A DNA stretch of 64,000 nucleotides from Agaribacterium sp. ZY112. Its GTDB lineage: Bacteria > Pseudomonadota > Gammaproteobacteria > Pseudomonadales > Cellvibrionaceae. Positions 1-64,000 of the stretch are shown here, piece after piece; position 1 is the first letter of the stretch; every line of letters begins with the position of its first letter. A model generated the notes under the pieces. That model saw nothing but the letters and a program-made list of their open reading frames with translations. It was not told the origin of the DNA and did no database searches. The stretch is taken from assembly GCF_041346925.1 (NCBI RefSeq), contig NZ_CP166840.1:1302001-1366000 (forward strand). Direction: 5' to 3'. The position numbers were made by a program, and so were the translations under genes.

Positions 1-266
1 CGAATGAAAAATTAGGTTTTGGCGCGGATATGCGTGACTACACCATGCTCAAACCTATGTTTGAACACCTTGGTATCAGCAAGGTCAAGCTAATGACCAA
101 CAACCCCCGAAAAATAAAAGCCCTCGAAGATATTGGGGTGGAAATAGTTGAGCGCCGTCGCCATGAAACGGGGAGAAACCCACATAATGCCCAGTATCTT
201 GAAACCAAAAAAGGCAAGCTTGGGCACCTACTTATGGGTGATGATAAAGATGAGGTTAACGAGTAG
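1..266 (+). CDS. ribA: GTP cyclohydrolase II, C-terminal fragment (cut by window start)
   Basis: This is the 3' end of a gene that enters the window from the left; the reading frame is open from the first bases. The visible ~87 residues carry the family's C-terminal signature: LMTNNPRKIKALEDIG, then IVERR, then GRNPHNAQYLETKKGKLGHL. RibA converts GTP to 2,5-diamino-6-ribosylamino-4-pyrimidinone phosphate, the first step of riboflavin synthesis, in the cytosol. The zinc-binding cysteines lie upstream of the window and cannot be checked. It could equally be the RibA half of a RibBA fusion, because only the tail is visible. The gene converges on the minus-strand glutathione transferase, with a 19-base gap and no strong hairpin between them. 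Confidence 0.93.
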   Translation, partial: NEKLGFGADMRDYTMLKPMFEHLGISKVKLMTNNPRKIKALEDIGVEIVERRRHETGRNPHNAQYLETKKGKLGHLLMGDDKDEVNE

Positions 267-285
267 TTGTTTTTGAGCTAAAGGC

Positions 286-888
286 TTATCTTGCCATTTT
301 TATATAGCCTGCTTGGTTCTCAATACGTTTGAACCAGGCTTGTATGGCGGGGTATTTCTCTAGATCAAAACCGCCTTCATCAGCAACATGGCTATAAGCA
401 TATAAAGCGATATCGGCAATAGTGATGCTATTGCCTACTAAAAAGTTGTTTGTTTTTAGTTGTGCTTCCATTTGAGCTAGGGCTTTATGGCCACCATCGT
501 GCTTGCTTTTATATTCTTCTAAACGATTTTCTGGTAAGCCAAGATATAGGCTTATATAACGTGCGACGGCAATAAAAGGCTCGTGGCTATATTGCTCAAA
601 GAAAAGCCACTGTAATACGCGGGCTCGTTGAAGTTTGTCTTCAGGTATAAAATCAGTATCTTCAGCTAGATACGATAAAATAGCATTGGATTCGCTAAGG
701 TATTGGCCTTCGCTTATTTCTAATAAAGGGATCTTACCATTGCTGTTTTTCTTTAAAAAAACGGTACTGCGTGTCTCCCCTTTTAATATGTCTAGATGCA
801 GCCATTGATGTTCTATTTGTAGGAATTCAAGTAGTAGCTTAACTTTATAACAGTTACCACTAAGCATATCTCCGTACACTTTAAGCAT
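286..888 (-). CDS. Glutathione S-transferase family protein
   Basis: A 200-residue cytosolic protein with the two-domain GST layout. The thioredoxin-like N-terminal half has SGNCYKVKLLLEF at the active-site helix, GKIPLLE with the cis-proline, and YLSESNAIL, where the E-S pair contacts the gamma-glutamyl group of glutathione. The all-helical C-terminal half has the N-capping motif SITIADIALYAY. The likely role is glutathione conjugation or reduction of small molecules; the substrate cannot be read from sequence. The ATG start is supported by AGGAGA about seven bases upstream. It lies 41 bases after btuF on the same strand without an obvious terminator, so it may be the last gene of the B12 operon or have its own promoter. 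Confidence 0.9.
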   Translation of the reverse strand: MLKVYGDMLSGNCYKVKLLLEFLQIEHQWLHLDILKGETRSTVFLKKNSNGKIPLLEISEGQYLSESNAILSYLAEDTDFIPEDKLQRARVLQWLFFEQYSHEPFIAVARYISLYLGLPENRLEEYKSKHDGGHKALAQMEAQLKTNNFLVGNSITIADIALYAYSHVADEGGFDLEKYPAIQAWFKRIENQAGYIKMAR

Positions 889-929
889 GACAGCTCTCCT
901 TTAGGCTTATCAGTAATTACTCTTGTGTG

Positions 930-1808
930 TTAAAGCTGGTGCTTGTTTATCGCCCTCGCTTTATTTATAGCTTGGCACATTAGCTCCGCACCTTCAGCAA
1001 TGCGCATGCTGTGTCTATGCAGTAAATCTGGATTTATTGTGTAAAGTTGTTTGTTCTTAACCGCGTTAATGTTGTCGTAAGCCATCCATATAGAAAGAGG
1101 CTCTAAGCTATTGTTTTTACTTCCACTAAACATGACCTGGGGGTTTGCACTAATAACCGACTCAATGCTTACCACTGGTGCTACAGCTTTTTCATTGGCA
1201 AATATATTAATGCCTCCACACAGCTTGATAACTTGGTGGATAAGCGTGCTTTTATTCAAGCTTTGAATAGGTTTGTTCCAAACTTGATAAAAGCTAGTTA
1301 CTGCTTCTTTATCGCTATTCTCTTGTCTGAGTTGAGTTATTTTCTGTAAAAAGGCCTCGGCTTTTGTTTTTCCTGCGTCAGGCTTGTTAGCAAACTTTGC
1401 GAGTTGAGTGATAGTGTGAGCTATGTCATTAAAGTTATGAGCATCATCACTATAAACGGGAATACCTAGCTTTTTTAATTGCTCGATTTCGGCGTTTTTA
1501 TTGGCCCCGGCCCAGGCCAGAACTAAATCGGGTTTGAGTGCGATAATACTTTCAATGTTGATTACGCTACTGTTTCCAATGCGAGGAAGGGCTTTTGCCG
1601 GCTCTGGATAGTCTGAATAATCGACTGCGGCAACAAGTTTTTCGCCTAGGCCTGCTGTCCAAGCGAGCTCGACTAGGTGAGGAGCTAATGCAATCACTCG
1701 CTGAGCGGGTTGTTTAAGTACAATTTTATTGTCTAGGTCATCGTAAGCGCTAATTTCGGCCTGTGCTTGTGCTGCGAATACTAAAAAAAGGACTAGGTAT
1801 TTAAGCAT
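930..1808 (-). CDS. btuF: Vitamin B12 ABC transporter, periplasmic binding protein
   Basis: Periplasmic substrate-binding protein of the BtuF/FecB cluster that should deliver cobalamin to the BtuCD importer. I start it at the ATG at 1808. This gives a short signal peptide (MLKYLVLFLVFAAQAQA) and an eight-base overlap with the end of btuD; the frame stays open 26 codons further upstream but that would bury the signal peptide. Family features are PAQRVIALAPHLVELAWTAG near the mature N-terminus, IESIIALKPDLVLAW in the first lobe, the long connecting helix around NDIAHTITQLAKFA, and a second lobe starting near the GGINIFA segment. FecB-family proteins also bind siderophores or haem; the riboswitch, BtuB and CobO in the same operon argue for cobalamin. 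Confidence 0.9.
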   Translation of the reverse strand: MLKYLVLFLVFAAQAQAEISAYDDLDNKIVLKQPAQRVIALAPHLVELAWTAGLGEKLVAAVDYSDYPEPAKALPRIGNSSVINIESIIALKPDLVLAWAGANKNAEIEQLKKLGIPVYSDDAHNFNDIAHTITQLAKFANKPDAGKTKAEAFLQKITQLRQENSDKEAVTSFYQVWNKPIQSLNKSTLIHQVIKLCGGINIFANEKAVAPVVSIESVISANPQVMFSGSKNNSLEPLSIWMAYDNINAVKNKQLYTINPDLLHRHSMRIAEGAELMCQAINKARAINKHQL

Positions 1809-2631
1809 AAAAAGAAAGCCCTTTTTTATTTGTGCCAGGGTGTTTGCTCTCAATAACTTTACAGTCAAATACATCACTAAACACATCGGCGATTAAACAG
1901 GTTTCGGTGTGTCCACTTAATACAAGCTCACCATTTTTGAGTAGGCTAATGTTGTCGGAAAATTGGCTGGCTAAGTTAAAATCATGCATAACACAAATAA
2001 TACAAACACCGTGTTTAGCGAGATCTTGCAACAATCTCATTAAGGCATATTGGTGTTTGATATCGAGCGCGCTACTGGGTTCATCTAATAGCAGCACTTT
2101 AGCTTGGCTTGTGGGTTTAGGCGATGCTGTTGTTATGTTTGTTGGTTGAGGCCATATTTGGCACAGAGTTCGTGCGAGTTGGCAGCGCTGTTGTTCACCG
2201 CCACTGAGCTGGGTGTAGGCTTTGTGGCTAAGCTTATTTAAGTCTAGTGCTTGTATGCATGTCTTTATTATTTCTTGGTCGCATTGATAGCCGCTGCTAT
2301 GAGGGATACGCCCAAGCTCAACCACTTCACGGACACTAAAGGCAAAGTTTAGGTTTGATTTTTGTGGCAGAACGGCAAAGTTTTGCGCAAGATCTGCTTG
2401 TTTCCAAGCTTTTATATCTTTATTTAAAAATTGAATACTGCCTGTGTCTAGAGGGATATCACCTGCCAGTGCTTTTATTAAGCTGCTTTTCCCAGCTCCG
2501 TTAGGACCGAGAATAGAGTGAATGCCCGCTGTGAAATCGATACTGATATTCTTCAGTACGGCTTGTTGGCCTTGTCGGGCAGATACATTAAGGCATCTGA
2601 GTATATGGTCTTTCTGGGTGATATTTGTCAT
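1801..2631 (-). CDS. btuD: Vitamin B12 ABC transporter, ATP-binding protein
   Basis: ATPase subunit of a FecCD-type importer, 276 residues. The Walker A motif is GPNGAGKSS, the signature is LSGGEQQRCQLAR, Walker B is VLLLDEPSSALD, and the H-loop histidine lies in CVMHDFNLASQ. The sequence resembles the HmuV/BtuD group, so alone it could serve haem or a siderophore; the operon context assigns it to cobalamin. It sits two bases after btuC and its end overlaps the btuF start, so the three transporter genes are probably translationally coupled. A Gln/Thr/Pro-rich insertion (about residues 165-177) between signature and Walker B is somewhat longer than usual. Confidence 0.9.
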   Translation of the reverse strand: MTNITQKDHILRCLNVSARQGQQAVLKNISIDFTAGIHSILGPNGAGKSSLIKALAGDIPLDTGSIQFLNKDIKAWKQADLAQNFAVLPQKSNLNFAFSVREVVELGRIPHSSGYQCDQEIIKTCIQALDLNKLSHKAYTQLSGGEQQRCQLARTLCQIWPQPTNITTASPKPTSQAKVLLLDEPSSALDIKHQYALMRLLQDLAKHGVCIICVMHDFNLASQFSDNISLLKNGELVLSGHTETCLIADVFSDVFDCKVIESKHPGTNKKGLSFYA

Positions 2632-2633
2632 AG

Positions 2634-3629
2634 TTAATAGCCATAACTTGGCTGGCGTCGCAGCAGCAATAAAAAGAACGGCGCACCAATAAAAGCAATT
2701 AATAAACCTACTGGTAGTTCGCTTGGCTGCATTGCCAATCTGGCTAAAGTGTCAGCTGTTAGCATAAGTAGTGCGCCTATAATTGCGCTGACGGGCAGCA
2801 ATAACCTGTGTCCCGGGCCAACTAGTAGGCGGCATAAGTGAGGCACAATTAAACCAATAAAAATAATGCTTCCGCACAGAGCTAGGCTGGTGCCGCAGGC
2901 AATGGCTACGATGATGATAAGTAGGTTCTTTTTGCGTTCTACATTAAACCCTAAGTGGCGGGCTTCACTTTCGCCAAGTAAAAAAGCGTTAAGTACATTC
3001 GCTTGAGTGAAAATGATCACGCTACTAAATATCGCAACTGCTATGGCTATATTTGCACTTAGCCAATTTGCACCACTGAGTTTGCCCATATGCCATAGGC
3101 TCATTTGTCTTAATACTTGATCGCTGGAAAAAAATTGCAGTAGTTGGTTGAGGCCTGCAGCTAAAGCCGAGAGTGCCATTCCTGCTAGCAGCATGGTCGT
3201 CACGTTGATGTAATTATCGTGTTTTGCAATTCTGTAAATGGCAAAGATAGCAATGCTTGCCCCAAGGCAGGCGCCTATTGCAGTACTACCTATGAGGCCT
3301 AACGTACTTAAGCTTGCCGAGAAAAAAATACTGAGGCTGGCACCTAAAGATGCACCGGCATTCACACCAATTAAAGATGGGTCGGCTAAGGCGTTACGAA
3401 ATAAGCCCTGCATTGCGCAGCCGCTCATAGCCAGCATGCAGCCTACGGCAATCGCTAATAAGGATCTGGGTAGGCGAAGCTGCCAGAAAATGGTTTCTGC
3501 AAGTGCATCGCCGCGTAAAAGAGCAGGCCAAGAGAGTTGGCTTGCGCCAAGACTTAGAGAAGCAAAAAACGCCAGTAAAATTAATACAATAAGGATGGAG
3601 ATTAATCGAGTTGGCGAAGGGCGGGGCAT
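2634..3629 (-). CDS. btuC: Vitamin B12 ABC transporter, permease protein
   Basis: FecCD-family inner-membrane permease of 331 residues with about ten predicted hydrophobic segments. Family markers are WQLRLPRSLLAIAVGCMLA near the N-terminus, GNALADPSLIG-type sequence (RNALADPSLIGVNAGASLG), and the coupling region GLIVPHLCRLLVGPGHR before the last helices. It should form the translocation channel for cobalamin with BtuD, fed by BtuF. The ATG shares one base with the stop codon of cobO (TAATG arrangement), a sign of translational coupling. Confidence 0.92.
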   Translation of the reverse strand: MPRPSPTRLISILIVLILLAFFASLSLGASQLSWPALLRGDALAETIFWQLRLPRSLLAIAVGCMLAMSGCAMQGLFRNALADPSLIGVNAGASLGASLSIFFSASLSTLGLIGSTAIGACLGASIAIFAIYRIAKHDNYINVTTMLLAGMALSALAAGLNQLLQFFSSDQVLRQMSLWHMGKLSGANWLSANIAIAVAIFSSVIIFTQANVLNAFLLGESEARHLGFNVERKKNLLIIIVAIACGTSLALCGSIIFIGLIVPHLCRLLVGPGHRLLLPVSAIIGALLMLTADTLARLAMQPSELPVGLLIAFIGAPFFLLLLRRQPSYGY

Positions 3630-4237
3630 TAAAAATCGACCCCTTTACGTGCTTTAATGCCGTCTTTAAAGGCGTGTTTGATTTCTTTAACCTCTGACAC
3701 AGTATCCATAATGTCTTTTAAGTCTTTGCCACCGCCTCGCCCAGTTACAACCACGCTTTGCTCGATAGGCCTATTTTTAATCGCATCTAAGATCTTTGTT
3801 TGCTCTAAATATTTATAGGCGAGCATATAAGTCAGCTCGTCTAAAACAACCAAATTATAACGGGGGTCAGATAAAGCTGTCTGAGCTTGCTGCCAAGTTC
3901 GTTCAGCCGCTTCAATATCAGCACTTCGATCTTGGGTATTCCATGTAAAACCTGTGCCCATTTGATAGAAATATACGTCTGGGCACATAGCGCGAAGATA
4001 GAGCTCTTCACCACTGAGTTGCTGGCCTTTGATAAACTGGATAACGGCCACCTTGTGACCGTAACCCAAAGCGCGCATGACCATGCCAAAAGCGGAGGAA
4101 CTTTTGCCTTTGCCATTTCCCGTTAAGAGTATGGCAACACCACGCTCTGTCGAGGCTTCAGCAATATGGCTATCGACTTTAGCTTTTTGTTTTTGCATCG
4201 CTGAGCGATGCTTGTCATTGCGCTTTTTATCTTCCAT
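3629..4237 (-). CDS. cobO: Cob(I)yrinic acid a,c-diamide adenosyltransferase
   Basis: BtuR/CobO/CobA-type corrinoid adenosyltransferase, 202 residues, cytosolic. It attaches the 5'-deoxyadenosyl group from ATP to the reduced corrinoid, turning imported cobalamin into coenzyme B12. The P-loop GNGKGKSSSAFG and following RALGYGHKVAVIQFIKG are diagnostic; YNLVVLDELTYML forms the Walker-B-like region, and VVTGRGGGKDL the C-terminal motif. The charged N-terminal extension (KKRNDKHRSAMQKQKAKVD) is normal for the family. Its place between the receptor and the permease means uptake and activation are made together, presumably under the riboswitch. Confidence 0.94.
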   Translation of the reverse strand: MEDKKRNDKHRSAMQKQKAKVDSHIAEASTERGVAILLTGNGKGKSSSAFGMVMRALGYGHKVAVIQFIKGQQLSGEELYLRAMCPDVYFYQMGTGFTWNTQDRSADIEAAERTWQQAQTALSDPRYNLVVLDELTYMLAYKYLEQTKILDAIKNRPIEQSVVVTGRGGGKDLKDIMDTVSEVKEIKHAFKDGIKARKGVDF

Positions 4238-4257
4238 TGCTATCTACTTAAAGTTTG

Positions 4258-6105
4258 TTAGAAGCTTACATTAACACTTGCTTTAACGGTGCGCCCCGAG
4301 GTGTTGTAACCTGGGGTGATAACATAGTCTTCATCCGCTAAATTCTGTACTTTTGCACTAAGTGTTACATTTGAATTGAGCGCATAATTACCATAGATGT
4401 CAAACAGGCTGTAGTCTGGCAGGAAGTCTCCAAGGGCTTCGCGTTTACCGTAGTAGCTTGCAATTAAACCGTAATCAATATTGCCAATGTCATGGCCAAA
4501 AATCAGATTCAGTTTTTCCTTGCTGCGCTTTTGTACAATCATGCCTAACTCTTTGTACTCTGGATCGACATAAGTTGCATTACCTGCAAGGGTAAAGGCT
4601 CCTAACTTAGCTTGTGCGCTTAGGTCTATACCTTGAATGTCTACTGTGACGTTATAGGGTTTCCAGTTACCGCTCTCATCTGGAATCCATTCAATTAAGT
4701 TGGTGATTTCATTTTTATAGGCCGCTACTTGCCAGTTCCAGTTTTGATAACGTGCTTTTAGGCCAATCTCTTGATTAAGTGACTCTTGAGGTAATATCTC
4801 AGAGTCACCTGAGCCTGGGTAGTAGAGTGCATTAAAGCTAGGAGCTTGAAAGCCTTCGGCAACACTTATATAAGCGCGATAGGTATCAGAAAAACTATAA
4901 CCCGCTGCGGCAGAACCACTGGTTTGAGTACCGTAGCTGCTATTGTCATCTTGGCGCACGCCAAGGTCGATATCTACTTTATTCAGGTTTAATTGCAATT
5001 GTGCAAACAGCGCTGTGTTGTCGCGCTCCGTCTTGGTGTAGGTAGCAGGCTCGCCTGTAAAGAAATCATTGTAACCAAAGTCGGCATCTACTTTTTCTTG
5101 GTGGTAGTCCAGACCGATGTTTAATAAAGTGCTTTCATTAAACTGAAAATTGTTGAGCCAATAAGCAGATTGACGCACAGTCTCAAAGTAGGAGGTTGCG
5201 ACATTCTCATCGGTGTTACGTTCTTTGCTGTGATCTTTAGATTCTGCCAAGTTTAAACGAGTGCTATAAAGAGAGTCGCTGGTATAACCACCACTCACTT
5301 GAGTTACTCTCAGATCTTGTTTGCGAGAGGGGTTAACTACGTAAAGACTATCGTAGTCATTTTCAGCTTTGCTTTGTAGGTGGGTTAAGCCAATATCAAA
5401 ACCACCTTCGAGCTCTTGTTTAATGCTCAGATTAAGTGACTTATTGGTAAAACCATCGTTATCGTCATTACCGTTGTCGTTATTTTCTTGGCTGTCAAAA
5501 CCATCACTGTCAACGGCGGCAACACCAATAGAATAGGTGGTTGCATCTATGGTGCCGCGACTACCTGCGGCAGCGCGCAAGGTATTATAAGAACCTGCTT
5601 CGGCTAGGCCCCAGTTTTCAGGCTGCTTGCCTTCTTCAAAGGTAAAAAACTGTAAAACGCCACCGATTGCTTCGCTACCGTAAAGTGCAGAGCGTGAGCC
5701 GCGCACGTATTCAGTTCGAGCCATAAGAGCAGGGTCAAGTAGTTGGATAGAGCTAAAACCGTTTGTTGCTGATGAAAAACGTTGGCCGTTAATCAGCATA
5801 AGGGTTTGTTGGCTGCTAGTACCACGAGAGAATACGGATACTGGTGTGCCTGGTCCGCCGCTCTGAGTAACATCAATGCCACTTAATAAGTTTAGAGCAT
5901 CGGCAAAATTGCTTATTTGCAGTTTTTGTAGCTCTTGCGTGTTGATGACATCCACTGAAGCTAGTGTCTCAAAGCTAGATTGTTTGGTTAAGTTCGCGGT
6001 GACTACCGTTTCTTCCGTAATAGTGGCTGGCTCGTCCTGAGCGAAAGTGTTTAAAGCCGCGGCGCTGATTGCGAGGCCAAGTAAAGTGCGAGAAGGAAAG
6101 CTCAT
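4258..6105 (-). CDS. btuB: TonB-dependent vitamin B12 outer-membrane receptor
   Basis: A 615-residue outer-membrane receptor. The signal peptide ends at about AALNTFAQ, followed by the TonB box ETVVTANL near residue 32, then the plug domain (VINTQELQKLQISNFADAL, LINGQRFSSA, VEYVRG-like EYVRGSRSALYGSEAIGG) and a 22-strand-type barrel ending in VNVSF with the terminal phenylalanine used for BAM recognition. It transports cobalamin across the outer membrane using TonB energy. The plug's SRSALYGSEAIGGVL is shared by BtuB and related receptors; the cobalamin riboswitch upstream and the Btu genes downstream decide the assignment. Confidence 0.93.
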   Translation of the reverse strand: MSFPSRTLLGLAISAAALNTFAQDEPATITEETVVTANLTKQSSFETLASVDVINTQELQKLQISNFADALNLLSGIDVTQSGGPGTPVSVFSRGTSSQQTLMLINGQRFSSATNGFSSIQLLDPALMARTEYVRGSRSALYGSEAIGGVLQFFTFEEGKQPENWGLAEAGSYNTLRAAAGSRGTIDATTYSIGVAAVDSDGFDSQENNDNGNDDNDGFTNKSLNLSIKQELEGGFDIGLTHLQSKAENDYDSLYVVNPSRKQDLRVTQVSGGYTSDSLYSTRLNLAESKDHSKERNTDENVATSYFETVRQSAYWLNNFQFNESTLLNIGLDYHQEKVDADFGYNDFFTGEPATYTKTERDNTALFAQLQLNLNKVDIDLGVRQDDNSSYGTQTSGSAAAGYSFSDTYRAYISVAEGFQAPSFNALYYPGSGDSEILPQESLNQEIGLKARYQNWNWQVAAYKNEITNLIEWIPDESGNWKPYNVTVDIQGIDLSAQAKLGAFTLAGNATYVDPEYKELGMIVQKRSKEKLNLIFGHDIGNIDYGLIASYYGKREALGDFLPDYSLFDIYGNYALNSNVTLSAKVQNLADEDYVITPGYNTSGRTVKASVNVSF

Positions 6106-6260
6106 ATTAGGTATCCAATGAGGGATTCAAAATATGATGTAAGGTAGGGATACGAAGGCGGCAGTATCTGCCCAATACAAGGGAGGCTGCAGTCTACGGA
6201 TGTCGCCCACCGCAACATCGAGAATAAGTCAGATTACACAGGTAATCATGCTGTATTTAA

Positions 6261-6430
6261 GGCCGGTATCCGGGCTTGAGCTTTGAAGCAATGCTTCTTT
6301 TTATCGCCTTCCCGTGATTTGCACAGTGGCTAATGATAAAAATGTAAGGCTCTTACCGTTGCGGGGGCAGCGTAGGAATCTCACCTACTTCCCGTTTAAC
6401 TACACAGCTTAGCTGGCAGCACCTTGAAAC
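6261..6430 (-). promoter_or_regulatory. Cobalamin (adenosylcobalamin) riboswitch upstream of btuB
   Basis: On the minus strand the leader starts with the AAGGTGC-type P2 segment (near 6425), then GGGAAGTAGGTGAGA and CGCTGCCCCCGCAACGGTAA. It contains the invariant B12 box GCCACTG at 6330-6324, and closes with GGGAAGGCG and CCCGGATACCGGCC at 6274-6261, which pairs within the 3' part. These are the conserved elements of the cobalamin riboswitch class. The aptamer ends about 155 bases before the btuB ATG, leaving room for an expression platform. When coenzyme B12 is abundant it should lower expression of btuB and the genes behind it. Confidence 0.95.
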
Positions 6431-6548
6431 ACGGCGCGATTATAGAGAAGCCTATCGTGAATGCAATCACGGTTGTCGGCCCTTGCTTACATAAGCACCT
6501 AAAGGGATGTAGACTGAATTATTATTTGCACTTGTTATTGCTTAGATC

Positions 6549-7070
6549 ATGAATGTGCGTGGTTTTACTTTAATCGAACTGTTAGCCGTGATGCTTGTTG
6601 TTGCTGTACTGACTGCAGTGGCATTGCCGCGCATGGTGAATGTAGGCCAAAGTGCTCAGGTTGCTAGTTTGCAGGGCATGCATGCGGCTTTAAATAGTGC
6701 CACTACCATGGTTTCATCTTTTGCTGCTTTAGAGGGTTTGACAAACCAAAACGCTATTCTGCCAGATGGAACAAGAATCAGATTAAATAATGGTTATCCA
6801 AATGCTCGTTGGGGGGCTTCGGTTCGCCGTTTAGTGAGTTTGGATAATGTGCCTCAGAGTGGGGCTAGAGCTGAGTGCGAAAGAGACTGGTGCGGACGCG
6901 GTAATCGCAATTCTATTCCCGGCTTGGATCCCGCTTTAATTGGCAGTAGTGGGCATGCCGCTCTGATCTATTCTAGAGGTTATACGTTTAGAGATCAGTG
7001 CGGTGTTTATTATATTAACCCTAGAGATGGCTCTGCACCGCTAACGGGGCTACTTACAGATGGTTGTTAG
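6549..7070 (+). CDS. Type IV prepilin-like protein, copy 1 of 3
   Basis: A 173-residue secreted subunit with a class III prepilin leader: MNVRG, then FTLIELLAVMLVVAV, with Gly -1, Phe +1 and Glu +5 for the prepilin peptidase and methylase. The ALPRMVNVGQSAQVASLQGM stretch after the hydrophobic helix resembles MSHA-type pilins. The C-terminal half has a Cys pattern shared with the next two genes: CERDWCGRGNRNSIPG, then QCGVYYIN and a terminal DGC. The cysteines probably form disulfides in the periplasm. First of three tandem paralogues, divergent from btuB. No pilus assembly genes are nearby, so it must use machinery encoded elsewhere. No clear Shine-Dalgarno is visible. Confidence 0.88.
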   Translation: MNVRGFTLIELLAVMLVVAVLTAVALPRMVNVGQSAQVASLQGMHAALNSATTMVSSFAALEGLTNQNAILPDGTRIRLNNGYPNARWGASVRRLVSLDNVPQSGARAECERDWCGRGNRNSIPGLDPALIGSSGHAALIYSRGYTFRDQCGVYYINPRDGSAPLTGLLTDGC

Positions 7071-7105
7071 GCCTCTTTATATCCTATATGGATTATCCTC
7101 AGCAC

Positions 7106-7624
7106 ATGGATAAGCGTGGTTTCACTTTGGTCGAGTTGTTGGCGCTGATGTTGATCGTTGCTACGTTGGCGGCTATAGCTCTGCCGCGTTTTGCCGATCT
7201 AAGTAGTGTCGCGCAAATCAGCAGCTTGCAGAATATGGAGGCTGCTATGAATACCGGCACCATGCTTGTATCCTCAAAAGCGACACTGGAAGGCCGTGTT
7301 CTTGGTTTTGATCAAGTGACGCTTGATGACGGAAATGTCATTCATTTATATGGAGGTTATCCGCGTGGTCATTGGAATTTAGCTGTAAAATATTTAATTA
7401 ATTTAGATGATGTACCTTATTCTAGGAATCGTAATCAGCCATGTGAAAGGCAGTGGTGTGGTTTGGGAAATCAACGCTTTATCCCAGGGGTTGGTAGCTT
7501 TAGTGGCAGAGGTGCTAAGGTTTGGCCCAAAGGTTATCGCTGGAATGAGCAGTGTGGTGTGTACTTTATTAATCATGAAAACGGCAGCCCTCCCGACATC
7601 GGTGTCAGCTTTCGTGATTGCTAA
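7106..7624 (+). CDS. Type IV prepilin-like protein, copy 2 of 3
   Basis: Paralogue of the preceding gene, about 172 residues. I chose the ATG at 7106 because it gives a five-residue leader (MDKRG) like those of the other two copies. An in-frame ATG at 7088 would give an 11-residue leader and is also possible. The mature protein starts FTLVELLALMLIVATLAAIALPRFADL. The shared C-terminal pattern is CERQWCGLGNQRFIPG, a GAKVWPKGYRW segment, QCGVYFIN, and a final RDC. Probably a minor pilin or pseudopilin of a type IV pilus or type II secretion-like filament. Confidence 0.87.
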   Translation: MDKRGFTLVELLALMLIVATLAAIALPRFADLSSVAQISSLQNMEAAMNTGTMLVSSKATLEGRVLGFDQVTLDDGNVIHLYGGYPRGHWNLAVKYLINLDDVPYSRNRNQPCERQWCGLGNQRFIPGVGSFSGRGAKVWPKGYRWNEQCGVYFINHENGSPPDIGVSFRDC

Positions 7625-7679
7625 TGTACTGTTTAATAAGCATTTATGATTTCATTTTAATATGCTCTGTTCGCTCCTT

Positions 7680-8189
7680 ATGTATAAACGCGGCTTTACC
7701 TTAATAGAAGTGCTTGCGTTGATCTTGCTTGTTGGCGCTCTCGCTTTTGTGGCTTTACCTAATTTTGTTAATTTAAAACGCCCCGCCCAACTCAGTAGTT
7801 TGCAAAACATGGAAGCGACCCTGCGCAGTGCCAGTGTACTTGTCTCCTCAAAAGCTTTGCTTGAGGGCAAAGACACTGAAATCACCTTGGATGATGGTAC
7901 GAGCATTGAGCTTTATGCGGGTTACCCTACAGCAGATTGGCTGAATTCAGTGCGATACTTAATTAGTTTGGATTCGGAGTTTTATACTCGCCTTAATGCA
8001 CCTGCTTGCGAAAAAATGTGGTGCGGGGTTGGTAATCGACCATCGATTCCGGGTATTGGTGCCGTTAGCGGTGCAGGGGCTAAGATTTGGCCTAAAGGTT
8101 ATACTTGGGGGCAGCAGTGTGGGGTTTATTTTATAAATCGTGAAAATGGTGAGCCCCCAGAAATAGGTCTTACTAGTCGCGATTGCTAG
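7680..8189 (+). CDS. Type IV prepilin-like protein, copy 3 of 3
   Basis: Third paralogue, about 169 residues from the ATG at 7680 (leader MYKRG, then FTLIEVLALILLVGALAFVA). It keeps the ALPNFVNLKRPAQLSSLQNM region and the cysteine pattern CEKMWCGVGNRPSIPG, GAKIWPKGYTW, QCGVYFIN and a terminal RDC. It is closer to copy 2 than to copy 1 (shared WPKGY segment and EN(G)xPP ending), which suggests two rounds of tandem duplication. The function is inferred only from the leader and fold class. Confidence 0.87.
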   Translation: MYKRGFTLIEVLALILLVGALAFVALPNFVNLKRPAQLSSLQNMEATLRSASVLVSSKALLEGKDTEITLDDGTSIELYAGYPTADWLNSVRYLISLDSEFYTRLNAPACEKMWCGVGNRPSIPGIGAVSGAGAKIWPKGYTWGQQCGVYFINRENGEPPEIGLTSRDC

Positions 8190-8205
8190 GTCGCTTTGAT
8201 GCGTT

Positions 8206-8748
8206 ATGGAATCTATGAGCGCTTTTAATATTAGCTTGCAGCAAGGGGATATTTGCCTCTCTGAAACTGACGCCATAGTTAATGCGGCTAATTCGTCCTT
8301 ACTTGGGGGCGGTGGAGTTGATGGTGCTATTCATGCCGCAGCAGGGCCTGCGTTATTGGCTATGTGTGAGGGCATTCCCTTGCTCGATGGTATACGCTGC
8401 CCAGTCGGGCAAGCCCGCATCACAGGCTCTGGAAATTTAAAATGCCGCTATATTATTCATACCGTTGGCCCTATTTATAGTAGCGACAGTGAGAGTGCTG
8501 GTTTGTTACAAGCAGCCTATCAAAACAGTTTGTTATTAGCCTTGGCGAATAACTGCCGTAGCGTAGCGCTGCCGGCCGTTAGTTGTGGTGTTTATGCATA
8601 TCCTGCCGCTAAGGCTGCAGCTCTGACATTGGCAACATGCTCAAGGCCTGAGTTTCGTGATTTAAAGCTTGAGTTTTATCTTTTTGATGAGACGATGATG
8701 CTTATTTGGTCTCGGGCTCTGGCAGAGCTAAAGGCAGTGTTGGTTTAA
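8206..8748 (+). CDS. Macro-domain ADP-ribose hydrolase (YmdB-like)
   Basis: A 180-residue cytosolic macro domain. Motifs are DAIVNAANSSLLGGGGVDGA with the ADP-ribose-binding Asn and Gly-rich loop, CPVGQARITGSG, IIHTVGPIY, and ALPAVSCGVYAYP, which contacts the distal ribose and phosphates. These match the MacroD/YmdB class, which removes the acetyl group from O-acetyl-ADP-ribose or mono-ADP-ribose from proteins. An ATG three codons downstream is an alternative start. It follows the pilin genes by 16 bases on the same strand but has no evident functional link. Its 3' end overlaps the convergent phospholipase-like gene by 47 bases. Confidence 0.9.
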   Translation: MESMSAFNISLQQGDICLSETDAIVNAANSSLLGGGGVDGAIHAAAGPALLAMCEGIPLLDGIRCPVGQARITGSGNLKCRYIIHTVGPIYSSDSESAGLLQAAYQNSLLLALANNCRSVALPAVSCGVYAYPAAKAAALTLATCSRPEFRDLKLEFYLFDETMMLIWSRALAELKAVLV

Positions 8749-9172
8749 GCCTGTTTACTTGTTCTTTTTCTGCGTCTGTGAGCGCTTGATAAAAGCGACC
8801 GTAGGGCCAACCATAAGCCCAGCGGAACTGGGTTGGAAAATAAGGTGAGCCTCCTACTCTTACACCTGCGAGCATAAGCATCGCTATTTCAGGCTCCCCC
8901 ACCTCCGCTACACAGAGGCGTAATTCTGCATCAGCTTGCGCTCGTTGTGCATAACTGCCCCCTTGCCAGTAGGCTAAGTCATGTTCAGTGCAGCAGCGTA
9001 ACCAAAGTTGTTTTTGAGCAAAAGTACCATCGGGGAAAGCACTGCAGCCATCACTGCTAAAAGGCTGAAGTAGAGAGCTTGATGAGGGCTCCAGCCCATC
9101 TACTAGCTCTGAGCCATAACAAAATTTGTTAATAAATAGCAGTGTTAAAATAGCTAGGCTTAAGCGGGGCAT
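8702..9172 (-). CDS. Secreted phospholipase A2-like protein
   Basis: A 156-residue protein with a signal peptide (MPRLSLAILTLLFINKFCYG). The centre has DGCSAFPDGT, then LRCCTEHDLAYWQGG (His64-Asp65), then RAQADAELRLCV. The CC-x2-HD arrangement is the hallmark of the phospholipase A2 fold, in which the His-Asp pair activates water and the preceding Gly-rich loop binds calcium. Here the loop is a DGCS segment and not the classical one, so enzymatic activity is a prediction. It is expected in the periplasm or outside the cell. The conserved GGSPYFPTQFRWAYGW segment after the catalytic part is typical of this bacterial group. The 3' end overlaps the macro-domain gene in antisense orientation. Confidence 0.75.
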   Translation of the reverse strand: MPRLSLAILTLLFINKFCYGSELVDGLEPSSSSLLQPFSSDGCSAFPDGTFAQKQLWLRCCTEHDLAYWQGGSYAQRAQADAELRLCVAEVGEPEIAMLMLAGVRVGGSPYFPTQFRWAYGWPYGRFYQALTDAEKEQVNRLKPTLPLALPEPETK

Positions 9173-9409
9173 AACAGAACGGTATCGCTGAAAACCCTGA
9201 GCTTAAGTAGTTCGTATTTTAAAGGCAAGTTATTGATCGTAGGGCTTATGCTAAGTTAGGGTCAGCATAAGCTCTTTAAGCTATGGCAGTGACTTCTTTT
9301 AAGATCTATAAAGGCGGCGTAGGGCTGTAATAAAAACCGTTGTAGCTTAGTTTACAGGTCGTGAGATAAATTAAATGAGGTGAGAGCCTCTATAGGTAAG
9401 TTAAGGAAT

Positions 9410-10750
9410 ATGGGGTCTGACTCTAGTCTCACTTATGGGGCTTTGCTAAACAAAGCGTGGCCAATTATTTTGGCTAATGCGGCTATCCCCTTATTGGGTT
9501 TAGTGGACACGGCCGTGATTGGCCATTACGGATCGACAGCTGAGTTAGCTGGTTTGGCTGTGGCCAGTGTTGTCTTTAATTTGATTTTTTGGTTGCTTGG
9601 TTTTTTACGCATGGGTACAACAGGCTTTATTGCTCAGGCCGATGGCGCTCAAAACCAAAATCGAATGATGCAAATTTTATTACAGAGTTTGCTATTTGCT
9701 TTGTTGTTGTCGGTATTGTTACTGTGTTTTCAGTCCCCTCTATTGGCTTTAAGTCATTGGCTTTTACAGCCTCCTAGCTCGGTTGCACCTCACCTAGATG
9801 CTTATTTTTATATTAGAATCTGGGGGGCTCCCGTGGCTTTAATTAACTTTGTTGCTTTGGGCTATTTTATTGGTCGAGCTCAAAGTAAAACTATTCTTGT
9901 CTTGCAGCTATTTTTGAATATAAGCAATGCATTGTTTGATTATATTTTTGCAGGGATTTTAGATTGGGGGCTAGAGGGTATCGCCTTTGGTACACTATTA
10001 GCTCAGCTTCTTTGTGCTTTAATATCCCTTGTTCTGATTAGCAAGCAACTGCCTTTGTTGAGCTATTTAATTCAAAATCCACTCGCTAAGATTATGCATG
10101 GTTGCATGGCCTTGTTGGTTCAAAATAGAGAGTTATTTATCAGGACCTTGTTTTTATTGATGGGCTTTACATTTTTTACTCGTATTGCTGGCAGCTTTGG
10201 TGAGCTTAACTTAGCCGCTAACCATATTCTTTTGCAGTTTATCGCTTTTAGTGCGTTTTTTCTGGACGGTTTTGCCCATGTACTTGAAGCTCAGGTTGGT
10301 CGATTCTTGGGCGCTAAAGATCAACACCGTTTAAGATTGGTAAGTTTGAGAAGCTCGGTTTTAGCGGGGGGCTGTGCTTTACTCTTGGCCCTAAGTTTTT
10401 ATTATCTTGGGGCTTATGTTGCACAGCTTCTTACCAATAAGCAGGATGTCGTTGATCTGGTCGTTTACTTTTTGCCTTATTGTGCCCTATATACCTTTTT
10501 AGCTGTGGCGGCTTTTCAACTCGATGGCTTGTATATTGGTGTCTCCTATGGTGCAGCTATGCGTAATTGCTCTATGGTTTCGACGCTTATCTTTCTTTTC
10601 AGTTGGTATTTCTTTTTTATAGAGTGGGGTAATACAGGCTTGTGGTTAGCTTTTATCGTATTTGTTGTTATAAGAGGGGCTAGCTTGGCCTTCTATTTAC
10701 CCGCATTAAAACGCTATGTGCAATTGCAGGAGAAACCTCGGCATGTTTGA
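9410..10750 (+). CDS. dinF: MATE family efflux transporter (DinF-like)
   Basis: A multidrug and toxin extrusion family membrane protein of about 446 residues with twelve predicted helices. The opening AWPIILANAAIPLLGLVDTAVIGHYG and the FLRMGTTGFIAQADGA segment are typical of the DinF branch. It should export cationic compounds in exchange for H+ or Na+. The start is uncertain: ATG at 9410 has AAGGA only two bases away, while an in-frame GTG at 9380 would add ten residues but has no ribosome binding site. The last eight bases overlap the next gene. The symbol is given by branch resemblance; SOS regulation is not visible. Confidence 0.88.
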   Translation: MGSDSSLTYGALLNKAWPIILANAAIPLLGLVDTAVIGHYGSTAELAGLAVASVVFNLIFWLLGFLRMGTTGFIAQADGAQNQNRMMQILLQSLLFALLLSVLLLCFQSPLLALSHWLLQPPSSVAPHLDAYFYIRIWGAPVALINFVALGYFIGRAQSKTILVLQLFLNISNALFDYIFAGILDWGLEGIAFGTLLAQLLCALISLVLISKQLPLLSYLIQNPLAKIMHGCMALLVQNRELFIRTLFLLMGFTFFTRIAGSFGELNLAANHILLQFIAFSAFFLDGFAHVLEAQVGRFLGAKDQHRLRLVSLRSSVLAGGCALLLALSFYYLGAYVAQLLTNKQDVVDLVVYFLPYCALYTFLAVAAFQLDGLYIGVSYGAAMRNCSMVSTLIFLFSWYFFFIEWGNTGLWLAFIVFVVIRGASLAFYLPALKRYVQLQEKPRHV

Positions 10751-10973
10751 ATCCTCTGAGCTTGAACCAGAGTTATTAATTAAACTTGCTAACTTTACTA
10801 TGCCTTTTGGTAAGTATGCGGGTACACGTTTGATTTACCTGCCTGAAGAATATTTACTTTGGTTTCGTGATAAAGGATGGCCTGCAGGTGAGTTAGGTCG
10901 GCTCTTGGCGGTTTGCCTAGAGTTGAAGATCGAAGGTTTGGAAGGCGTCATTGAGCCTCTTATAAAAAAATGA
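10743..10973 (+). CDS. DUF3820 family protein
   Basis: A small cytosolic protein of 76 residues with the DUF3820 core: TMPFGKYAGTRLIYLPEEYL, then LWFRDKGWPAGELGRLLA and a short acidic-hydrophobic tail. The ATG overlaps the end of the MATE gene (ATGTTTGA), with GGAG about ten bases upstream, so the two genes are likely coupled. The family is widespread in gammaproteobacteria and its molecular role is not established. A shared resemblance to a nucleic-acid-binding or exonuclease-associated mini-domain has been suggested for such sequences, but nothing here tests it. Confidence 0.85.
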   Translation: MFESSELEPELLIKLANFTMPFGKYAGTRLIYLPEEYLLWFRDKGWPAGELGRLLAVCLELKIEGLEGVIEPLIKK

Positions 10974-11014
10974 ATATGATGCTTGTTTTTTAAGCTATTT
11001 CTATAGGATTAGAT

Positions 11015-11752
11015 ATGTTAACGCAATCACATAGCGAGACAATTAAAACTGAAACCGGTGATATGCAGGTACAAGTGTGGCGGCCTCAATCGGGTGAGGC
11101 TTTCCCTACTATTATTTTTTATTCGGAAATTTTCCAGATCACAGAGCCTATTAGCCGCAGTGCAAGAATCCTAGCCGGTTTGGGTTTTGTGGTTGTGGTG
11201 CCCGAAGTTTTTCACGAATTGAACCCAGTGGGAGCGATCTTAGCCTATGATGATGCAGGCAAGGATAAAGGTAATAGTGATAAAGCGACAAAAAATTTAG
11301 AAGCGCATGATTCGGATACACAGGCTTTAGTGCGGTGGAATAAACAGCAGGCATTTAGCCGTGGGCCTATAGGGGCTATGGGGGTGTGTATAGGAGGGCA
11401 TTTAGCATTTCGTGCAGCACTTAACCCAGAAGTTAAATCGGCCTTTTGTTTGTATGCAACCGACATTCATAGTAATAGCCTGCCCTGTGAGCCAGCTAAC
11501 GATAGTTTGAGTCGGGCAAAGGACATTAAGGGGGAATTATTTATGGTTTTTGGTAAGCAAGACCCCCATGTTCCGGAGGAAGGTCGCTTGTCGATTTATA
11601 AATATTTACAAAAAGAAGCAGTTAATTATAACTGGCTAGAGGTCAATGCTGTGCACGCTTTTATGCGTGATGAAGGTGATCGTTATGACTCTGCCTTGGC
11701 TTTAGAGATGTATATAAAGGCGCAAGCTTTTTTTCAGAGAACCTTGGTTTGA
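11015..11752 (+). CDS. Dienelactone hydrolase family protein
   Basis: A 245-residue alpha/beta hydrolase of the dienelactone hydrolase group, without signal peptide. The nucleophile elbow is GVCIGG, so the nucleophile is cysteine as in true dienelactone hydrolases. The acid is probably the Asp in FGKQDPHVP and the base the His in VNAVHAFMRDEGDRYD. Early residues FYSEIFQITEPISRSARILA correspond to the family's oxyanion and substrate region. It cleaves ester or lactone bonds in small molecules; the substrate is unknown. It is followed after 37 bases by the YciI-like gene, possibly one transcript. Confidence 0.88.
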   Translation: MLTQSHSETIKTETGDMQVQVWRPQSGEAFPTIIFYSEIFQITEPISRSARILAGLGFVVVVPEVFHELNPVGAILAYDDAGKDKGNSDKATKNLEAHDSDTQALVRWNKQQAFSRGPIGAMGVCIGGHLAFRAALNPEVKSAFCLYATDIHSNSLPCEPANDSLSRAKDIKGELFMVFGKQDPHVPEEGRLSIYKYLQKEAVNYNWLEVNAVHAFMRDEGDRYDSALALEMYIKAQAFFQRTLV

Positions 11753-11789
11753 TTGGTTTGAAGTATTTATTGTATAGAGTAAGTTTAAA

Positions 11790-12083
11790 ATGTTTATTAT
11801 TGATATCACTTATAAAGTCAGTTTGGACTTGGTTGAACCTCATTTACAGGCGCATATAAGTTGGTTGGAAAGGCACTATGCTAGCGGTTTATTTGTGGCT
11901 TCGGGGCGAAAAGAACCGAGAACAGGCGGTATTATATTAGCGCTTAGTGATAGCCTTGAAAGCTTGCAAGATATTGCTAAACAAGATCCCTTTTTTGAGC
12001 AAGGTTTAAGCGATATACGTATTACCGAATTTATTCCTAGCAAAGCTGGTGATGCTTTTAACTCTTTACTTGATGCCCCTTGA
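11790..12083 (+). CDS. YciI-like protein
   Basis: A 97-residue protein of the YCII/ferredoxin-like dimeric alpha/beta barrel family. It shows the paired features HISWLERHYASGLFVASGRK and GGIILALSDSLESLQ, then DPFFEQGLSDIRITEFIP. In this family a His-Asp pair near the N-terminal helix lines a small active-site pocket; here the His is in HISWLE. The biochemical role is generally unknown, with some relatives acting as dehydrochlorinases or muconolactone isomerase-like enzymes. The gene converges on the membrane protein at 12092 with an eight-base gap. Confidence 0.85.
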   Translation: MFIIDITYKVSLDLVEPHLQAHISWLERHYASGLFVASGRKEPRTGGIILALSDSLESLQDIAKQDPFFEQGLSDIRITEFIPSKAGDAFNSLLDAP

Positions 12084-12091
12084 ATCTGATC

Positions 12092-12538
12092 TTATCGGTT
12101 TTTTATAAAGCGCAAACGTAATACTACTAATATGGGCAGGCAAGCAGCGCTTGTGCTAATGACATCGGCTAGACTATGGTAGCCTAGATGCTTCATAAGT
12201 AGAGCGTAAATTACAAGCGATAAAGCATATATGCCATTTATAAGTACTGTCTTTGGCTTTTCAACTTGGCAGTAAAGCGCTACGAGTAACAATAAGGCCA
12301 TGGCGCTGTGACGACTGTAATCCATTCCCCAGTGGTGCCAGTATGAAAAATAGGCATCAACCTGACCAAGGCCATAAATCCAGATAAGCCCAAAGAAAAA
12401 ATACAGGCTAAGTTTTTTATAATTTACTCGGCTTGGCTGATTGGTTCTCTCGGCGCGCTCTATTCTAACTTTTGCAAGGTAGAGCAGGGCAAGAGTTGGA
12501 ATATATAAATCAGCCAAGAAACTTAATAAGATGCTCAT
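12092..12538 (-). CDS. Small membrane protein, possibly PAP2-related
   Basis: A 148-residue integral membrane protein with four to five hydrophobic segments. The arrangement DYSRHSAMALLLL followed by a helix and KHLGYHSLADVIST resembles the second and third motifs of the PAP2 lipid phosphatase superfamily (a Ser/His-rich segment, then H-x3-D). The arginines normally found in the first and third motifs are not evident, so this may be a degenerate or membrane-only relative with no phosphatase activity. I cannot assign a substrate. It stands alone, divergent from recQ. Confidence 0.55.
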   Translation of the reverse strand: MSILLSFLADLYIPTLALLYLAKVRIERAERTNQPSRVNYKKLSLYFFFGLIWIYGLGQVDAYFSYWHHWGMDYSRHSAMALLLLVALYCQVEKPKTVLINGIYALSLVIYALLMKHLGYHSLADVISTSAACLPILVVLRLRFIKNR

Positions 12539-12672
12539 CTGAAGCTCTGTGGTATAACTTTCACACTAATGTAGCTAAGTATAAGTTCTCTACCTTAGTT
12601 AAGCATATACTATATACTTAGCTTCTCTTAACACTCTAAGTGTTTTAACAACTTGGGGCCTTTCTTTTATAT

Positions 12673-14484
12673 ATGCCTTCCGCTTTAGATATTCTTCAAC
12701 ACACTTTTGGTTATAGCGAGTTTCGCGGCGAGCAAGAAGCCATTGTTACTAGCTTATTGGAAGGTCATGATGCATTGGTATTGATGCCAACAGGCGGTGG
12801 TAAAAGCCTGTGCTATCAAGTACCAGCTATTTTACGCCCAGGTGTCGCTATTGTTGTTTCGCCGCTGATTGCTTTGATGCAAGACCAAGTTGATGCGCTC
12901 GATGAGCTGGGTGTTAGCGCCAGTTTTGTAAATAGCAGTTTAAGTTATGATGAGATTCGAACGGTTGAGCGTCGTTTACTCTCAAATGACTTGGATTTAC
13001 TTTATATTGCGCCTGAGAGATTGCTGCAAGAGCGTACTTTAGAACTCTTAGAGCGTTGCCAGTTATCCATGTTTGCAATTGATGAGGCTCATTGTGTGAG
13101 CCAGTGGGGGCATGATTTTCGTCGAGATTATTTGGCCCTTAGCGGTTTACGTCAACGCTTTCCTCAGCAGCCTTTTATTGCCTTAACCGCAACAGCTGAT
13201 GAGCGTACACGACAAGAAATTATAGATCGTTTGCAGTTACACAATGGCAAACATTTTATCTGCGGTTTTGATCGACCTAATATTCAATATCGTATTCGTC
13301 AAAAAGCACAAGCTCGTAAGCAGCTATTAAATTTTTTGCAAACCGAGCAGCAGGGTAATAGCGGTGTTGTCTATTGCCTTTCTCGTAAAAAAGTTGAAGA
13401 AACAGCGAAGTGGTTAAGTGAGCAGGGTTTCCATGCTTTGCCTTTTCATGCTGGCCTTTCTAGTGACATAAAGCGTGAAAATCAAAATACATTTTTACGA
13501 GAGGATCAGGTCATTATTGTGGCGACGGTGGCTTTTGGTATGGGCATAGATAAACCCGATGTGCGTTTTGTGGTGCATATGGATATGCCCAAAAGCATTG
13601 AGGCTTATTACCAAGAGACAGGCCGCGCTGGCCGAGATGGTGATGAGGCTGTTGCACTTATGTTTTACGGTATTGAAGATGTCGTAAAGCTTAAGCAAAT
13701 GGCATCGACATCAGAGGCCGATGAGGCCTTTAAGCGGCTTGAGCAGCAGCGTTTAAACGCCCTACTTGCTTTGTGTGAGTTGCACACCTGCCGCAGGCAG
13801 CTTTTATTACGTTATTTCTCTGATGAGCTAGAAAACCCCTGTGGTAATTGTGACAACTGCATAGAGCCCCCTCGAAGTTGGGATGCAACTGAAGCCGCGC
13901 AAAAAGCTTTAAGTTGTGTTTATAGAACAGGGCAGCGTTTTGGTGTTAATCATATTATTGATGTGCTGCGCGGAGCGAATAATGAGCGTGTTTTTAAATT
14001 CTCTCACCAAAACTTAAGCACTTGGGGCATAGGTAAGGAATACAGTGCCGATGAGTGGCGGCTCATTTTTCGCCAGCTTATTGCGCGAGAGTTATTGGCT
14101 ATCGACGGTGAGGGTTGGGGTGTTTTACATTTGACTGAGCTGGCAAGGCCAGTGCTACGCGGTGACGAGGTCTTGGAATTACGCGCTGACGTACAAGCTA
14201 AGGCTGAGTCTAGGCGCAAAGTGCATAAGCGTATTGTCGACGATATTGAAGAAGCGGATATGCCTTTGTGGCAGGCTCTTCGAGCTTGCCGCAAGCGTTT
14301 GGCTCAAGAGCACGGCGTGCCGCCCTACATTATCTTTAATGACGCCACTTTAAGAGACATGTTGGTGCACAGGCCTGAAGACGAGCATGCTTTAAGGCAG
14401 GTCAATGGTGTGGGTGATAAAAAGCTGCAGAGCTTTGGGCAGGCGTTTTTGGACGTGATTATTGAAGATAACTTTAATATGTAG
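12673..14484 (+). CDS. recQ: ATP-dependent DNA helicase RecQ
   Basis: A 603-residue 3'-5' superfamily 2 helicase. Visible motifs are FRGEQEAIV (motif 0), MPTGGGKSLCYQ (Walker A), FAIDEAHCVSQWGHDFRRDY (DEAH box and aromatic loop), ALTATAD (III), VATVAFGMGIDKPDVRFVVH (V) and YYQETGRAGRDG (VI). Next comes the RQC zinc site with CRRQLLLRYF, NPCGNCDNC, the winged helix, and a C-terminal HRDC domain around LWQALRACRKRLA and VNGVGDKKLQSFG. It unwinds recombination intermediates and stalled forks. Length and domain order match E. coli RecQ. Confidence 0.97.
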   Translation: MPSALDILQHTFGYSEFRGEQEAIVTSLLEGHDALVLMPTGGGKSLCYQVPAILRPGVAIVVSPLIALMQDQVDALDELGVSASFVNSSLSYDEIRTVERRLLSNDLDLLYIAPERLLQERTLELLERCQLSMFAIDEAHCVSQWGHDFRRDYLALSGLRQRFPQQPFIALTATADERTRQEIIDRLQLHNGKHFICGFDRPNIQYRIRQKAQARKQLLNFLQTEQQGNSGVVYCLSRKKVEETAKWLSEQGFHALPFHAGLSSDIKRENQNTFLREDQVIIVATVAFGMGIDKPDVRFVVHMDMPKSIEAYYQETGRAGRDGDEAVALMFYGIEDVVKLKQMASTSEADEAFKRLEQQRLNALLALCELHTCRRQLLLRYFSDELENPCGNCDNCIEPPRSWDATEAAQKALSCVYRTGQRFGVNHIIDVLRGANNERVFKFSHQNLSTWGIGKEYSADEWRLIFRQLIARELLAIDGEGWGVLHLTELARPVLRGDEVLELRADVQAKAESRRKVHKRIVDDIEEADMPLWQALRACRKRLAQEHGVPPYIIFNDATLRDMLVHRPEDEHALRQVNGVGDKKLQSFGQAFLDVIIEDNFNM

Positions 14485-14788
14485 CTGTTTGTCTTATTGG
14501 TTTTTAGTGTTAGTTTGATGACTCTTTTGAATCGTATTGTTCCTTTTTGTCTTTGTAAATGTTAGATATTTGCTCTTTCTTGTTTGTTTTTACTCCTGTT
14601 GTTGTTAGCCTTTTTAGGGTTTGATTTAGGTCAAATCCGTATTTTTTTTCGCTTTTATGTTTGCTCAATATGAGGGCATTAGGCTGCTCTCTTGTGGTCG
14701 GTTGACTCAACATGGAACGTAATATGCAGCTAAGCCTGAGCACCCAGTTGTATCGAGGCTGCTTTAGGCTATTTACTTTAATAGAGAG
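14485..14788 (+). other. Intergenic region recQ-fbp, no gene supported
   Basis: About 300 bases between two plus-strand genes. It is T-rich just after recQ, so it could contain the recQ terminator, but I see no clean hairpin. A minus-strand open frame crosses it and runs into the fbp coding start; its composition does not look coding. The fbp promoter is expected in the right half. Confidence 0.5.
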
Positions 14789-15835
14789 ATGGGCATGAAA
14801 GAACTTATTACACTTGGCGAGTTTGTTATCCAGCAACAGCACAAGCACGCGGCGGCGACGGGCGATTTAAGTCAGATTTTTGGGGCTATTCGCTTGGCAT
14901 CGAAACTGGTACATCGTGAGATTAATAAAGCGGGTATTGCGGATATAACTGGGGCTGCGGGTCTTGAAAATATTCAGGGTGAACAGCAGCAAAAACTCGA
15001 TGTGTACGCCAACGAGAAATTTAAAGCCGCTTTGGCTGCACGAGGCTTGGTTTGTGGTATTGCCTCAGAAGAGGAAGAGCACTTTGTTGAGTTCGATCAT
15101 GAGCTCAATAAGGGCAGTAAGTATGTTGTGTTAATTGATCCTGTTGATGGTTCTTCTAATATTGATGTTAATGTTGCAGTAGGAACCATTTTTTCTATTT
15201 ATAAGCGTAAGTCTGCTGCAGATGGCCCAGTTGAATTGGATGACTTTTTACAGCCAGGCACTGAGCAGGTCGCTGCGGGATATGTGATTTTTGGCACCAG
15301 TACCATGCTGGTTTATACCACCGGTGATGGTGTGAATGGATTTACCTTTGACCCAAGCATCGGTGTCTTTTATTTAAGCCACCCCGATATGCAGGCGCCT
15401 GAAAGCGGCAATATATATTCTGTTAATGAAGGTAATTATATTCACTTTCACGATGGGGTTAAGCGCTATATTAAGTACTGCCAAGAATATGATCCTGCAA
15501 CTAATAGGCCTTATACATCCCGTTATATTGGCTCCTTAGTGGCTGATTTTCATCGTAATCTCTTAAAAGGCGGCATCTATTTTTATCCGAGTTATGCAAA
15601 TAATCCGAATGGGAAATTGCGCCTTTTATATGAATGCAATCCGATAGCTTGGTTGGCAGAGCAAGCAGGTGGGCGAGCTACTGATGGCAATGGCACTCGT
15701 ATATTAGATATTAAACCAACAGAACTGCATCAGCGCACGCCATTTTTTGTTGGCTCTGTGTCGATGATGGATGATGTTGAACGCTTTATGGTTCAAGAGC
15801 GGGCGCGCTTGGAACGAATGGCTGAGCTTGCTTAA
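14789..15835 (+). CDS. fbp: Fructose-1,6-bisphosphatase class I
   Basis: A 348-residue cytosolic enzyme that hydrolyses fructose 1,6-bisphosphate to fructose 6-phosphate in gluconeogenesis. Family markers are LGEFVIQQQ, the metal ligands in [10 protein letters not shown] and [16 protein letters not shown], and the substrate-binding segments [20 protein letters not shown] and [21 protein letters not shown]. Length matches the bacterial class I enzyme. Two closely spaced ATGs (14789 and 14795) are possible starts; the second gives [10 protein letters not shown]. An inverted repeat of AAGCTC just after the stop may help termination. Confidence 0.96.
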
Positions 15836-15895
15836 GCTCAAAGTAATGAGCTTTCCTTAGTGGCTGTTGACAATAAGCGTGTGCATCAATAAGGT

Positions 15896-17515
15896 TTAGT
15901 GGCTAAGTTCAAATAAAGCTTGGCCGCTGGCTTTGTTTAATTTTGGCAGTTTTAAAAGTTTTGCAAGAGTCGGTGCGACATCAATACTTTCCACCCGCGT
16001 TGTGTTTGTCTTGGGTTTTAAGAGCGGCGATACAAAGATGAGTGGTATGTGTGTATCGTAATCCCAAACAGAGCCATGGTTAGCTGAAACGACATACCCT
16101 GGGCTTTGATTGAAAGCGTGTTTTTCAAATACAAGGTGAATGTCACCTGATCTTCCGCTTGCGTCGTTAAGGCCAATGGCTCTTTCAATACCTGTCGCTT
16201 GTTTCATATTAATAGCTTTATAGCTGTAGGCGCTGTCAATGCCGTCTATTTCTGCAAGAGATAGAGCCAGCTCTTTTTCAAAGGCTAAGCGCTTATAAAT
16301 ATTACTCTGATATATATCAGGTCTTAAATAAACTTGGGATGAGTTGAATATCTTAATTAGTGGGCCTGATATCTTGTGCTGTTGTTTAATTGGGTTTAGG
16401 TGCGCCTCTAATGTTTTTTGGTCAATATTTAAAAAACGAGCTTGTTTTTTCTTGGCTTCAGGGTCATTAGGGTTGTCAGCAACACCATGGTCGGAGCTAA
16501 GTACAATAAGGGTGTTTTCTAAGCCAATGCTTTTGTCTATATGATTTAAGAGTTCTGCAAGTACGCGGTCTAGTCTTAATATGTTGTCTTCTGCTTCGAG
16601 GCTGTTTGGGCCAAATTGGTGGCCTATATAATCAGCTGATGAAAAGCTAATGGCTAAATAATCGGTTTGTTTTTGTTGGCCAAGTTGTTCATTGTCAATA
16701 AGGGCTTGGCTGAATTTGCTTGTGAGCTCGTCGCCTGCGGGGCTATAACTTAAGCGTGGATAAAAACCTAGGGCCGACTGTTTACCATAATAGTGCGGGA
16801 AGGTTCGCCCTAAAGCATAAGGGTTGTTTTCCCAGTGGCGGTCGTCATGCTTAGCATTTACATAACTTTTTTTATCGTTTAATAACTTCCAGTAGCGTTG
16901 ATCATAAGCTTTAGTGGGGTTTGATTTATTCCAAGCCTTGACCCACTTTGGCGTATTTTGATAATAATAACTGCTGCTGATAAAGCGACCATTGCTTTTG
17001 GAGTACCACCAAGCTTTGCCTTTTTTTCCTGCCAAAGGAATAGCGCCTCTGTCTTTAACGGACACGGCAAAAGCGCGCGCCCCAGGAAGGGATTGAATTA
17101 GATGGTCGGAAAAGCTATCCACCCGGATATTGGCTGGGCTTTGTCCCTCTCCTGTAGCGCCGATAAGTTTTACTGTTGGATCTGAGCATGAGTAGACCAT
17201 TTGCTCATTTTCTTGATCGTACCAGCGATTACTTATCATGCCGTGAATGCTAGGCGTGGCACCTGTTGCTAGGCTGGTATGGCCGACAATGGTTTCTGTT
17301 ACGGCATGAGGGTGCTGGGCATTGCTAAACGATACACCGTTATTTAGTAAATAATTAAAACCATTGTCCACAAAGCGATCTTTATAGCGCTCAATTAAAT
17401 CGGGCCTAAGCTGGTCGACCGTTAACTGTAGTACTAGCTTTGGCCTATCTATATCAGATGCAAAAATAGATAGGCTTAAAGGTAGACATATGAGCGCTAT
17501 AAAGACAGTCTTCAT
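15896..17515 (-). CDS. PafA-type alkaline phosphatase (secreted)
   Basis: A 539-residue alkaline-phosphatase-superfamily enzyme with a signal peptide ending near residue 20. The catalytic set matches the phosphate-irrepressible phosphatase PafA: nucleophile Thr75 in TETIVGHTSLATGA, Asn96 in HGMISNRWYD, and Lys154 and Arg156 in SVKDRGAI. The spacing Thr-Asn (21 residues) equals that of PafA. Zinc ligands are visible in VDQLRPD, SADYIGHQFG, SSDHGV and SANHGSVWDYD. The K/R/N set is associated with phosphate monoesterase activity, as opposed to diesterase. It should release phosphate from organic esters in the periplasm. The ATG overlaps the end of the upstream channel gene by four bases (ATGA). 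Confidence 0.88.
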   Translation of the reverse strand: MKTVFIALICLPLSLSIFASDIDRPKLVLQLTVDQLRPDLIERYKDRFVDNGFNYLLNNGVSFSNAQHPHAVTETIVGHTSLATGATPSIHGMISNRWYDQENEQMVYSCSDPTVKLIGATGEGQSPANIRVDSFSDHLIQSLPGARAFAVSVKDRGAIPLAGKKGKAWWYSKSNGRFISSSYYYQNTPKWVKAWNKSNPTKAYDQRYWKLLNDKKSYVNAKHDDRHWENNPYALGRTFPHYYGKQSALGFYPRLSYSPAGDELTSKFSQALIDNEQLGQQKQTDYLAISFSSADYIGHQFGPNSLEAEDNILRLDRVLAELLNHIDKSIGLENTLIVLSSDHGVADNPNDPEAKKKQARFLNIDQKTLEAHLNPIKQQHKISGPLIKIFNSSQVYLRPDIYQSNIYKRLAFEKELALSLAEIDGIDSAYSYKAINMKQATGIERAIGLNDASGRSGDIHLVFEKHAFNQSPGYVVSANHGSVWDYDTHIPLIFVSPLLKPKTNTTRVESIDVAPTLAKLLKLPKLNKASGQALFELSH

Positions 17516-17880
17516 TTAAGTGCTTTTTCGTTGATCTTGTCTTTGATTTGTTTAATCGTCTGTTCGCTCATATGCATATCCAAAGATTGAGTGGCGGCAC
17601 TTACGGTTGCTGCCACTAGTACTCCTGTAAACATCAAACCAAGGATTGCAATTGCAATCGCAATCATGCGAGATAGCTTTTTTAACGGGCGCATATCACC
17701 ATAACCTACGGTTGTTGCGGTAATGGCGGCCCAATAGATGGTGTTGAGAAAATTCCAGCCTTCTCTTCTTCCTGCTATAAACGCCAGAATAAGAATAAGC
17801 ACCGAGAGAAAAATAAGGATGGGTGAAAGTAAGGATAAAAAGATGTAAAGCATCTTTAGGAAGCTAATTGTAAAGTCCAT
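17512..17880 (-). CDS. Two-helix potassium channel
   Basis: A 122-residue inner-membrane protein with an Ion_trans_2 architecture: an N-terminal hydrophobic pair (about residues 10-34), a pore helix and selectivity filter TTVGYGDMRP, then a last transmembrane helix (MIAIAIAILGLMFTGVLVAA). TVGYGD is the canonical K+ filter. There is no RCK or cyclic-nucleotide domain, only a short charged C-terminal helix, so gating is unknown. It is coupled by a four-base overlap to the phosphatase gene; the reason for the pairing is not obvious. Confidence 0.88.
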   Translation of the reverse strand: MDFTISFLKMLYIFLSLLSPILIFLSVLILILAFIAGRREGWNFLNTIYWAAITATTVGYGDMRPLKKLSRMIAIAIAILGLMFTGVLVAATVSAATQSLDMHMSEQTIKQIKDKINEKALK

Positions 17881-17940
17881 ATTCTTATACCTGCTTTTTT
17901 ATAGTTTCTTGTATTTTTACTTTGTTGTGTGTGCTTAAAC

Positions 17941-18969
17941 TTAATCGATAAAGGTGTGTAGCTTTAGTAACTGGCCTTGGCGAATAACATTAAGTTCAAT
18001 TTTATCGCCCGGTTTTAAACTGCGAAGATAGTTCCACATGTCTTTAATGCCATCGTCATCCAAATTCACATGGTTTTGGCTTATAGCAACAATCACATCA
18101 CCACCTAGGGTGGTTTTAATGCCACCAATATTGGCTGGAATAGTTCCGCCTTGCACACCAAGCTTGTGGCCTAAGCTATGCTGGGCTACGTGCTCGACTA
18201 AAATTCCATATTTATAAGGCACATTGAGCGCATTCATCATTATTTCACTCAAAGGCAGCATGGTCATACCGGTCCACACGGGCGGATGGTCTAAAAATAA
18301 ACCCTTAGCCATATTGATGCTAGCGGCAAAACCAAGGCCTTCATTGCCGCCACTTTGGCTTAAAATATGACTAACAATACCGATGACTTCGCCTTTTACG
18401 TTGAACAAAGGGCCGCCACTATTACCCTGATTAATCGGTGCATCGGTTTGTAGGAACTCAAGGTCAAAATCATCTACTGGACTTTGTTTATTGCGGCGGC
18501 CACTTAAGTGGCCAATGGTCAGTGTTTGGCTAACCCCATAAGGCGAACCAATGACAAAAACTTCTTCGCCAATATGGCTATTATCGGAGTTGCCAATTTT
18601 AGCTTGGGGAAGATCCTTGGGGGCGTCTTCAAGTTTAATAACGGCAAGATCAGCAAAAGAGACAGAGCTAACGGTGCGAGCTTTGAAGCGACGTTTGTCG
18701 GCCAACTGGACTTCAATCTCATCTTCGCTTTGCACTACGTGAGCGGCGGTGAGTATGTAACCATTACGCACCAATACTCCCGATCCCAAGCCTGAAGAGC
18801 TAGTATCAACCTTGCCTTTTACGCTTTGGCTTTGCCCTATGCGAGTGGTATGGATGGTGACTACGCTGTCTTTCACTTTGGCATAGACTTTACTGAAATC
18901 ACGAGCATGGCTATTACTGGCAATAAATAAGAGCAGGCTAAGTAATACTAGGGTGAGGCGTTGGTACAT
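17941..18969 (-). CDS. HtrA/DegP-like trypsin-fold serine protease with PDZ domain
   Basis: A periplasmic S1C protease of about 342 residues. I start it at the ATG at 18969, where AAGGA lies about seven bases upstream and the signal peptide (YQRLTLVLLSLLLFIASNSHA) begins at once. The catalytic triad is His in LTAAHVV, Asp in SFADLAVIKL and Ser in QGNSGGPLFN. The C-terminal third has a divergent PDZ-like domain with GGDVIVAISQNHV and LKPGDKIELNVIRQG. There is one PDZ domain, as in DegS, but no clear membrane anchor beyond the signal peptide. It probably takes part in envelope protein quality control. It stands apart from its neighbours (61 bases from the channel gene). Confidence 0.88.
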   Translation of the reverse strand: MYQRLTLVLLSLLLFIASNSHARDFSKVYAKVKDSVVTIHTTRIGQSQSVKGKVDTSSSGLGSGVLVRNGYILTAAHVVQSEDEIEVQLADKRRFKARTVSSVSFADLAVIKLEDAPKDLPQAKIGNSDNSHIGEEVFVIGSPYGVSQTLTIGHLSGRRNKQSPVDDFDLEFLQTDAPINQGNSGGPLFNVKGEVIGIVSHILSQSGGNEGLGFAASINMAKGLFLDHPPVWTGMTMLPLSEIMMNALNVPYKYGILVEHVAQHSLGHKLGVQGGTIPANIGGIKTTLGGDVIVAISQNHVNLDDDGIKDMWNYLRSLKPGDKIELNVIRQGQLLKLHTFID

Positions 18970-19096
18970 GAATTGTCCTTTTCTGGGCATGCTGGACTGC
19001 CTTTAGCGGTATTTAGGCTTAGCATCAGCAAGGGATTTGTTATGATTCTGGCGATTATAAAGCAAGTCAGAGGCTTGTGGTGTTTGTAACTGCTAC

Positions 19097-19118
19097 AGGA
19101 GCTATTATGGATAAGTAG
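19097..19118 (+). other. Shine-Dalgarno, ATG and in-frame amber codon before the downstream membrane gene
   Basis: AGGAG at 19097-19101 is followed after five bases by ATG at 19107, two sense codons (GAT AAG) and TAG at 19116-19118. The frame then continues open to 19739 and looks coding at once (DLVISYLNLRRLIGVIALL). The best initiation signal is thus cut off from its gene by one stop codon. Confidence 0.85.
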
Positions 19119-19169
19119 GACCTTGTCATTTCCTATCTTAATTTACGTCGTTTAATTGGTGTTATTGCC

Positions 19170-19739
19170 TTGCTGCACCCTGTGGTTTTGTACGTTGGCG
19201 GGCTAGTGCTCTTCTCATTGCCTCTACAAGAATCTATGAGTCATTATTACCATACGGGTATGAGAAATGTGTTTGTTGGGGCTGATGTCGCGACGGGTGT
19301 GTTTTTACTTTGTTATCGTGGCTATGGATTACAGGATAGGATTGTCGCCTCCCTAGCCGGTTTATCGGCCATATTGGTGGCGTTTTTTCCTATCGCTTTA
19401 GAGGGTGAGTTTAGTGAGGCCATGCTTTTAGCTTCGAAAATTCATGTTGCCGCCGCCTTGCTCTTTTTACTTTGTCTGGCTTATTTCTGCTTGGTGCTCT
19501 TTGTTCGTTCGGGAGAAGGGCTTGAATTAAGCCAGAAGAAAAAGCGCCATAATTTAATATATCGTATTTGTGGCATTAATATTGTGATGGTTATTATTGC
19601 GGTTATTACTTATGGCGAGATTAGTGCTGTACATGAGTATTTTGCCGCAACACCTTTTATCTTCTTTTTAGAACTCATTGCTTTTTGGAGCTTCGGCTTA
19701 GCTTGGTTAGTTAAAGGAAGGGCTTTGGGGGCAGCTTAG
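19170..19739 (+). CDS. DUF998-like multi-pass membrane protein, 5' end disrupted by an amber codon
   Basis: About 190 visible residues with six hydrophobic segments. Features include PLQESMSHYYHTGMRNVFVG and GVFLLCYRGYG, a pattern I associate with DUF998-like membrane proteins of unknown role. The coding sequence appears to begin upstream at ATG 19107 with a good Shine-Dalgarno, but codon 4 is TAG. After that stop the first usable start is TTG at 19170, or ATG at 19236 inside the first loop. Either would lose or shorten the first helix. It may be a recent pseudogene, a sequencing error, or a gene translated by readthrough or re-initiation. The rest of the frame is intact, so any inactivation is young. 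Confidence 0.7.
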   Translation: MLHPVVLYVGGLVLFSLPLQESMSHYYHTGMRNVFVGADVATGVFLLCYRGYGLQDRIVASLAGLSAILVAFFPIALEGEFSEAMLLASKIHVAAALLFLLCLAYFCLVLFVRSGEGLELSQKKKRHNLIYRICGINIVMVIIAVITYGEISAVHEYFAATPFIFFLELIAFWSFGLAWLVKGRALGAA

Positions 19740-19743
19740 GTTT

Positions 19744-19779
19744 AACAAGAGGCCTTCGATTATATAAAGGCCTCTTGTT
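19744..19779. terminator. Bidirectional hairpin terminator
   Basis: A perfect 13-base inverted repeat (AACAAGAGGCCTT / AAGGCCTCTTGTT, loop of ten bases) between two convergent genes. The stem ends in AA/TT on each side and there is no long T tract, so it is probably a modest terminator for both strands. Confidence 0.75.
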
Positions 19780-19795
19780 GATTCTAGGATGTGAC

Positions 19796-22700
19796 TTATT
19801 CAAGCCCTAGGGTCTTTTTATATGTTTTCTCAAGATAGTATTGAAGCACTTCAGGTGTTTCTTGCAGAAGAATATCTACGTCGCGAGAAACAGGGGAGCG
19901 CTGTCTCTCTATAGAGCAGAAGGCATGAGCAGCTTTTTCAAGTTCTTCGCCTAGGTTAATGCCGAGTTCAAACTGAGCTTCAGGGTGCTTTTCACAAAAG
20001 CGCGTAAAAGCCAACAAGGCTTCTATCATTGCACTTTTATAGTAGTGAGGGTGAAGCTGTTGAATATTGTCATCAATAAGCTTGGCGAAAATTTCTTCAC
20101 CGCTAGTCATCGAACTGCGTACCAAGTCGCAATCTATAATATGCTCCTTGTTGTTTGCCTCAGCAAAACTCATGCTGCGTGTATGCCCCATGCTTTGCCA
20201 AATCGCTTCCAGAAAGGCCCTATCTAAATTAACAATGAGGCCGCGCTCTACGCGCCACTCAAACCAGTCTGTATCGACAGCGGCGTTCTCTGAGTTTGAA
20301 CTTGTGTTTGGAATATCACTTTTCAGCCCGGCTTTATAGACACTGCGCTGGCTTTCGAGGATTTGTTCGATTCGGTTAAAGAGTTGGCTCGGAGCCTGTG
20401 CACCGAGCTCCACGGCTGAGCTTAGAGTCCACTCGTCTGACGATTTGGCGCTGCAGAATTTCAATAGATGCTGCAGGTGAATAGATCGTAAACCGGTAAA
20501 GAGGCGAGGCTTTGTACGCTGCAAGGTGCCAATGGCTGCAAAGGCCTCTTGTAATAGGCACAGCTCAATAGCACTGTTACTAACGTCGCTAAGGCAGCCG
20601 ACGATTTCATCTGCGCTCATTGTTGGGTTAAGACCAAATTCTCCTTGGCTTGTTGAACCTATAATTACGGAAAAATGGCGTGCAGCCAGTACCGTTAGGT
20701 AGTCCGACAAATCCGAGTGTTGCTTGTTCAATAGAGTGAAAGAGAGGCGTGCTAGCAGCCAGTTATTTTTGTATTGGCTTTGGGCATAAATATAGTTAAG
20801 CCATTGTTGCTTATCGTCTTCGTTTAAATCCTTGCTTTCAGCAAAGTCGAGTAAAGCTGCGTAAGCCTGTTGTTTATCTTCTGTGCTAAGTATTTCATAA
20901 ACTGCTTTTGGCCCGGTACTTATATTTGGTATGGACTCAGTGCGGGTACGAATAGGATTAATACATATGTTAGGGGCATAAAGCTGGTTTTCACGTGAAG
21001 CCCGATAAGCCAAACTCGCAGAGGCATAACCTACATTGGTATGCTGGGTGCGCAGTTGCAGATTTTTCAGGGTTTTATAAAGAGCACTTACATTACTGCT
21101 TTGGCAGAGCTCTTCGGTCATCATTAGAGTGAATACAGCAGCTTCAGAATTTACCCAGTGTTTACGGATATGGGCTATTTCTTTTTCGAGCTTGTCACAT
21201 ACCAGCTGAGCATCACGCATACGGTAATCACCGTTCTCACTTTGCAACCAGCTAAGGCATAAACATTTTTGATTGTTGATGGAGTAGGTTTGTGAGGTTG
21301 CCAAACTCTGTAAGCGGCGTAGAGGTCGCCCTGTTAAGCCTAAGGCTTCATTGGCGCCCACTTGTGAATAAGCATCTACAAGATGCGGAGCGCTAATAAC
21401 TCTAATCGGAGAGATATCATCAATGCTTTCTGCAATGACACCGTGCTCAGCTAGGGCTTGTTTTACTTCATCATTTTCTGCAAGTACAACCAGAGCCACT
21501 TGAGAGTGATTAAAGCGGGTTGTACTGCCGCGTAAACGAATAGCGTCTAAATCGTCGTATTCAATCAGCTCTTCGTCGAGTAGCAGGCCGGTATAATAGA
21601 TACTTTGGGCCCAGACTAAAGGTAGGTTTTCATTGGCTACGCGTTCCTGTGAGCCAGGATCTAATTTCTCCGCCTCTATATTTTCCTCAAGCAGGTAATA
21701 CAGTTCTGGGATTAGCTTTGTGCCTTCCTTTTCTATCATCACCGATTCAATTTTATGGCGATAAAATTTAGCTGTCGCTTTGTTACCTGCAAACAGTGCA
21801 TTGATATAGAGGTAGCAGAAAAAGAGCGGCCATTCGCTTTCTACGTGTTCAAAATCAGCTAATTCCGAGTGCTCATAATAGAGGCGGTTGGGGTCTTCAA
21901 TGGCCGTTTGGTGACCATCCCATAAAAAGCGTTTACAGCCATAGCGGCCGCCTAGCTTTTTAAGAATTTCATCCCGGGTTTTAGTGACCAGTTCAGGGTC
22001 ACCAACTGCAAACGCTGGGAAGCCAATAACACTTAAAAGCGCGCTATCGACCTCTTTTGAAAGCGACTCACGTGGCAGTAGTTGAGCCAAACTGTTGCGT
22101 GCTAGGGAGATGGAATCGGCAACCGTATGAACAACGGCACGAGCAGAGGCGCCTTTGCCAAAAAGATTGAGGCCGTCCAGTGCCTGTAAAGCAGCTTTGG
22201 CCATGCCTAAGGAGCTTGCGTTAATTTCGGTTTTACCGTTATTAATTTTATTGCCGCGCTCCCAAATACCGTAATCTGGGCTGCGATAAGCGCTGGAAAT
22301 GTAATAAATAAGATTTTGAACAAAATCGACTTCATCGTGAGTGCGTACGATGCGCAAGCCCGATGCTGTCATTTGCGCCATGATTAATAAAAAGATGGAG
22401 GTTGCATCGATTTGTAAATGCCCCCACGCATCATCAGCAACAACACATAAACCGCTACTGGTGTCGTATTTGGCGTGTAAAGCATCAAGTGGGTTAAGGC
22501 TGTGCTTAAATGTCTCAACCTTATCAGCTTGCCTCATCATTGATTGTAATAAGCCGCGCATTAATTTTATGGTGGCTTGTTCTAGCTCATCCTGGCGCTC
22601 TTTATCGCCTTTGCGCCGAAAAGCAACACTGAGGGCCCAAGGGGCAAGAATAGAATAAACATTATCTCGTACCCAAGCGTCGGTATAGTTACCGTGGGCA

Positions 22701-22813
22701 TTGACTGCTGTACTGGCAGGCAATAGGCCTGTTACAGGGTGCTGACGGCTTAAAATAACTTTCTTAATCTCTGAATAGAGTTGGTTAAGGCGTTCCTGAG
22801 CGTTCATTTTCAT
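19796..22813 (-). CDS. GH15-like / phosphorylase kinase alpha-like protein
   Basis: A 1005-residue protein without signal peptide. The N-terminal half is a GH15-type (alpha/alpha)6 domain related to the regulatory alpha and beta subunits of eukaryotic phosphorylase kinase. Visible segments are LSRQHPVTGLLPAS, GNYTDAWVRDNVYSILAPWA, VVADDAWGHLQIDATSIFL and PDYGIWERGNKINNG. The C-terminal half, also helical, includes EWRVERGLIVNLDRAFLEAIW, the kind of calcineurin-B-like or regulatory tail found in this family. Bacterial homologues are known by sequence, but their role (glucan hydrolase or regulator) is not settled. It is monocistronic. ATGs at 22813 and 22807 are both possible starts. Confidence 0.85.
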   Translation of the reverse strand: MKMNAQERLNQLYSEIKKVILSRQHPVTGLLPASTAVNAHGNYTDAWVRDNVYSILAPWALSVAFRRKGDKERQDELEQATIKLMRGLLQSMMRQADKVETFKHSLNPLDALHAKYDTSSGLCVVADDAWGHLQIDATSIFLLIMAQMTASGLRIVRTHDEVDFVQNLIYYISSAYRSPDYGIWERGNKINNGKTEINASSLGMAKAALQALDGLNLFGKGASARAVVHTVADSISLARNSLAQLLPRESLSKEVDSALLSVIGFPAFAVGDPELVTKTRDEILKKLGGRYGCKRFLWDGHQTAIEDPNRLYYEHSELADFEHVESEWPLFFCYLYINALFAGNKATAKFYRHKIESVMIEKEGTKLIPELYYLLEENIEAEKLDPGSQERVANENLPLVWAQSIYYTGLLLDEELIEYDDLDAIRLRGSTTRFNHSQVALVVLAENDEVKQALAEHGVIAESIDDISPIRVISAPHLVDAYSQVGANEALGLTGRPLRRLQSLATSQTYSINNQKCLCLSWLQSENGDYRMRDAQLVCDKLEKEIAHIRKHWVNSEAAVFTLMMTEELCQSSNVSALYKTLKNLQLRTQHTNVGYASASLAYRASRENQLYAPNICINPIRTRTESIPNISTGPKAVYEILSTEDKQQAYAALLDFAESKDLNEDDKQQWLNYIYAQSQYKNNWLLARLSFTLLNKQHSDLSDYLTVLAARHFSVIIGSTSQGEFGLNPTMSADEIVGCLSDVSNSAIELCLLQEAFAAIGTLQRTKPRLFTGLRSIHLQHLLKFCSAKSSDEWTLSSAVELGAQAPSQLFNRIEQILESQRSVYKAGLKSDIPNTSSNSENAAVDTDWFEWRVERGLIVNLDRAFLEAIWQSMGHTRSMSFAEANNKEHIIDCDLVRSSMTSGEEIFAKLIDDNIQQLHPHYYKSAMIEALLAFTRFCEKHPEAQFELGINLGEELEKAAHAFCSIERQRSPVSRDVDILLQETPEVLQYYLEKTYKKTLGLE

Positions 22814-23054
22814 CTTCTATTAATAACGTGGCGGCGATGATGTGGCAGGCTTAGCTATTCGTCAATCTGGAATTTGGCGCTCTGCCTGTCTCGCCGTATC
22901 ATGTGGTTCGGCTTGGTGGATAACAAGCCGCTAAATAAAGTCTAATTCAGTTTAGCTCAGACTTTGCTACAAGCGTTTGTCTCTGAAAAGAATATTGAGC
23001 TTACTGTACTAGCTATTGCTCTAAACCCGAAAGATTACTGCAAGGACCAGGCCC

Positions 23055-25217
23055 ATGAGCCGTATTTCCATACTCACTTCTATGATTTCTGTCTTTATTG
23101 CTCAACATTTACGCAAGCTTGTTTTGGCTGTGAGCTTTGTTGCTTTACTTATGGCTCTGACTCTCGCTGGCGGAAAGCTCTATCAGCATATCGATAGACA
23201 TCCTGATAGAGGTGCTAAAGCAATTAGTCAGGGTGCTTTTACTGAGTCCTACACGACCCCCGTGTATTTAGATCAGGGTTGGAAGCGCTCAGACAGCTTG
23301 TGGTTTTACAATACGACTCAAGGTTCTAACTTACTGCCTTATGAGATGATGCTGGCGCTTGAGCATGGTGATAATACGCAGAGCTTTCTCGCTGATGATA
23401 ATGTGGATCGTTGGCGCTACTTGCCTCAGGTGGCCACCATTTTTAACCCAGATGCGCTACCTGTAGGCTTTGTTAAGGACACATATAAGGGGCAGGCCTA
23501 TTTAGGGCTGACCTGTGCAGCTTGTCACACGGGCCAAGTTAATTATCAAGATAAAGCCATTCGTATTGATGGCGGCCCTGCTATGTCAAATATGTCTGCT
23601 TTTATGGCCGAGTTAGAACAAGCTCTAGATGCGACTTTAAATAAACCGGACAAATTAGAGCGCTATCTAACGAAAGTGCTTAAAAAGGGCGCCTATAAAA
23701 ATGCAGAGCAAGCTCAAAAAGATCTTGAGTTATGGCATAAGATTCGTCGTCAGTACAATATTGTTAATCACAGTTCCTTAGATTATGGCTATGCGCGGCT
23801 TGATGCTTTTGGTCGTATTTATAATCGAGTGCTGCAATACATTATCGATAGCGATCAGTTAAAGCGTCATTTGCTTTCGGCAAGAAATAGCGATGGTTCG
23901 CGTATGCTTACCTTGCAGCAAGTTGATCAAGTGATGCAGGGGATTGATGATTCGGTAGTGAGCCGAGATGAATTTATGCTGGTGATCGACCGCTTGACGG
24001 CCAAAGGTCCGAATCAAGTGTCTTTAAGCATGAAGCAAATTCTGCGTTTACGAGACCAAGTATTTAACGAGCCTAATGCGCCGGTTAGTTATCCCTTTTT
24101 ATGGGATACCGCTCATTCCGATTATGTGCAATGGAATGGTATAGCTAAAAATGCTGGCGCGGGCCCTTTGGGGCGTAATGTGGGGGAGGTGATGGGGGTT
24201 TTTGCCACCCTGGATTGGACGGCAAGCAAGCCTTGGTATGCCCCACTTAATTTACCCGCTCGAGCTTCTGGGCAGGACAGTAAACGAGAAGTGATTGATT
24301 TCACGTCATCGGTTGACCCTATTAACCTGCAGCGTTTGGAGTTGGCTTTAAAGAATTTAAAATCACCTCTGTGGCCCGGAGACGATAGCTATCTGCCTAA
24401 TGGTGAGCATGGACCTTTACCTAAGATCGATAAAGCTCTAGCGGATAAAGGTCAGCGTTTATTTGTTGAGTATTGTCAGAGTTGTCATCAGCCTATTGAT
24501 CGTAATAATTGGGATCGAAAAGTTGTGGCTTCCATGTCGGCTCTGGATCGAATTGGTACTGATCCTGCGATGGCTAAAAACTCAGTCTTATACAGTGGCA
24601 GTTCAGGTAACTTTAAGCAAACCTATCAAAAAACATCGGTCGGCACCGTTATCATGCCCGAGCAAGCGCCGGTTGCTATGATCCTATCGGCGGCAGCGGC
24701 CGGCGTGGTAGTGACACCTGATGCGGATAAGTGGTGGATACGTAGGCAGCTAGATAGATTGTATTTACTTGCGGCTTCTTTCTTTCAAAATGATATAGAA
24801 GCGAGCGTACAAAGCGGCGATTATCAGCCGAGCACTACAGCTCAACCCTTTCAAAACCTCTTGGCTTATAAAGCTCGGCCCTTAAATGGCATTTGGGCTA
24901 CCGCGCCTTATTTACACAACGGTTCCGTTCCTACGCTTTATGACTTATTACTGCCAGTTAAGCGTGAAGGCGATCCAGATGAAGGCTTGTACCGCCCTAA
25001 TCATTTTGTTGTAGGCAGCCGTGAGTTTGATGCTAAAAAAGTAGGTTTTAAATCGCAAGGTTATGATGGCTCTGTATTTGATACGAGTTTGCCCGGCAAC
25101 TTTAACAGTGGTCATGAATATGCCGCTGGGCGCAGCCCCCAGCTTAATGGTGAGGTCTTGCCAGCTTTGAATGACCAGCAGCGCTGGGCCCTTGTTGAGT
25201 ATATGAAAACGCTCTAA
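23055..25217 (+). CDS. Di-heme c-type cytochrome (CcpA/MauG/RoxA superfamily)
   Basis: A 720-residue exported protein anchored or cleaved at an N-terminal hydrophobic segment (about residues 21-40). Two c-type heme motifs are seen: CAACHTG at residues 154-160 and CQSCH at 474-478. Near residue 617 is LNGIWATAPYLHNGSVPTLY, a segment conserved in di-heme peroxidases and in the rubber oxygenase (RoxA/RoxB) branch. Heme-to-heme spacing is about 320 residues, longer than in typical CcpA peroxidases. It should work in the periplasm in peroxide reduction or oxidation of an organic substrate; which one is open. ATG 23055 has AAGGA eight bases upstream. Confidence 0.85.
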   Translation: MSRISILTSMISVFIAQHLRKLVLAVSFVALLMALTLAGGKLYQHIDRHPDRGAKAISQGAFTESYTTPVYLDQGWKRSDSLWFYNTTQGSNLLPYEMMLALEHGDNTQSFLADDNVDRWRYLPQVATIFNPDALPVGFVKDTYKGQAYLGLTCAACHTGQVNYQDKAIRIDGGPAMSNMSAFMAELEQALDATLNKPDKLERYLTKVLKKGAYKNAEQAQKDLELWHKIRRQYNIVNHSSLDYGYARLDAFGRIYNRVLQYIIDSDQLKRHLLSARNSDGSRMLTLQQVDQVMQGIDDSVVSRDEFMLVIDRLTAKGPNQVSLSMKQILRLRDQVFNEPNAPVSYPFLWDTAHSDYVQWNGIAKNAGAGPLGRNVGEVMGVFATLDWTASKPWYAPLNLPARASGQDSKREVIDFTSSVDPINLQRLELALKNLKSPLWPGDDSYLPNGEHGPLPKIDKALADKGQRLFVEYCQSCHQPIDRNNWDRKVVASMSALDRIGTDPAMAKNSVLYSGSSGNFKQTYQKTSVGTVIMPEQAPVAMILSAAAAGVVVTPDADKWWIRRQLDRLYLLAASFFQNDIEASVQSGDYQPSTTAQPFQNLLAYKARPLNGIWATAPYLHNGSVPTLYDLLLPVKREGDPDEGLYRPNHFVVGSREFDAKKVGFKSQGYDGSVFDTSLPGNFNSGHEYAAGRSPQLNGEVLPALNDQQRWALVEYMKTL

Positions 25218-25524
25218 TTTATCTCGCTGAGGTCGGCGCCAAGTTATTACTCTTGGGGTCGGCTTGTTTTGCTTTCCTCGCCCTTATTTCCCCTTGTCTT
25301 TACTTCGCAATAAAGTTTGCTACTCCATGGCATCGAGTTTGCAAATGTTCTTATAGACGACAGTTTATAAGCTCTCTTTATAAAGTTTATGCACTGAAAC
25401 TGGGCGAGTTAGTTTTTTACGCACTTTAACATTGCGTTGCTTTTAATTCTGCTTACTTAGTGAGTGCAGCTATTTATTGGGGCGTATTTGATTTTATATT
25501 TGATAATAACTTGAGGACTCATTT
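25218..25524 (+). other. Intergenic region upstream of cynS, no gene supported
   Basis: Just over 300 bases between the cytochrome and cyanase genes. A weak hairpin (CCAAG / CTTGG around 25240-25257) may end the cytochrome transcript. The AT-rich right part, before AACTTGAGGA at about 25507-25516, should hold the cynS promoter. I saw no CynR-type site I could defend. Confidence 0.5.
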
Positions 25525-25965
25525 ATGGATAAGCAAACAATGACGGATGTGATTGTGACTAAGAAAACCGAGCTTGGTTTGACTTGGGAAGAGATGGGCG
25601 CAAAAACAGGCCTAAGCCCAGTTTGGTTGGCGTCGGCTTGCTTGGGCATGAATAGCGCTCCGCCAGAAAAAGCAGCCTTAATTACCGAGTATTTAGGCTT
25701 AGGTGAAGATGTTAAAACAGCTCTTGAGGCTTATCCAATTAAAGAATGGCAGCAAGCAGTACCTACCGACCCTTTAATTTATCGTTTATACGAGGTCGTG
25801 GGTGTTTATGGCGAAACCTTAAAAGAAGTGATTCAGGAAAAATTTGGTGACGGTATTATGAGCGCCATCGATTTCTCAATGGAGGTGGATAAAATTGAAG
25901 ACCCTAAAGGAGACCGGGTGTTACTTACCTTAAATGGTAAGTTCTTGCCTTATAAAAGTTGGTAG
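25525..25965 (+). CDS. cynS: Cyanate hydratase (cyanase)
   Basis: A 146-residue cytosolic enzyme that decomposes cyanate with bicarbonate to ammonia and CO2. The N-terminal helix-turn-helix-like domain shows LTWEEMGAKTGLSPVWLASACLG. The C-terminal dimer-forming domain carries the catalytic residues in DPLIYRLYEVVGVYGETLKE (Arg and Glu) and FGDGIMSAIDFSMEV (Ser). Length and both motifs match the decameric family closely. It is monocistronic, with GAGGA nine bases before the ATG and its own strong terminator. The usual partner carbonic anhydrase (cynT) is not adjacent. The product ammonia would complement the nitrate assimilation genes near 32-36 kb. Confidence 0.97.
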   Translation: MDKQTMTDVIVTKKTELGLTWEEMGAKTGLSPVWLASACLGMNSAPPEKAALITEYLGLGEDVKTALEAYPIKEWQQAVPTDPLIYRLYEVVGVYGETLKEVIQEKFGDGIMSAIDFSMEVDKIEDPKGDRVLLTLNGKFLPYKSW

Positions 25966-25989
25966 TTGTTAAATAAGTCGTTTTTAAAT

Positions 25990-26018
25990 AAAAAGGCCGC
26001 AATAAATGCGGCCTTTTT
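25990..26018. terminator. Rho-independent terminator after cynS
   Basis: An 11-base perfect stem (AAAAAGGCCGC / GCGGCCTTTTT) with a seven-base loop, followed on the plus strand by TTTTT within the stem. It is symmetrical and should also stop minus-strand transcription of the convergent lipoprotein gene. Confidence 0.92.
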
Positions 26019-26042
26019 ACATGGTCTAAGCTGATGCGTATT

Positions 26043-26477
26043 TTATTCTTTACTCTGTGCAAGCTTGTCATTAACTAACTTGGCTGCAGCAAAGGCTTGT
26101 TCTCGATTATCAAATTCAAAGATCTTATCGATGGGGCAGCGTCCTTCACGTGTAGTGATGTAGCTGGTTCCACCACAAGCTTCGGTAAAGCGGCTTTCAA
26201 ACAAAGCACGTGGCGCCATAGTCAAATTGTGACAGCTATATAACGTCGTGGCGATATAGTATTTCGACATCGTATTGATATTGATCTGTTTGTCGTTCTC
26301 AGCCCCATAACCGCGAATATCTCTAGTGCGAATACAAGCGCGGCCATTTTGCCCGGTCGTTTCTGACATAAGCTGGCCAAAGTTCGGGCTATTAGCGCTG
26401 CTATCACCGCTTGTAGTACACGCGCTTAAGCTTGCAGCTAGTAAAACAAATAAACTAAGTTGAAATACTTTTTGCAC
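26043..26477 (-). CDS. DUF6491-like lipoprotein
   Basis: A small outer-envelope lipoprotein of about 144 residues. Start choice: the ATG at 26492 lies inside the Shine-Dalgarno (AATGGAGGAAA), and the GTG at 26477 follows GGAGG at eight bases, so GTG is the likely start. This gives a signal peptide ending in the lipobox LSAC. The mature part has RACIRTRDIRGYGAEND, a YYIATTLYSCHNL segment, and ACGGTSYITTREGRCPIDK, with four cysteines that may pair. I associate the DIRGYG pattern with the DUF6491 group; its function is unknown. It lies immediately after tolC on the same strand, so the two are likely co-transcribed. Confidence 0.7.
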   Translation of the reverse strand: MQKVFQLSLFVLLAASLSACTTSGDSSANSPNFGQLMSETTGQNGRACIRTRDIRGYGAENDKQININTMSKYYIATTLYSCHNLTMAPRALFESRFTEACGGTSYITTREGRCPIDKIFEFDNREQAFAAAKLVNDKLAQSKE

Positions 26478-26491
26478 TAGAGTTTCCTCCA

Positions 26492-27904
26492 TTAGCTATT
26501 GGTTTTTAATACTGGCTTGGCTTCGTTTAGCCATTCATTTAATTGCACAAGATCTTGCTCTGTTAACATGCCGGCGACACCTTTAAGGCGCAAGCTACTC
26601 ATAATGTAGGTGTAAAGCGCGGCGTAATAATTTCGCTTGGCTTGATACAAGTTTTGTTGGGCATTTAAGACATCAACAAGATCACGGGTACCGACGCTAT
26701 AACCCGCTTGGGTCGCTTCTAAGGCGCTACTGGTAGAGATAATACCTTGCTCACGAGCATGTACGGTTGCAACGGTGGTTGTCACACTTAAGTGTTGAGA
26801 GCGCGCAGCTTGAACAACGTCTCGTTTGGCTTTTAGCCACTGCTCACGTGCTTGGATGGACTGTTGCTCGGCTTGTCTTCGAGAGGCGCTGACAGCGCCA
26901 CCATTATAGATAGGCACAGTTAAAGTTAGGCCAATGCTACTGTCATCAGAGTCTAGATCGCTGTTATAACCAAAGTCGGTTTCTCTATCGTCGTTATAGC
27001 TTGCATAGTTGCCGTTTAAGCTCAATACAGGGTAGTGGCCTGCTTTGGCTTGCTTAGCCTGACGACGGCTGGCTTCGGCTAGTGCCTCGGCTGCGGCTAA
27101 CTGAGGGTTGCCTTCAATAGCTCGGTCCACCCAAGCTTGGCGAGCAGCGGGTTGAGGGTTGCTAACGGCAAAGTTATCTTTGAGAGGGGCAATCTGCTGA
27201 TAGCTCTGACCGGTTAGTACTTCTAAGGCTTCAAAGCTAATACCTAGCTGGCCTTCTGCAATCAGCTTTTCAGCGACAGAGTTATCGTAAGCGGCTTTGG
27301 CTTCATGTACTTCTGTGATTGCGCTTAAGCCAACTTCAAAGCGTTGGCGAGTTTGTTCAAGCTGATGTTTAAGGGCGTCCTCTTCTGCTATTGCCGTAGA
27401 GTAATTATCACCAGCTAACAAAATATCAAAATAGGCTTGTGCGGTGCGCAAGATCAATTCTTGCTGAGCTGAGAGGTAGTTCGCTTCAGCAACATCCGCT
27501 GTCGACTTACCCGCTTTGTATGTCTGCCATGCGGCCATATCAAAAAGTGGTTGAACCAAGCTAATACCATAACCGCTATTGGTATTGTCGGTTTCACTGG
27601 GCAGCACTTGTGTGGTACTGCTTTCACTGCCGTCAACGCTTCTGTTGCTGCCGGTGTAATTAGCGCTGGCATTGATCTTGGGCAGTAGGGCTGAGCGTCC
27701 TAGTTTGCTGTCTTCTAAGCCCGCTTGATAAGCGGCTTGGGAAGCTTTGAATTCGTGGTCATTCTCAACTGCTTGCTGATAGATATAGTACAGATCTTCG
27801 GCTGTGCTGAATTGAGCGCTGAGGCCTAAGCAAGCTGCGATGCTAGCGTTGCGTAGAATATTGCGGTTGATACCGCGAGCAGAAAAAAGTTGTTTGAGCG
27901 TCAT
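26492..27904 (-). CDS. tolC: TolC family outer-membrane channel
   Basis: A 470-residue outer-membrane efflux protein with signal peptide ending near ...QFSTA. The two internal repeats begin with DLYYIYQQAVENDHEFKASQ and are rich in coiled-coil helices; motifs include LLPKINASANYTG, LVQPLFDMAAWQ, AQAYFDILLAGD, ETRQRFEVGLSAITEV-like (RQRFEVGLSAITEVHEAKA), and GYSVGTRDLVDVLNAQQNLYQAKRNYYAAL. TolC forms the outer-membrane exit duct for type I secretion and tripartite efflux. The position divergent from nudF matches E. coli. It is the only TolC-like gene in the window and a candidate partner for the HlyD-type adaptors at 57.5-62.5 kb. Confidence 0.94.
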   Translation of the reverse strand: MTLKQLFSARGINRNILRNASIAACLGLSAQFSTAEDLYYIYQQAVENDHEFKASQAAYQAGLEDSKLGRSALLPKINASANYTGSNRSVDGSESSTTQVLPSETDNTNSGYGISLVQPLFDMAAWQTYKAGKSTADVAEANYLSAQQELILRTAQAYFDILLAGDNYSTAIAEEDALKHQLEQTRQRFEVGLSAITEVHEAKAAYDNSVAEKLIAEGQLGISFEALEVLTGQSYQQIAPLKDNFAVSNPQPAARQAWVDRAIEGNPQLAAAEALAEASRRQAKQAKAGHYPVLSLNGNYASYNDDRETDFGYNSDLDSDDSSIGLTLTVPIYNGGAVSASRRQAEQQSIQAREQWLKAKRDVVQAARSQHLSVTTTVATVHAREQGIISTSSALEATQAGYSVGTRDLVDVLNAQQNLYQAKRNYYAALYTYIMSSLRLKGVAGMLTEQDLVQLNEWLNEAKPVLKTNS

Positions 27905-28071
27905 TGAGCGTCCTGGTCAATATGAACGTTAACTGAAGTCCTAAGTGCTGCTTATCATACATCGAGACTTGCTTGAAGGTTAGCCTTTTGTCATCTAGGG
28001 CTTTATCCGCATAGACAGGCCCTTAAGCCCTGCCTAAACTGGCGTTTTCAAATATGTGCAGTCATAGGTAA

Positions 28072-28701
28072 ATGATGAAGTCTTTAGGTCGTGCTGACTT
28101 AGGTCGTGCTGATGTCGAGATCCTTGAGCAAAAGACGGCTTTTCAGGGTTTTTTCCAGATATTGAGTTTTCGTTTACGTCACCGTTTATTTAAAGGTGGC
28201 TGGAGCGAAGACATTAAGCGTGAGCTCTTTCATCGAGGCGAAGCAGCTGCGGCAGTTCTCTATGACCCAATTAACGATCGACTTGGCCTTGTTGAGCAAT
28301 TTCGTATTGGCGCCTTAGATTCTGAGCATGGCCCTTGGTGTTTAGAGGTGGTTGCTGGCATGCTTGAGCCGGGGGAGACGGCTGAGCAAGTTATTTGCCG
28401 TGAGATTGAAGAAGAAGCCGGTATTACTAAGGTCGAGTTGGAGTTTGTCACCACCTATTACAGTACCCCAGGCGGCTGTAGTGAAAAAGTGCACTTATAC
28501 TGCGCTTTATGTGATCTTAGCGAAGCCGGTGGAGTCTATGGTTTAGACTATGAAGGTGAGGATATTCGCTTTCAAACTTATGCCCCTGATGAGGTCTTTG
28601 AACAAATGTACTGTGCACGCACAAATAATTCTGCGACTTTGATTGGCTTGCAATGGCTGCAAGCTCATCGAGCTAGCTTGCGTGCAAGGCTGCAAAAGTG
28701 A
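28072..28701 (+). CDS. nudF: ADP-ribose pyrophosphatase
   Basis: A 209-residue Nudix hydrolase that splits ADP-ribose to AMP and ribose 5-phosphate. The Nudix box is GMLEPGETAEQVICREIEEEAGI-like (Gly, Glu, REIEEEAG all present), with FRIGALDS and TYYSTPGGCSEKVHLYCA typical of the NudF subgroup. The N-terminal 15 residues contain a duplicated LGRAD, due to a 15-base tandem repeat. The first gene of the nudF-yqiB-cpdA block known from E. coli; its end overlaps yqiB by three bases. Start at either of the two adjacent ATGs. Confidence 0.93.
   Translation: MMKSLGRADLGRADVEILEQKTAFQGFFQILSFRLRHRLFKGGWSEDIKRELFHRGEAAAAVLYDPINDRLGLVEQFRIGALDSEHGPWCLEVVAGMLEPGETAEQVICREIEEEAGITKVELEFVTTYYSTPGGCSEKVHLYCALCDLSEAGGVYGLDYEGEDIRFQTYAPDEVFEQMYCARTNNSATLIGLQWLQAHRASLRARLQK
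28084..28113 (+). repeat. 15-base tandem duplication in the 5' end of nudF
   Basis: Two adjacent copies of TTAGGTCGTGCTGA(C/T) at 28084-28098 and 28099-28113 encode the repeated LGRAD. It is in frame and outside the Nudix fold, so probably neutral; it looks recent because the copies differ only at the last base. Confidence 0.8.
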
Positions 28702-29177
28702 GCCAGTACTTAGCCATTAAAAAGCGTCGCGAGGCGGCATCAGTCGATTTGCGTGGCCATATGGAGATATGTGAGCTGAACTATCATCGCTGTCTGCGTT
28801 TATTGCCCGGTTTACGTGATGAAGAGACGGAATGGCACTATCTAGCTGGCGGGCAGAATCCAATTAGTGTCGATATTCGCTGTACAGAAAAAACGCCTTA
28901 TACCTCGCTTGTTACGATTTCCCAAGCTTGTAAAGATATGTCTCTGCCGACTATGCAATTGCGTTTATATCACGATGCGGATGTCGCTGAAGTGATTGTG
29001 TTTGAAGGGCATAGGTATTGGCAGCCCCAGTATGATTACCCCAATCCTAAGATGTACGCTCCTGATGAGAAGTTCGAATTAAATCGCTTTTTGCGTGATT
29101 GGTTGGTCTTTTGTCACAATCACGGTTTAATGAAAGCTAAGCTTTGTGAATCAGTTCATATTACACGAAGGACTTAG
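28698..29177 (+). CDS. yqiB: DUF1249 family protein YqiB
   Basis: A 159-residue cytosolic protein matching the YqiB/DUF1249 family: HMEICELNYHRCLRLLPG, then RLYHDADVAEVIVFEGHRYW and PNPKMYAPDEKFELNRFL. It starts with GTG, overlapping the nudF stop codon (GTGA), which suggests coupling. The family is conserved between nudF and cpdA in gammaproteobacteria; its molecular role is not known. Confidence 0.9.
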   Translation: MSQYLAIKKRREAASVDLRGHMEICELNYHRCLRLLPGLRDEETEWHYLAGGQNPISVDIRCTEKTPYTSLVTISQACKDMSLPTMQLRLYHDADVAEVIVFEGHRYWQPQYDYPNPKMYAPDEKFELNRFLRDWLVFCHNHGLMKAKLCESVHITRRT

Positions 29178-29342
29178 CTTCACATTCTTTGAGTTAGGCC
29201 ACACACTGTTCTTATAGAACATAACGATACTTTGATATAAGCCGCTGCGTTAACTGCCAGCTTTTGAAGCCGCTTTTGAGCACTAGGATGGTGTTGTGCG
29301 GCTTTACTTGTATCTATTAAATTTAGAGCGCGTGTTTCGTCG

Positions 29343-30128
29343 ATGAATCGATTCAAACTGCTACAGATTACTGACTGCCATCTTGGTAGTTCACCACGAC
29401 AAACTTTGCTTGGTATGGATACTGATCAGAGTTTGCATGACGTGCTGCTTGCAGCAAAAGCGAATGAAGAGCCAGATATGATCGTTGTCTCTGGTGATGT
29501 AAGTGGTGATGCTGGTGCTTTATCTTATGCTCGTTTTTTAACGATTATTGATGAGTACTTCCCTTCAGTGCCTTTGGCTTGGTTGCCAGGCAATCATGAT
29601 AACCCCGAGCATATGCTCAGTGTTGGTCAGCATCCTATTGAACTAAGCCACTGCGTTGAGGGTTGGCATTTTATTTTTTTGGATTCGCGCATCCCTAGGC
29701 AAGAGGGGGGGCGTTTAGGCCCAAATGAGCTGGCTCGCTTAGAGCGTGAGTTAAGTGCCCACCCTACGCGTCCGACGGCGGTATTCCTTCATCATCAGCC
29801 TGTCGCTGTGGGTTGTGAGTGGTTAGATCAGTATGTAGTCGAAGATGCCGAGCGCTTTTTTGAGGTGCTAGATCGACACTCTCAAGTGAAGTTGGTGAGC
29901 TGGGGGCATGTGCATCAAAACTTTTATTGTGAGAGAAAGGGGGTGGCTTTAATGGCGACACCTTCTACATGTATACAGTTTTTGCCAAACAGTGATGAGT
30001 TTCAGTTGGATACGCAAATGCCTGGCTATCGAACTTACGAATTGTTTGATGACGGCAATTTTAAGACGCAGGTACGTAGAAGCGAAGAGAAAAATTATTT
30101 TATTGATATGGCCGCAACCGGCTATTAA
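29343..30128 (+). CDS. cpdA: 3',5'-cyclic-AMP phosphodiesterase
   Basis: A 261-residue cytosolic metallophosphoesterase that hydrolyses cAMP and so tunes CRP-dependent expression. The metal ligands are in LLQITDCHLG, VVSGDVSGDA, WLPGNHDN, VFLHHQPV and SWGHVHQNF, the full calcineurin-like set. The MDTDQSLHDVL segment after the first motif marks the CpdA branch. It follows yqiB after 165 bases. In E. coli it is followed directly by yqiA and parE; here two minus-strand genes intervene. Confidence 0.95.
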   Translation: MNRFKLLQITDCHLGSSPRQTLLGMDTDQSLHDVLLAAKANEEPDMIVVSGDVSGDAGALSYARFLTIIDEYFPSVPLAWLPGNHDNPEHMLSVGQHPIELSHCVEGWHFIFLDSRIPRQEGGRLGPNELARLERELSAHPTRPTAVFLHHQPVAVGCEWLDQYVVEDAERFFEVLDRHSQVKLVSWGHVHQNFYCERKGVALMATPSTCIQFLPNSDEFQLDTQMPGYRTYELFDDGNFKTQVRRSEEKNYFIDMAATGY

Positions 30129-30168
30129 TAAAATCTAAGAGGTTAACTTGGTAGATATGTTGGGCTTG

Positions 30169-30200
30169 AATGCGCTGAGTTTACTCAGCGCATTTTTTTT
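30169..30200. terminator. Strong terminator between cpdA and the outer-membrane protein gene
   Basis: An 11-base stem (AATGCGCTGAG / CTCAGCGCATT) with a four-base loop and a run of eight T on the plus strand. It should end cpdA transcription; the stem is symmetric so it may also serve the convergent gene. Confidence 0.92.
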
Positions 30201-30204
30201 GCCT

Positions 30205-30831
30205 TTAGAACGAGTAACTGGCACCAAAGGTCAGTTGTTGTTGCCACCAGAGGTCGCCATCTAAAGTGATAAGACAGCTGTTGTTTTGGCAGAAAATAGT
30301 TGAAGAGCTGTCAAATACAGTGCCAATGGCACGGGCTTCTATATTTAGGGCGATGTTCTTCATAACCCAGAAGCGAGCACCTAGGGCAGCAGTACCAGAT
30401 AGGTAGGTTTCGCTTTTGGAGGTGTCTGGGCTGTACTGGCTAGCGCCGATAGTCATTGCAAAATAAGGGTCAAATACTTTTGGGTTTTCGGCCCATTCGT
30501 AGGTGCCGCCGATTTGAAGATGTTGAGCTTTAAGGCTTGTATCGTAATCGCCAGTACCTGAATCGGTAGTGACAGAAACATCAATATTATTTTGTGAATA
30601 AAAGAACTCGTAAAAAAGACGGGCGCCGTCACGGCTGCCTTTTTGGTATTTGTGCAGGGATAGTTGTAGTAGTGAGCCTGGCTCTAAATCCATATCGGTA
30701 CCGTCACCGCCGCTGCTGGGGTCGCTCGCAAAGCTGTTACCGGTAGATAGATTAACGCGCCACTCGTCTTGCGCTGTGGCTGTGGTCGAGGCTAGCGCGC
30801 TCAATACAGCTAAAGTCAGCAATTTCTTCAT
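30205..30831 (-). CDS. Outer-membrane beta-barrel protein
   Basis: A 208-residue protein with signal peptide (MKKLLTLAVLSALASTTATA) and alternating strands through to the terminal GASYSF, the C-terminal aromatic used for barrel insertion. About eight amphipathic strands are visible, for example LLQLSLHKYQKGSRDGARLF and KAQHLQIGGTYEW. It contains one cysteine pair (FCQNNSC) in a late loop. Size fits an eight-stranded OmpW/OmpX-like barrel. Similar proteins occur widely in marine gammaproteobacteria without assigned roles. It lies 31 bases after the shikimate-kinase-like gene on the same strand. Confidence 0.82.
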   Translation of the reverse strand: MKKLLTLAVLSALASTTATAQDEWRVNLSTGNSFASDPSSGGDGTDMDLEPGSLLQLSLHKYQKGSRDGARLFYEFFYSQNNIDVSVTTDSGTGDYDTSLKAQHLQIGGTYEWAENPKVFDPYFAMTIGASQYSPDTSKSETYLSGTAALGARFWVMKNIALNIEARAIGTVFDSSSTIFCQNNSCLITLDGDLWWQQQLTFGASYSF

Positions 30832-30862
30832 TGTTTTTATTCCGTCCCGTACAAAATTGCAG

Positions 30863-31822
30863 CTATTGTAGCCTCTGTTTGTACTCTTGTGTGCTGATTT
30901 TTTCTACCAGTAGCTTTAGTTGTTCTAATGCGTGCTCTTGATCTAAGTTTTTACAGTCGAGCTTATAGTCTGCCCAGCGTTCATACAGGCCTTGTCTTTC
31001 AATAAATAACTCATTGAGGCCTTGGTGCGGGGCTCTTGCTAAGCCACGTTGGCTAAAATTTGTAATGCGTTTTTTTAGTATTGCTAAAGGCAGCTCTAGA
31101 TAAATAATGCTCCCTAGCTCTTTTAAATGCTGCATCGCTTCTTCACTGTAGATGGCACTGCCACCCGTTGCGATGACATTATGAGATGCCTCTAGTTTCA
31201 GTAAGTATTGCTCTTCAATATTGCGCAGTACTTGATAGCCGCTTTTATCGAGTATTTGCTGCAAAGAGCATTGCTCTTCTTTTTCTATTACTTGATCGCT
31301 ATCGATAAAAGGGCGTTTAAGTGCATGGGCCAGTGCTAAGCCTAGGGTTGATTTTCCCGAGCCGGGCATACCGATTAAAATAATGTTGGTCTGCGAAGTG
31401 TTTGTCATAGTGAGTCTGTTGTTATCGCTGTGTATTTGTAGCGCATACAAGGCCCTACTTAATAAGAGCAGGTGGAAAATCAAAAAAATAACTAGCCCAG
31501 CTTGGCTTTGCATGGGGGCTTCCCCTTGGTGGGTGAGTAAGGAGAAGAGGCTTAATAGGCTAAATAGAACGGCGCTTATTAACCACAGGCTGAGTCGCAG
31601 TTTAACCGAGCTGCTGACTAAACTGCTCATTAAATAGATGATTAGGCAGGGCAGGTAATAGCTAAGAATGTCGGCAAGTTGAGCTTGCTGGAAGTCTCTT
31701 TGGTAGCTGAAGACAATGGTGAGTAAAATAGCGGCAAAGCAATAGAAACTAGCTGAAGCGCGAAGTAAGGCCCAGCTAAGTTCGGCTTCATCACCTTTTA
31801 ATAATTTTAGAAAACGTCGCAC
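30863..31822 (-). CDS. Four-helix membrane domain fused to shikimate-kinase-like domain
   Basis: A 319-residue frame starting with GTG. Residues 1-130 contain four hydrophobic helices with no recognised family. Residues 139-310 are a shikimate-kinase-type P-loop kinase: IGMPGSGKST (Walker A), FIDSDQVIE (Asp contacting shikimate), LRNIEEQYLL (Arg), ATGGSAIYSEEAM in place of the usual GGG, the lid QRGLARAP, and LYERWADY. The GGS variant occurs in a second shikimate-kinase-like group whose substrate is not certain. An internal ATG (31408) could start a soluble kinase, but no Shine-Dalgarno precedes it, and the two parts are in one uninterrupted frame. It may be a membrane-tethered kinase. It is not the usual aroK, which would neighbour aroB. 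Confidence 0.78.
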   Translation of the reverse strand: MRRFLKLLKGDEAELSWALLRASASFYCFAAILLTIVFSYQRDFQQAQLADILSYYLPCLIIYLMSSLVSSSVKLRLSLWLISAVLFSLLSLFSLLTHQGEAPMQSQAGLVIFLIFHLLLLSRALYALQIHSDNNRLTMTNTSQTNIILIGMPGSGKSTLGLALAHALKRPFIDSDQVIEKEEQCSLQQILDKSGYQVLRNIEEQYLLKLEASHNVIATGGSAIYSEEAMQHLKELGSIIYLELPLAILKKRITNFSQRGLARAPHQGLNELFIERQGLYERWADYKLDCKNLDQEHALEQLKLLVEKISTQEYKQRLQ

Positions 31823-31901
31823 AATATAAAGCCTTAGGTGCTTTTCATTAAGTAGCTCAGCGCCTTAGCATTATTAAGCGCAGTTTTTAGTAGACACTAG
31901 T

Positions 31902-32480
31902 ATGGCTGATAAACACGTAATCTACATTCATGGTTTTTTGAGTTCGCCGCGCTCTTTTAAGGCTCAGGCAACAGAAGAGTGGTTAAGAGCTCATCGTTCA
32001 GATCTTGTTTTTCATTGCCCCCAGCTGAGTTCTTATCCCGAGAAGGCTAAGCAGCAACTAAGCACCTTATTAAACTCTTTACCCAATGCGGTGGCGATAG
32101 GTAGCTCCTTGGGTGGCTATTGGGCATCCCACTTTGTTGAGCTTGGTTTACTCAGCAAGGCCGTATTGGTGAATCCGGCTGTTTCTCCTCACACACGCTT
32201 TCAAAGCTATGTTGGGCAAGAGCTTAAGAGTTATTACAGTGATGATAGCTATTGCCTTCAGGCAAAAGATCTAGCGACCTTGGCCGAATGTGAAAGTGGG
32301 GCTCTAAAGGATGTGTCGCGCTATTGGTTGTTACAACAAAAGGGAGATGAGGTGCTGGATTGGACTATGGCCGCGCAGCGTTATCGCGCTTGTCGTTCAA
32401 CGATCGAAGACGGAGGTAACCACAGTTTTGAAGCTTACGAGCGTTGGATTCCAGAAGTTATTCGTTTTTTAGTCGATTAG
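31902..32480 (+). CDS. yqiA: YqiA-type esterase
   Basis: A 192-residue alpha/beta hydrolase of the YqiA/UPF0227 family. The oxyanion segment is VIYIHGFLSSPRSFKA; the nucleophile serine is in AIGSSLGGYWASHF; the acid and base lie in QQKGDEVLDW and DGGNHSFEAYERW. E. coli YqiA hydrolyses palmitoyl-CoA and p-nitrophenyl esters in vitro. It belongs to the cpdA-yqiA-parE neighbourhood, here flanked on both sides by minus-strand insertions. Confidence 0.92.
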   Translation: MADKHVIYIHGFLSSPRSFKAQATEEWLRAHRSDLVFHCPQLSSYPEKAKQQLSTLLNSLPNAVAIGSSLGGYWASHFVELGLLSKAVLVNPAVSPHTRFQSYVGQELKSYYSDDSYCLQAKDLATLAECESGALKDVSRYWLLQQKGDEVLDWTMAAQRYRACRSTIEDGGNHSFEAYERWIPEVIRFLVD

Positions 32481-32500
32481 TGCAAGCTCAAAGACAAAAG

Positions 32501-32523
32501 CTGAGGGCGTATTCGGCCCTCAG
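32501..32523 (-). terminator. Terminator after the nitrate reductase gene
   Basis: An eight-base perfect stem (CTGAGGGC / GCCCTCAG) with a seven-base loop lies between the convergent yqiA and nasA. On the minus strand it is followed by CTTTTGTCTTT, so it probably terminates the nas transcript; the plus side is less T-rich. Confidence 0.7.
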
Positions 32524-32528
32524 TTGCC

Positions 32529-35246
32529 TTAGCTGGCCAACTCTGTTGCTAGGGCTGTGGCGTCTGTGGCTAGAGCCGCTGCATCGTCAACCATGGCGCT
32601 GAGCTCGGGTATACAGGAGCCACAGTTGGTACCACATTTGAGTTTAGCACCAAGCGCTTCTGCTGATGTCGCGCCTTCACTGATTGCGTCTTTAATCTGG
32701 TTTTCACCAATCTGGAAGCAAGAACAGACAATAGCGCCCGGACTTTGACTATCATCACCTGCATTACCGGCTAACAAGGTAAAGCGTTCTTCTGGTGTGA
32801 TCTCTTTACCAAGGCGCGTGGTGAGCCAGTGCATATTAGGGAGTTTGCTTGGTTCTTGATCGATAAATAGAGCAATACTTAATATACCGCCTCTAAAACC
32901 CAAAAAGCGTGAGTAATTAGCCTGCTTGTCTTCCAGTGTTACCCAGTCATCAATTTGAGGGTAAAGCTGGTTTAGCCACGCTTGCCAATCATCGACTTCT
33001 TTTTCATCGGCCAAGGCGTAGTTGAAGCCCGAATTTAGTGTCATTTTGGCCCAGTAATCACAGTGGGGCTCCACTTCCAGCGTGGACAGTAAGTAACCTT
33101 GCCACAAGGCATTGTAGGCGCGGGTTTTAACGGGGCTGTGTTTAAATTCTGGTTGGCCACAAAAGGGGTCAGTAATAGCATTGACTAAGGCGTCTGCACG
33201 AGCGCTGGAGGCATAAACTTTATTCCAGTGCATAGGAACAAATGCTTCCCCTAGACGCTGATCAAGGCTGATTTTAGCACGACCTAAATAGCGACTATTT
33301 TGATTTCTCAGCTCAACCAGTTGCTCACTTTGAATACCAAAGGTTTCGGCGTCTTTAGGGTGTACTTGCACATAAGGCTCTTCTACATGGGCAAGTAGGC
33401 GTGCCGCTTTACCTGTGCGAGTCATTGTATGCCACTGGTCGCGAATACGACCGGTATTCATGATGAGTTCGCCTTTTACAGCAGGCTTTTTAGGGTAGCT
33501 GGCTTTAATGGGGATAAGCTTGGCGCGCTTATTGGGGGTAAAAAACTGACCGTCTTCAAACAGACGCTGGCTGCCTTCAGGTTTGTCGGAGCTTATGGGC
33601 CAGCGGCGAGGGCTAAAGTTTTCATAGTCCTCAAGGCTGATATCTTTTAAGCCGCTAATATCAAAGGCGCGACTCTTGTTGTTCTCAAGCCCACTTAAGG
33701 CGGCGTGCTCGCGGAAAATTTCAACGGGGTGCTGGTAGTTAAAGGCTTCTTTATAACCAAGACGCTTGGCAAAGTCGCACATGATCTGCCAGTCGTTACG
33801 GGCACTGCCTGGTGCTGGCATAAAGCCTTTTTGCAGACTGATGCAGCGCTCACTATTGGTAACGGTGCCGTGCTTTTCGCTCCAGCTAGTTGCGGGTAAT
33901 AAGACGTTGGCGGTGGCTGCGGTATCGGAGTTGGCCATGCATTCACTGACGATAACCAAGTCGCACTTTTCTAAAGCGGCTTTCACTCTATTTGCTTCTG
34001 GCATCGAAACCACAGGGTTGGTGGCCATAATCCAGATCGCTTTGATCTTTCCCTCTTCTACTGCACGAAACATATCAACGGCCTTAAGGCCTTCTTGTTT
34101 GGCTATATTGGGAGCCTGCCAAAACTTTTCTACACGCTCAATGGCGTCGTCGGTGAAGCCCATATGCGCTGCAAATTGGTTAGCTAGGCCGCCAACTTCG
34201 CGCCCGCCCATGGCATTGGGCTGGCCGGTGATAGAAAATGGCGCTGCCCCGACTTTGCCTATTTTACCCGTCGCCAAGTGGCAGTTGATGATGGCATTGC
34301 CTTTATCAACCCCAGAAGAGCTTTGATTAACGCCCTGAGAAAATAGGGTGATGGCTTTGTCATTGTTGGCAAACAGTTCGTACACTTGCTCAACGGCTTC
34401 AATGCTTAGGTCACATGCCTCTGCCGCTGCAGTGATAGTGGGTACTTGCTCTTGAGCCGTCTTTAGGGTCTCATCAAAACCATCGCAGTGCTGCTGAATG
34501 TAGTCGTGATCAATTTTATTGTTGTCGGCGAGGTAGCTTAAAAGGCCATTAAAGAAAAAGGCATCACTGCCCGGGCTTAATGGCAGATGAATGTCGGCAA
34601 TATCGCAACTGGCTGTACGTCTAGGATCAAGAACAACCACTTTAAAATTGCGCTCTTTTTTGGCTTTGACGATGCGCTGATAAATAATTGGGTGGGCATA
34701 AGCCGCATTTGAGCCAACTAAGATAAGTAGATCGCTTTGCTCAAGATCTTCATAGCTCGCCGGTACGGCATCGCTGCCAAAGGCACGTTTATGGGCGACA
34801 ACAGCACTGGCCATACAGAGGCGGCTATTGGTATCAATATTCGAGGTGCCAACAAAGCCTTTCATGAGCTTATTGGCAACGTAATAATCTTCAGTCAGTA
34901 GCTGCCCACTCAGGTAAAACGCGACGGAATCGGGACCGTGTTCTTTGACGATGTCTTGCCATCGCCCGGCAACATAATCGAGAGCGCTGTCCCAGTCGGT
35001 TTCTTGACCGTTGATTTGAGGTCGTAATAAGCGGTTTGTGCTGTCTAGGGTTTCGTGCAACGACGAGCCCTTTACACAGAGACGCCCTTGGTTCGCAGGG
35101 TGTTGTTTAATCCCTTTTACGCCTGTTACTTGGCCGGCCTCAACTGTGGCTTCTACTCCGCAGCCTACACCGCAGTAGGGGCAGGTTGTAAGATGGTTTT
35201 TGCTGCTTGCAATGACTGAACTCATACTACTGTTTGTTTCCAACAT
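32529..35246 (-). CDS. nasA: Assimilatory nitrate reductase, catalytic subunit
   Basis: A 905-residue cytosolic molybdopterin enzyme reducing nitrate to nitrite. Near the N-terminus the [4Fe-4S] cysteines are in TTCPYCGVGCGVEA and GRLCVKG. The molybdenum-ligating Cys is in NIDTNSRLCMASAV. Other markers are DPRRTASCDIADIHLPL, GQPNAMGGREVGGLAN and the C-terminal molydopterin-dinucleotide fold (GRIRDQWHTMTRTG). At the end, CSCFQIGENQI and KCGTNCGSCIPEL form a BFD-like [2Fe-2S] domain, as in NasA of Klebsiella-type systems. It starts immediately at the stop of the reductase gene. An in-frame ATG 21 bases downstream is another possible start. Confidence 0.94.
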   Translation of the reverse strand: MLETNSSMSSVIASSKNHLTTCPYCGVGCGVEATVEAGQVTGVKGIKQHPANQGRLCVKGSSLHETLDSTNRLLRPQINGQETDWDSALDYVAGRWQDIVKEHGPDSVAFYLSGQLLTEDYYVANKLMKGFVGTSNIDTNSRLCMASAVVAHKRAFGSDAVPASYEDLEQSDLLILVGSNAAYAHPIIYQRIVKAKKERNFKVVVLDPRRTASCDIADIHLPLSPGSDAFFFNGLLSYLADNNKIDHDYIQQHCDGFDETLKTAQEQVPTITAAAEACDLSIEAVEQVYELFANNDKAITLFSQGVNQSSSGVDKGNAIINCHLATGKIGKVGAAPFSITGQPNAMGGREVGGLANQFAAHMGFTDDAIERVEKFWQAPNIAKQEGLKAVDMFRAVEEGKIKAIWIMATNPVVSMPEANRVKAALEKCDLVIVSECMANSDTAATANVLLPATSWSEKHGTVTNSERCISLQKGFMPAPGSARNDWQIMCDFAKRLGYKEAFNYQHPVEIFREHAALSGLENNKSRAFDISGLKDISLEDYENFSPRRWPISSDKPEGSQRLFEDGQFFTPNKRAKLIPIKASYPKKPAVKGELIMNTGRIRDQWHTMTRTGKAARLLAHVEEPYVQVHPKDAETFGIQSEQLVELRNQNSRYLGRAKISLDQRLGEAFVPMHWNKVYASSARADALVNAITDPFCGQPEFKHSPVKTRAYNALWQGYLLSTLEVEPHCDYWAKMTLNSGFNYALADEKEVDDWQAWLNQLYPQIDDWVTLEDKQANYSRFLGFRGGILSIALFIDQEPSKLPNMHWLTTRLGKEITPEERFTLLAGNAGDDSQSPGAIVCSCFQIGENQIKDAISEGATSAEALGAKLKCGTNCGSCIPELSAMVDDAAALATDATALATELAS

Positions 35247-36488
35247 TTAGGCGGCACTGCTTTCGCAGAACTCTTGGCCAAAAATAAGGTTTGGCAGCAT
35301 GGCACTGACATCGGTGCCGTCCTGCATTAAATCGAAATAGTAGGCGCCGGAGCGTACATCACCAAAAAGAACGATGCCTACGATGCGGTCTTGCTCGATG
35401 ATCAACTTTCGGTAAATGCGGCTTTGTTTGTCTTCGACGATAATGCTGCGTTGCTGCTCTGTTTCAAGTACTTGGCCTGCTGAGAATACTTGCACGCCAC
35501 TCACTTTTAATTTGGTGGCAGTCGCTTGGTTCTCAAAAGGTAGGTTTTCACTATTTACTAAGCGTGCGGCTAAGGTTTCCGCTTGGCGCCAGAGAGGATC
35601 AACAAGACCAAAACATTGGCCCTTGTGTTCAATACACTCACCAATGGCACTAATGTGCGCGGCGCTGGTTTGCATAAAGTCATCTACTTCTATGGCTCGC
35701 TTTCCGTCTAGGCCGTGCTCTAGGCCTAGTTCAGCATTGGGTGTAATGCCGGTTGCGATTACCGCCAGTTCAGCATCCAGCGTGTCACCACTCTTTAGGG
35801 TGGCGCTTTTAACGGCAGAGTCTCCGTTAAAGCTGACAATCTCGTCGTTAAGGCGAAAGCTAATGCCCATGCTTTGCATCACGTCTTTGAGCATGTTTGC
35901 CGAACGTTCGTCTAGTTGGCGATTTAGAAGCCAGCCACTGCGATGGACTAGGGTGACTTTAATGCCAAATTTAGCAAGGCCATAAGCCGCTTCTAGACCA
36001 AGTAAACCGCCACCAACAACAATAGCGTTTTTGGCGTGCTCAGCTTCTGCAATCTGCATCATTGCCTGAGTGTCGGCAATGGTTCGAAATAGGAATACAT
36101 GGGCTAAGTCGAGGTTTTTTGCAGGAATGCGTGCAGCCCGGGAGCCGGTAGCCAAGACAAGTTCGTCGTAGCTGATTTGTTGATCGCAAGCCGTGCTGAC
36201 GGTTTTTTTATCTCGGTCAATACTGACGACGGGGCTGCCAGAGATAAAGTGAATACCTTGTTGCTCATACCAATCGTGGTCTTTTTGCACAATGGCTTTA
36301 ACTGTCGTGTCGTTGGCGAGAACGGAGCTCAACATAATACGGTTATAACTGCCGTGAGGTTCGGCACCGATAACGGTCACACGGTATTGCTGGCCGTCAC
36401 GCTTAAGTAATTCATCAAGGAAGCGACCGGCAACCATGCCGTTACCGACGATTACAAGAGAAGGAAGAGTAGTAGAGCTTGTTGTCAT
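35247..36488 (-). CDS. nasC: NAD(P)H:FAD reductase subunit for assimilatory nitrate reductase
   Basis: A 413-residue flavoprotein of the pyridine-nucleotide-disulfide family. It contains the FAD-binding fold (VIVGNGMVAGRFLDELL), a second nucleotide fold (AIVVGGGLLGLEAAYGLAKFG), and FAD-contact motifs LVLATGSRAARIP and VIATGITPNAELG, as in the NirB N-terminal half and NasC. It should pass electrons from NADH to NasA. Klebsiella-type NasC has an additional C-terminal BFD domain; here that domain is missing from the reductase but present in NasA. It is translated first in a two-gene operon. No nitrite reductase (nirBD) or NasR/NasST gene is visible in the window, so nitrite must be reduced elsewhere. 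Confidence 0.85.
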   Translation of the reverse strand: MTTSSTTLPSLVIVGNGMVAGRFLDELLKRDGQQYRVTVIGAEPHGSYNRIMLSSVLANDTTVKAIVQKDHDWYEQQGIHFISGSPVVSIDRDKKTVSTACDQQISYDELVLATGSRAARIPAKNLDLAHVFLFRTIADTQAMMQIAEAEHAKNAIVVGGGLLGLEAAYGLAKFGIKVTLVHRSGWLLNRQLDERSANMLKDVMQSMGISFRLNDEIVSFNGDSAVKSATLKSGDTLDAELAVIATGITPNAELGLEHGLDGKRAIEVDDFMQTSAAHISAIGECIEHKGQCFGLVDPLWRQAETLAARLVNSENLPFENQATATKLKVSGVQVFSAGQVLETEQQRSIIVEDKQSRIYRKLIIEQDRIVGIVLFGDVRSGAYYFDLMQDGTDVSAMLPNLIFGQEFCESSAA

Positions 36489-36859
36489 ATCACTGGCAGG
36501 CTTATGCTGCTGAAATCTATCGTTAGCGGTAGAAGGTCTTACCCTTTCACTGGGGCAAGTGCTTGCACAAGACTGGCAGGAATTATACCAACTTTTAAGT
36601 TCTGTTTAAAAAGTGTTCGCTTGCGTGAGCTTGATACTGTATTTTGCGTTGTTCTGGGGCGTTATGTCGATGTTTTTTTAGTATTGGCAAGGCTCTTTAT
36701 TGATCTTGTTCGCCTGTTGGGATCCTTATATTAGTCGGGTGACCCATATTGGTGCGTCTAAGGCTCTGCATTGATGCGTTTTGCTTGCTTTACTTACGGC
36801 TAGCCGCCGTTATGCTATGCGCTTCGTAATTAATAACTACAAGTAGATCATTCAGCACC
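36489..36859 (+). other. Divergent intergenic region nasC | parE, no gene supported
   Basis: About 370 bases between divergent genes, expected to hold promoters of both the nas operon and parE. A 76-codon open frame on the plus strand (36504-36734) lacks a Shine-Dalgarno and any recognisable feature. I did not find a NasR leader hairpin, NtrC pair or similar site that I could support. Confidence 0.5.
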
Positions 36860-38746
36860 ATGGCGAATTACTCAGCGGAAGATATTGAAGTTCTATCTGG
36901 CTTGGACCCTGTGCGCAAGCGCCCCGGTATGTATACCGACACCAGCCGCCCCAACCACCTTGCCCAAGAAGTTATCGACAACAGTGTGGACGAGGCTCTC
37001 GCTGGCCACGCCAATAAAATCGATGTGGTGGTGTATAAAGATGGCTCTATCAGTGTGGCGGATAATGGCCGTGGTATGCCGGTGGACATTCACCCTGAAA
37101 AGGGAATCCCCGGTGTTGAAGTCATTCTTTCTACTTTGCATGCCGGTGGTAAGTTTAGTAACAAGAATTATCAGTTCAGTGGCGGCCTACATGGTGTGGG
37201 TATCTCGGTTGTTAATGCTTTGTCGAAGGTGCTTGAGGTAACGATTCGCCGTGATGCGCAGGTGCACCGCATTGGCTTCCAAGATGGCAATAAGGCCAGT
37301 GACCTAGAAGTGATTGATACTTGTGGTAAGCGCAACACCGGTACGACGGTGCGCTTTTTACCAGATGCGAGTTACTTTGATAGCGCTAAGTTTTCGCTTT
37401 CTCGGCTTAAGCATTTATTGCGTGCCAAGGCGGTATTGTGCCCAGGTTTAACCGTGAACCTGCATGATGAAGCCAGTGGTGATAAAGACAGTTGGTATTA
37501 CGAAGATGGTCTAAAAGATTATCTAGTGGCTGCCACTCAGGGTTGGGAAAACCTACCTAGCGAGCCTTTTATTGGCAGCTTTAGTGGTAATACTGAGGCC
37601 GCAGACTGGGCTGTGCAGTGGTTGCCTGAAGGTGGTGAAGTGACTCAGGAGAGTTATGTAAACCTGATTCCTACGGCACAAGGTGGTACCCATGTGAATG
37701 GTTTGCGCAGTGGTTTGATGGATGCCATGCGTGAATACTGCGAAATTCGTAATTTAATTCCTCGTGGCATTAAGTTGGCTCCTGATGATATTTGGAATAA
37801 CTGCTGCTATGTCTTGAGCTCTAAAATGGCGGATCCCCAATTTAGTGGCCAGACCAAAGAGCGGCTCAGTTCTCGTGAAGCGGCTGCGTTTGTAAGTGGT
37901 GTCGCTAAAGATGCTTTTAGCTTATGGCTCAATCAGCATACGGATGAAGGGGACCAGCTCGCAGAATTCTGTATTAGCAACGCCCAAAAGCGTGTGCGCT
38001 CAAGTAAAAAAGTAGCTCGTAAAAAAGTAACTCAGGGCCCTGCTTTGCCTGGTAAGTTGGCAGACTGTTCTTCGGCTGAGCCTGAGCGTGGTGAAATCTT
38101 TTTAGTGGAAGGTGATTCTGCTGGTGGTTCTGCTAAACAAGCTCGCGATAGAGAATTTCAGGCCATCATGCCTTTGCGCGGTAAAATTCTAAATACCTGG
38201 GAAGTCGATAGCGCTGAGGTGTTGGCCTCTAAAGAAGTGCACGACATTAGTGTTGCTTTGGGCATAGACCCTGGTGTCGATAACCTAGAAAAGCTGCGTT
38301 ATCACAAGGTCTGTATTCTTGCCGATGCGGATTCTGATGGTTTGCACATTGCCACTTTGATTTGTGCTTTATTTGTTCGTCATTTCCCTTCTTTGGTTAA
38401 GGCAGGCCATGTGTTTGTCGCCATGCCTCCTTTGTTCCGCATCGACATAGGTAATGATGTTTATTACGCCTTAGATGAAGCTGAAAAGAATGGCGTCTTA
38501 GATCGTATTCAGGCTGAAAAGAAAAAGGGTAAGGTTAATGTGCAGCGCTTTAAAGGTCTGGGTGAGATGAACCCATTGCAGTTACGTGAAACAACCATGG
38601 CTCCTGATACTCGTCGTTTGGTGCAGTTGGTGATGGAACCCGGTGATGATACGCATCAGGTGATGGATATGCTGCTGGCTAAAAAACGCAGTGCGGATCG
38701 TAAGGCTTGGTTGGAAGATAAGGGCGATCTAGCTGAAGTGGGCTAG
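36860..38746 (+). CDS. parE: DNA topoisomerase IV subunit B
   Basis: A 628-residue type II topoisomerase ATPase subunit that, with ParC, decatenates daughter chromosomes. The GHKL ATPase has EVIDNSVDEALAGHA, DNGRGMPV, and FSGGLHGVGISVVNALS. The transducer and TOPRIM domains follow with FLVEGDSAGGSAKQARDR, MPLRGKILN, and metal site DADSDGLHIATL. The ending QRFKGLGEMNPLQL is standard. ParE-specific length separates it from GyrB. It closes the conserved nudF-to-parE block; parC is not adjacent. Confidence 0.96.
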   Translation: MANYSAEDIEVLSGLDPVRKRPGMYTDTSRPNHLAQEVIDNSVDEALAGHANKIDVVVYKDGSISVADNGRGMPVDIHPEKGIPGVEVILSTLHAGGKFSNKNYQFSGGLHGVGISVVNALSKVLEVTIRRDAQVHRIGFQDGNKASDLEVIDTCGKRNTGTTVRFLPDASYFDSAKFSLSRLKHLLRAKAVLCPGLTVNLHDEASGDKDSWYYEDGLKDYLVAATQGWENLPSEPFIGSFSGNTEAADWAVQWLPEGGEVTQESYVNLIPTAQGGTHVNGLRSGLMDAMREYCEIRNLIPRGIKLAPDDIWNNCCYVLSSKMADPQFSGQTKERLSSREAAAFVSGVAKDAFSLWLNQHTDEGDQLAEFCISNAQKRVRSSKKVARKKVTQGPALPGKLADCSSAEPERGEIFLVEGDSAGGSAKQARDREFQAIMPLRGKILNTWEVDSAEVLASKEVHDISVALGIDPGVDNLEKLRYHKVCILADADSDGLHIATLICALFVRHFPSLVKAGHVFVAMPPLFRIDIGNDVYYALDEAEKNGVLDRIQAEKKKGKVNVQRFKGLGEMNPLQLRETTMAPDTRRLVQLVMEPGDDTHQVMDMLLAKKRSADRKAWLEDKGDLAEVG

Positions 38747-38782
38747 ATCTACCGTTATTTTAATAACACCTACAAAGCTAGC

Positions 38783-39361
38783 TTAGGGAACTGCGATACC
38801 AAGCTGGCTTAAGGTTTTTGCTGTCCACATAAGTGGTATGCCAATAATGGATGTGTAATCCTCACAGTTAATCGATTCAAACAAGCTAATACCGGCGGCT
38901 TCGAGTCGGTAGGAGCCACAGCAATAAAGTGGTTCATCTATCTCTATATATCTTTGAATTTGCTCATCGCTTAATGGTCGCATTGTCATGCGGGCAATGC
39001 AGGTGTGCGTGTGCATCTGCTCGCCTAGTACGATGGCTAGTGAGGTGATGAGCTGGTGTTCATTACCTGCTAATGCTCTTAACTGTGTAAAGGCTTTGTC
39101 TTTTGTTAGTGGTTTATTGAGTACTTGGTCTTTGAAGCTGGCGACCTGATCGCCACCAATGACAATGGCTTGTTGATGTTCTTTGGCAATGGCCTGGGCT
39201 TTAGCAAGAGCTAGTTTTTCGGCCACTTGTATGTGTTCAAGCCCTTGCGTTTTAAAGCTGTCTTCATCTACTTCGGGAGCCATGCTTGTGAAGGCGATAT
39301 TGAGCCTTTGCAGTTGCTGCTTGCGATAAACAGAGCTGCTAGCAAGGATGATCTTTTTCAT
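38783..39361 (-). CDS. yceF: Maf-type nucleotide pyrophosphatase YceF
   Basis: A 192-residue cytosolic Maf-superfamily protein. It opens with IILASSSVYRKQQLQRL, has EVDEDSF and the catalytic IGGDQVASFKD, and a C-terminal segment EPLYCCGSYRLEAAGISLFE that fits YceF, a 7-methyl-GTP pyrophosphatase, better than the dTTP/UTP-specific Maf (YhdE). The ATG at 39361 is used; a TTG two codons upstream is unlikely. It converges on parE with about 36 bases between stops. Confidence 0.9.
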   Translation of the reverse strand: MKKIILASSSVYRKQQLQRLNIAFTSMAPEVDEDSFKTQGLEHIQVAEKLALAKAQAIAKEHQQAIVIGGDQVASFKDQVLNKPLTKDKAFTQLRALAGNEHQLITSLAIVLGEQMHTHTCIARMTMRPLSDEQIQRYIEIDEPLYCCGSYRLEAAGISLFESINCEDYTSIIGIPLMWTAKTLSQLGIAVP

Positions 39362-39736
39362 AAGCAAGTGGGCTTCCGAGGGCGATTAAAGATGGGCTAA
39401 GTTATTAATGGCTAGCTTTGTGGCTTGCAAACAAGGCTTTTGTTGCTGTGTGAACTGGTCAGTTCTTTAGCGTCAATGATAATCATATAAGGTTTTTTTT
39501 ACAGGCCTTGTTGGCGAATTTAGCTCTTAAAGCAGGGCCTTGAAAGACTTTATGTCATTTACCTGCATGTTCGTTAGCCTTTTCTGAATTCCTAAGAATA
39601 GCTACTTGTACTTGGCTCAGCCATAAAGAGGGTTTACCCGCGTAGTGCACAATTAAGGTGCCGGTAAAGCGCTAAGTGAGCTAAAGAGTATGCAATGAGG
39701 TAAAACGGGCGTTTTTTATCAGGCATGTATTCGACA
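39362..39736 (-). other. Intergenic region hisI-yceF, no gene supported
   Basis: About 375 bases between two minus-strand genes. It contains scattered T- and A-runs (for example GGTTTTTTTT near 39492) but no open frame or stable hairpin that I could support. It should hold the yceF promoter. Confidence 0.5.
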
Positions 39737-40156
39737 TTATGCTGAGTCTCCTTGAATAATAACCCTGCGCTTATCGTGATCTAGCTCGAGATAAAAGCAG
39801 TTTCGACGGCCGGTATGGCAAGCGGAACCGTTTTGATCAACTTGGCAGAGTATGGCATCACCATCACAGTCAAAAGCCATGCTGACTAGGTATTGTGTAT
39901 GGCCGCTAGTTTCGCCTTTAGTCCATAATTCTTGTCGGCTGCGAGACCAATAGCATAGATAGCGTGAGGATAGCGTTTTCTCTAAGGATTCTTTAGTCAT
40001 CCAAGCAAACATTAATACCTCTTTTGTGATGGCATCTTGGGTGATTACTGGGATTAAACCTTGTTCATTAAAAGCTAGTTGTTCAACTATTTTGTCTAAA
40101 TCAAAGCTTGTGTCGTGCTCTTTATTTTCAATTTTTATAAAAAAGTCGCGTTTCAT
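39737..40156 (-). CDS. hisI: Stand-alone phosphoribosyl-AMP cyclohydrolase (HisI paralogue in zinc locus)
   Basis: A 139-residue enzyme that opens the purine ring of phosphoribosyl-AMP in histidine biosynthesis. The core is intact: GLIPVITQDAITKEVLMFAWM, YWSRSRQELWTKGETSG, FDCDGDAILCQVDQNGSACHTG, with the metal-binding DCDGD and Cys residues. It is not fused to HisE and not near other his genes. Instead it is the last gene of a cluster with Zur, COG0523 and DUF2796. Stand-alone HisI copies in Zur regulons are known from comparative genomics as replacements under zinc limitation, so this is likely such a paralogue. Whether a second hisI exists in the genome is not visible. Confidence 0.88.
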   Translation of the reverse strand: MKRDFFIKIENKEHDTSFDLDKIVEQLAFNEQGLIPVITQDAITKEVLMFAWMTKESLEKTLSSRYLCYWSRSRQELWTKGETSGHTQYLVSMAFDCDGDAILCQVDQNGSACHTGRRNCFYLELDHDKRRVIIQGDSA

Positions 40157-40206
40157 TAGAGGGGCTGCTTATCGTGTTTAAATCGCTTTTAATGATGCGT
40201 CGATTA

Positions 40207-40752
40207 TTATTTAAGTGGAATAATAGGGCTTGATGGTGTCAGTGTGGTGGAGCCTTGGTTGCTCTCGGTAATCCACATGACATTTATTTTTTCAATGCCG
40301 GGGAATTTTTTAAACAGCTCTACAGCAAGTTGTTTTAAATGCTGGGGCTTTTTACAGTTGAGCTGATAGTGCGCCACAATTTCGCTGTGATTTTTATTGG
40401 CCGCATTATGATGTTCGTGTTCTTCGTATTCCTCACTAATCAGGCTTGAAGTATCAATAGATGAATGTTGTTGTATGCAAAGTGCGCTACCAAATGAAAA
40501 TAATGAATCGCCTTGTTCTAAAATCTGTTTGGTTTTTTTGACGCTTTCTTTTTCTTTCTGGGTATGGGCTTTATGTTCGAAGCCAACTAGATTAGCTGAT
40601 GGGCTTTCAAATTCGATTTCTAGGTGCTCGTTTTCAAGTGCAATAGTTAGTACGGCTAGGCCATGAGTATGGCTGTGCTGAGCTTGGGCTGTCATAAAGG
40701 GAGCCATTAGCAGCAATACCAATGTGCAGCGGGCATGTTTGTTTTTAAGCAT
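40207..40752 (-). CDS. DUF2796 periplasmic zinc-binding protein (ZrgA-like)
   Basis: A periplasmic protein of about 181 residues from the ATG at 40752, which has GGTGG eight bases upstream and starts the signal peptide (CTLVLLLMAPFMTAQA); the longer open frame reads antisense-like Ala/Pro sequence and was not used. The mature N-terminus is His-rich (QHSHTHG), then LENEHLEIEFESPSANLVGFEHKA, the DUF2796 signature. An internal EEYEEHEHHNAANKNHSE stretch adds more His. Vibrio ZrgA of this family helps zinc uptake with an ABC transporter and a DUF3299 protein, all of which are encoded in this locus, so zinc capture is the likely role. Confidence 0.86.
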   Translation of the reverse strand: MLKNKHARCTLVLLLMAPFMTAQAQHSHTHGLAVLTIALENEHLEIEFESPSANLVGFEHKAHTQKEKESVKKTKQILEQGDSLFSFGSALCIQQHSSIDTSSLISEEYEEHEHHNAANKNHSEIVAHYQLNCKKPQHLKQLAVELFKKFPGIEKINVMWITESNQGSTTLTPSSPIIPLK

Positions 40753-40834
40753 ATCTATTCCACCGTGATACTGAATGTCGATTTTTGTTTTTTCAATTGA
40801 TGGTATGTTGGTACTAGCCCCATTAGGGGCTTGC

Positions 40835-41020
40835 CTATACTCTACCGCAGCATTTTTTGAATTTCTGAGTGCTACCACAGGGGCAGGGGGCATTACGTCC
40901 AATTTTGGGGTTGGTGCGAGTGAAAGGAGGAGCTGAAGGGGGGCAGCAGCTTGTATTACTGCAGCAGCTGTCATCGTTTGTATTGCCATCTTGCTGCAAT
41001 GTGTGTTGGTCTTCGTTCAT
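40835..41020 (-). CDS. Cys-rich SEC-C motif mini-protein
   Basis: A 61-residue protein with two cysteine clusters: [13 protein letters not shown] in the middle and [19 protein letters not shown] at the end. The last is a standard SEC-C zinc-binding motif (CxCx8CC type), normally found at the end of SecA. The N-terminal double CC pairs are unusual. It starts three bases after the NTF2-like gene and before the DUF2796 gene, so it belongs to the zinc locus. A role in metal binding, storage or transfer is plausible; there is no evidence for SecA involvement. Confidence 0.8.
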
Positions 41021-41023
41021 AAT

Positions 41024-41392
41024 TTACTCCGGCATTTGTGATGAGTGGTGTTCGATAATTTTGTATTCGCGCCCATTCCATCGGTACACAAAGCTATAAC
41101 GTGCTTGTACGCTGCTTCCGTCTTTAAAGTTGAAGTTGTAAACACCAGAATTGATAGCAATATCAGAAAATATTCTTACATTGGCTTCTAGTATTTTTCC
41201 AAAGGGCTCTCGCTCTAAAAATGTAACAAAGTAGTCTTCTATTTCTTCGTGATTATGCCTTACCTGATTTGAGATAGTGGGTAATAGGACTGCGTCACGT
41301 TCATAGAGCTCGACCACTTTTTTGGGTTTTTGTGTTTGTAGGGCGCTGTTCCACGCATCAAAAAGCGCAATAATATCTTCTTTGCTTGCCAT
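41024..41392 (-). CDS. NTF2-like (SgcJ/EcaC, DUF4440-type) protein
   Basis: A 122-residue protein with the cone-shaped NTF2 fold: EDIIALFDAWNSALQTQKPKKVVELYERDAVLLPT-type N-terminal helix and strand (positions 4-38), EEIEDYFVTFLEREP, and a C-terminal sheet ending in FVYRWNGREYKIIEHHSSQM. No signal peptide is seen. Members bind small ligands or act as enzymes, and some have been linked to carbonic-anhydrase-like or stress functions, but I cannot assign one. The terminal HHSS and the setting in the zinc locus hint at metal-linked regulation only. Confidence 0.82.
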   Translation of the reverse strand: MASKEDIIALFDAWNSALQTQKPKKVVELYERDAVLLPTISNQVRHNHEEIEDYFVTFLEREPFGKILEANVRIFSDIAINSGVYNFNFKDGSSVQARYSFVYRWNGREYKIIEHHSSQMPE

Positions 41393-41443
41393 AGGCTGCT
41401 CCTTGTTAGTTAGTGGTATTGAGGGTTTTGGTCGCTGACTGAA

Positions 41444-42661
41444 TCAGTATTTACTTGCAACACGATAGGCATTTAGTGACGGTAATGCTGCACTAATAAG
41501 AGCAACGGAACTGATGGCTAATAATAAATACAGGTTGTTGATAGAAATAATATTATTGCTGATGCTCAGGCCTAGTTGCGCGGTGATACTACCTTGGCCA
41601 ATGCTTAGGCCAAGGCTTAACAAGCCGGCACCGATGATGATGCTAACGGCGCATATCAATAATGCTTCTAGTTCTATTAATAGAAAAATAAAGCTTGGCG
41701 CTGCACCCATGATTCTCAATAAATAAATCTCTTGTTTTCTATCTCGGATTGATGCCATTAGCATGGCGCTTAAACCAAGTGCGGCGGCAATAAAAACGAG
41801 GGCAGAGATCAAGCGCAAGCTGCCTTCAAGTAGGCTCATTACTTGCCATAATTGCATAAGAGTGGCACCAGGTAATATTGCGCTTAAGGCTTCTTTGTTG
41901 TATTCGTTAATAGCTCGCTGAGTCTTAAAAACGGCTAAGCGGGATTTGAGCCCTAACATAAATGCCGTGATGCTTTGCGCTTGCAGTTCTGTTTTTGTAT
42001 TTTGTTGTGTTGTTGGTGCTTGTTGCCAGTTTGCGTGAATTGTTTCAATTCCTTCAAGGCTTGTATAGAGGCTTTGATCTACAGGGGTGCCGGTTGCCTT
42101 TAGAATACCAACAACGGTAAAGGGGCTGTTTTCATGAAGGCTAAAACTGGTCTTTGCCATGCCGTGTGCCAAAACGAGTTTGGAGCCAATTTTGTAATTG
42201 AGTTGCTGCGCTAGTTGCGAGCCAATCACCACATCGTAAAGTTCACTAAAGGCTTGGCCTTGTTCAAAATCTAAAGTGTGCTTGTTGCCATAGCTAAAGT
42301 GTTTGAAAAAGTCTGAGCTCGTGCCAATGACTCGATAACCTTTGTGTGAATCCCCTAAGGCGATAGGGATGGACCAAGCAACTTGCTTGAATTCGCTTAT
42401 TTCTTTGTATGTTGCCCAGCTTATATTGTTTGTAGGTGCGCCAATATGAAAAACGGAATACAGAAGTAGATTTAGCTGGCCGGTTCTGGCTCCGACGATA
42501 AGGTCAACGCCAGAAACGGTGTTAGAGAAACTCTCTTTGCTTTGCTGGCGTATATGCTCAACAGCTAATAACACAAAGATACTGACGCTCATGGCTGATA
42601 TAGTAAGTAAAACCGAGGCTTTTCTGTTGAGTAAGCTTTTGACTGCAAGTTTGAAAAACAT
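41444..42661 (-). CDS. FtsX-like ABC transporter permease
   Basis: A 405-residue inner-membrane permease of the MacB/FtsX type. One helix lies near the N-terminus (LLTISAMSVSIFVLLAVEHI), followed by a periplasmic domain of about 230 residues, and three helices at the C-terminus (LVFIAAALGLSAMLMASI, LLICAVSIIIGAGLLSLG, and the last one near LYLLLAISSVALISAALPS). The RDRKQEIYLLRIMGAAPSFI segment is the FtsX coupling motif. It pairs with the ATPase gene, which it overlaps by one base. In Vibrio a similar pair serves zinc acquisition; other pairs of this class work as LolCDE or MacB exporters, so direction of transport is not certain. Confidence 0.87.
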   Translation of the reverse strand: MFFKLAVKSLLNRKASVLLTISAMSVSIFVLLAVEHIRQQSKESFSNTVSGVDLIVGARTGQLNLLLYSVFHIGAPTNNISWATYKEISEFKQVAWSIPIALGDSHKGYRVIGTSSDFFKHFSYGNKHTLDFEQGQAFSELYDVVIGSQLAQQLNYKIGSKLVLAHGMAKTSFSLHENSPFTVVGILKATGTPVDQSLYTSLEGIETIHANWQQAPTTQQNTKTELQAQSITAFMLGLKSRLAVFKTQRAINEYNKEALSAILPGATLMQLWQVMSLLEGSLRLISALVFIAAALGLSAMLMASIRDRKQEIYLLRIMGAAPSFIFLLIELEALLICAVSIIIGAGLLSLGLSIGQGSITAQLGLSISNNIISINNLYLLLAISSVALISAALPSLNAYRVASKY

Positions 42662-43335
42662 CAGGCTTCGGCCTCAATGCTATTTATTTGGCTCATGGCG
42701 TCTATGCGCTGAAAGTGATGAGAGAGGCTTATATCGTGGCTGACAAACAATAAGCTCGCTTGCTGCTCCTTGCTTAACGCCATTAATAGCTGCATAAATT
42801 TATCGCGATTTGCGTGGTCGATAGCGCTGCTGGCTTCATCGGCGATAAGTAGTTTGGGTTTGTTGATTAGGGCTCTGGCAATCGCTACACGCTGTTGCTG
42901 ACCTATGCTTAGTTGGCTGCATGGTTTGTAGTGGTCGTTATTTTTTATATTGAGCTCGTTTAGTAGTGTGGTAATTGCACTTCTATCGGCGTTTTTTTCT
43001 TTTGAGAAAAAGGTGCCTAGCTGAATGTTTTCCACTGCATTTAAATAGGGGACTAAGTTAAATTGCTGGAATATATAGCCCATGTTTTGTGCGCGAAACC
43101 GGTCGCGCTGTCGGCTATTTAGTTGATTAAGCTGCTGATTGAGTACGCTTACGTGGCCTTCAGATGTTTTTAAAATTCCACCTAAAATATTTAATAAGGT
43201 CGACTTTCCACTGCCAGAAGGCCCGTGAATAAAAACTTGCTCTTGAGCGGTAACCTGCCAGTGATTGATATTAAGAATGGCTTTGTTGGGGCTGTCGGCG
43301 TAAGCAAAACGTAGCGCTTTTACTTCTATACTCAT
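42661..43335 (-). CDS. ABC transporter ATP-binding protein (LolD/MacB-like)
   Basis: A 224-residue ATPase with Walker A GPSGSGKSTLLNILGG, Q-loop MGYIFQQFNLVPYLNAVENI, signature QLSIGQQQRVAIARALIN, Walker B LLIADEASSAID and H-loop FVSHDISLS. It matches the LolD/MacB class that partners FtsX-like permeases. It stands divergent from the DUF3299 lipoprotein and within the zinc locus; the inferred job is energising zinc uptake or related envelope traffic. The signature has SIGQQQ, not SGGQQQ, and Walker B has ADEASS where DEPT is usual; both changes are seen in some divergent members. Confidence 0.87.
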   Translation of the reverse strand: MSIEVKALRFAYADSPNKAILNINHWQVTAQEQVFIHGPSGSGKSTLLNILGGILKTSEGHVSVLNQQLNQLNSRQRDRFRAQNMGYIFQQFNLVPYLNAVENIQLGTFFSKEKNADRSAITTLLNELNIKNNDHYKPCSQLSIGQQQRVAIARALINKPKLLIADEASSAIDHANRDKFMQLLMALSKEQQASLLFVSHDISLSHHFQRIDAMSQINSIEAEA

Positions 43336-43368
43336 GGGCCTGTGTGCAGGTGCGTTGAACTCAGTTGG

Positions 43369-43383
43369 TGATACAGGGTATCA
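43369..43383. promoter_or_regulatory. Palindromic site between divergent zinc-locus genes
   Basis: A perfect inverted repeat, TGATAC-AGG-GTATCA, lies in the 91 bases between the ABC ATPase and the DUF3299 gene. Its outer GATA/TATC halves recall the palindrome upstream of zur at 46178, but the inner TGTT/AACA is absent. It could be an operator for both directions. The regulator is unknown. Confidence 0.4.
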
Positions 43384-43426
43384 TTTGCTGTTCTGACGCT
43401 CAATCGCCTCGTTGTTGTGGTCCTTT

Positions 43427-44071
43427 ATGTTGCTGAAAATATTGCAAAAATATCTCTATATAAGTTTGTCTTTTTGTTTGCTTTTTAGCGCCTGTGATAG
43501 GGCTGGCCCTGCTAAAGGTTCTGAAGGGCATGAGGTAGAGTCTACTAAACAGCTTGCTGTAGCGGCGAAACTCGACAAGTCTGATTATCAACAGGTCGCC
43601 TGGGTGGATTTAATGCCTGAGGATGACTTGGAGGCACTATTAAACCCGCCTGATTATATTAATTACATTGAGGAGGGTTCGGGAGATGATCAGCTTATTG
43701 ATGAACCTCAGGGAAGCTTAATTGATACTGCTGAAGATAGGTATCAGCAAGCCTTGGCCTCGACACGAGTTATTGCAGAGATGGATGGCCGAGCTATTCG
43801 AATACCGGGATATATTGTGCCGCTTGAGTTTAACGATGAGCAGGCGATTACCCAGTTTTTCTTGGTACCATATTTTGGTGCTTGCATTCATTCGCCGCCA
43901 CCGCCACCCAATCAAATGCTTTATGTTGAGCACAGTGAGGGCTTGGCTTTGGACGAGCTTTACGACCCCTTTTGGATATCTGGTGTTGTAAAAACCTCGT
44001 TAAAAGAAAGTGATTTGGGTGCAGCGGCTTATTCGATGCGATTGGATTATATCGATAGCTACCGTGATTAG
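43427..44071 (+). CDS. DUF3299 lipoprotein
   Basis: A lipoprotein of about 214 residues. The ATG at 43427 gives a signal peptide with the lipobox FSAC; a TTG five codons upstream is less likely. The conserved DUF3299 part begins near DGRAIRIPGYIVPLEF, then FFLVPYFGACIHSPPPPPNQ, with one Cys and one His that may bind metal, and ends WISGVVKTSLKESDLGAAAYSM. DUF3299 proteins often accompany DUF2796 and an ABC pair in Zur-linked zinc uptake loci, as here. It probably sits on the outer face of the inner membrane or at the outer membrane. Confidence 0.86.
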   Translation: MLLKILQKYLYISLSFCLLFSACDRAGPAKGSEGHEVESTKQLAVAAKLDKSDYQQVAWVDLMPEDDLEALLNPPDYINYIEEGSGDDQLIDEPQGSLIDTAEDRYQQALASTRVIAEMDGRAIRIPGYIVPLEFNDEQAITQFFLVPYFGACIHSPPPPPNQMLYVEHSEGLALDELYDPFWISGVVKTSLKESDLGAAAYSMRLDYIDSYRD

Positions 44072-44085
44072 CTTCAGGCCTTGTA

Positions 44086-45090
44086 TTAAGCTTGGCTGAG
44101 GCAGTCTTGTAATTGTTTCTGCCACTGTTCGTTTTCTTGTTCTGCAATAATCTCGATACGGCTCTCAAGGCAGTCATCTAGCTCTAGTTCAGTTAATGCA
44201 TCGCTACTGAGGTTGTAGGCAAAGACTCCTTGTTCTGTGATAAATACAGCCTTCATGCGTTCGACTTTTAAGCCGCTCAAAAAAGTAAAAAGTGCGTTGT
44301 AGTTAAAAACGTGTTCCGGTGAGATACGCCAGCCTGTACTGACAAAACCTTCGCCTTGGTTACAGGCTTTTAAGAAGCCACTTTCGGGCATAGCTAAGTC
44401 GGCTGCCAGTATTTTGTTACTATCGTGATGGTGGTGATGGTTTTGGGCTTTAGCTGCGGTTGGGCCTTCCAATAAACTTGGGTCTAAGGCGCCGTACTTG
44501 CTGCTCGTTACTTGAGCTTGGCTGCGCCCGTACTGCTTAGCGTAGTTGCGTAGCTGCTCTAGCTCATCGGCTTTGTATAGGTCTTGTTTATTTGCAACAA
44601 GTGTGTCGGCAATGGCAATTTGCTGGCGAAACGTATCGTGCTCGGTATAGCGCTTATCGCTTAGCTTGCGTGCATCAACTAAGCAGATGATTTTTTGCAG
44701 TGATAGTGCGTCGTTGTAGTAGGTTCCCGATAGCACTTCTAATACTTCTTTGGGGTGGCCGAGCCCTGTTGGTTCTATTAGTAAGCGATCGGGTCTGGCT
44801 TTACTCAAAAGTTGGTTGAGGGCAATTTGCATCGGAAGGCCCGCTGCACAGCACATACAACCACCGGGCACTTCACGTATATAAACCCCCTCGTTTCTTG
44901 AGTGCTGGCCTTCAAGTAAACTGCCATCAATGCCAATTTCCCCAAACTCGTTGACGAGTACAGCCCAGCGCTCGTTATTGGCCTTGTGTTTAAGCAGATG
45001 CAAGATGGCAGAACTTTTGCCGACGCCGAGAAAGCCGGTAATGATGTTTGTGGCTACGCCTGAGATCTTTAGCTGTTCCGAATTTGTCAT
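44086..45090 (-). CDS. COG0523 GTPase, zinc metallochaperone-like
   Basis: A 334-residue G3E-family GTPase. Walker A is GFLGVGKSSAI, the metal-binding CxCC motif is in GGCMCCAAG, the switch and base regions are LIEPTGLGHPKEVL, CLVDARKL and VANKQDL. A His run (NHHHHHDSNK) links the GTPase to the C-terminal CobW_C domain. Zur-controlled COG0523 proteins (YeiR, YciC, ZigA) insert zinc into key enzymes when zinc is short. It follows the MerC-domain gene by 94 bases and should be in the zur operon. Other COG0523 members serve cobalt or iron in nitrile hydratase; the zinc assignment rests on context. Confidence 0.9.
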   Translation of the reverse strand: MTNSEQLKISGVATNIITGFLGVGKSSAILHLLKHKANNERWAVLVNEFGEIGIDGSLLEGQHSRNEGVYIREVPGGCMCCAAGLPMQIALNQLLSKARPDRLLIEPTGLGHPKEVLEVLSGTYYNDALSLQKIICLVDARKLSDKRYTEHDTFRQQIAIADTLVANKQDLYKADELEQLRNYAKQYGRSQAQVTSSKYGALDPSLLEGPTAAKAQNHHHHHDSNKILAADLAMPESGFLKACNQGEGFVSTGWRISPEHVFNYNALFTFLSGLKVERMKAVFITEQGVFAYNLSSDALTELELDDCLESRIEIIAEQENEQWQKQLQDCLSQA

Positions 45091-45184
45091 ATAAAGTGCT
45101 TATCACGGCTTGTTTGATTGTGCAGGATTGTACTTGTTGCTTAGCGAGCTGCGAAATCATAATGGCTTGAAAGCGCTTTGTTAT

Positions 45185-45607
45185 TTAGCTCTTCTGTTCG
45201 CCACAGTTACTGTGCTCGTCGCAATTTTTATGCTGGTGACATAGGCGGTAGTTATAAAAGTGGCCGATAGCTATGAGTGCAGAGCCCAGTGCTGTGAAAA
45301 TTTTCTCACCGCTTTCTCCAAAGAGGCGCTCACCGAGCGTTAATGCAAGCACTAATAAGCTCAAGCCGACTACGCCTATGGCAAGTAAGCGATAGCGTTT
45401 GTGTTTTTTGCAGCCCAGGCTTAGGGCGTAGAGGCTAGTTGGTATAACAGCAGCCACCATCCAGACATGGAAGGCTTCGTTGTTAAGTTGCAAGGCTGCT
45501 AGGCTGGGTAGCAATACTAATATTAGCGGCATCGCTAAGCAGTGAAGTGTGCATACAAGGCTTAGGCTAATGGCGAGTCTGTCGCCGATTAGTTGGGTAT
45601 TTTTCAT
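45185..45607 (-). CDS. MerC-domain membrane protein
   Basis: A 140-residue inner-membrane protein with four helices in the MerC fold. The first helix carries SLVCTLHCLAMPLILVLLP, in which CTLHC has the metal-binding look of MerC. The C-terminal tail is His/Cys-rich (CHQHKNCDEHSNCGEQ). It overlaps zur by four bases, so the two are coupled. MerC proteins move mercuric ions, but Zur-linked MerC-like proteins are presumed to handle zinc. Direction of transport is not known. Confidence 0.87.
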   Translation of the reverse strand: MKNTQLIGDRLAISLSLVCTLHCLAMPLILVLLPSLAALQLNNEAFHVWMVAAVIPTSLYALSLGCKKHKRYRLLAIGVVGLSLLVLALTLGERLFGESGEKIFTALGSALIAIGHFYNYRLCHQHKNCDEHSNCGEQKS

Positions 45608-46104
45608 AAGCTGGATTCTTCTGCTAATTTGGCATCTGTTAAGCAGTCTTGGCAGATGCAGTTAATTTCTAGTTGTTCATTACTTAACTCAAAACCCGAA
45701 CTTTCAACACTGTGTTTAAGCTCCATGCTTATTCTGCTGCTGGAGTTGAGTTCTTTTACTTTCTGGCACTGTTCACATATTAAGAACTGAGCCTGCTTGT
45801 GTTCGTGGTCACAGCCGATGTGTTCGCAGATCACGTATTTGTTGGCTAGCTGCAAGCGGTGAGCAAGTTTTCTACTATCTAAAAAGTCTAATATCCTATA
45901 AATCGACATAGTAGGAATGCTTTCTTTAAACTGTTGTTTGTACAAAGCAGTAATATCGTAAGCTGAGAGCGCCTTACCTGCTCGAAGTAAAACAGCCAGA
46001 ACGTTTTGTCGTTTTTCCGTCAGGCGTACGTTTTGCTTTAAGCATTGAGCTTCGGCATGCCTAATTGCGTCCTTGATATCACCGTCTGTTTGCTGCTTAT
46101 CCAT
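45604..46104 (-). CDS. zur: Zinc uptake regulator, Fur family
   Basis: A 166-residue repressor. The N-terminal winged helix includes RLTEKRQNVLAVLLRAGKALSAYDI and TMSIYRILDFLDSRKLAHRL, and the metal and dimer region has HIGCDHEHKQAQFLICEQCQKV, then CICQDC near the end, giving the structural CxxC and CxxC pairs. The absence of the Fur-type HHDH motif and the surrounding zinc genes point to Zur and not Fur. The zinc-bound form should block transcription. A palindrome 74 bases upstream suggests autoregulation. Confidence 0.92.
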   Translation of the reverse strand: MDKQQTDGDIKDAIRHAEAQCLKQNVRLTEKRQNVLAVLLRAGKALSAYDITALYKQQFKESIPTMSIYRILDFLDSRKLAHRLQLANKYVICEHIGCDHEHKQAQFLICEQCQKVKELNSSSRISMELKHSVESSGFELSNEQLEINCICQDCLTDAKLAEESSL

Positions 46105-46482
46105 ATGTCTCCGCTATCCTTGCTGAGCCGTTGGTATGTATTTCAGGTTCGTATAGCTTCGTTTGCTCTATGGTTTAGATATGTTACAACATATCATTTT
46201 TATGGGAAAGCGTAAATTTAGATTTAGTCCTGCTTTAAATGCCTCGCTCGCGTTAATGTTGCCTTGCTTGTTTATTCTTTCTTTTAAAGCGTGACTTATA
46301 TCCCTCACTTTTTTAGAACAGCGGTCTATCCTTTAAGGGTATGCCTTTATGCTTTAATTTTCTGAGCTAAGTTTAGGTAAAAGTGCTTTAGAATTATTGG
46401 CTTGGACGGAGTATCTAAGCTATTATCGAGCACAATTAAGAACGCGGCGATCTTAAGTTTGGCCGCCATTGAGAGAAAACTC
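46105..46482. other. Intergenic region zur | lipoprotein
   Basis: About 380 bases holding the Zur-box-like palindrome near its left end. The region 46200-46400 is T-rich without an open frame that I support. A plus-strand frame runs in from 46402, ahead of the lipoprotein's ATG, but it does not look like the true N-terminus. Confidence 0.55.
46178..46195. promoter_or_regulatory. Zur-box-like palindrome upstream of zur
   Basis: GATATGTT-AC-AACATATC is a perfect 8+8 inverted repeat. Its ATGTTA...AACAT core matches the general form of proteobacterial Zur operators. It lies 74 bases upstream of the zur ATG, between zur and the divergent lipoprotein gene, where it could serve zur-merC-COG0523 repression. 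The assignment is by core and position. Confidence 0.7.
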
Positions 46483-47178
46483 ATGAAATTGACCCGTATT
46501 TTTTCTGCTATTCCGTCGCTAATGGCTGTTGCTGTGTTGAGCGCTTGTGGTGGTGCACCTGATTATGACAGTGGTGACGTCAATAGTGATGTGCTAATCA
46601 CTATTAATGATGTACCCACTTATATTTCTCTTTCGATACAGCCTGACGTTGAAGGTACACAAGACTTTGATGGTACTGAAGTTGATATCAACGTATATGT
46701 TACTAACTTGGTTGGGCAGCGCGCTAAACCAGGGTATTTGGCCAATTTCACTGCTCAAGGTGGTGCACTTGAAGAGAGTTGTTTAATTGATGAGGCTTCA
46801 GGATGTACAGTGAAGTGGACAAGTGTGGTGAACTCTTACCCTAATGGCTCGAGTCAAGAAACAATTGGTTTGTTGGTTATGGTTCCGGGCGCTGCTGAGC
46901 CATTTATGGATTTAAATGCTAATGAGCTTTACGACGCAGGCGAGCCACTATTAGCTGATTATCCGGAGCCTTTCCGTGATGATAACGGTAGCGGGACTTG
47001 GGAATTAGGCGAATTCTTCCATGATACTAACAAGAACGGTACTTGGGACACTGCTAACGGTGAGTGGGATGGCCCTTGTAATTTCACTAGTATTGTATGT
47101 GATACCCCAGATGGCATTGTGCTCTTTAGTACTTGGCCGATGCCGTTATTACCTACAGAAACAGAGTCTGGCACGTAA
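46483..47178 (+). CDS. Secreted lipoprotein with calcium-loop-like repeats
   Basis: A lipoprotein of about 231 residues from ATG 46483, with signal peptide and lipobox LSACGG. I see an Ig- or Big-like region (about residues 35-130) with a disulfide-likely pair (ESCLIDEASGCTV). Then come two or three short motifs of the form DxNxNxxxD: DLNANELYDAGEP, EPFRDDNGSGTWELGE and DTNKNGTWDTANGEWD, like dockerin or EF-hand calcium loops. A last segment has CNFTSIVC. No family assignment. It faces away from zur and has its own strong terminator. Confidence 0.75.
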   Translation: MKLTRIFSAIPSLMAVAVLSACGGAPDYDSGDVNSDVLITINDVPTYISLSIQPDVEGTQDFDGTEVDINVYVTNLVGQRAKPGYLANFTAQGGALEESCLIDEASGCTVKWTSVVNSYPNGSSQETIGLLVMVPGAAEPFMDLNANELYDAGEPLLADYPEPFRDDNGSGTWELGEFFHDTNKNGTWDTANGEWDGPCNFTSIVCDTPDGIVLFSTWPMPLLPTETESGT

Positions 47179-47199
47179 ACTTCGTGTAATTTGAACCTT

Positions 47200-47226
47200 A
47201 AAAACCCGCAGCTGCGGGTTTTTTTA
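47200..47226 (+). terminator. Terminator after the lipoprotein gene
   Basis: AAAAACCCGCAG and its complement CTGCGGGTTTTT meet with the loop inside the palindrome, followed by a T run to 47225. This is a strong intrinsic terminator on the plus strand. Confidence 0.9.
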
Positions 47227-47327
47227 TGTCTACATTTTGGAGGGCGTTGCGGCCTCTTGGAAGGTATAGACTGGCCGATTTTAACTAGCGTGCCTATGCT
47301 TAATAGAAGCAATCAGTGCTCGCTTTT

Positions 47328-48224
47328 ATGAATTTGAAAACCCTGCTATTTCTCAGTTTTTTTGCGGTTTCATCATCTTACGCTCAAGACTGTGACATCA
47401 ACGTTTCTCATCAGAAACTAGAGTCTCAAAAGGATTTCTTAATCTTTTCTTTGCTGCGCCTTTCGCTTTCTAAAGTCGTTAAGCAGGTGTGCTATCACGA
47501 GTTGGTAGAGCCGCTTACCGATAGCCGTAAAACACAAGATGTTTCCTCTGGTTTGCTTAGTTTGAAATGGGCGAGCGCTGGGCCGGTGGTTGAAGAGCAG
47601 CTACAGGCTATACGAATCCCTATATTTAAAGGTTTATTGGGTTATCGTCTGCTGGTTGTTAGGGCGGGAGACAGCATACGCTTTGCAACGGTCAATAATG
47701 TTGAAGGTTTACGCCAGTTTAGAGCTGGAGTCGGAGAGCGCTGGGGGGATAGACCTGTATTGGAAGCTTCTGAGTTACCGCTTATTTTGAGTACGCGTGG
47801 GCGCTATTTATGGAATATGTTGATTCGGGGGCGTTTTGACTACCTGCCTTTGGGTTTGCATGAGCCTTGGCAAGATATTCCTCGCTTTGGTAAGCAACTA
47901 GAGGTTGAACCAAGCTTGATATTGGTTTACCCCATGGCTTTGTACTTTTATGTAAGTAAAGATAATGAAGAACTCCACGCCTTGCTAAATCAAGGTATGG
48001 AGTTGGCAATTAAGGATGGTTCTTACGATCAGCTGCTTTACCGGTCTGCGATTATGCGAGAGGCGGCAGCTAAAGCCAGGGTGGGTAAGCGGCGCCTGAT
48101 TCGTTTGCACAACCCTTATTTACCTGTCGATACTCCTCTTGGGCGCAGCGAGTTTTGGCTTGACCCAGCTTCATTTGAATCCGCTGTTACTGAGGCTAAT
48201 GCTGTTATAGCCCCTCCTAGTTAG
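47328..48224 (+). CDS. Periplasmic amino-acid-type solute-binding-like protein
   Basis: A protein of about 298 residues with signal peptide (KTLLFLSFFAVSSSYAQ), from the ATG at 47328. The SBP_bac_3 fold is suggested by IPIFKGLLGYRLLVV, VNNVEGLRQFRAGVGERWGD, and the C-terminal LVYPMALYFYVSKDNEELHALLNQGMELAIKDGS-type helix (about residues 205-240). There are no ABC permease or ATPase genes beside it. Such orphan binding-like proteins are common in marine gammaproteobacteria and may act as sensors or odour-type receptors. The ligand is unknown. Confidence 0.75.
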   Translation: MNLKTLLFLSFFAVSSSYAQDCDINVSHQKLESQKDFLIFSLLRLSLSKVVKQVCYHELVEPLTDSRKTQDVSSGLLSLKWASAGPVVEEQLQAIRIPIFKGLLGYRLLVVRAGDSIRFATVNNVEGLRQFRAGVGERWGDRPVLEASELPLILSTRGRYLWNMLIRGRFDYLPLGLHEPWQDIPRFGKQLEVEPSLILVYPMALYFYVSKDNEELHALLNQGMELAIKDGSYDQLLYRSAIMREAAAKARVGKRRLIRLHNPYLPVDTPLGRSEFWLDPASFESAVTEANAVIAPPS

Positions 48225-48226
48225 CC

Positions 48227-48673
48227 CTAAGTGCTTTTGGTTACGCTGCCACAAATTTGAGCCCCACCGCGTACATCGACTCTTTTCCAGTGTAATAAAG
48301 AGAAATAGCGCAGATTACCTGGTGCATGTGAAATGATGCTTGAAATAATAATTATCCATAAAACAATCGATGCTTGCTCTGGGTTGTAGTAGAGGGTGGT
48401 AAGTAAGACCATTTTGATAAAAATGGTCACACCACGGACTTGTATTAATGTCATAGCATTGCAATAGATATCTAATAAGAAGTAGCTCAAACCGCTTAAT
48501 AGAGTAAGGTGGAGAAAACCTAGCCATAATTTAGGCTCAACCCCTAAAAGTACACCACCGGAAAAGCCGGTAATACCGATAAGGTGGGCGGTTCTTAAGC
48601 TGATTTGTAGCCAGCGTTTACCAAAGAAGTTTCTTGGCTGTGAAGGGAAGATTAGATGGCTTAAGTTTTTCAT
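48227..48673 (-). CDS. Hypothetical membrane protein
   Basis: An unrecognised protein of about 149 residues with four hydrophobic segments: HLIGITGFSGGVLLGV, WLGFLHLTLLSGLSYFLLDI, VTIFIKMVLLTTLYY and IVLWIIIISSIISHAPGN. The ATG at 48673 is used; a TTG 24 codons upstream is the alternative. The ending carries RYFSLLHWKRVDVRGG, basic and probably cytoplasmic. It converges with the solute-binding protein gene (two bases apart). No function assigned. Confidence 0.6.
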   Translation of the reverse strand: MKNLSHLIFPSQPRNFFGKRWLQISLRTAHLIGITGFSGGVLLGVEPKLWLGFLHLTLLSGLSYFLLDIYCNAMTLIQVRGVTIFIKMVLLTTLYYNPEQASIVLWIIIISSIISHAPGNLRYFSLLHWKRVDVRGGAQICGSVTKST

Positions 48674-48775
48674 GGTGGCAGTGATACTTTGTTTTTTGCC
48701 TGCATCCTGAGCTAAGTCTAGCCACCTAAGTTTGATATGACTCAAGCTTAGGTGGGGGCGTTGAGCTTGACCGTA

Positions 48776-50068
48776 TTATTCTACTTCTGTCTTTGAGCTA
48801 ATGGGCCCAAAGACGCTTAATCGGAGTTGTTCAAGCTCTTGGGTGGTTTTATCAATATCTAAGTGCTGCATAAAATCGACAAAGATCTTAGGCGTTTTGC
48901 TGGCAAAGCGAATATCACTATCGCGGTCTAAGAATTGAACCCCGCCCGGCGAGTTGTAAACGACCTTAGAGACCTTTTTATTTAATGGAGATAGTTTTCC
49001 CGCAGCATTTTTATGGGCAGGTACACGAACAAGAGAATTGCTAAAGCCTTGCTGAAAGCGTACGGAGGTCATAAATAACAATAGTTTTTCTAGCTCAGGA
49101 CTCCACTCTACATAAGTTGGAATCATAAACACATTAGTGGGGTGTACGGTATATTGGGGGATGCCTGGTGTTATCTCTGGGAATGGGGCGACATCAATGA
49201 CGACGTTTTCTGGTAAGCGGACAAACTGGGGTTGTCCTTCTGTAAGAGAAAAACCGGTTTTTCCCAGAACAATCTTGGGGAAGGCTTCCCATATATTGAG
49301 GTGGGGGTGGTTGCTATTGAAACAATCTGCGTCAATAAGTTGTTTCCAGTGTTCAAGTGCTAAGTGAACACGTGGATCTTGATAGCTAATTTGCCCCTCT
49401 AATAATTGTTTATAAAACTCGAGGCCGTTGATACGCATGTTGAGATAATCAAACCAAACATGGGTCGCCCATTGAGTTTTACTACCAAAGCCTATCGGAG
49501 TTATGTTTTTTGCTCTGAGCGTTTTACACATGCTCAGCATATCCTGCCAGTTTTTAGGGGGTTGCAGGCCCCACTCTTTGAGTTGGCCTTGGTTATAATA
49601 TAAAGACCAAAGCAAGGTGGTAGCAGGAATAGCATGAACGTGGCCATTGAAGCTAACGGCTTGTTCGCTGGCTTTATTGATAACCTTGCTAAGTTGGTTC
49701 CTATCCCAAAACTCCTGTAAATCAAGAATCTTTCCCTGTTCGGCAAACTGAGCAATGCGTTTGCCGCCATACCAGTACACAACATCGGGCCCGTGGCCGG
49801 TTCGTAGCCAGCTTTCTACTTTATCCTCATAGGGCTGAATACCTCGGTGTATGGCTAGGCTCAGTTTAATATCTGGGTTCTGCTCATTAAATTCAGCATA
49901 TAGAGATTCAATCATATGGCGGTGTTTACCACCATCAATGTAGACCGCAACATGAAGGCGCTTAGGGGCTGCTGCGTCTGGTGCTTGGGCTGAGCTAAAC
50001 ACGCTATAGAGAGCCGTGATGATAAAAACTAAGAACGCTCTATAGGCAAAAATAGGGGGGAAGTGCAT
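48776..50068 (-). CDS. Extracellular solute-binding protein, family 1
   Basis: A 430-residue periplasmic protein from the ATG at 50068, with signal peptide (FPPIFAYRAFLVFIITALYS). The fold is MalE-like: LHVAVYIDGGKHRHMIESLYAEF at the N-terminus, GPDVVYWYGGKRIAQFAEQGKILDL, LYYNQGQLKEWGLQPPKNWQDML, and KIVLGKTGFSLTEGQP. It would bind an oligosaccharide, sugar or related solute. No permease or ATPase is nearby. It is the sixth gene in the minus-strand run that starts at 62494, 106 bases after the cyclase, so it could be co-transcribed and act as an input sensor; that is an inference. Confidence 0.8.
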   Translation of the reverse strand: MHFPPIFAYRAFLVFIITALYSVFSSAQAPDAAAPKRLHVAVYIDGGKHRHMIESLYAEFNEQNPDIKLSLAIHRGIQPYEDKVESWLRTGHGPDVVYWYGGKRIAQFAEQGKILDLQEFWDRNQLSKVINKASEQAVSFNGHVHAIPATTLLWSLYYNQGQLKEWGLQPPKNWQDMLSMCKTLRAKNITPIGFGSKTQWATHVWFDYLNMRINGLEFYKQLLEGQISYQDPRVHLALEHWKQLIDADCFNSNHPHLNIWEAFPKIVLGKTGFSLTEGQPQFVRLPENVVIDVAPFPEITPGIPQYTVHPTNVFMIPTYVEWSPELEKLLLFMTSVRFQQGFSNSLVRVPAHKNAAGKLSPLNKKVSKVVYNSPGGVQFLDRDSDIRFASKTPKIFVDFMQHLDIDKTTQELEQLRLSVFGPISSKTEVE

Positions 50069-50174
50069 AGGGGGATGCTTAAACCTGAGTAGTGTTATGA
50101 GGTTAATTTTCTTGAAGGCCGTGAGTCTATAGTTAGTATAGGCGTATATTACGGTTCTATTCTTGCTTATTATT

Positions 50175-51692
50175 TCACTTCTTCTGTTGGCTATCACTAA
50201 TGATGGTGCTAAATGATGGGTTCCAAGTGCTGACTTGGTCTCTGCCATTCTTTTTTGAGGCATAAAGAGCTTCATCGGCCATTTGTACCAGTTCATCAGC
50301 TGATTTTGCCCCTTGGTGAATGGATGATATGCCAAGGCTGGCTGTGACACTAACACCACTGGTGACCTGAGCTGCAATTTTTATTCTACAGCGTTCAGCA
50401 ATGGTTTGTGCATTAGAAAGTGAAGAACCAAATAAAATAATACAAAACTCTTCTCCGCCAAAGCGTGAAACCATATCATTGTCACGAACAACACTTGTTA
50501 AACAGTCGGCGGTCATCTTAATAACTTCATCACCGACTCCGTGGCCATAGGTGTCATTTACCTTTTTGAAAAAGTCGATGTCGGCCATAATGCAGCTGAT
50601 TTTGTTAGGTGTTTCTGGTGGAAAATCAAACTCGCCTTCTAGGCGGTCATACAGTGCTCGCCTGTTAAAGCAGTTGGTAAGTGGATCTCTTGTTGCAAGA
50701 AAGGACAATTTTTTATTTTTAATTTCGATTGCAACTTGTGTCTCTGACAGTTTTTGAATAACGGTTTCGAGTGCTTTCTGCTTTTCTTCTAACTCACTAA
50801 TGTCATCAAAAACGGCAATGCTTCCTTGGCAGTTACCGCTGCCATCTAAAATAGGGGCGGCATTAACGCGGTAACTCGTGTGCTCTCCAGTGTCTGTATC
50901 ATGGGTAAGCTTTATTCCTACCTGTTTGTTGCCGCTTTCTAGTGCCGCTATCCATGGGAAGTGTGTTGCATCTTGGTGGGGGGCTACTTTCCAGCCAAGC
51001 TGGCTAGCCTTACGGCCTATTAGTGACTTTTCTGAAGTGTTGAGGTGCTCTATCAAAGAACTATTGGCAAGCACTACTTGTTCACGTTTATCCAGTATTA
51101 ATACGCCCTCAGTAAGTATATTTAAGGCGTTGCGAACTCTTTCTGGAACAACTGCGCTTGGATCTAAATGTTTAAGTGCTCGTTTAATATAAAACCAAAA
51201 ACCTATAAAACCACTCACACTGATGAATATGATAAGAAGAATAAATGAAGGTATACCTAAGATATGATGTTTTTGTAAGGGTATTTCTGAGAACGCAGCT
51301 TCTAGCTCCGCAGTTTTTCGGCCTTTGAGTACAATTGGAATACTAATGGCCTCGGCTGTTGCACGTCCATCTTTCCTGGTCCAATAAGTATTATGTTTAG
51401 CCGTGGAGTAAGCCAGCAAGCCATTGCTGCGACGCAGACCTAGGGATTTAAGTTCGGGGTGCTGCTTGACTGCGCTCTGCATGCTTGCATTGAGTAAGAC
51501 TTCGTCTCCTCGTTTTAAAGCATAGTTAACATGAGAAGCGACTAGCTCCGTTAGTTGTTGGCGCATTAGTAATTGTTGCTGCTGGTTATTGGAGGTTAAG
51601 CCAAAACCATCAGCAACAATAAGTAGAGAGATAGTGAGTACCACTAAGCCCGTACTCAGCCGAGCGGCAGGGCTTAATCGAAGCATGGGCAC
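50175..51692 (-). CDS. PAS-GGDEF diguanylate cyclase, membrane-bound
   Basis: A 505-residue inner-membrane cyclase making c-di-GMP. Domains in order: helix at 12-30, periplasmic sensor to about 150, second helix (LGIPSFILLIIFISVSGFIGF), PAS with VRNALNILTEGVLILDKREQVVLANSS and QGSIAVFDDISELEEKQ, a coiled-coil linker, and GGDEF with DPLTNCFNRRAL, ADIDFFKKVNDTYGHGVGDEV and FGGEEFCIILFG. The active-site GGEEF is intact, with an RDND inhibitory I-site five residues ahead, so it should be active and feedback-controlled. The GTG start overlaps the giant gene's stop codon by one base and has AAGGA just upstream, which couples translation. Confidence 0.9.
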   Translation of the reverse strand: MPMLRLSPAARLSTGLVVLTISLLIVADGFGLTSNNQQQQLLMRQQLTELVASHVNYALKRGDEVLLNASMQSAVKQHPELKSLGLRRSNGLLAYSTAKHNTYWTRKDGRATAEAISIPIVLKGRKTAELEAAFSEIPLQKHHILGIPSFILLIIFISVSGFIGFWFYIKRALKHLDPSAVVPERVRNALNILTEGVLILDKREQVVLANSSLIEHLNTSEKSLIGRKASQLGWKVAPHQDATHFPWIAALESGNKQVGIKLTHDTDTGEHTSYRVNAAPILDGSGNCQGSIAVFDDISELEEKQKALETVIQKLSETQVAIEIKNKKLSFLATRDPLTNCFNRRALYDRLEGEFDFPPETPNKISCIMADIDFFKKVNDTYGHGVGDEVIKMTADCLTSVVRDNDMVSRFGGEEFCIILFGSSLSNAQTIAERCRIKIAAQVTSGVSVTASLGISSIHQGAKSADELVQMADEALYASKKNGRDQVSTWNPSFSTIISDSQQKK

Positions 51693-54600
51693 TACTTTCC
51701 TTCTTCTTTTCTTATATGCTGATCAAACAGATAACCCACTTCTTTGGCGCTCCTATCCTCATCGAGGTTGTCTAAGTCTTGTTTTCGTTTTTTCTTTTTA
51801 TTCACTTCATCAAGTATGGGCAATGGATCGACACCGCGCCACAAAGGCAGCATTGACATCAAAGTAAGCAGTAAACTACTGGCTCTTAGGGACCAAGCGA
51901 TAAGGCCTGTTGTTAGTGACAGGCTTAGGCCTGCCAATACGGCTTTTTGCTGTTGTTCCTCTTCTAGATTTTCTTGCATTTGCTCTGCGGCTCTACGCAG
52001 GTCTCTATCAAAATCATCAAGTTGCCATGAATTAAAGCCCGAATCTGGAGTAATTAGCTTTGAAAACGAGCTTAATCCGGTGTTGAGTGTTTTGTCTGCT
52101 TCAGGTGAGCGTTCACTTAACCAGCGATCGTAATCTTGGGCCGTGTTCATGCTGGTGACTTGAATGCTTGCCTGTACTTGGGTATCTAAAGAGAAGCCTT
52201 GAGTGGCTGAATCTGTATTGGAGTAGTTCGTGTCAGTAGATCCACCGAGCTGAGAGAGAGGGTTATTAATTGCGTTCTCGCTACCTTGTGACACATCACC
52301 TTCATTTACGGAATCGCGATTGTCGGAGCCTGAAGTATCTTTATCACCCTGTGGGGTAGAGTCTGGTGCACCCTCATCAGGTCTAATAAGATCGCCTGTA
52401 TCATCATTTTCAAACTTAGGCTGATTTGTATCGTCTTCGTCGGGTGTTGATGGCGCTGGTGGTATTGGTGGCTCAGGAATAATATTCTGATTTAAGGTTT
52501 TTGAAACAGTGTATGTTGTATCAACAAAAGCGCCACTGGCATCTTGTGCGCGAATAGTGAGAGTTGCTTCGCCTTGTTCAAAGGGGGCCGCTGTTAAAGT
52601 AAGTAAACCTGAATCGGAAACTTGGGTCTCAGTGATAAAGTCTGGGTCACTGTTACCGGTTACGCTGTAACTTAAATTTTCATCATCGACATCTGAAAAA
52701 TAATTGTTCAAATTAATTTGTTGTTCTGTTTGTGTATTAGCCAGATCAGTTGAAGGGATAGCTTGGCTTATTGGTGTGTCGTTAACTGAACTTATAACGA
52801 TAGTTAAACTACTCTCTATCCATAAGCCTTCAGGGTCGCTGGCTCGAATAACAATATTAGCTTCGCCAAACTGATTGATGTTATAGCTAACTTCTAGCAT
52901 GCCCTCGTCAGAGATGCTTAAATTAGATATTAATTCAGGTGCGGAGTTATCTTGTACGCTAAATACGAGTTCGGATCCATTCTCTTCATCTGTAAAAAAA
53001 TCATATAGGTTGATGATATCGTTATTCGCATCTTCTACATTGTGAAGAGGGGGGAAACCTATAGCGCTGGGGGTGTCATTTATCGCTAAAATATCTAATT
53101 CAAATACATCTGACGCTGTTGATCCATCATGACCGTCACTTGCTATTAATTCAATAATGAGTGTTCCAATATCACTGTTTGACGGTGTTCCGTTAAATGT
53201 TCTTGTGGTCTCATCAAATACTAGCCAGCTTGGTAATTCTTCACCGCTAAAAAGGCGAGCTGAATAACTCAGACTGTCATCACTATCTATATCAATAAAG
53301 GTGTTTTCTGGAACCTGAAAGCTAAAAACATGGTCTTCATTAACACTCTGGTCTGCAATTGGATTTATTAGTGTTGGCTCATCATTAACATTGGCAACAG
53401 TAATCGTAAAGGTATCAGTAACGGCTGCACCGTTTGAGTCGGTGGCGGTGACATCAATTGTGAGCGTGCCAACATCGGCATCATCGGGTGTGCCACTAAA
53501 AGTACCCGTACCCGGAGTAAAGGTCAGCCATGAAGGTAAAGATCCGCCGCCATTTAATTGTGCACTTAATACAAGGCTTGCATCGTCATCGACGTCATCA
53601 AACGTGTTGGCCGGAAGCACAAAGTTAAACGCAGAGCCTTGAGTCGCGTTTTGATCAACGATGGCATTGGCGACAGTTGGATCAACATTGGCAACGGTAA
53701 TTGTAAAAGTGTCGGTAACGGCTGCACCGTTTGAATCGGTAGCAGTGACATCAATTGTGAGCGTGCCAACATCGGCATCATCGGGTGTGCCACTAAAGGT
53801 GCCGGTTCCCGGAGTAAAGGTCAGCCATGAAGGTAAAGATCCACCGCCATTTAATTGTGCACTTAATACAAGGCTTGCATCGTCATCGACGTCATCAAAC
53901 GTGTTGGCCGGAAGCACAAAGTTAAAAGCAGAGCCTTGAGTCGCGTTTTGATCAACGATGGCATTGGCGACAGTTGGATCAACATTGGCAACGGTAATTG
54001 TAAAAGTGTCGGTAACGGCTGCACCGTTTGAATCGGTGGCGGTGACATCAATTGTGAGTGTGCCAACATCGGCATCATCGGGTGTGCCACTAAAAGTACC
54101 CGTACCCGGAGTAAAAGTCAGCCATGAAGGTAGGGAGCCGCCGCCATTTAATTGCGCACTTAATACAAGGTTTGCATCGTCATCGACATCATCAAACGTG
54201 TTGGCAGGAAGCGCAAAGTTAAAAGCAGAGCCTTGAGTTGCATTTTGATCCACGATGGCATTGGCGACAGTTGGATCAACATTGGCAACGGTAATTGTAA
54301 AAGTGTCGGTAACGGCTGCACCGTTTGAATCGGTGGCGGTGACATCAATTGTGAGCGTGCCAACATCGGCATCATCGGGTGTGCCACTAAAAGTACCCGT
54401 ACCCGGAGTAAAAGTCAGCCATGAAGGTAGGGAGCCGCCGCCATTTGATTGTGCGCTAAGAATTAAATTAGCATCGTCATCGACGTCATCAAACGTGTTG
54501 GCCGGAAGCACAAAGTTAAAAGCAGAGCCTTGAGTCGCGTTTTGATCCACGATGGCATTGGCGACAGTTGGATCAACATTGGCAACAGTAATTGTGAATG

Positions 54601-57436
54601 TGTCAGTAACGGCTGCACCGTTTGAATCGGTAGCAGTGACATCAATTGTGAGCGTGCCAACATCGGCATCATCGGGTGTGCCACTAAAAGTACCCGTACC
54701 CGGAGTAAAGGTCAGCCACGAAGGTAAAGAACCACCACCATTTAATTGTGCACTAAGAATTAAATTAGCATCGTCATCGACGTCATCAAACGTGTTGGCC
54801 GGAAGCACGAAGTTAAAAGCAGAGCCTTGAGTCGCATTTTGATCAACGATGGCATTGGCAACGGTTGGATCAACATTGGCAACAGTAATCGTGAATGTGT
54901 CAGTAACAGAGCCACCATTTCCGTCATCGGCTGTTAACTCAATAGTTAGAACACCTACGTCGCTATCACTGGGTGTGCCGCTAAACGTGCGGCTAGCAGG
55001 TGTGAAATCTAACCATGAGGGCAAGGCGCCGCCACCTTGTAGAAGAGCGCTATAACTAAGGCTGTCTATCGGGTCTGCGTCATCAAAAACATTTGTATTA
55101 AATTGAAATGAAAACAAGCTACCTTGAGTAGCTGCCTGATTGCCAATTGTATTTTCTAGCGTTGGATCATCATTAATATTATCGATAGTGATCGTAACAG
55201 TATCGATGTCTATTTCTGGGCCTGTATCCCCCGTATTGCCCAAGTCTGATGTTGTCATGGTTAGAGTGTCTGCACCAAAATAATCATCAGTGGGGGTATA
55301 GGTGGTTGGGCTAGCTAAAGAAGCATTGATTTCCGCAACGGTACCGGTAAGGGTGACCGTTGCAGTATTGTTACCTGTGACGGTTGCAGTCTCTGTTGCT
55401 ATATTAATGATGCCATGGTCGACAGAGAGTGTTACTTGAATGTCAAAGGTATAAGCGTCAACATCGGAAACGCTTAACCCGGAAATTATTAATGGGCTTT
55501 CTTCATCCGTGTTTTGTGCTGCAGGTACGGTATTTTCGGGGGCATCATTAACATAGCTAACATCAATAGTTAGGGTGTTGGGTGTTTGGTCTGTATCGCT
55601 GCCGCCTGTTTCCGTACCACCGTCATCTCTTACAGAAAAATTAAAGCTGGCGTAGCCGGTAGCATTTTCATGTTCTACGGGGCTAAATTTTAAATTCCCT
55701 GCATCAATATCGGCGTAACTAATAAAATCATTTAAGCTGACATCAACTCCGTTTAAAGTGAAGTCGCCAACCAGAGGCAGGCTGTTTATGACAATACCCG
55801 CGAAGTTATGACCATCAGCATCGCTAAAGCCAAAATTAGCTGGCGTAAATACTAAGTCTGTATCTTCGGGGGTTGAGAGAGTGTAGCTTGTACCTACAGG
55901 TGCAGTATTAGGTGGCGCCACTTCAATATTAATAACATCAGTATCTGTTAGCGCAGCACCGCCAGTATTGCCTTCATCGTCGGTGTGGATGCTGATACTT
56001 GCACTGCCTTGAAAATTTGTTGTAGGGCTAAAGGTGAGTGTGGCAATAGCGCTGTTTATGTTCGCAAGTGTTTGCGAAAAGGTCATTGTTGTATCGCTTG
56101 TACCGTCACCAACACTGAAGCTAACAAGACCGGGGGTTCCTATGCTAATAGTGCCATTGCTTGCGCTAAGAGTTACAGTAAGTGAGCCGGAGTTTGCATC
56201 GATATCTGATATTTGAATTTGATTTGCATTACCAGAGCTAAAGACAAGATCTGTATCGACGTCAGTATATTGATCTTCTGGTACCAGATTAATGGGGGCT
56301 TCATTGCCAAAGCTATCGACCACAAAGGACATGGTATTGGGTGTGCTGTCTTCTGTATTTGCGCTGCCATCATCAATAACTTGAAAGGTAAAGCTTGCAT
56401 CTACTGAGCCTGCAGTAAAACGAAGCTTGCCTAAATCAACATCCATTTTGCTAATAACGTCTCCCGCTGTTACAGCTAGACCATCAAGCGTTAAGGTGCC
56501 TGTTGCAGGAAGCGTCGTGATGCGAACATCAGTATGTATATCCCAAGGGCTATCAAGTGGGTCGCTAAAACCAAAGTCGATAGCATATATGGTGTGAGCA
56601 ACAGCCTCATCGACTTCAAAGCTTTTATCTTGGCCTTCTGGATCATTAGTGCCTAGGGCGCCTTGCCATCTGAGTGTGTTATCAGTGATTAGGTTTTTAC
56701 TTTCAATATCGCCATGTTGAACTTCTAAGACCCAATTGGCCGAAGCAATATTACCGCTTAGGTCATTACTGGCGGCGATGTCTGCGCCACTAAGTGCGCT
56801 AAGTTGCTCGATAAAATGAATGCCCTGTTCACTTTGAGCAACATTACAGCCATAAATCAAAATATCTGCATCACTGCTGAGTTGATCACTCCATTGATTT
56901 ATCTCATTACGGTAGTTGCTTAAGCTTTCGTTGTTGAGCTTGCTATTGCCTAAGATGAGCTCGCCATCTTGGCCATGGCTGAAAATATGAACTTCATCGA
57001 TGCCGTAAAATCCTTGCAGCTGTTTACTTAGTTGCAGTACGCCATCTTGGTCTTGCTCAATAACAATAATTTCAGCTTGATTGTTTGAGCCACCCAGCTG
57101 ATCAATAAGGCTTTGAAAATTTTCAATAGAAGAGTCGATAATGATGAGGGTGTCTACTCTTGATTCCTCTTCATTGGAATTGGAGCCTGCCAAAAGATGA
57201 TCGGTGTTATCGTTTAGATCATAAATGCTACTTAGATCTATTTCTTGGGATTCGGATACTAGATTGTTATGCTCGGAAAGGCGGTCATCAAATAGCGCGA
57301 TATCATCCGTTGCGGAAAATAATAGTTTGGCCTCTAAAGGCTCTATTAATACTCTTTTTCGCTTGTTTTTTACGGGCATAATATTAGTTACAGCTATTCG
57401 TTTCTTAAGGCTTTTAGCTTTCTTTTGGGTAAGCAT
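51692..57436 (-). CDS. Giant DUF4347 / cadherin-Ig repeat protein with C-terminal membrane hairpin
   Basis: A 1914-residue protein. Residues 28-45 (LIEPLEAKLLFSAT) match the LEPR-XLL motif of giant surface proteins. Residues 92-260 are DUF4347: VDTLIIIDSSIENF, VHIFSHGQDGELILG (His154-Gly155), ILIYGCNVA (Gly196-Cys197) and SGADIAASNDLSG. From about 265 to 755 follow cadherin-like units with DADG, NDAP and FSPTT-type linkers. From 755 to 1450 are He_PIG/Ig-like units (LPSWLTFTPGTGTFSGTP), of which five are nearly identical. Then two Ig-like units, a Pro/acidic linker (1660-1750), a coiled coil (QMQENLEEEQQQ) and two hydrophobic helices at 1832-1868, with a Lys-rich tail. There is no RTX repeat and no usual type I signal. 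It is probably envelope-anchored; function unknown. Confidence 0.86.
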   Translation of the reverse strand: MLTQKKAKSLKKRIAVTNIMPVKNKRKRVLIEPLEAKLLFSATDDIALFDDRLSEHNNLVSESQEIDLSSIYDLNDNTDHLLAGSNSNEEESRVDTLIIIDSSIENFQSLIDQLGGSNNQAEIIVIEQDQDGVLQLSKQLQGFYGIDEVHIFSHGQDGELILGNSKLNNESLSNYRNEINQWSDQLSSDADILIYGCNVAQSEQGIHFIEQLSALSGADIAASNDLSGNIASANWVLEVQHGDIESKNLITDNTLRWQGALGTNDPEGQDKSFEVDEAVAHTIYAIDFGFSDPLDSPWDIHTDVRITTLPATGTLTLDGLAVTAGDVISKMDVDLGKLRFTAGSVDASFTFQVIDDGSANTEDSTPNTMSFVVDSFGNEAPINLVPEDQYTDVDTDLVFSSGNANQIQISDIDANSGSLTVTLSASNGTISIGTPGLVSFSVGDGTSDTTMTFSQTLANINSAIATLTFSPTTNFQGSASISIHTDDEGNTGGAALTDTDVINIEVAPPNTAPVGTSYTLSTPEDTDLVFTPANFGFSDADGHNFAGIVINSLPLVGDFTLNGVDVSLNDFISYADIDAGNLKFSPVEHENATGYASFNFSVRDDGGTETGGSDTDQTPNTLTIDVSYVNDAPENTVPAAQNTDEESPLIISGLSVSDVDAYTFDIQVTLSVDHGIINIATETATVTGNNTATVTLTGTVAEINASLASPTTYTPTDDYFGADTLTMTTSDLGNTGDTGPEIDIDTVTITIDNINDDPTLENTIGNQAATQGSLFSFQFNTNVFDDADPIDSLSYSALLQGGGALPSWLDFTPASRTFSGTPSDSDVGVLTIELTADDGNGGSVTDTFTITVANVDPTVANAIVDQNATQGSAFNFVLPANTFDDVDDDANLILSAQLNGGGSLPSWLTFTPGTGTFSGTPDDADVGTLTIDVTATDSNGAAVTDTFTITVANVDPTVANAIVDQNATQGSAFNFVLPANTFDDVDDDANLILSAQSNGGGSLPSWLTFTPGTGTFSGTPDDADVGTLTIDVTATDSNGAAVTDTFTITVANVDPTVANAIVDQNATQGSAFNFALPANTFDDVDDDANLVLSAQLNGGGSLPSWLTFTPGTGTFSGTPDDADVGTLTIDVTATDSNGAAVTDTFTITVANVDPTVANAIVDQNATQGSAFNFVLPANTFDDVDDDASLVLSAQLNGGGSLPSWLTFTPGTGTFSGTPDDADVGTLTIDVTATDSNGAAVTDTFTITVANVDPTVANAIVDQNATQGSAFNFVLPANTFDDVDDDASLVLSAQLNGGGSLPSWLTFTPGTGTFSGTPDDADVGTLTIDVTATDSNGAAVTDTFTITVANVNDEPTLINPIADQSVNEDHVFSFQVPENTFIDIDSDDSLSYSARLFSGEELPSWLVFDETTRTFNGTPSNSDIGTLIIELIASDGHDGSTASDVFELDILAINDTPSAIGFPPLHNVEDANNDIINLYDFFTDEENGSELVFSVQDNSAPELISNLSISDEGMLEVSYNINQFGEANIVIRASDPEGLWIESSLTIVISSVNDTPISQAIPSTDLANTQTEQQINLNNYFSDVDDENLSYSVTGNSDPDFITETQVSDSGLLTLTAAPFEQGEATLTIRAQDASGAFVDTTYTVSKTLNQNIIPEPPIPPAPSTPDEDDTNQPKFENDDTGDLIRPDEGAPDSTPQGDKDTSGSDNRDSVNEGDVSQGSENAINNPLSQLGGSTDTNYSNTDSATQGFSLDTQVQASIQVTSMNTAQDYDRWLSERSPEADKTLNTGLSSFSKLITPDSGFNSWQLDDFDRDLRRAAEQMQENLEEEQQQKAVLAGLSLSLTTGLIAWSLRASSLLLTLMSMLPLWRGVDPLPILDEVNKKKKRKQDLDNLDEDRSAKEVGYLFDQHIRKEEGK
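53388..54872 (-). repeat. Five tandem copies of a 297-base unit in the giant gene
   Basis: Five consecutive 297-base units (99 residues each) encode residues of about 855-1350 of the giant protein, each starting near NVDPTVANAIVDQNATQGSA and holding one Ig-like (He_PIG) domain. Copies are almost identical in DNA, including synonymous sites, while flanking homologous domains on both sides are clearly divergent. Adjacent copies share variants (ANLIL in the first two, ASLVL in the last two), which suggests recent unequal exchange. Confidence 0.95.
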
Positions 57437-57534
57437 CCAATACTGCGTACCTAGGCCTTAGTAATAGAAACTGCCTGTTTCTAATAATATTCAATTTTCT
57501 TCTTTTATAACCATATGCCTTATCGCTATGGTTT

Positions 57535-58383
57535 CTAATTACTTAATAGGTTTAGCTCAATCCCTTCAAATTCAACCGTGCACTTTAAACCGCTAGGGAG
57601 TTTGCTGTCGGGGTTTGCTAGGTTTATCTTAATTGCAAAGGTGTTGCTCGGCGCATCTATAACCTTATCCACCGATGAAACCTCAGCGTTATATGTTTTT
57701 TGTATATTGGAAACGCTGGTTTTAATTGTGGCGCGCATTCCTTCTTTGATTTTGCCATAGAGGCTAGAGGGTGCAAAGATTTTGACGACAAGCGGGTCTA
57801 ATTGAGCGATTTTAAGTAAGGGGTCAAAATCTATATGTTCACCGGGTTGTTTATAGCGATCGACGACGATGCCATCAATAGGGCTGGTGAGTGTTCTTCG
57901 GTTTAGATCGGCTAAGGCTCGTTCGTATTGCAATTCAGCCTGCTTTTTTCTGTCGTGTGCTTGCTGTTTTTCTTGCTCGGCAATGGCATTTTCAGTTTTT
58001 GCTTTGTCTAATTCTGAAAATGAAGCTACTTTTTTATCGTAAAGGTTTTGTATGCGTTTCAAGTTCCTTTGGCTAAAGGCATAAGCAAGCTCAGCTGCAT
58101 CGATTTCACTAACCAATTCTGACTGAAGTTTACGCAGGCGTACTGTGGCTTGTTCAAGGTGGGCGTGCAGTGTAGCGAGTGTGTCTCCAGCGCTAATGCG
58201 GTCATTGACATCAACATGAACCTTGTTAATAACGCCTTCTACTTCGCTGCTCATCTCAATTACCATTGACGCTTCAATGCGGCAATTTAATAAGTCTGCA
58301 TCTTCGTCAAAAATAGGGGATTGGGCATGACAGAGTATGCTAAATAAGATCAGTGCTGCCGTAAACGATAAGCGAGTAGTCAA
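57535..58383 (-). CDS. HlyD/RND-type periplasmic adaptor protein
   Basis: A 282-residue membrane-fusion (adaptor) protein with signal peptide (LSFTAALILFSILCHAQ) from a TTG start. The lipoyl halves are VIEMSSEVEGVINKVHVDVNDRI and RRTLTSPIDGIVVDRYKQPGEH; between them is a coiled-coil hairpin (about residues 75-165) with ERQQ-type heptads (EKQQAHDRKKQAELQYERAL). The C-terminal beta-barrel domain ends in KLPSGLKCTVEF. It should span the periplasm between an inner-membrane partner and a TolC-like channel. There is no ABC or RND pump next to it; its likely partners are the two neighbours upstream and the giant gene after it, from which it is 98 bases away. Confidence 0.88.
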   Translation of the reverse strand: MTTRLSFTAALILFSILCHAQSPIFDEDADLLNCRIEASMVIEMSSEVEGVINKVHVDVNDRISAGDTLATLHAHLEQATVRLRKLQSELVSEIDAAELAYAFSQRNLKRIQNLYDKKVASFSELDKAKTENAIAEQEKQQAHDRKKQAELQYERALADLNRRTLTSPIDGIVVDRYKQPGEHIDFDPLLKIAQLDPLVVKIFAPSSLYGKIKEGMRATIKTSVSNIQKTYNAEVSSVDKVIDAPSNTFAIKINLANPDSKLPSGLKCTVEFEGIELNLLSN

Positions 58384-58521
58384 ATCTTATAACTCAATAG
58401 TTGGTTTTTGTGGCTTTTAATTCCAATGCTTTAGTGGAATGAAGCCGCCACTTATAAATCCCTCTGGGCATATGTAAATATAGCAAAGGCCTTAGATACT
58501 GAGGCTTTTACTCTTGGGTTT

Positions 58522-60696
58522 TTATTCGAAAGTTTCGAGAAGTTGTGATCGAACGAGACGACTTAACTGTTGGTAAGCACTTGCTGCCTTATGGTTAAAC
58601 GTTATGTAAGCTCTGGCGCCATAATAGGCCTGTGGAATAGCCGCGTCAGTGTTTAGATCAACTATAAAAGCTGTATGTACTAACTGCTTGGCGTTTTGGT
58701 CACTGCTGTCAATCTCAAAGGCACCACCTCCTGCTGTGCTTAAAGCCGCACTGGGTAACTCTTTGGTCGGGCTTGATAGGCCTTCTTCGATCGAGGCGCT
58801 AATGAGCGTATTGGGTTGATAGGAAAAGCGCAGCTCTATTGATTCTAGTGAGTTACGTATTAAACCGACTTGATCTTGGTTTAATACAGCTTTGATTTTG
58901 GCCTTGGTTTCTTTGTTAGTGATGGTGGCGATGGTCTCTCCAGCGTTAAAATGACGACCGACTAAAGGTTGTTCATCTATACGTCGATAGATACCTTGCT
59001 CTGAACTTATAACCTGTAATTTCTCGTGTTTGTTTTTTAGTTCTTTAAGTTCGGTTTGTAGGCGCTTTAACTCGCTGCTTATGGTGCTGGCAATAGCTCT
59101 GTTCTCACTCCAGGCTGTATTTAACTTTATAGTGAACTCGACTATCTCTTCTTTGAGTGTCTCTATTTCTGTCTCTATAGTTTCGTTCTGCAGTTGTACT
59201 AATAGTTGACCTTTTTGAACACTCTGTCCGTTCTTTATTTTCTCGCTAAAGAACTGGCCATCTGCTTCTATTTTTACCATATTTTTGTCGTCAAGCCAGA
59301 CGATACCCTCTGTACGAGTACTTTGTTTTAAAGGGAGGAAGAAAAAACATGCTATTAACATACTTAAGATGGCTAGGCAGGGTAAGCTCCGCTTTAATAA
59401 ATAAGGCTGTTCTTTGATGGTCTCAATAGTGGCGTATATAGTTTTGAGGATTGGCCATAACAACTGGAAGGTGATAAACCATAGACCCAGTATCAGGGCA
59501 AGTTTAGGGAAGTGATTAGCTGCAATGTAAACCAAGCTTATAAGTATCGTTATACGATATATAAAAGCTAAAATAGGGTATAGGCTTATCCAGTGTGCAT
59601 ATTCTTTTATTTCTTTTAGGCCTTTTAAATAAAATACAGACCTGCATAGTGATTGAAGTTTACGTTTTGCTCTGCTCGCTAGATTTGGTTCGTCTAAAAG
59701 GTCACACAAAAAGTGATAGCCATCAAAGCGAATGAGCGGGTTTAGATTGAAAATTAAGGTCGCAACAGCTCCAATTAGTATTATGTTAAATAAAATGTCT
59801 TTTACGATGCCTTGGTTTACTTGGGGCCAGAGTAGAATAGCTAGGCTGGCAATAAAAAGTTCAACAGCGATACCTGCCATTGAGACAATAAGGCGTTGTG
59901 ATTTTTTATCGAATCCAGTGGCTGATGAAGCATCAATGTAGGGCAGAGGAGTTCCTAGTATAAATACAATGCCAAAAGTAGGTGTTTGTCCACCCCATGC
60001 TTTGCAAGCCAAAGCATGGCCTAGTTCGTGTAGTAACTTAAGGGTAGGGTAGATAAGCCATAATAGTAATAAGTTTTGTGGCGATAATAGGCGTTCTAGT
60101 TTTTGGTTACTAAGTTCTTGCCAGTGGATTACCGAAAAGAAGATCCCGCTAGAGATGGTGATCAGCCAAATAATGAAGCCAAACTTGGAGAAAATTAATT
60201 GAGCTGGACGAGTCAGTTTGTTGAGTAGTGGTTCGGGGTTAAAGAGTTTTATATTCCATGTAACAGGGTTAAGTATTAGTCTTTTCCATTTTAGCTTGTT
60301 GTTCTTTTCTTTTCGTTGAATAAGGTACTTGGCGTTAGCAAGTTGGTCGCAGACAATTAAGTCAGCGACATGTAGATACTGAATGAGGTGAATAAGGTTT
60401 TCTTTATCGTCGTTGTCGTATTCTTGATTCGAGTCGTTTTCTGAGCTTGAGTCTTTAATGTTTGTAAATGTGTTTTTCTTACTGTCAATTAAAACTTGAT
60501 CTAAGTTCCTAAGGCCATTCATCGATGAGATCAGACTCATCGCTTCGGGTGTCATACGATGAAACCGGTTTTTGTTTTTATCTTCGATAATGAACCATAA
60601 TTCGCCTGCGTAATCTCGCCTTTGTATGTTGGTATGGCTCGCTAATGAAGGGCGTAGTTTTTTTATTTGTTCCCAGTAGTTATCAATGTTCATCAT
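58522..60696 (-). CDS. M50 (site-2) metalloprotease fused to a lipoyl/HlyD adaptor domain
   Basis: A 724-residue multi-pass membrane protein. Residues 1-130 form a PqqD-like segment (MTPEAMSLISSMNGL). The M50 core has LLHELGHALACKAWGG (His223, Glu224, His227) and the second metal motif NLNPLIRFDGYHFL (Asp325), set among six or more helices. After the last helix (about 455) is a periplasmic HlyD-type part: IEADGQFFSEKIKNGQSVQKGQLLVQL lipoyl half (from about 480), coiled coil (ETEIETLKEEIVEF), and a barrel domain. Such protease-adaptor fusions process or export peptides; the substrate is probably a neighbour. It follows the GAF-HlyD gene without a gap (one base between stop and start). Confidence 0.87.
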   Translation of the reverse strand: MMNIDNYWEQIKKLRPSLASHTNIQRRDYAGELWFIIEDKNKNRFHRMTPEAMSLISSMNGLRNLDQVLIDSKKNTFTNIKDSSSENDSNQEYDNDDKENLIHLIQYLHVADLIVCDQLANAKYLIQRKEKNNKLKWKRLILNPVTWNIKLFNPEPLLNKLTRPAQLIFSKFGFIIWLITISSGIFFSVIHWQELSNQKLERLLSPQNLLLLWLIYPTLKLLHELGHALACKAWGGQTPTFGIVFILGTPLPYIDASSATGFDKKSQRLIVSMAGIAVELFIASLAILLWPQVNQGIVKDILFNIILIGAVATLIFNLNPLIRFDGYHFLCDLLDEPNLASRAKRKLQSLCRSVFYLKGLKEIKEYAHWISLYPILAFIYRITILISLVYIAANHFPKLALILGLWFITFQLLWPILKTIYATIETIKEQPYLLKRSLPCLAILSMLIACFFFLPLKQSTRTEGIVWLDDKNMVKIEADGQFFSEKIKNGQSVQKGQLLVQLQNETIETEIETLKEEIVEFTIKLNTAWSENRAIASTISSELKRLQTELKELKNKHEKLQVISSEQGIYRRIDEQPLVGRHFNAGETIATITNKETKAKIKAVLNQDQVGLIRNSLESIELRFSYQPNTLISASIEEGLSSPTKELPSAALSTAGGGAFEIDSSDQNAKQLVHTAFIVDLNTDAAIPQAYYGARAYITFNHKAASAYQQLSRLVRSQLLETFE

Positions 60697-60697
60697 G

Positions 60698-62494
60698 CTA
60701 CCAGAACCTTATTAAGAACCAATGCCAGATATCTCTAAACCAAAGCCAGGCGTTGGTCTTTTCACCAATATCTACCCTGCTTTTGCCAGACATACCTGGC
60801 TGCAATTTTTTACTTTCTTTATTTAATTCGGCATAAACGGAAAAGACATTTTTACCTTCGTGAATCTCACTCATCGGGCTGATGCGTTTAATGGTGGCGG
60901 GGAATGTTTGTTGTGGCAGGCTTTCAAGCTTCATATTAAGTCTCTGGCCTAACTTAATAAAAGCAATGTCTCTCTCGTTGACCAATATCTGGGCTTTATA
61001 GGTATCTCCTGAGGCTAGTTCAAACAATATCTCTCCTTTATCAACAGGGCTGCCTAATCGTTGGTTGATGTCCGGTGAAATGATGGTTCCTGATGCAGGT
61101 GCTACGATATTTAAGCGCCGTATTTTTTGGTTAATAAGGCGTAATTTTATTTCACTTTGTTTTACTTGGCTTGCGACAATGGCGGATTCTGCTCGTAACG
61201 AATCGGCTAATGCCAGGCTGTATTCACGTTTTAACTTTTCTATTTCAAAGAGTGTTTGCTTTCTTTGGAGTTTAAGATCTTCATCAGACAGCTGGCCTAG
61301 AATGTCACCTTTTTTTACGATAGATCCAGATTCAACATAAACACGATCTAAAAAGCCCTTTTGAGGAGATGAAAGTAGGTATTTGTTTTGACTTTGTATA
61401 TAGGTTTTAGCTTTGACTTGATGCTGGCCCGGTATAAATAAAACTATGCTAAATAAAATGAGGGCAATAGCACTGATCTTTAGTTGGTAGTTTTTAGGGC
61501 CAAGCACTTGCTTAAGTTTGTATTGGCTTGCTTCTAATAGTCTTGACCAAATACTATATTCTGACTTTTGGTAGAGCCTTAATAGGCGAGCACATATGGC
61601 AAGATAGCTATCTATATTGGGGTTTTCTTGTTGCTCATGACTAAATTCAAAACAAAGTACGGCAAGGGTTTTATTACCACTTTTAAGTAGGTAGCTTGAG
61701 ACTTGCTCGAGATTATTCTCACGTATTAGTTGCTTGTGACTTTGATTGATAAGCTCACTTTCATTAGCTGGCCCTGTGCCTACAGTTTTTCGTATGTTTG
61801 ATCCTTTATCCAAACACTCATACATGGTGGCCTGTAACAGCTGGAGTTGAGTGGTTGTTTTGTCAAAGCTGGCGCTATTAGAGATAGCCTTTAGTTGCAA
61901 TTTGGGGCCTGTGACAAGTGCGAGAGATACGCGTTTGGCTTTTTCAAAGTAGCAAAGGTAGTTGCACAGGCTTAGGTGTAATTCTGCTTCACGGTCTTCT
62001 CTTATTAAATTGGCTAATAACTCCCACTCACTGCTGAGTTGAATATGCTTTGTAGGTAGGGTATTTACAGTGTTATTACTTGTTGGTGCGGGCTTTAGTT
62101 GTTTTGCAAAAGCGAGCCAAGCAAGATCATGCTGGCTTTGCTTAAGGAGCTCAGTCGTATGCTCTCGTTTAAAAGTGCAGAGTTCAAGTAATAAGATGTA
62201 GTGGTGTTCTTGCAGATTAAAGGGCTTGGCGAGTAAGCCGCCTTCTTTGTCTTTTTTAGCTATTTGTAGGCGTTGTTTTGAATATGCATTTTGTGAGAGG
62301 AGTAGGGCTTTATCTGCGTCTTGATCACTGGCAAAGCTATTGCTTTGGGCGATAAGTTTGAGCTTTACGTTTTCTTCCGGCTCATCTTGCTCGGCGGCAA
62401 GGTACAGAGCGGCACTAACAAGATTGGAGTGAGAGCTTGTTAGCGTTTTTAGCCAGAACTCATAGATGGTGCGGGTTGCGCAGTCCATTAGCAT
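60698..62494 (-). CDS. GAF-like domain fused to HlyD-type inner-membrane adaptor
   Basis: A 598-residue protein. Residues 1-320 are cytoplasmic. The later part looks like a GAF domain (MYECLDKGSNIRKTVG, ...ESELINQSHKQLIRE, LLKSGNKTLAVLCFEF); the earlier part is an unrecognised helical region. One transmembrane helix follows (about 350-368, ISAIALILFSIVLFIPG). The periplasmic part carries a HlyD lipoyl domain (LLSSPQKGFLDRVYVESGSI, KKGDILGQLSDEDLKLQRK), a short coiled coil and a barrel ending in KLQPGMSGKSRVDIG. It is the first gene of the run. GAF suggests that export is gated by a small cytoplasmic ligand. Confidence 0.8.
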   Translation of the reverse strand: MLMDCATRTIYEFWLKTLTSSHSNLVSAALYLAAEQDEPEENVKLKLIAQSNSFASDQDADKALLLSQNAYSKQRLQIAKKDKEGGLLAKPFNLQEHHYILLLELCTFKREHTTELLKQSQHDLAWLAFAKQLKPAPTSNNTVNTLPTKHIQLSSEWELLANLIREDREAELHLSLCNYLCYFEKAKRVSLALVTGPKLQLKAISNSASFDKTTTQLQLLQATMYECLDKGSNIRKTVGTGPANESELINQSHKQLIRENNLEQVSSYLLKSGNKTLAVLCFEFSHEQQENPNIDSYLAICARLLRLYQKSEYSIWSRLLEASQYKLKQVLGPKNYQLKISAIALILFSIVLFIPGQHQVKAKTYIQSQNKYLLSSPQKGFLDRVYVESGSIVKKGDILGQLSDEDLKLQRKQTLFEIEKLKREYSLALADSLRAESAIVASQVKQSEIKLRLINQKIRRLNIVAPASGTIISPDINQRLGSPVDKGEILFELASGDTYKAQILVNERDIAFIKLGQRLNMKLESLPQQTFPATIKRISPMSEIHEGKNVFSVYAELNKESKKLQPGMSGKSRVDIGEKTNAWLWFRDIWHWFLIRFW

Positions 62495-62601
62495 GCTTAT
62501 TCTTATCTAGAAGCGATGCTTTAAGTATTGGCGCTATAGCGCAGAAATCTAGTTTGCCTCAAACATAAGTTTGAGGCTTGTTGCTAGTTTGAGTCTAGCT
62601 C

Positions 62602-64000
62602 TTAGCTTGATGGCTTGATACTGATGGCTACGGATTTAAACGCAGGAGTATGGCTGCGTTCACCCGTTGCGCGTGGAATCAAAATATTTGCTTCTGGGTA
62701 ATAGCACAGTACGTTGCCTCGGCGTACATCAAAGGCACTGACTTCAACTGCTTTCATGGTGCCGGTGTCTGTGCTGATGTCGACTTTGGCGCCAACCTTA
62801 AGGCCTTGCTCGTGAATGTCTTCTATGTTCATCATCACCACCCAGCGATGCTCTTGGTCACGATAGCTGTCGCGTTCATCAAAAACGATGCTATTAAACT
62901 GGGACTCGCTGCGAACGCTTGAAAGCATAAACTGGCCTGCCTTACGAGCTACAGGGCTATGAACCCGAAAAGCGGCTTTATTGTTCGCGGTATTGAAGTT
63001 GGGGCTATGCAATATGCGGCCATCGATATGGAATTCTTGTTTGCTGGCGTCAATGCTGGCCATTTTTTCCATGCCACTAACAACTTTTGAGGTTAGCTCA
63101 CGGATGCTTTGATGGCTTCGAAGCTGGCTAAAGTCGAATATGTTTTTATCTATGATCTTGCTGCCCAGCTCGGTGATGAGATCGACTTCAGAGCGCAGTT
63201 GAGGGAAGCGATTTATACCGCCATTACTCATGCGCACATAGTTAAACATGCTCTCTTGTGTGGTTGCTTGCTGCTCTTCATCTCGCACGCGAATAGGTAG
63301 TACGATCACTTCTTGGTCGACAGCGTGAACATGGCTCATATTTAAGGTGCTGTTGATATACACCTTAAATGGAATCTTATTGAGGGCGTCGGTGGCGTAG
63401 GTCGTATCTGGATTAGAGGCGAGTAAATTACCGCCTAGGTTGAATGCCAGATCCATATCGCCGTTTGCAGCGGCATCCATACAGGCCATGGTGTCTAGAC
63501 CTGCGTCGCTAGGGAAATGATGGCTAAGCTCGGCTTCTAAGGCCTTTTTAACAGGAGCTTTTAGTGATGGGGTAAAGCCCATTGTGCCAGTGCCTTGAAT
63601 GTTGCTGTGGCCTCGCAAAGGCATTAAGCCTGCACCAGGTTTGCCTATCATGCCGCGCATGAGGGCCAGTGCGGCAATGGTTTCAATGTTGGCAACACCT
63701 TGAAGGTGGTGTGTTAGACCCATTGACCATGTGAATACGGCTTTTTTAGCTTTTGCATAAATGGCTGCGATCTGGCGTATTTCTTTTTCGCTGACGCCGC
63801 TGCTATTAACTAATTCAGGCCACTTTAAACTGCGTACATGGGTGTCAAAGGCACTAAAGTCATCACAGTGTTTTTGGATAAAGTCGTGATCGATCTGGCC
63901 TTTCTCGATGAGGGCTTTGGCGATACCGAGCATTAAGGCTAGATCACCACCTAGATGAGGTTGGTAATAATGAGAAGCGACCTTTTCACCGCCAATAAGC
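62602..64000 (-). CDS. FdhF/YdeP-like molybdopterin oxidoreductase (cut by window end)
   Basis: The 3' part (about 466 codons) of a molybdopterin enzyme whose start is outside the window; the frame is open to base 64000 (LIGGEKVASHYYQPHLGGDLALM is read beyond the last ATG). Motifs are TWSMGLTHHLQGVANIETIAAL, MRGMIGKPGAGLMPLRGHSNIQGTGTMG, NLGGNLLASNPDT and the C-terminal cofactor-binding fold near RDQEHRWVVMMNIEDI. This fits the formate-dehydrogenase-like YdeP group of unknown substrate. The metal-binding and Mo-ligand region is not in the window, so activity cannot be judged. It precedes the envelope gene run by 107 bases on the same strand. Confidence 0.85.
   Translation of the reverse strand, partial: LIGGEKVASHYYQPHLGGDLALMLGIAKALIEKGQIDHDFIQKHCDDFSAFDTHVRSLKWPELVNSSGVSEKEIRQIAAIYAKAKKAVFTWSMGLTHHLQGVANIETIAALALMRGMIGKPGAGLMPLRGHSNIQGTGTMGFTPSLKAPVKKALEAELSHHFPSDAGLDTMACMDAAANGDMDLAFNLGGNLLASNPDTTYATDALNKIPFKVYINSTLNMSHVHAVDQEVIVLPIRVRDEEQQATTQESMFNYVRMSNGGINRFPQLRSEVDLITELGSKIIDKNIFDFSQLRSHQSIRELTSKVVSGMEKMASIDASKQEFHIDGRILHSPNFNTANNKAAFRVHSPVARKAGQFMLSSVRSESQFNSIVFDERDSYRDQEHRWVVMMNIEDIHEQGLKVGAKVDISTDTGTMKAVEVSAFDVRRGNVLCYYPEANILIPRATGERSHTPAFKSVAISIKPSS

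Follow-up and report, generated by a model that had tools for sequence, protein, structure and literature searches.

The gene run on the minus strand at 50175–62494 of the window, i.e. the whole 64,000-nucleotide stretch of DNA analyzed, appears to be a motor-free form of a bacterial export machine about which little is known. Comparison across genomes suggests that M50-HlyD machines of this kind serve giant surface proteins sharing a short address tag. Six reading frames lie on this strand with the tight spacing reported in the earlier note: GAF-HlyD (60698–62494), 1 base before M50-HlyD (58522–60696), which stands 138 bases before a small HlyD gene (57535–58383), followed after 98 bases by the gene for a giant protein of 1914 residues (51692–57436), a PAS-GGDEF cyclase gene (50175–51692) whose start overlaps the stop of the giant by 1 base and, after 106 bases, the ATG (50068) of a solute-binding protein (SBP). 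The first five genes form a recurring unit and the SBP gene is a bystander; on balance, we think it probable that the five encode a machine dedicated to exporting and maturing a single giant surface protein. Pfam and NCBIfam profile searches of the six proteins agree with the earlier count of three HlyD-type domains in the run and, as had been claimed, detect no domain of an ABC or RND motor or of an outer-membrane channel. Of the components of type I secretion, the HlyD-type adaptor is thus represented by three domains and the ABC transporter (HlyB-type) by none among these proteins. The TolC gene placed near 26.5 kb is real (an OEP/TolC gene at 26492–27904), and a TolC-type partner for the adaptors is plausible: 11 of 80 loci have TolC-type genes within the flanking sequence fetched.

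The earlier note took the system to be undescribed, but the adaptor and peptidase set was published in 2015, when Kamneva, Poudel and Ward reported a secondary SecA_DEAD/type I-related locus with GAF-HlyD, M50-HlyD and HlyD genes and proposed a secretion-related function (PMC4452313). In the text consulted, an OEP gene is described as sometimes present, SecA2-SecY2 is mentioned, and the legend to Fig. 3 gives some drawn neighbors as exceeding 1,000 residues, so that large proteins may be pictured; that text names no cargo and mentions neither a LEPR tag, a DUF4347, a PqqD/RRE domain nor a cyclase, whereas the window's run has a cyclase, a DUF4347 and a divergent tag (PMC4452313). The window shares with the published locus the presence of all three adaptor types in one place but not the co-encoded secondary SecA_DEAD gene. 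A missing SecA encoded elsewhere in the genome was considered and rejected, as SecA matches fall at one place only, a 981-residue frame outside the run. Because the run contains no secondary SecA_DEAD gene and the genome's SecA matches lie at that single place, we assign the window to a wider M50-HlyD locus family rather than to the SecA locus as defined.

M50 loci were examined by a six-frame scan, simple gene calling failing in GC-rich genomes. A gene for a short SecA ATPase is present at 72 of the 80 named loci, so the lack of a motor, which had been read as a property of the system, describes the window's SecA-less subtype instead. The short SecA consists of the nucleotide-binding domains plus the clamp and has no wing, two-helix finger or tail; it is without the parts through which ordinary SecA works with SecYEG. 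Accessory Sec (SecA2-SecY2), which serves giant adhesins of Gram-positive bacteria, would be a functional parallel in assigning a SecA paralogue of its own to giant surface proteins, but the likeness extends to the SecA-bearing subtype only: its loci combine a SecA without wing and finger with adaptor and M50 proteins beside it, and the window's run is without SecA. On a tree of 109 M50 cores made by a quick method, the SecA label changes 5 times when unlabeled rows are counted as SecA-less; with midpoint rooting the SecA-less groups branch first, long branches and the root leaving the direction of gain or loss unsure.

M50-HlyD combines a PqqD/RRE-type domain, an M50 intramembrane metalloprotease and an HlyD adaptor in a single chain, as judged from profiles, a 44-sequence alignment and an AlphaFold2 model (mean pLDDT 86.8, pTM 0.69). 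The zinc motif HELGH (residues 223–227; 60016–60030) is followed by N317 and NP..RFDGY (319–327), and His-223, Glu-224, His-227, Asn-317, Asn-319, Pro-320 and Asp-325 are invariant in the 44-sequence alignment and likewise in a 19-sequence set; the HExxH plus N.NP....D motif and the membrane core of M50/site-2 proteases are thus both present. Pfam Peptidase_M50 scores 22.1 bits, under its cut-off of 27.2, and NCBIfam daptide_HExxH gives an E-value of 1e-38, yet stays under that model's cut-off. The nearest curated models are those of RiPP M50 maturases (daptide, YydH/LiaK), which have the M50 core in common with M50-HlyD; the window's protein differs from them in lying under both curated cut-offs and in its fused HlyD, and none of the six genes encodes a RiPP precursor or modifying enzyme of this kind. 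The N-terminal domain (residues 14–118; 60343–60657) is predicted to adopt the winged-helix fold of RRE/PqqD proteins. As Pfam PqqD has no match on the chain or on pieces of it, the RRE-type assignment comes from homologues and fold. An RRE match appears among the VIA-align structure-search rows for M50-HlyD and is not among the best 50 Foldseek matches listed, the HlyD part dominating the structure search.

The GAF-HlyD protein has an N-terminal GAF-type region assigned by homology, one hydrophobic segment recognized by eye, and an HlyD_D23/HlyD_3 adaptor at residues 367–568 (Pfam HlyD_D23, E = 2.9e-18). The HlyD half of the original description is therefore secure, whereas the GAF half comes through 32% full-length identity to a Cellvibrio protein in which Pfam GAF is present (locus L001), the window's own chain and pieces of it giving no Pfam GAF match. 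A GAF-HlyD-like frame lies directly upstream of the M50 gene in 106 of 111 M50 loci, a count that includes at least three loci twice (L081/L082, L001/L083 and L054/L090), and its position beside M50-HlyD is more than chance; a neighbor test was used here since the M50 chain itself matches the GAF-HlyD profile. The small HlyD is a HlyD/RND-type periplasmic adaptor with a hydrophobic N-terminal segment (TIGR01730, 124.7 bits against a cut-off of 94.9).

The giant protein comprises a leader, a DUF4347 domain, Ig-like repeats and a C-terminal hydrophobic stretch. Its earlier description as a DUF4347/cadherin protein is right in its first part, DUF4347 (PF14252) matching with an E-value of 1.4e-47 (162 bits against a cut-off of 24.6), but most of the repeat array matches Pfam He_PIG (7 stretches, E = 2.7e-132), the cadherin matches being weak. 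The DUF4347 domain (residues 97–255; 56672–57148) is predicted to have the caspase-like fold of clan CD cysteine peptidases, and His-154 and Cys-197 (codons 56975–56977 and 56846–56848), both invariant in the alignment, form a candidate catalytic dyad.

The start sites of relatives suggest that translation of the giant begins at Met-20 (57379). Residues 34–42 (57311–57337), which follow a basic stretch, read LEAKLLFSA and align with LEPRLLFSA of five family members. The LEPR-XLL domain (NF012209) sits on giant proteins, as in an account of a Vibrio protein of ~8000 residues (PMC10868602), and the window's giant resembles these repeat proteins in its N-terminal basic stretch and LEPRxLLS-like tag. 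The LEPR-XLL tag of the earlier note accordingly stands as a divergent form, LEAKLLFS, at the aligned place but not as an NF012209 match, since the giant falls under the curated cut-off of this 24-residue model. The best 15-residue hydropathy within the first 60 residues of the giant is 1.09, compared with 2.03 and 2.23 for the N termini of the small HlyD and the SBP, and by this measure the leader is not signal-peptide-like. The leader LE(P/A/Q)RxxFD(G/A)A occurs in 17 of the 20 N termini fetched for third-subtype giants with DUF4347 (shuffles, 0.0), a descriptive figure and no blind test, as the pattern was written after reading those N termini; an earlier pattern that required another residue after the hydrophobic pair was found in 0 of the 20. 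Among 119 proteins, mostly of other groups and including cyanobacteria, a related pattern picked out 12 of the other type but 0 of the third-subtype type. LEPR-type leaders occur in all three subtypes.

The M50 core is present in 73 of 299 genomes, and all 35 genomes with LEPR-XLL are among these carriers (p = 1.5e-25). Short SecA was found in at least 27 genomes, all of those listed being M50 carriers (p = 3.9e-19) and 25 of the 27 listed having LEPR. Within the nearest 97 genomes, the 14 with LEPR are all among the 32 M50 carriers (p = 1.7e-8), and in 14 tabulated genera with both carriers and non-carriers LEPR is in no non-carrier, one genus setting a single LEPR-positive carrier against 15 LEPR-negative non-carriers. 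No LEPR was called in 38 of the 73 carriers, and 5 have neither LEPR nor DUF4347; the latter domain is also present in 15 of the 226 genomes without M50 and is therefore not diagnostic. Among the matches listed, 27 of 47 LEPR matches share a contig with an M50 gene, their edges 1.7–15.5 kb apart and 13 of the pairs at 1.7–2.7 kb, about one GAF-HlyD gene; the other 20 were not linked to a nearby M50 gene, in most cases because the contigs differ. These observations bear on the possibility that the M50-HlyD/SecA locus exports a peptide or another protein and that the LEPR giants ride along in a shared mobile or accessory region. The nearest curated M50 models being RiPP maturases, the SapC genes that adjoin 17 of the 80 loci, and the horizontal transfer of the secondary SecA_DEAD locus inferred by Kamneva et al. 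(PMC4452313) are consistent with such a cargo, but the 35/35 and 14/14 co-occurrence, the frequent adjacency, the leaders in all three subtypes and locus gene lists (frames under 70–80 residues omitted) in which no small precursor gene stood out make it quite improbable.

We favor export of the giant by the M50-HlyD machine on the basis of the co-occurrence of LEPR, M50 and SecA, the adjacency of LEPR and M50 genes, the leaders of three subtypes, the predicted RRE fold, the invariant protease motifs, the leader unlike a signal peptide, the predicted DUF4347 fold and the tracking of the cyclase. Weighing against it are the M50 carriers with no called LEPR, the LEPR matches not linked to an M50 gene, the occurrence of DUF4347 in genomes without M50, the lack of Pfam PqqD and GAF matches and the sub-cut-off leader in the window's own proteins, and the parts missing from the short SecA. 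In this model, the giant would bear a non-Sec leader, a basic stretch plus LE-P/A-R/K-x-L-L, to be bound on the cytoplasmic side by the RRE-like N-domain of M50-HlyD, and the M50 membrane core may then receive the N terminus and either cut the leader or assist the passage of the chain. A periplasmic conduit, probably to TolC, would be assembled from the HlyD portions of the three adaptor proteins (GAF-HlyD, M50-HlyD and the small HlyD). Energy would come from the short SecA in most relatives, and the SecA-less subtype of the window would have to draw on the housekeeping SecA/SecYEG or another source. The C-terminal hydrophobic stretch could keep the giant in a membrane, and DUF4347 may cleave either the giant itself or the anchor; production or release may be tuned by the sensor-cyclase via c-di-GMP.

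The C-terminal stretch (residues 1832–1875; 51812–51943) ends W...DPLPIL and is followed by a charged tail with EVGYLFD; all 10 giants aligned from the window's subtype have the stretch and its DPLP motif, and 6 of the 10 have EVGYLFD. It points to membrane retention rather than free secretion, which counts against the export model and would suit an arrangement in which the giant crosses by housekeeping Sec, is anchored C-terminally and is freed by M50-HlyD plus DUF4347 under c-di-GMP, by analogy with LapA/LapG/LapD. Lap-type control (LapA/LapG/LapD/LapBCE) governs adhesin retention, and the window is similar in its giant surface protein, possible membrane retention, nearby c-di-GMP gene and HlyD-type adaptors; it differs in that the run encodes no ABC transporter and neither a LapG- nor a LapD-type protein, but an M50 protease and a clan-CD-like domain instead. 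Profile searches of the six proteins revealed no LapG protease or LapD receptor, the LapD model scoring 35.3 bits on the cyclase against a cut-off of 1020. The confinement of SecA matches to one place in the genome, the signaling gene directly after the giant and the site-2-type nature of the M50 matches also fit this arrangement, but three HlyD adaptors fit a conduit better than a protease, the leader does not resemble a signal peptide, a dedicated SecA accompanies 72 of the 80 named loci, and the C-terminal stretch is not general, as no DPLP is seen in a fetched set of 20 giant C termini (one read in the wrong frame), though the giant of a SecA-type locus (L043) matches this region of the window's protein. 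We consequently regard processing and release without dedicated export as rather unlikely. Several giants of the SecA subtype end near [RK]IxW and others do not.

If the preferred export model is extended, M50-HlyD could be the center of a separate Gram-negative export pathway, in which a RiPP-type domain reads the LEPR tag, the protease core replaces a transporter, the adaptors lead to TolC, a wing-less SecA was added in one branch and the clients are among the largest bacterial proteins; we offer this as a tentative possibility, held with less confidence than the local model. The locus of the 2015 paper had no known cargo (PMC4452313), and in the literature searched, whose scope left subscription journals and preprints outside, LEPR-XLL giants had no known route and nothing linked the tag to a transport machine. 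Joining locus and tag gives a directly testable pathway with a single motif, reader domain, protease and adaptor set. If true, a peptide-recognition module known in RiPP biosynthesis would also act on proteins as large as about 2 MDa, which would hint at how products 10,000 residues long and more arrive at the cell surface with no ABC exporter, and the window's SecA-less subtype would set the essential core apart from the motor.

The two genes after the giant differ in their distribution. The cyclase, a membrane sensor with PAS (E = 1e-07) and GGDEF (E = 1.1e-39) Pfam domains, tracks the M50 gene: of 58 genomes, 8 (its own included) encode a close relative, and all 8 are among the 20 M50 carriers (p = 6.6e-5). 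The SBP (Pfam SBP_bac_1, E = 2.9e-20) was sought in 111 M50 loci and 20 fetched neighborhoods with 0 matches, shows no association with the M50 gene across genomes (p = 0.89) and has paralogues scattered elsewhere in the genome; we therefore rejected it as a partner of the system, and with it the ligand input that it had been thought to provide. The earlier note had staked its proposal on co-occurrence outside close relatives: the unit of three adaptors, M50 protease, giant and c-di-GMP gene does recur there, the cyclase within the order, and the SBP drops out. That the six genes are chance neighbors in an operon-like run is scarcely credible, as the SBP is truly such a bystander but the remaining five are found side by side again in related genomes, which refutes the idea for 5 of the 6. 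The longest SBP frame (48776–50377) starts inside the GGDEF gene, the ATG at 50068 lying later. There are 11 SBP-like matches in the window's genome and 11 in a genome of the same genus (G003) that is without a full M50-HlyD match. In nine stretches checked, which hold the ten other SBP copies of the window's genome, no GGDEF motif was seen nearby, and one of the nine contains an EAL-like pattern.

The six genes that the earlier note placed in one run (48776-62494, minus strand) are present, with the spacing it gave. In order, they encode a GAF-HlyD protein with an HlyD_D23/HlyD_3 domain, an M50-HlyD protein with weak matches to M50 and HlyD, a small HlyD-domain protein, a giant with DUF4347 and He_PIG repeats, a PAS-GGDEF cyclase and an SBP_bac_1 solute-binding protein. 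An FdhF/YdeP-like oxidoreductase gene has its stop at 62602, and the 107 bases between it and the run's first gene include a 9-bp inverted repeat. Elsewhere in the window, a cobalamin riboswitch is found at 6244-6442 on the minus strand (107 bits).

The comparisons show that machine and giant form a conserved unit: the leader is shared, a reader fold is predicted, the protease motifs are intact and a signal gene is linked to it. A sample of 299 genomes was searched with four queries, namely the M50 core (73 genomes at E <= 1e-20, the carriers), the LEPR-XLL leader tag NF012209 (35), short SecA (at least 27) and DUF4347 (73). Because the genomes are related, the following p values are not those of independent samples. 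All 35 LEPR genomes are M50 carriers, with none among the 226 non-carriers (Fisher 1.5e-25), and DUF4347 occurs in 58/73 carriers versus 15/226 non-carriers (1.8e-33). Among the matches listed, every one of the 27 genomes with short SecA is an M50 carrier (3.9e-19) and 25 of them have LEPR. Either LEPR or DUF4347 is found in 68 of the 73 carriers and neither in five. In the nearest 97 genomes, where a carrier has an M50 match at E < 1e-40, all 14 LEPR genomes fall among the 32 carriers (1.7e-8). Within 14 tabulated genera, a part of those having both carriers and non-carriers, LEPR is seen in no non-carrier and ten have at least one LEPR-bearing carrier. The solute-binding protein is not associated with the M50 gene (p 0.89).

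That protein, which the earlier note counted as a member, is not part of the system. Its family has 11 matches in the window's genome (48776-50377 and ten other places) and 11 in the same-genus genome G003, which is without a full M50-HlyD match; the two other members of the genus that were searched give none at E <= 1e-20, nor do the 80 named loci (best 80 of at least 435) give any match, and the other copies in the window's genome have no GGDEF motif next to them.

Many giants lie close to the M50 gene. At least 27 of 47 LEPR matches share a contig with a listed M50 gene, with gene edges 1.7-15.5 kb apart. Among the matches listed, 13 of these 27 lie 1.7-2.7 kb upstream on the same strand, the gap being occupied by the GAF-HlyD gene, and three lie downstream. 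Of 35 DUF4347/M50 pairs that we picked on shared contigs, 34 are within 8 kb. The longest open frame with LEPR has 19,427 residues (match at G154:C115:112865-112924, minus strand). Several giants in neighbourhoods L157-L169 end near an [RK]IxW-like motif (RIQW, RIVW, KIDW), a possible C-terminal signal.

To describe the locus plan, a profile was built from 44 aligned M50-HlyD proteins; the best 80 of at least 435 confirmed candidates from its scan (the named loci) were joined by 31 short loci found by searching the window's own genome and 96 relatives, giving 111. Six-frame profile scanning reveals a common plan of GAF-HlyD, M50-HlyD and then usually a ~665-residue protein and small HlyD, often with a giant gene up- or downstream, and the window belongs to this wider M50-HlyD family of loci. 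A GAF-HlyD-like frame stands immediately upstream of the M50 gene in 106/111 loci, at least three being counted twice. A recognised GAF-HlyD is absent there in L025, L029, L062, L076 and L080, some of these absences probably being artefacts of contig ends or of the neighbour rule. Among the named loci (best 80 of at least 435), short SecA is found in 72, SapC in 17, a TolC-type gene in 11 and a DUF4347-type giant in seven, many giants extending past the fetched DNA. SapC genes (PF07277; Pfam-confirmed in L031) lie near the SecA-type locus in L031, L042, L044, L047, L069 and others. In L126, three phage tail collar-like genes stand in a row (5341-7050) between M50-HlyD and the DUF4347 giant, Pfam Collar being confirmed for one.

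The ~665-residue short SecA matches SecA_DEAD, PP_bind and P-loop domains, and 15 sequences of it all carry TGEGKT and DEAD unchanged. Its alignment to the SecA in entry 3jv2 covers residues 17-607, so that it is without the wing, two-helix finger and tail. Among the matches listed in the 299-genome sample, short SecA reaches profile position 650 or more and ordinary SecA ends near 555; more than one SecA match occurs solely in M50 carriers (among 273 genomes listed with a match). In the window's genome SecA matches are confined to one place. A secondary SecA defines the type I-related SecA_DEAD locus of Kamneva, Poudel & Ward (2015; PMC4452313), whereas the window's run has no SecA; nor has it the ABC transporter that is a feature of type I secretion. 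A figure legend of that paper gives some drawn neighbours as longer than 1,000 residues, and the portion of its text available to us mentions neither a cargo nor a LEPR tag, a PqqD/RRE domain or a form lacking SecA. Export and cleavage of the giant, and their route and energy, we infer. In a quick, midpoint-rooted tree of 109 M50 cores, the window and five relatives from the Cellvibrionaceae that share its plan group together (SH-aLRT 90); all 79 SecA-type loci and eight SecA-less ones form another supported group (97) that excludes them. The SecA-less core may be older than the SecA-type, on a midpoint root with several long branches.

In ten neighbourhoods of the window's SecA-less subtype (L112-L116, L118-L122) the giant, largely masked in L118, is followed by a protein with an alignable membrane sensor at its N-terminus; in an eleventh (L117) the giant extends past the fetched stretch. 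The output of this protein varies between GGDEF, GGDEF-EAL (L119) and hybrid histidine kinase (L122), and that the sensor stays constant while the output changes speaks for a signal linked to the M50-HlyD machine. The window's cyclase has close full-length relatives (E <= 1e-60) in 8/58 genomes, its own included, all eight among the 20 M50 carriers (p 6.6e-5), and one close relative lies within a SecA-type locus (genome G063).
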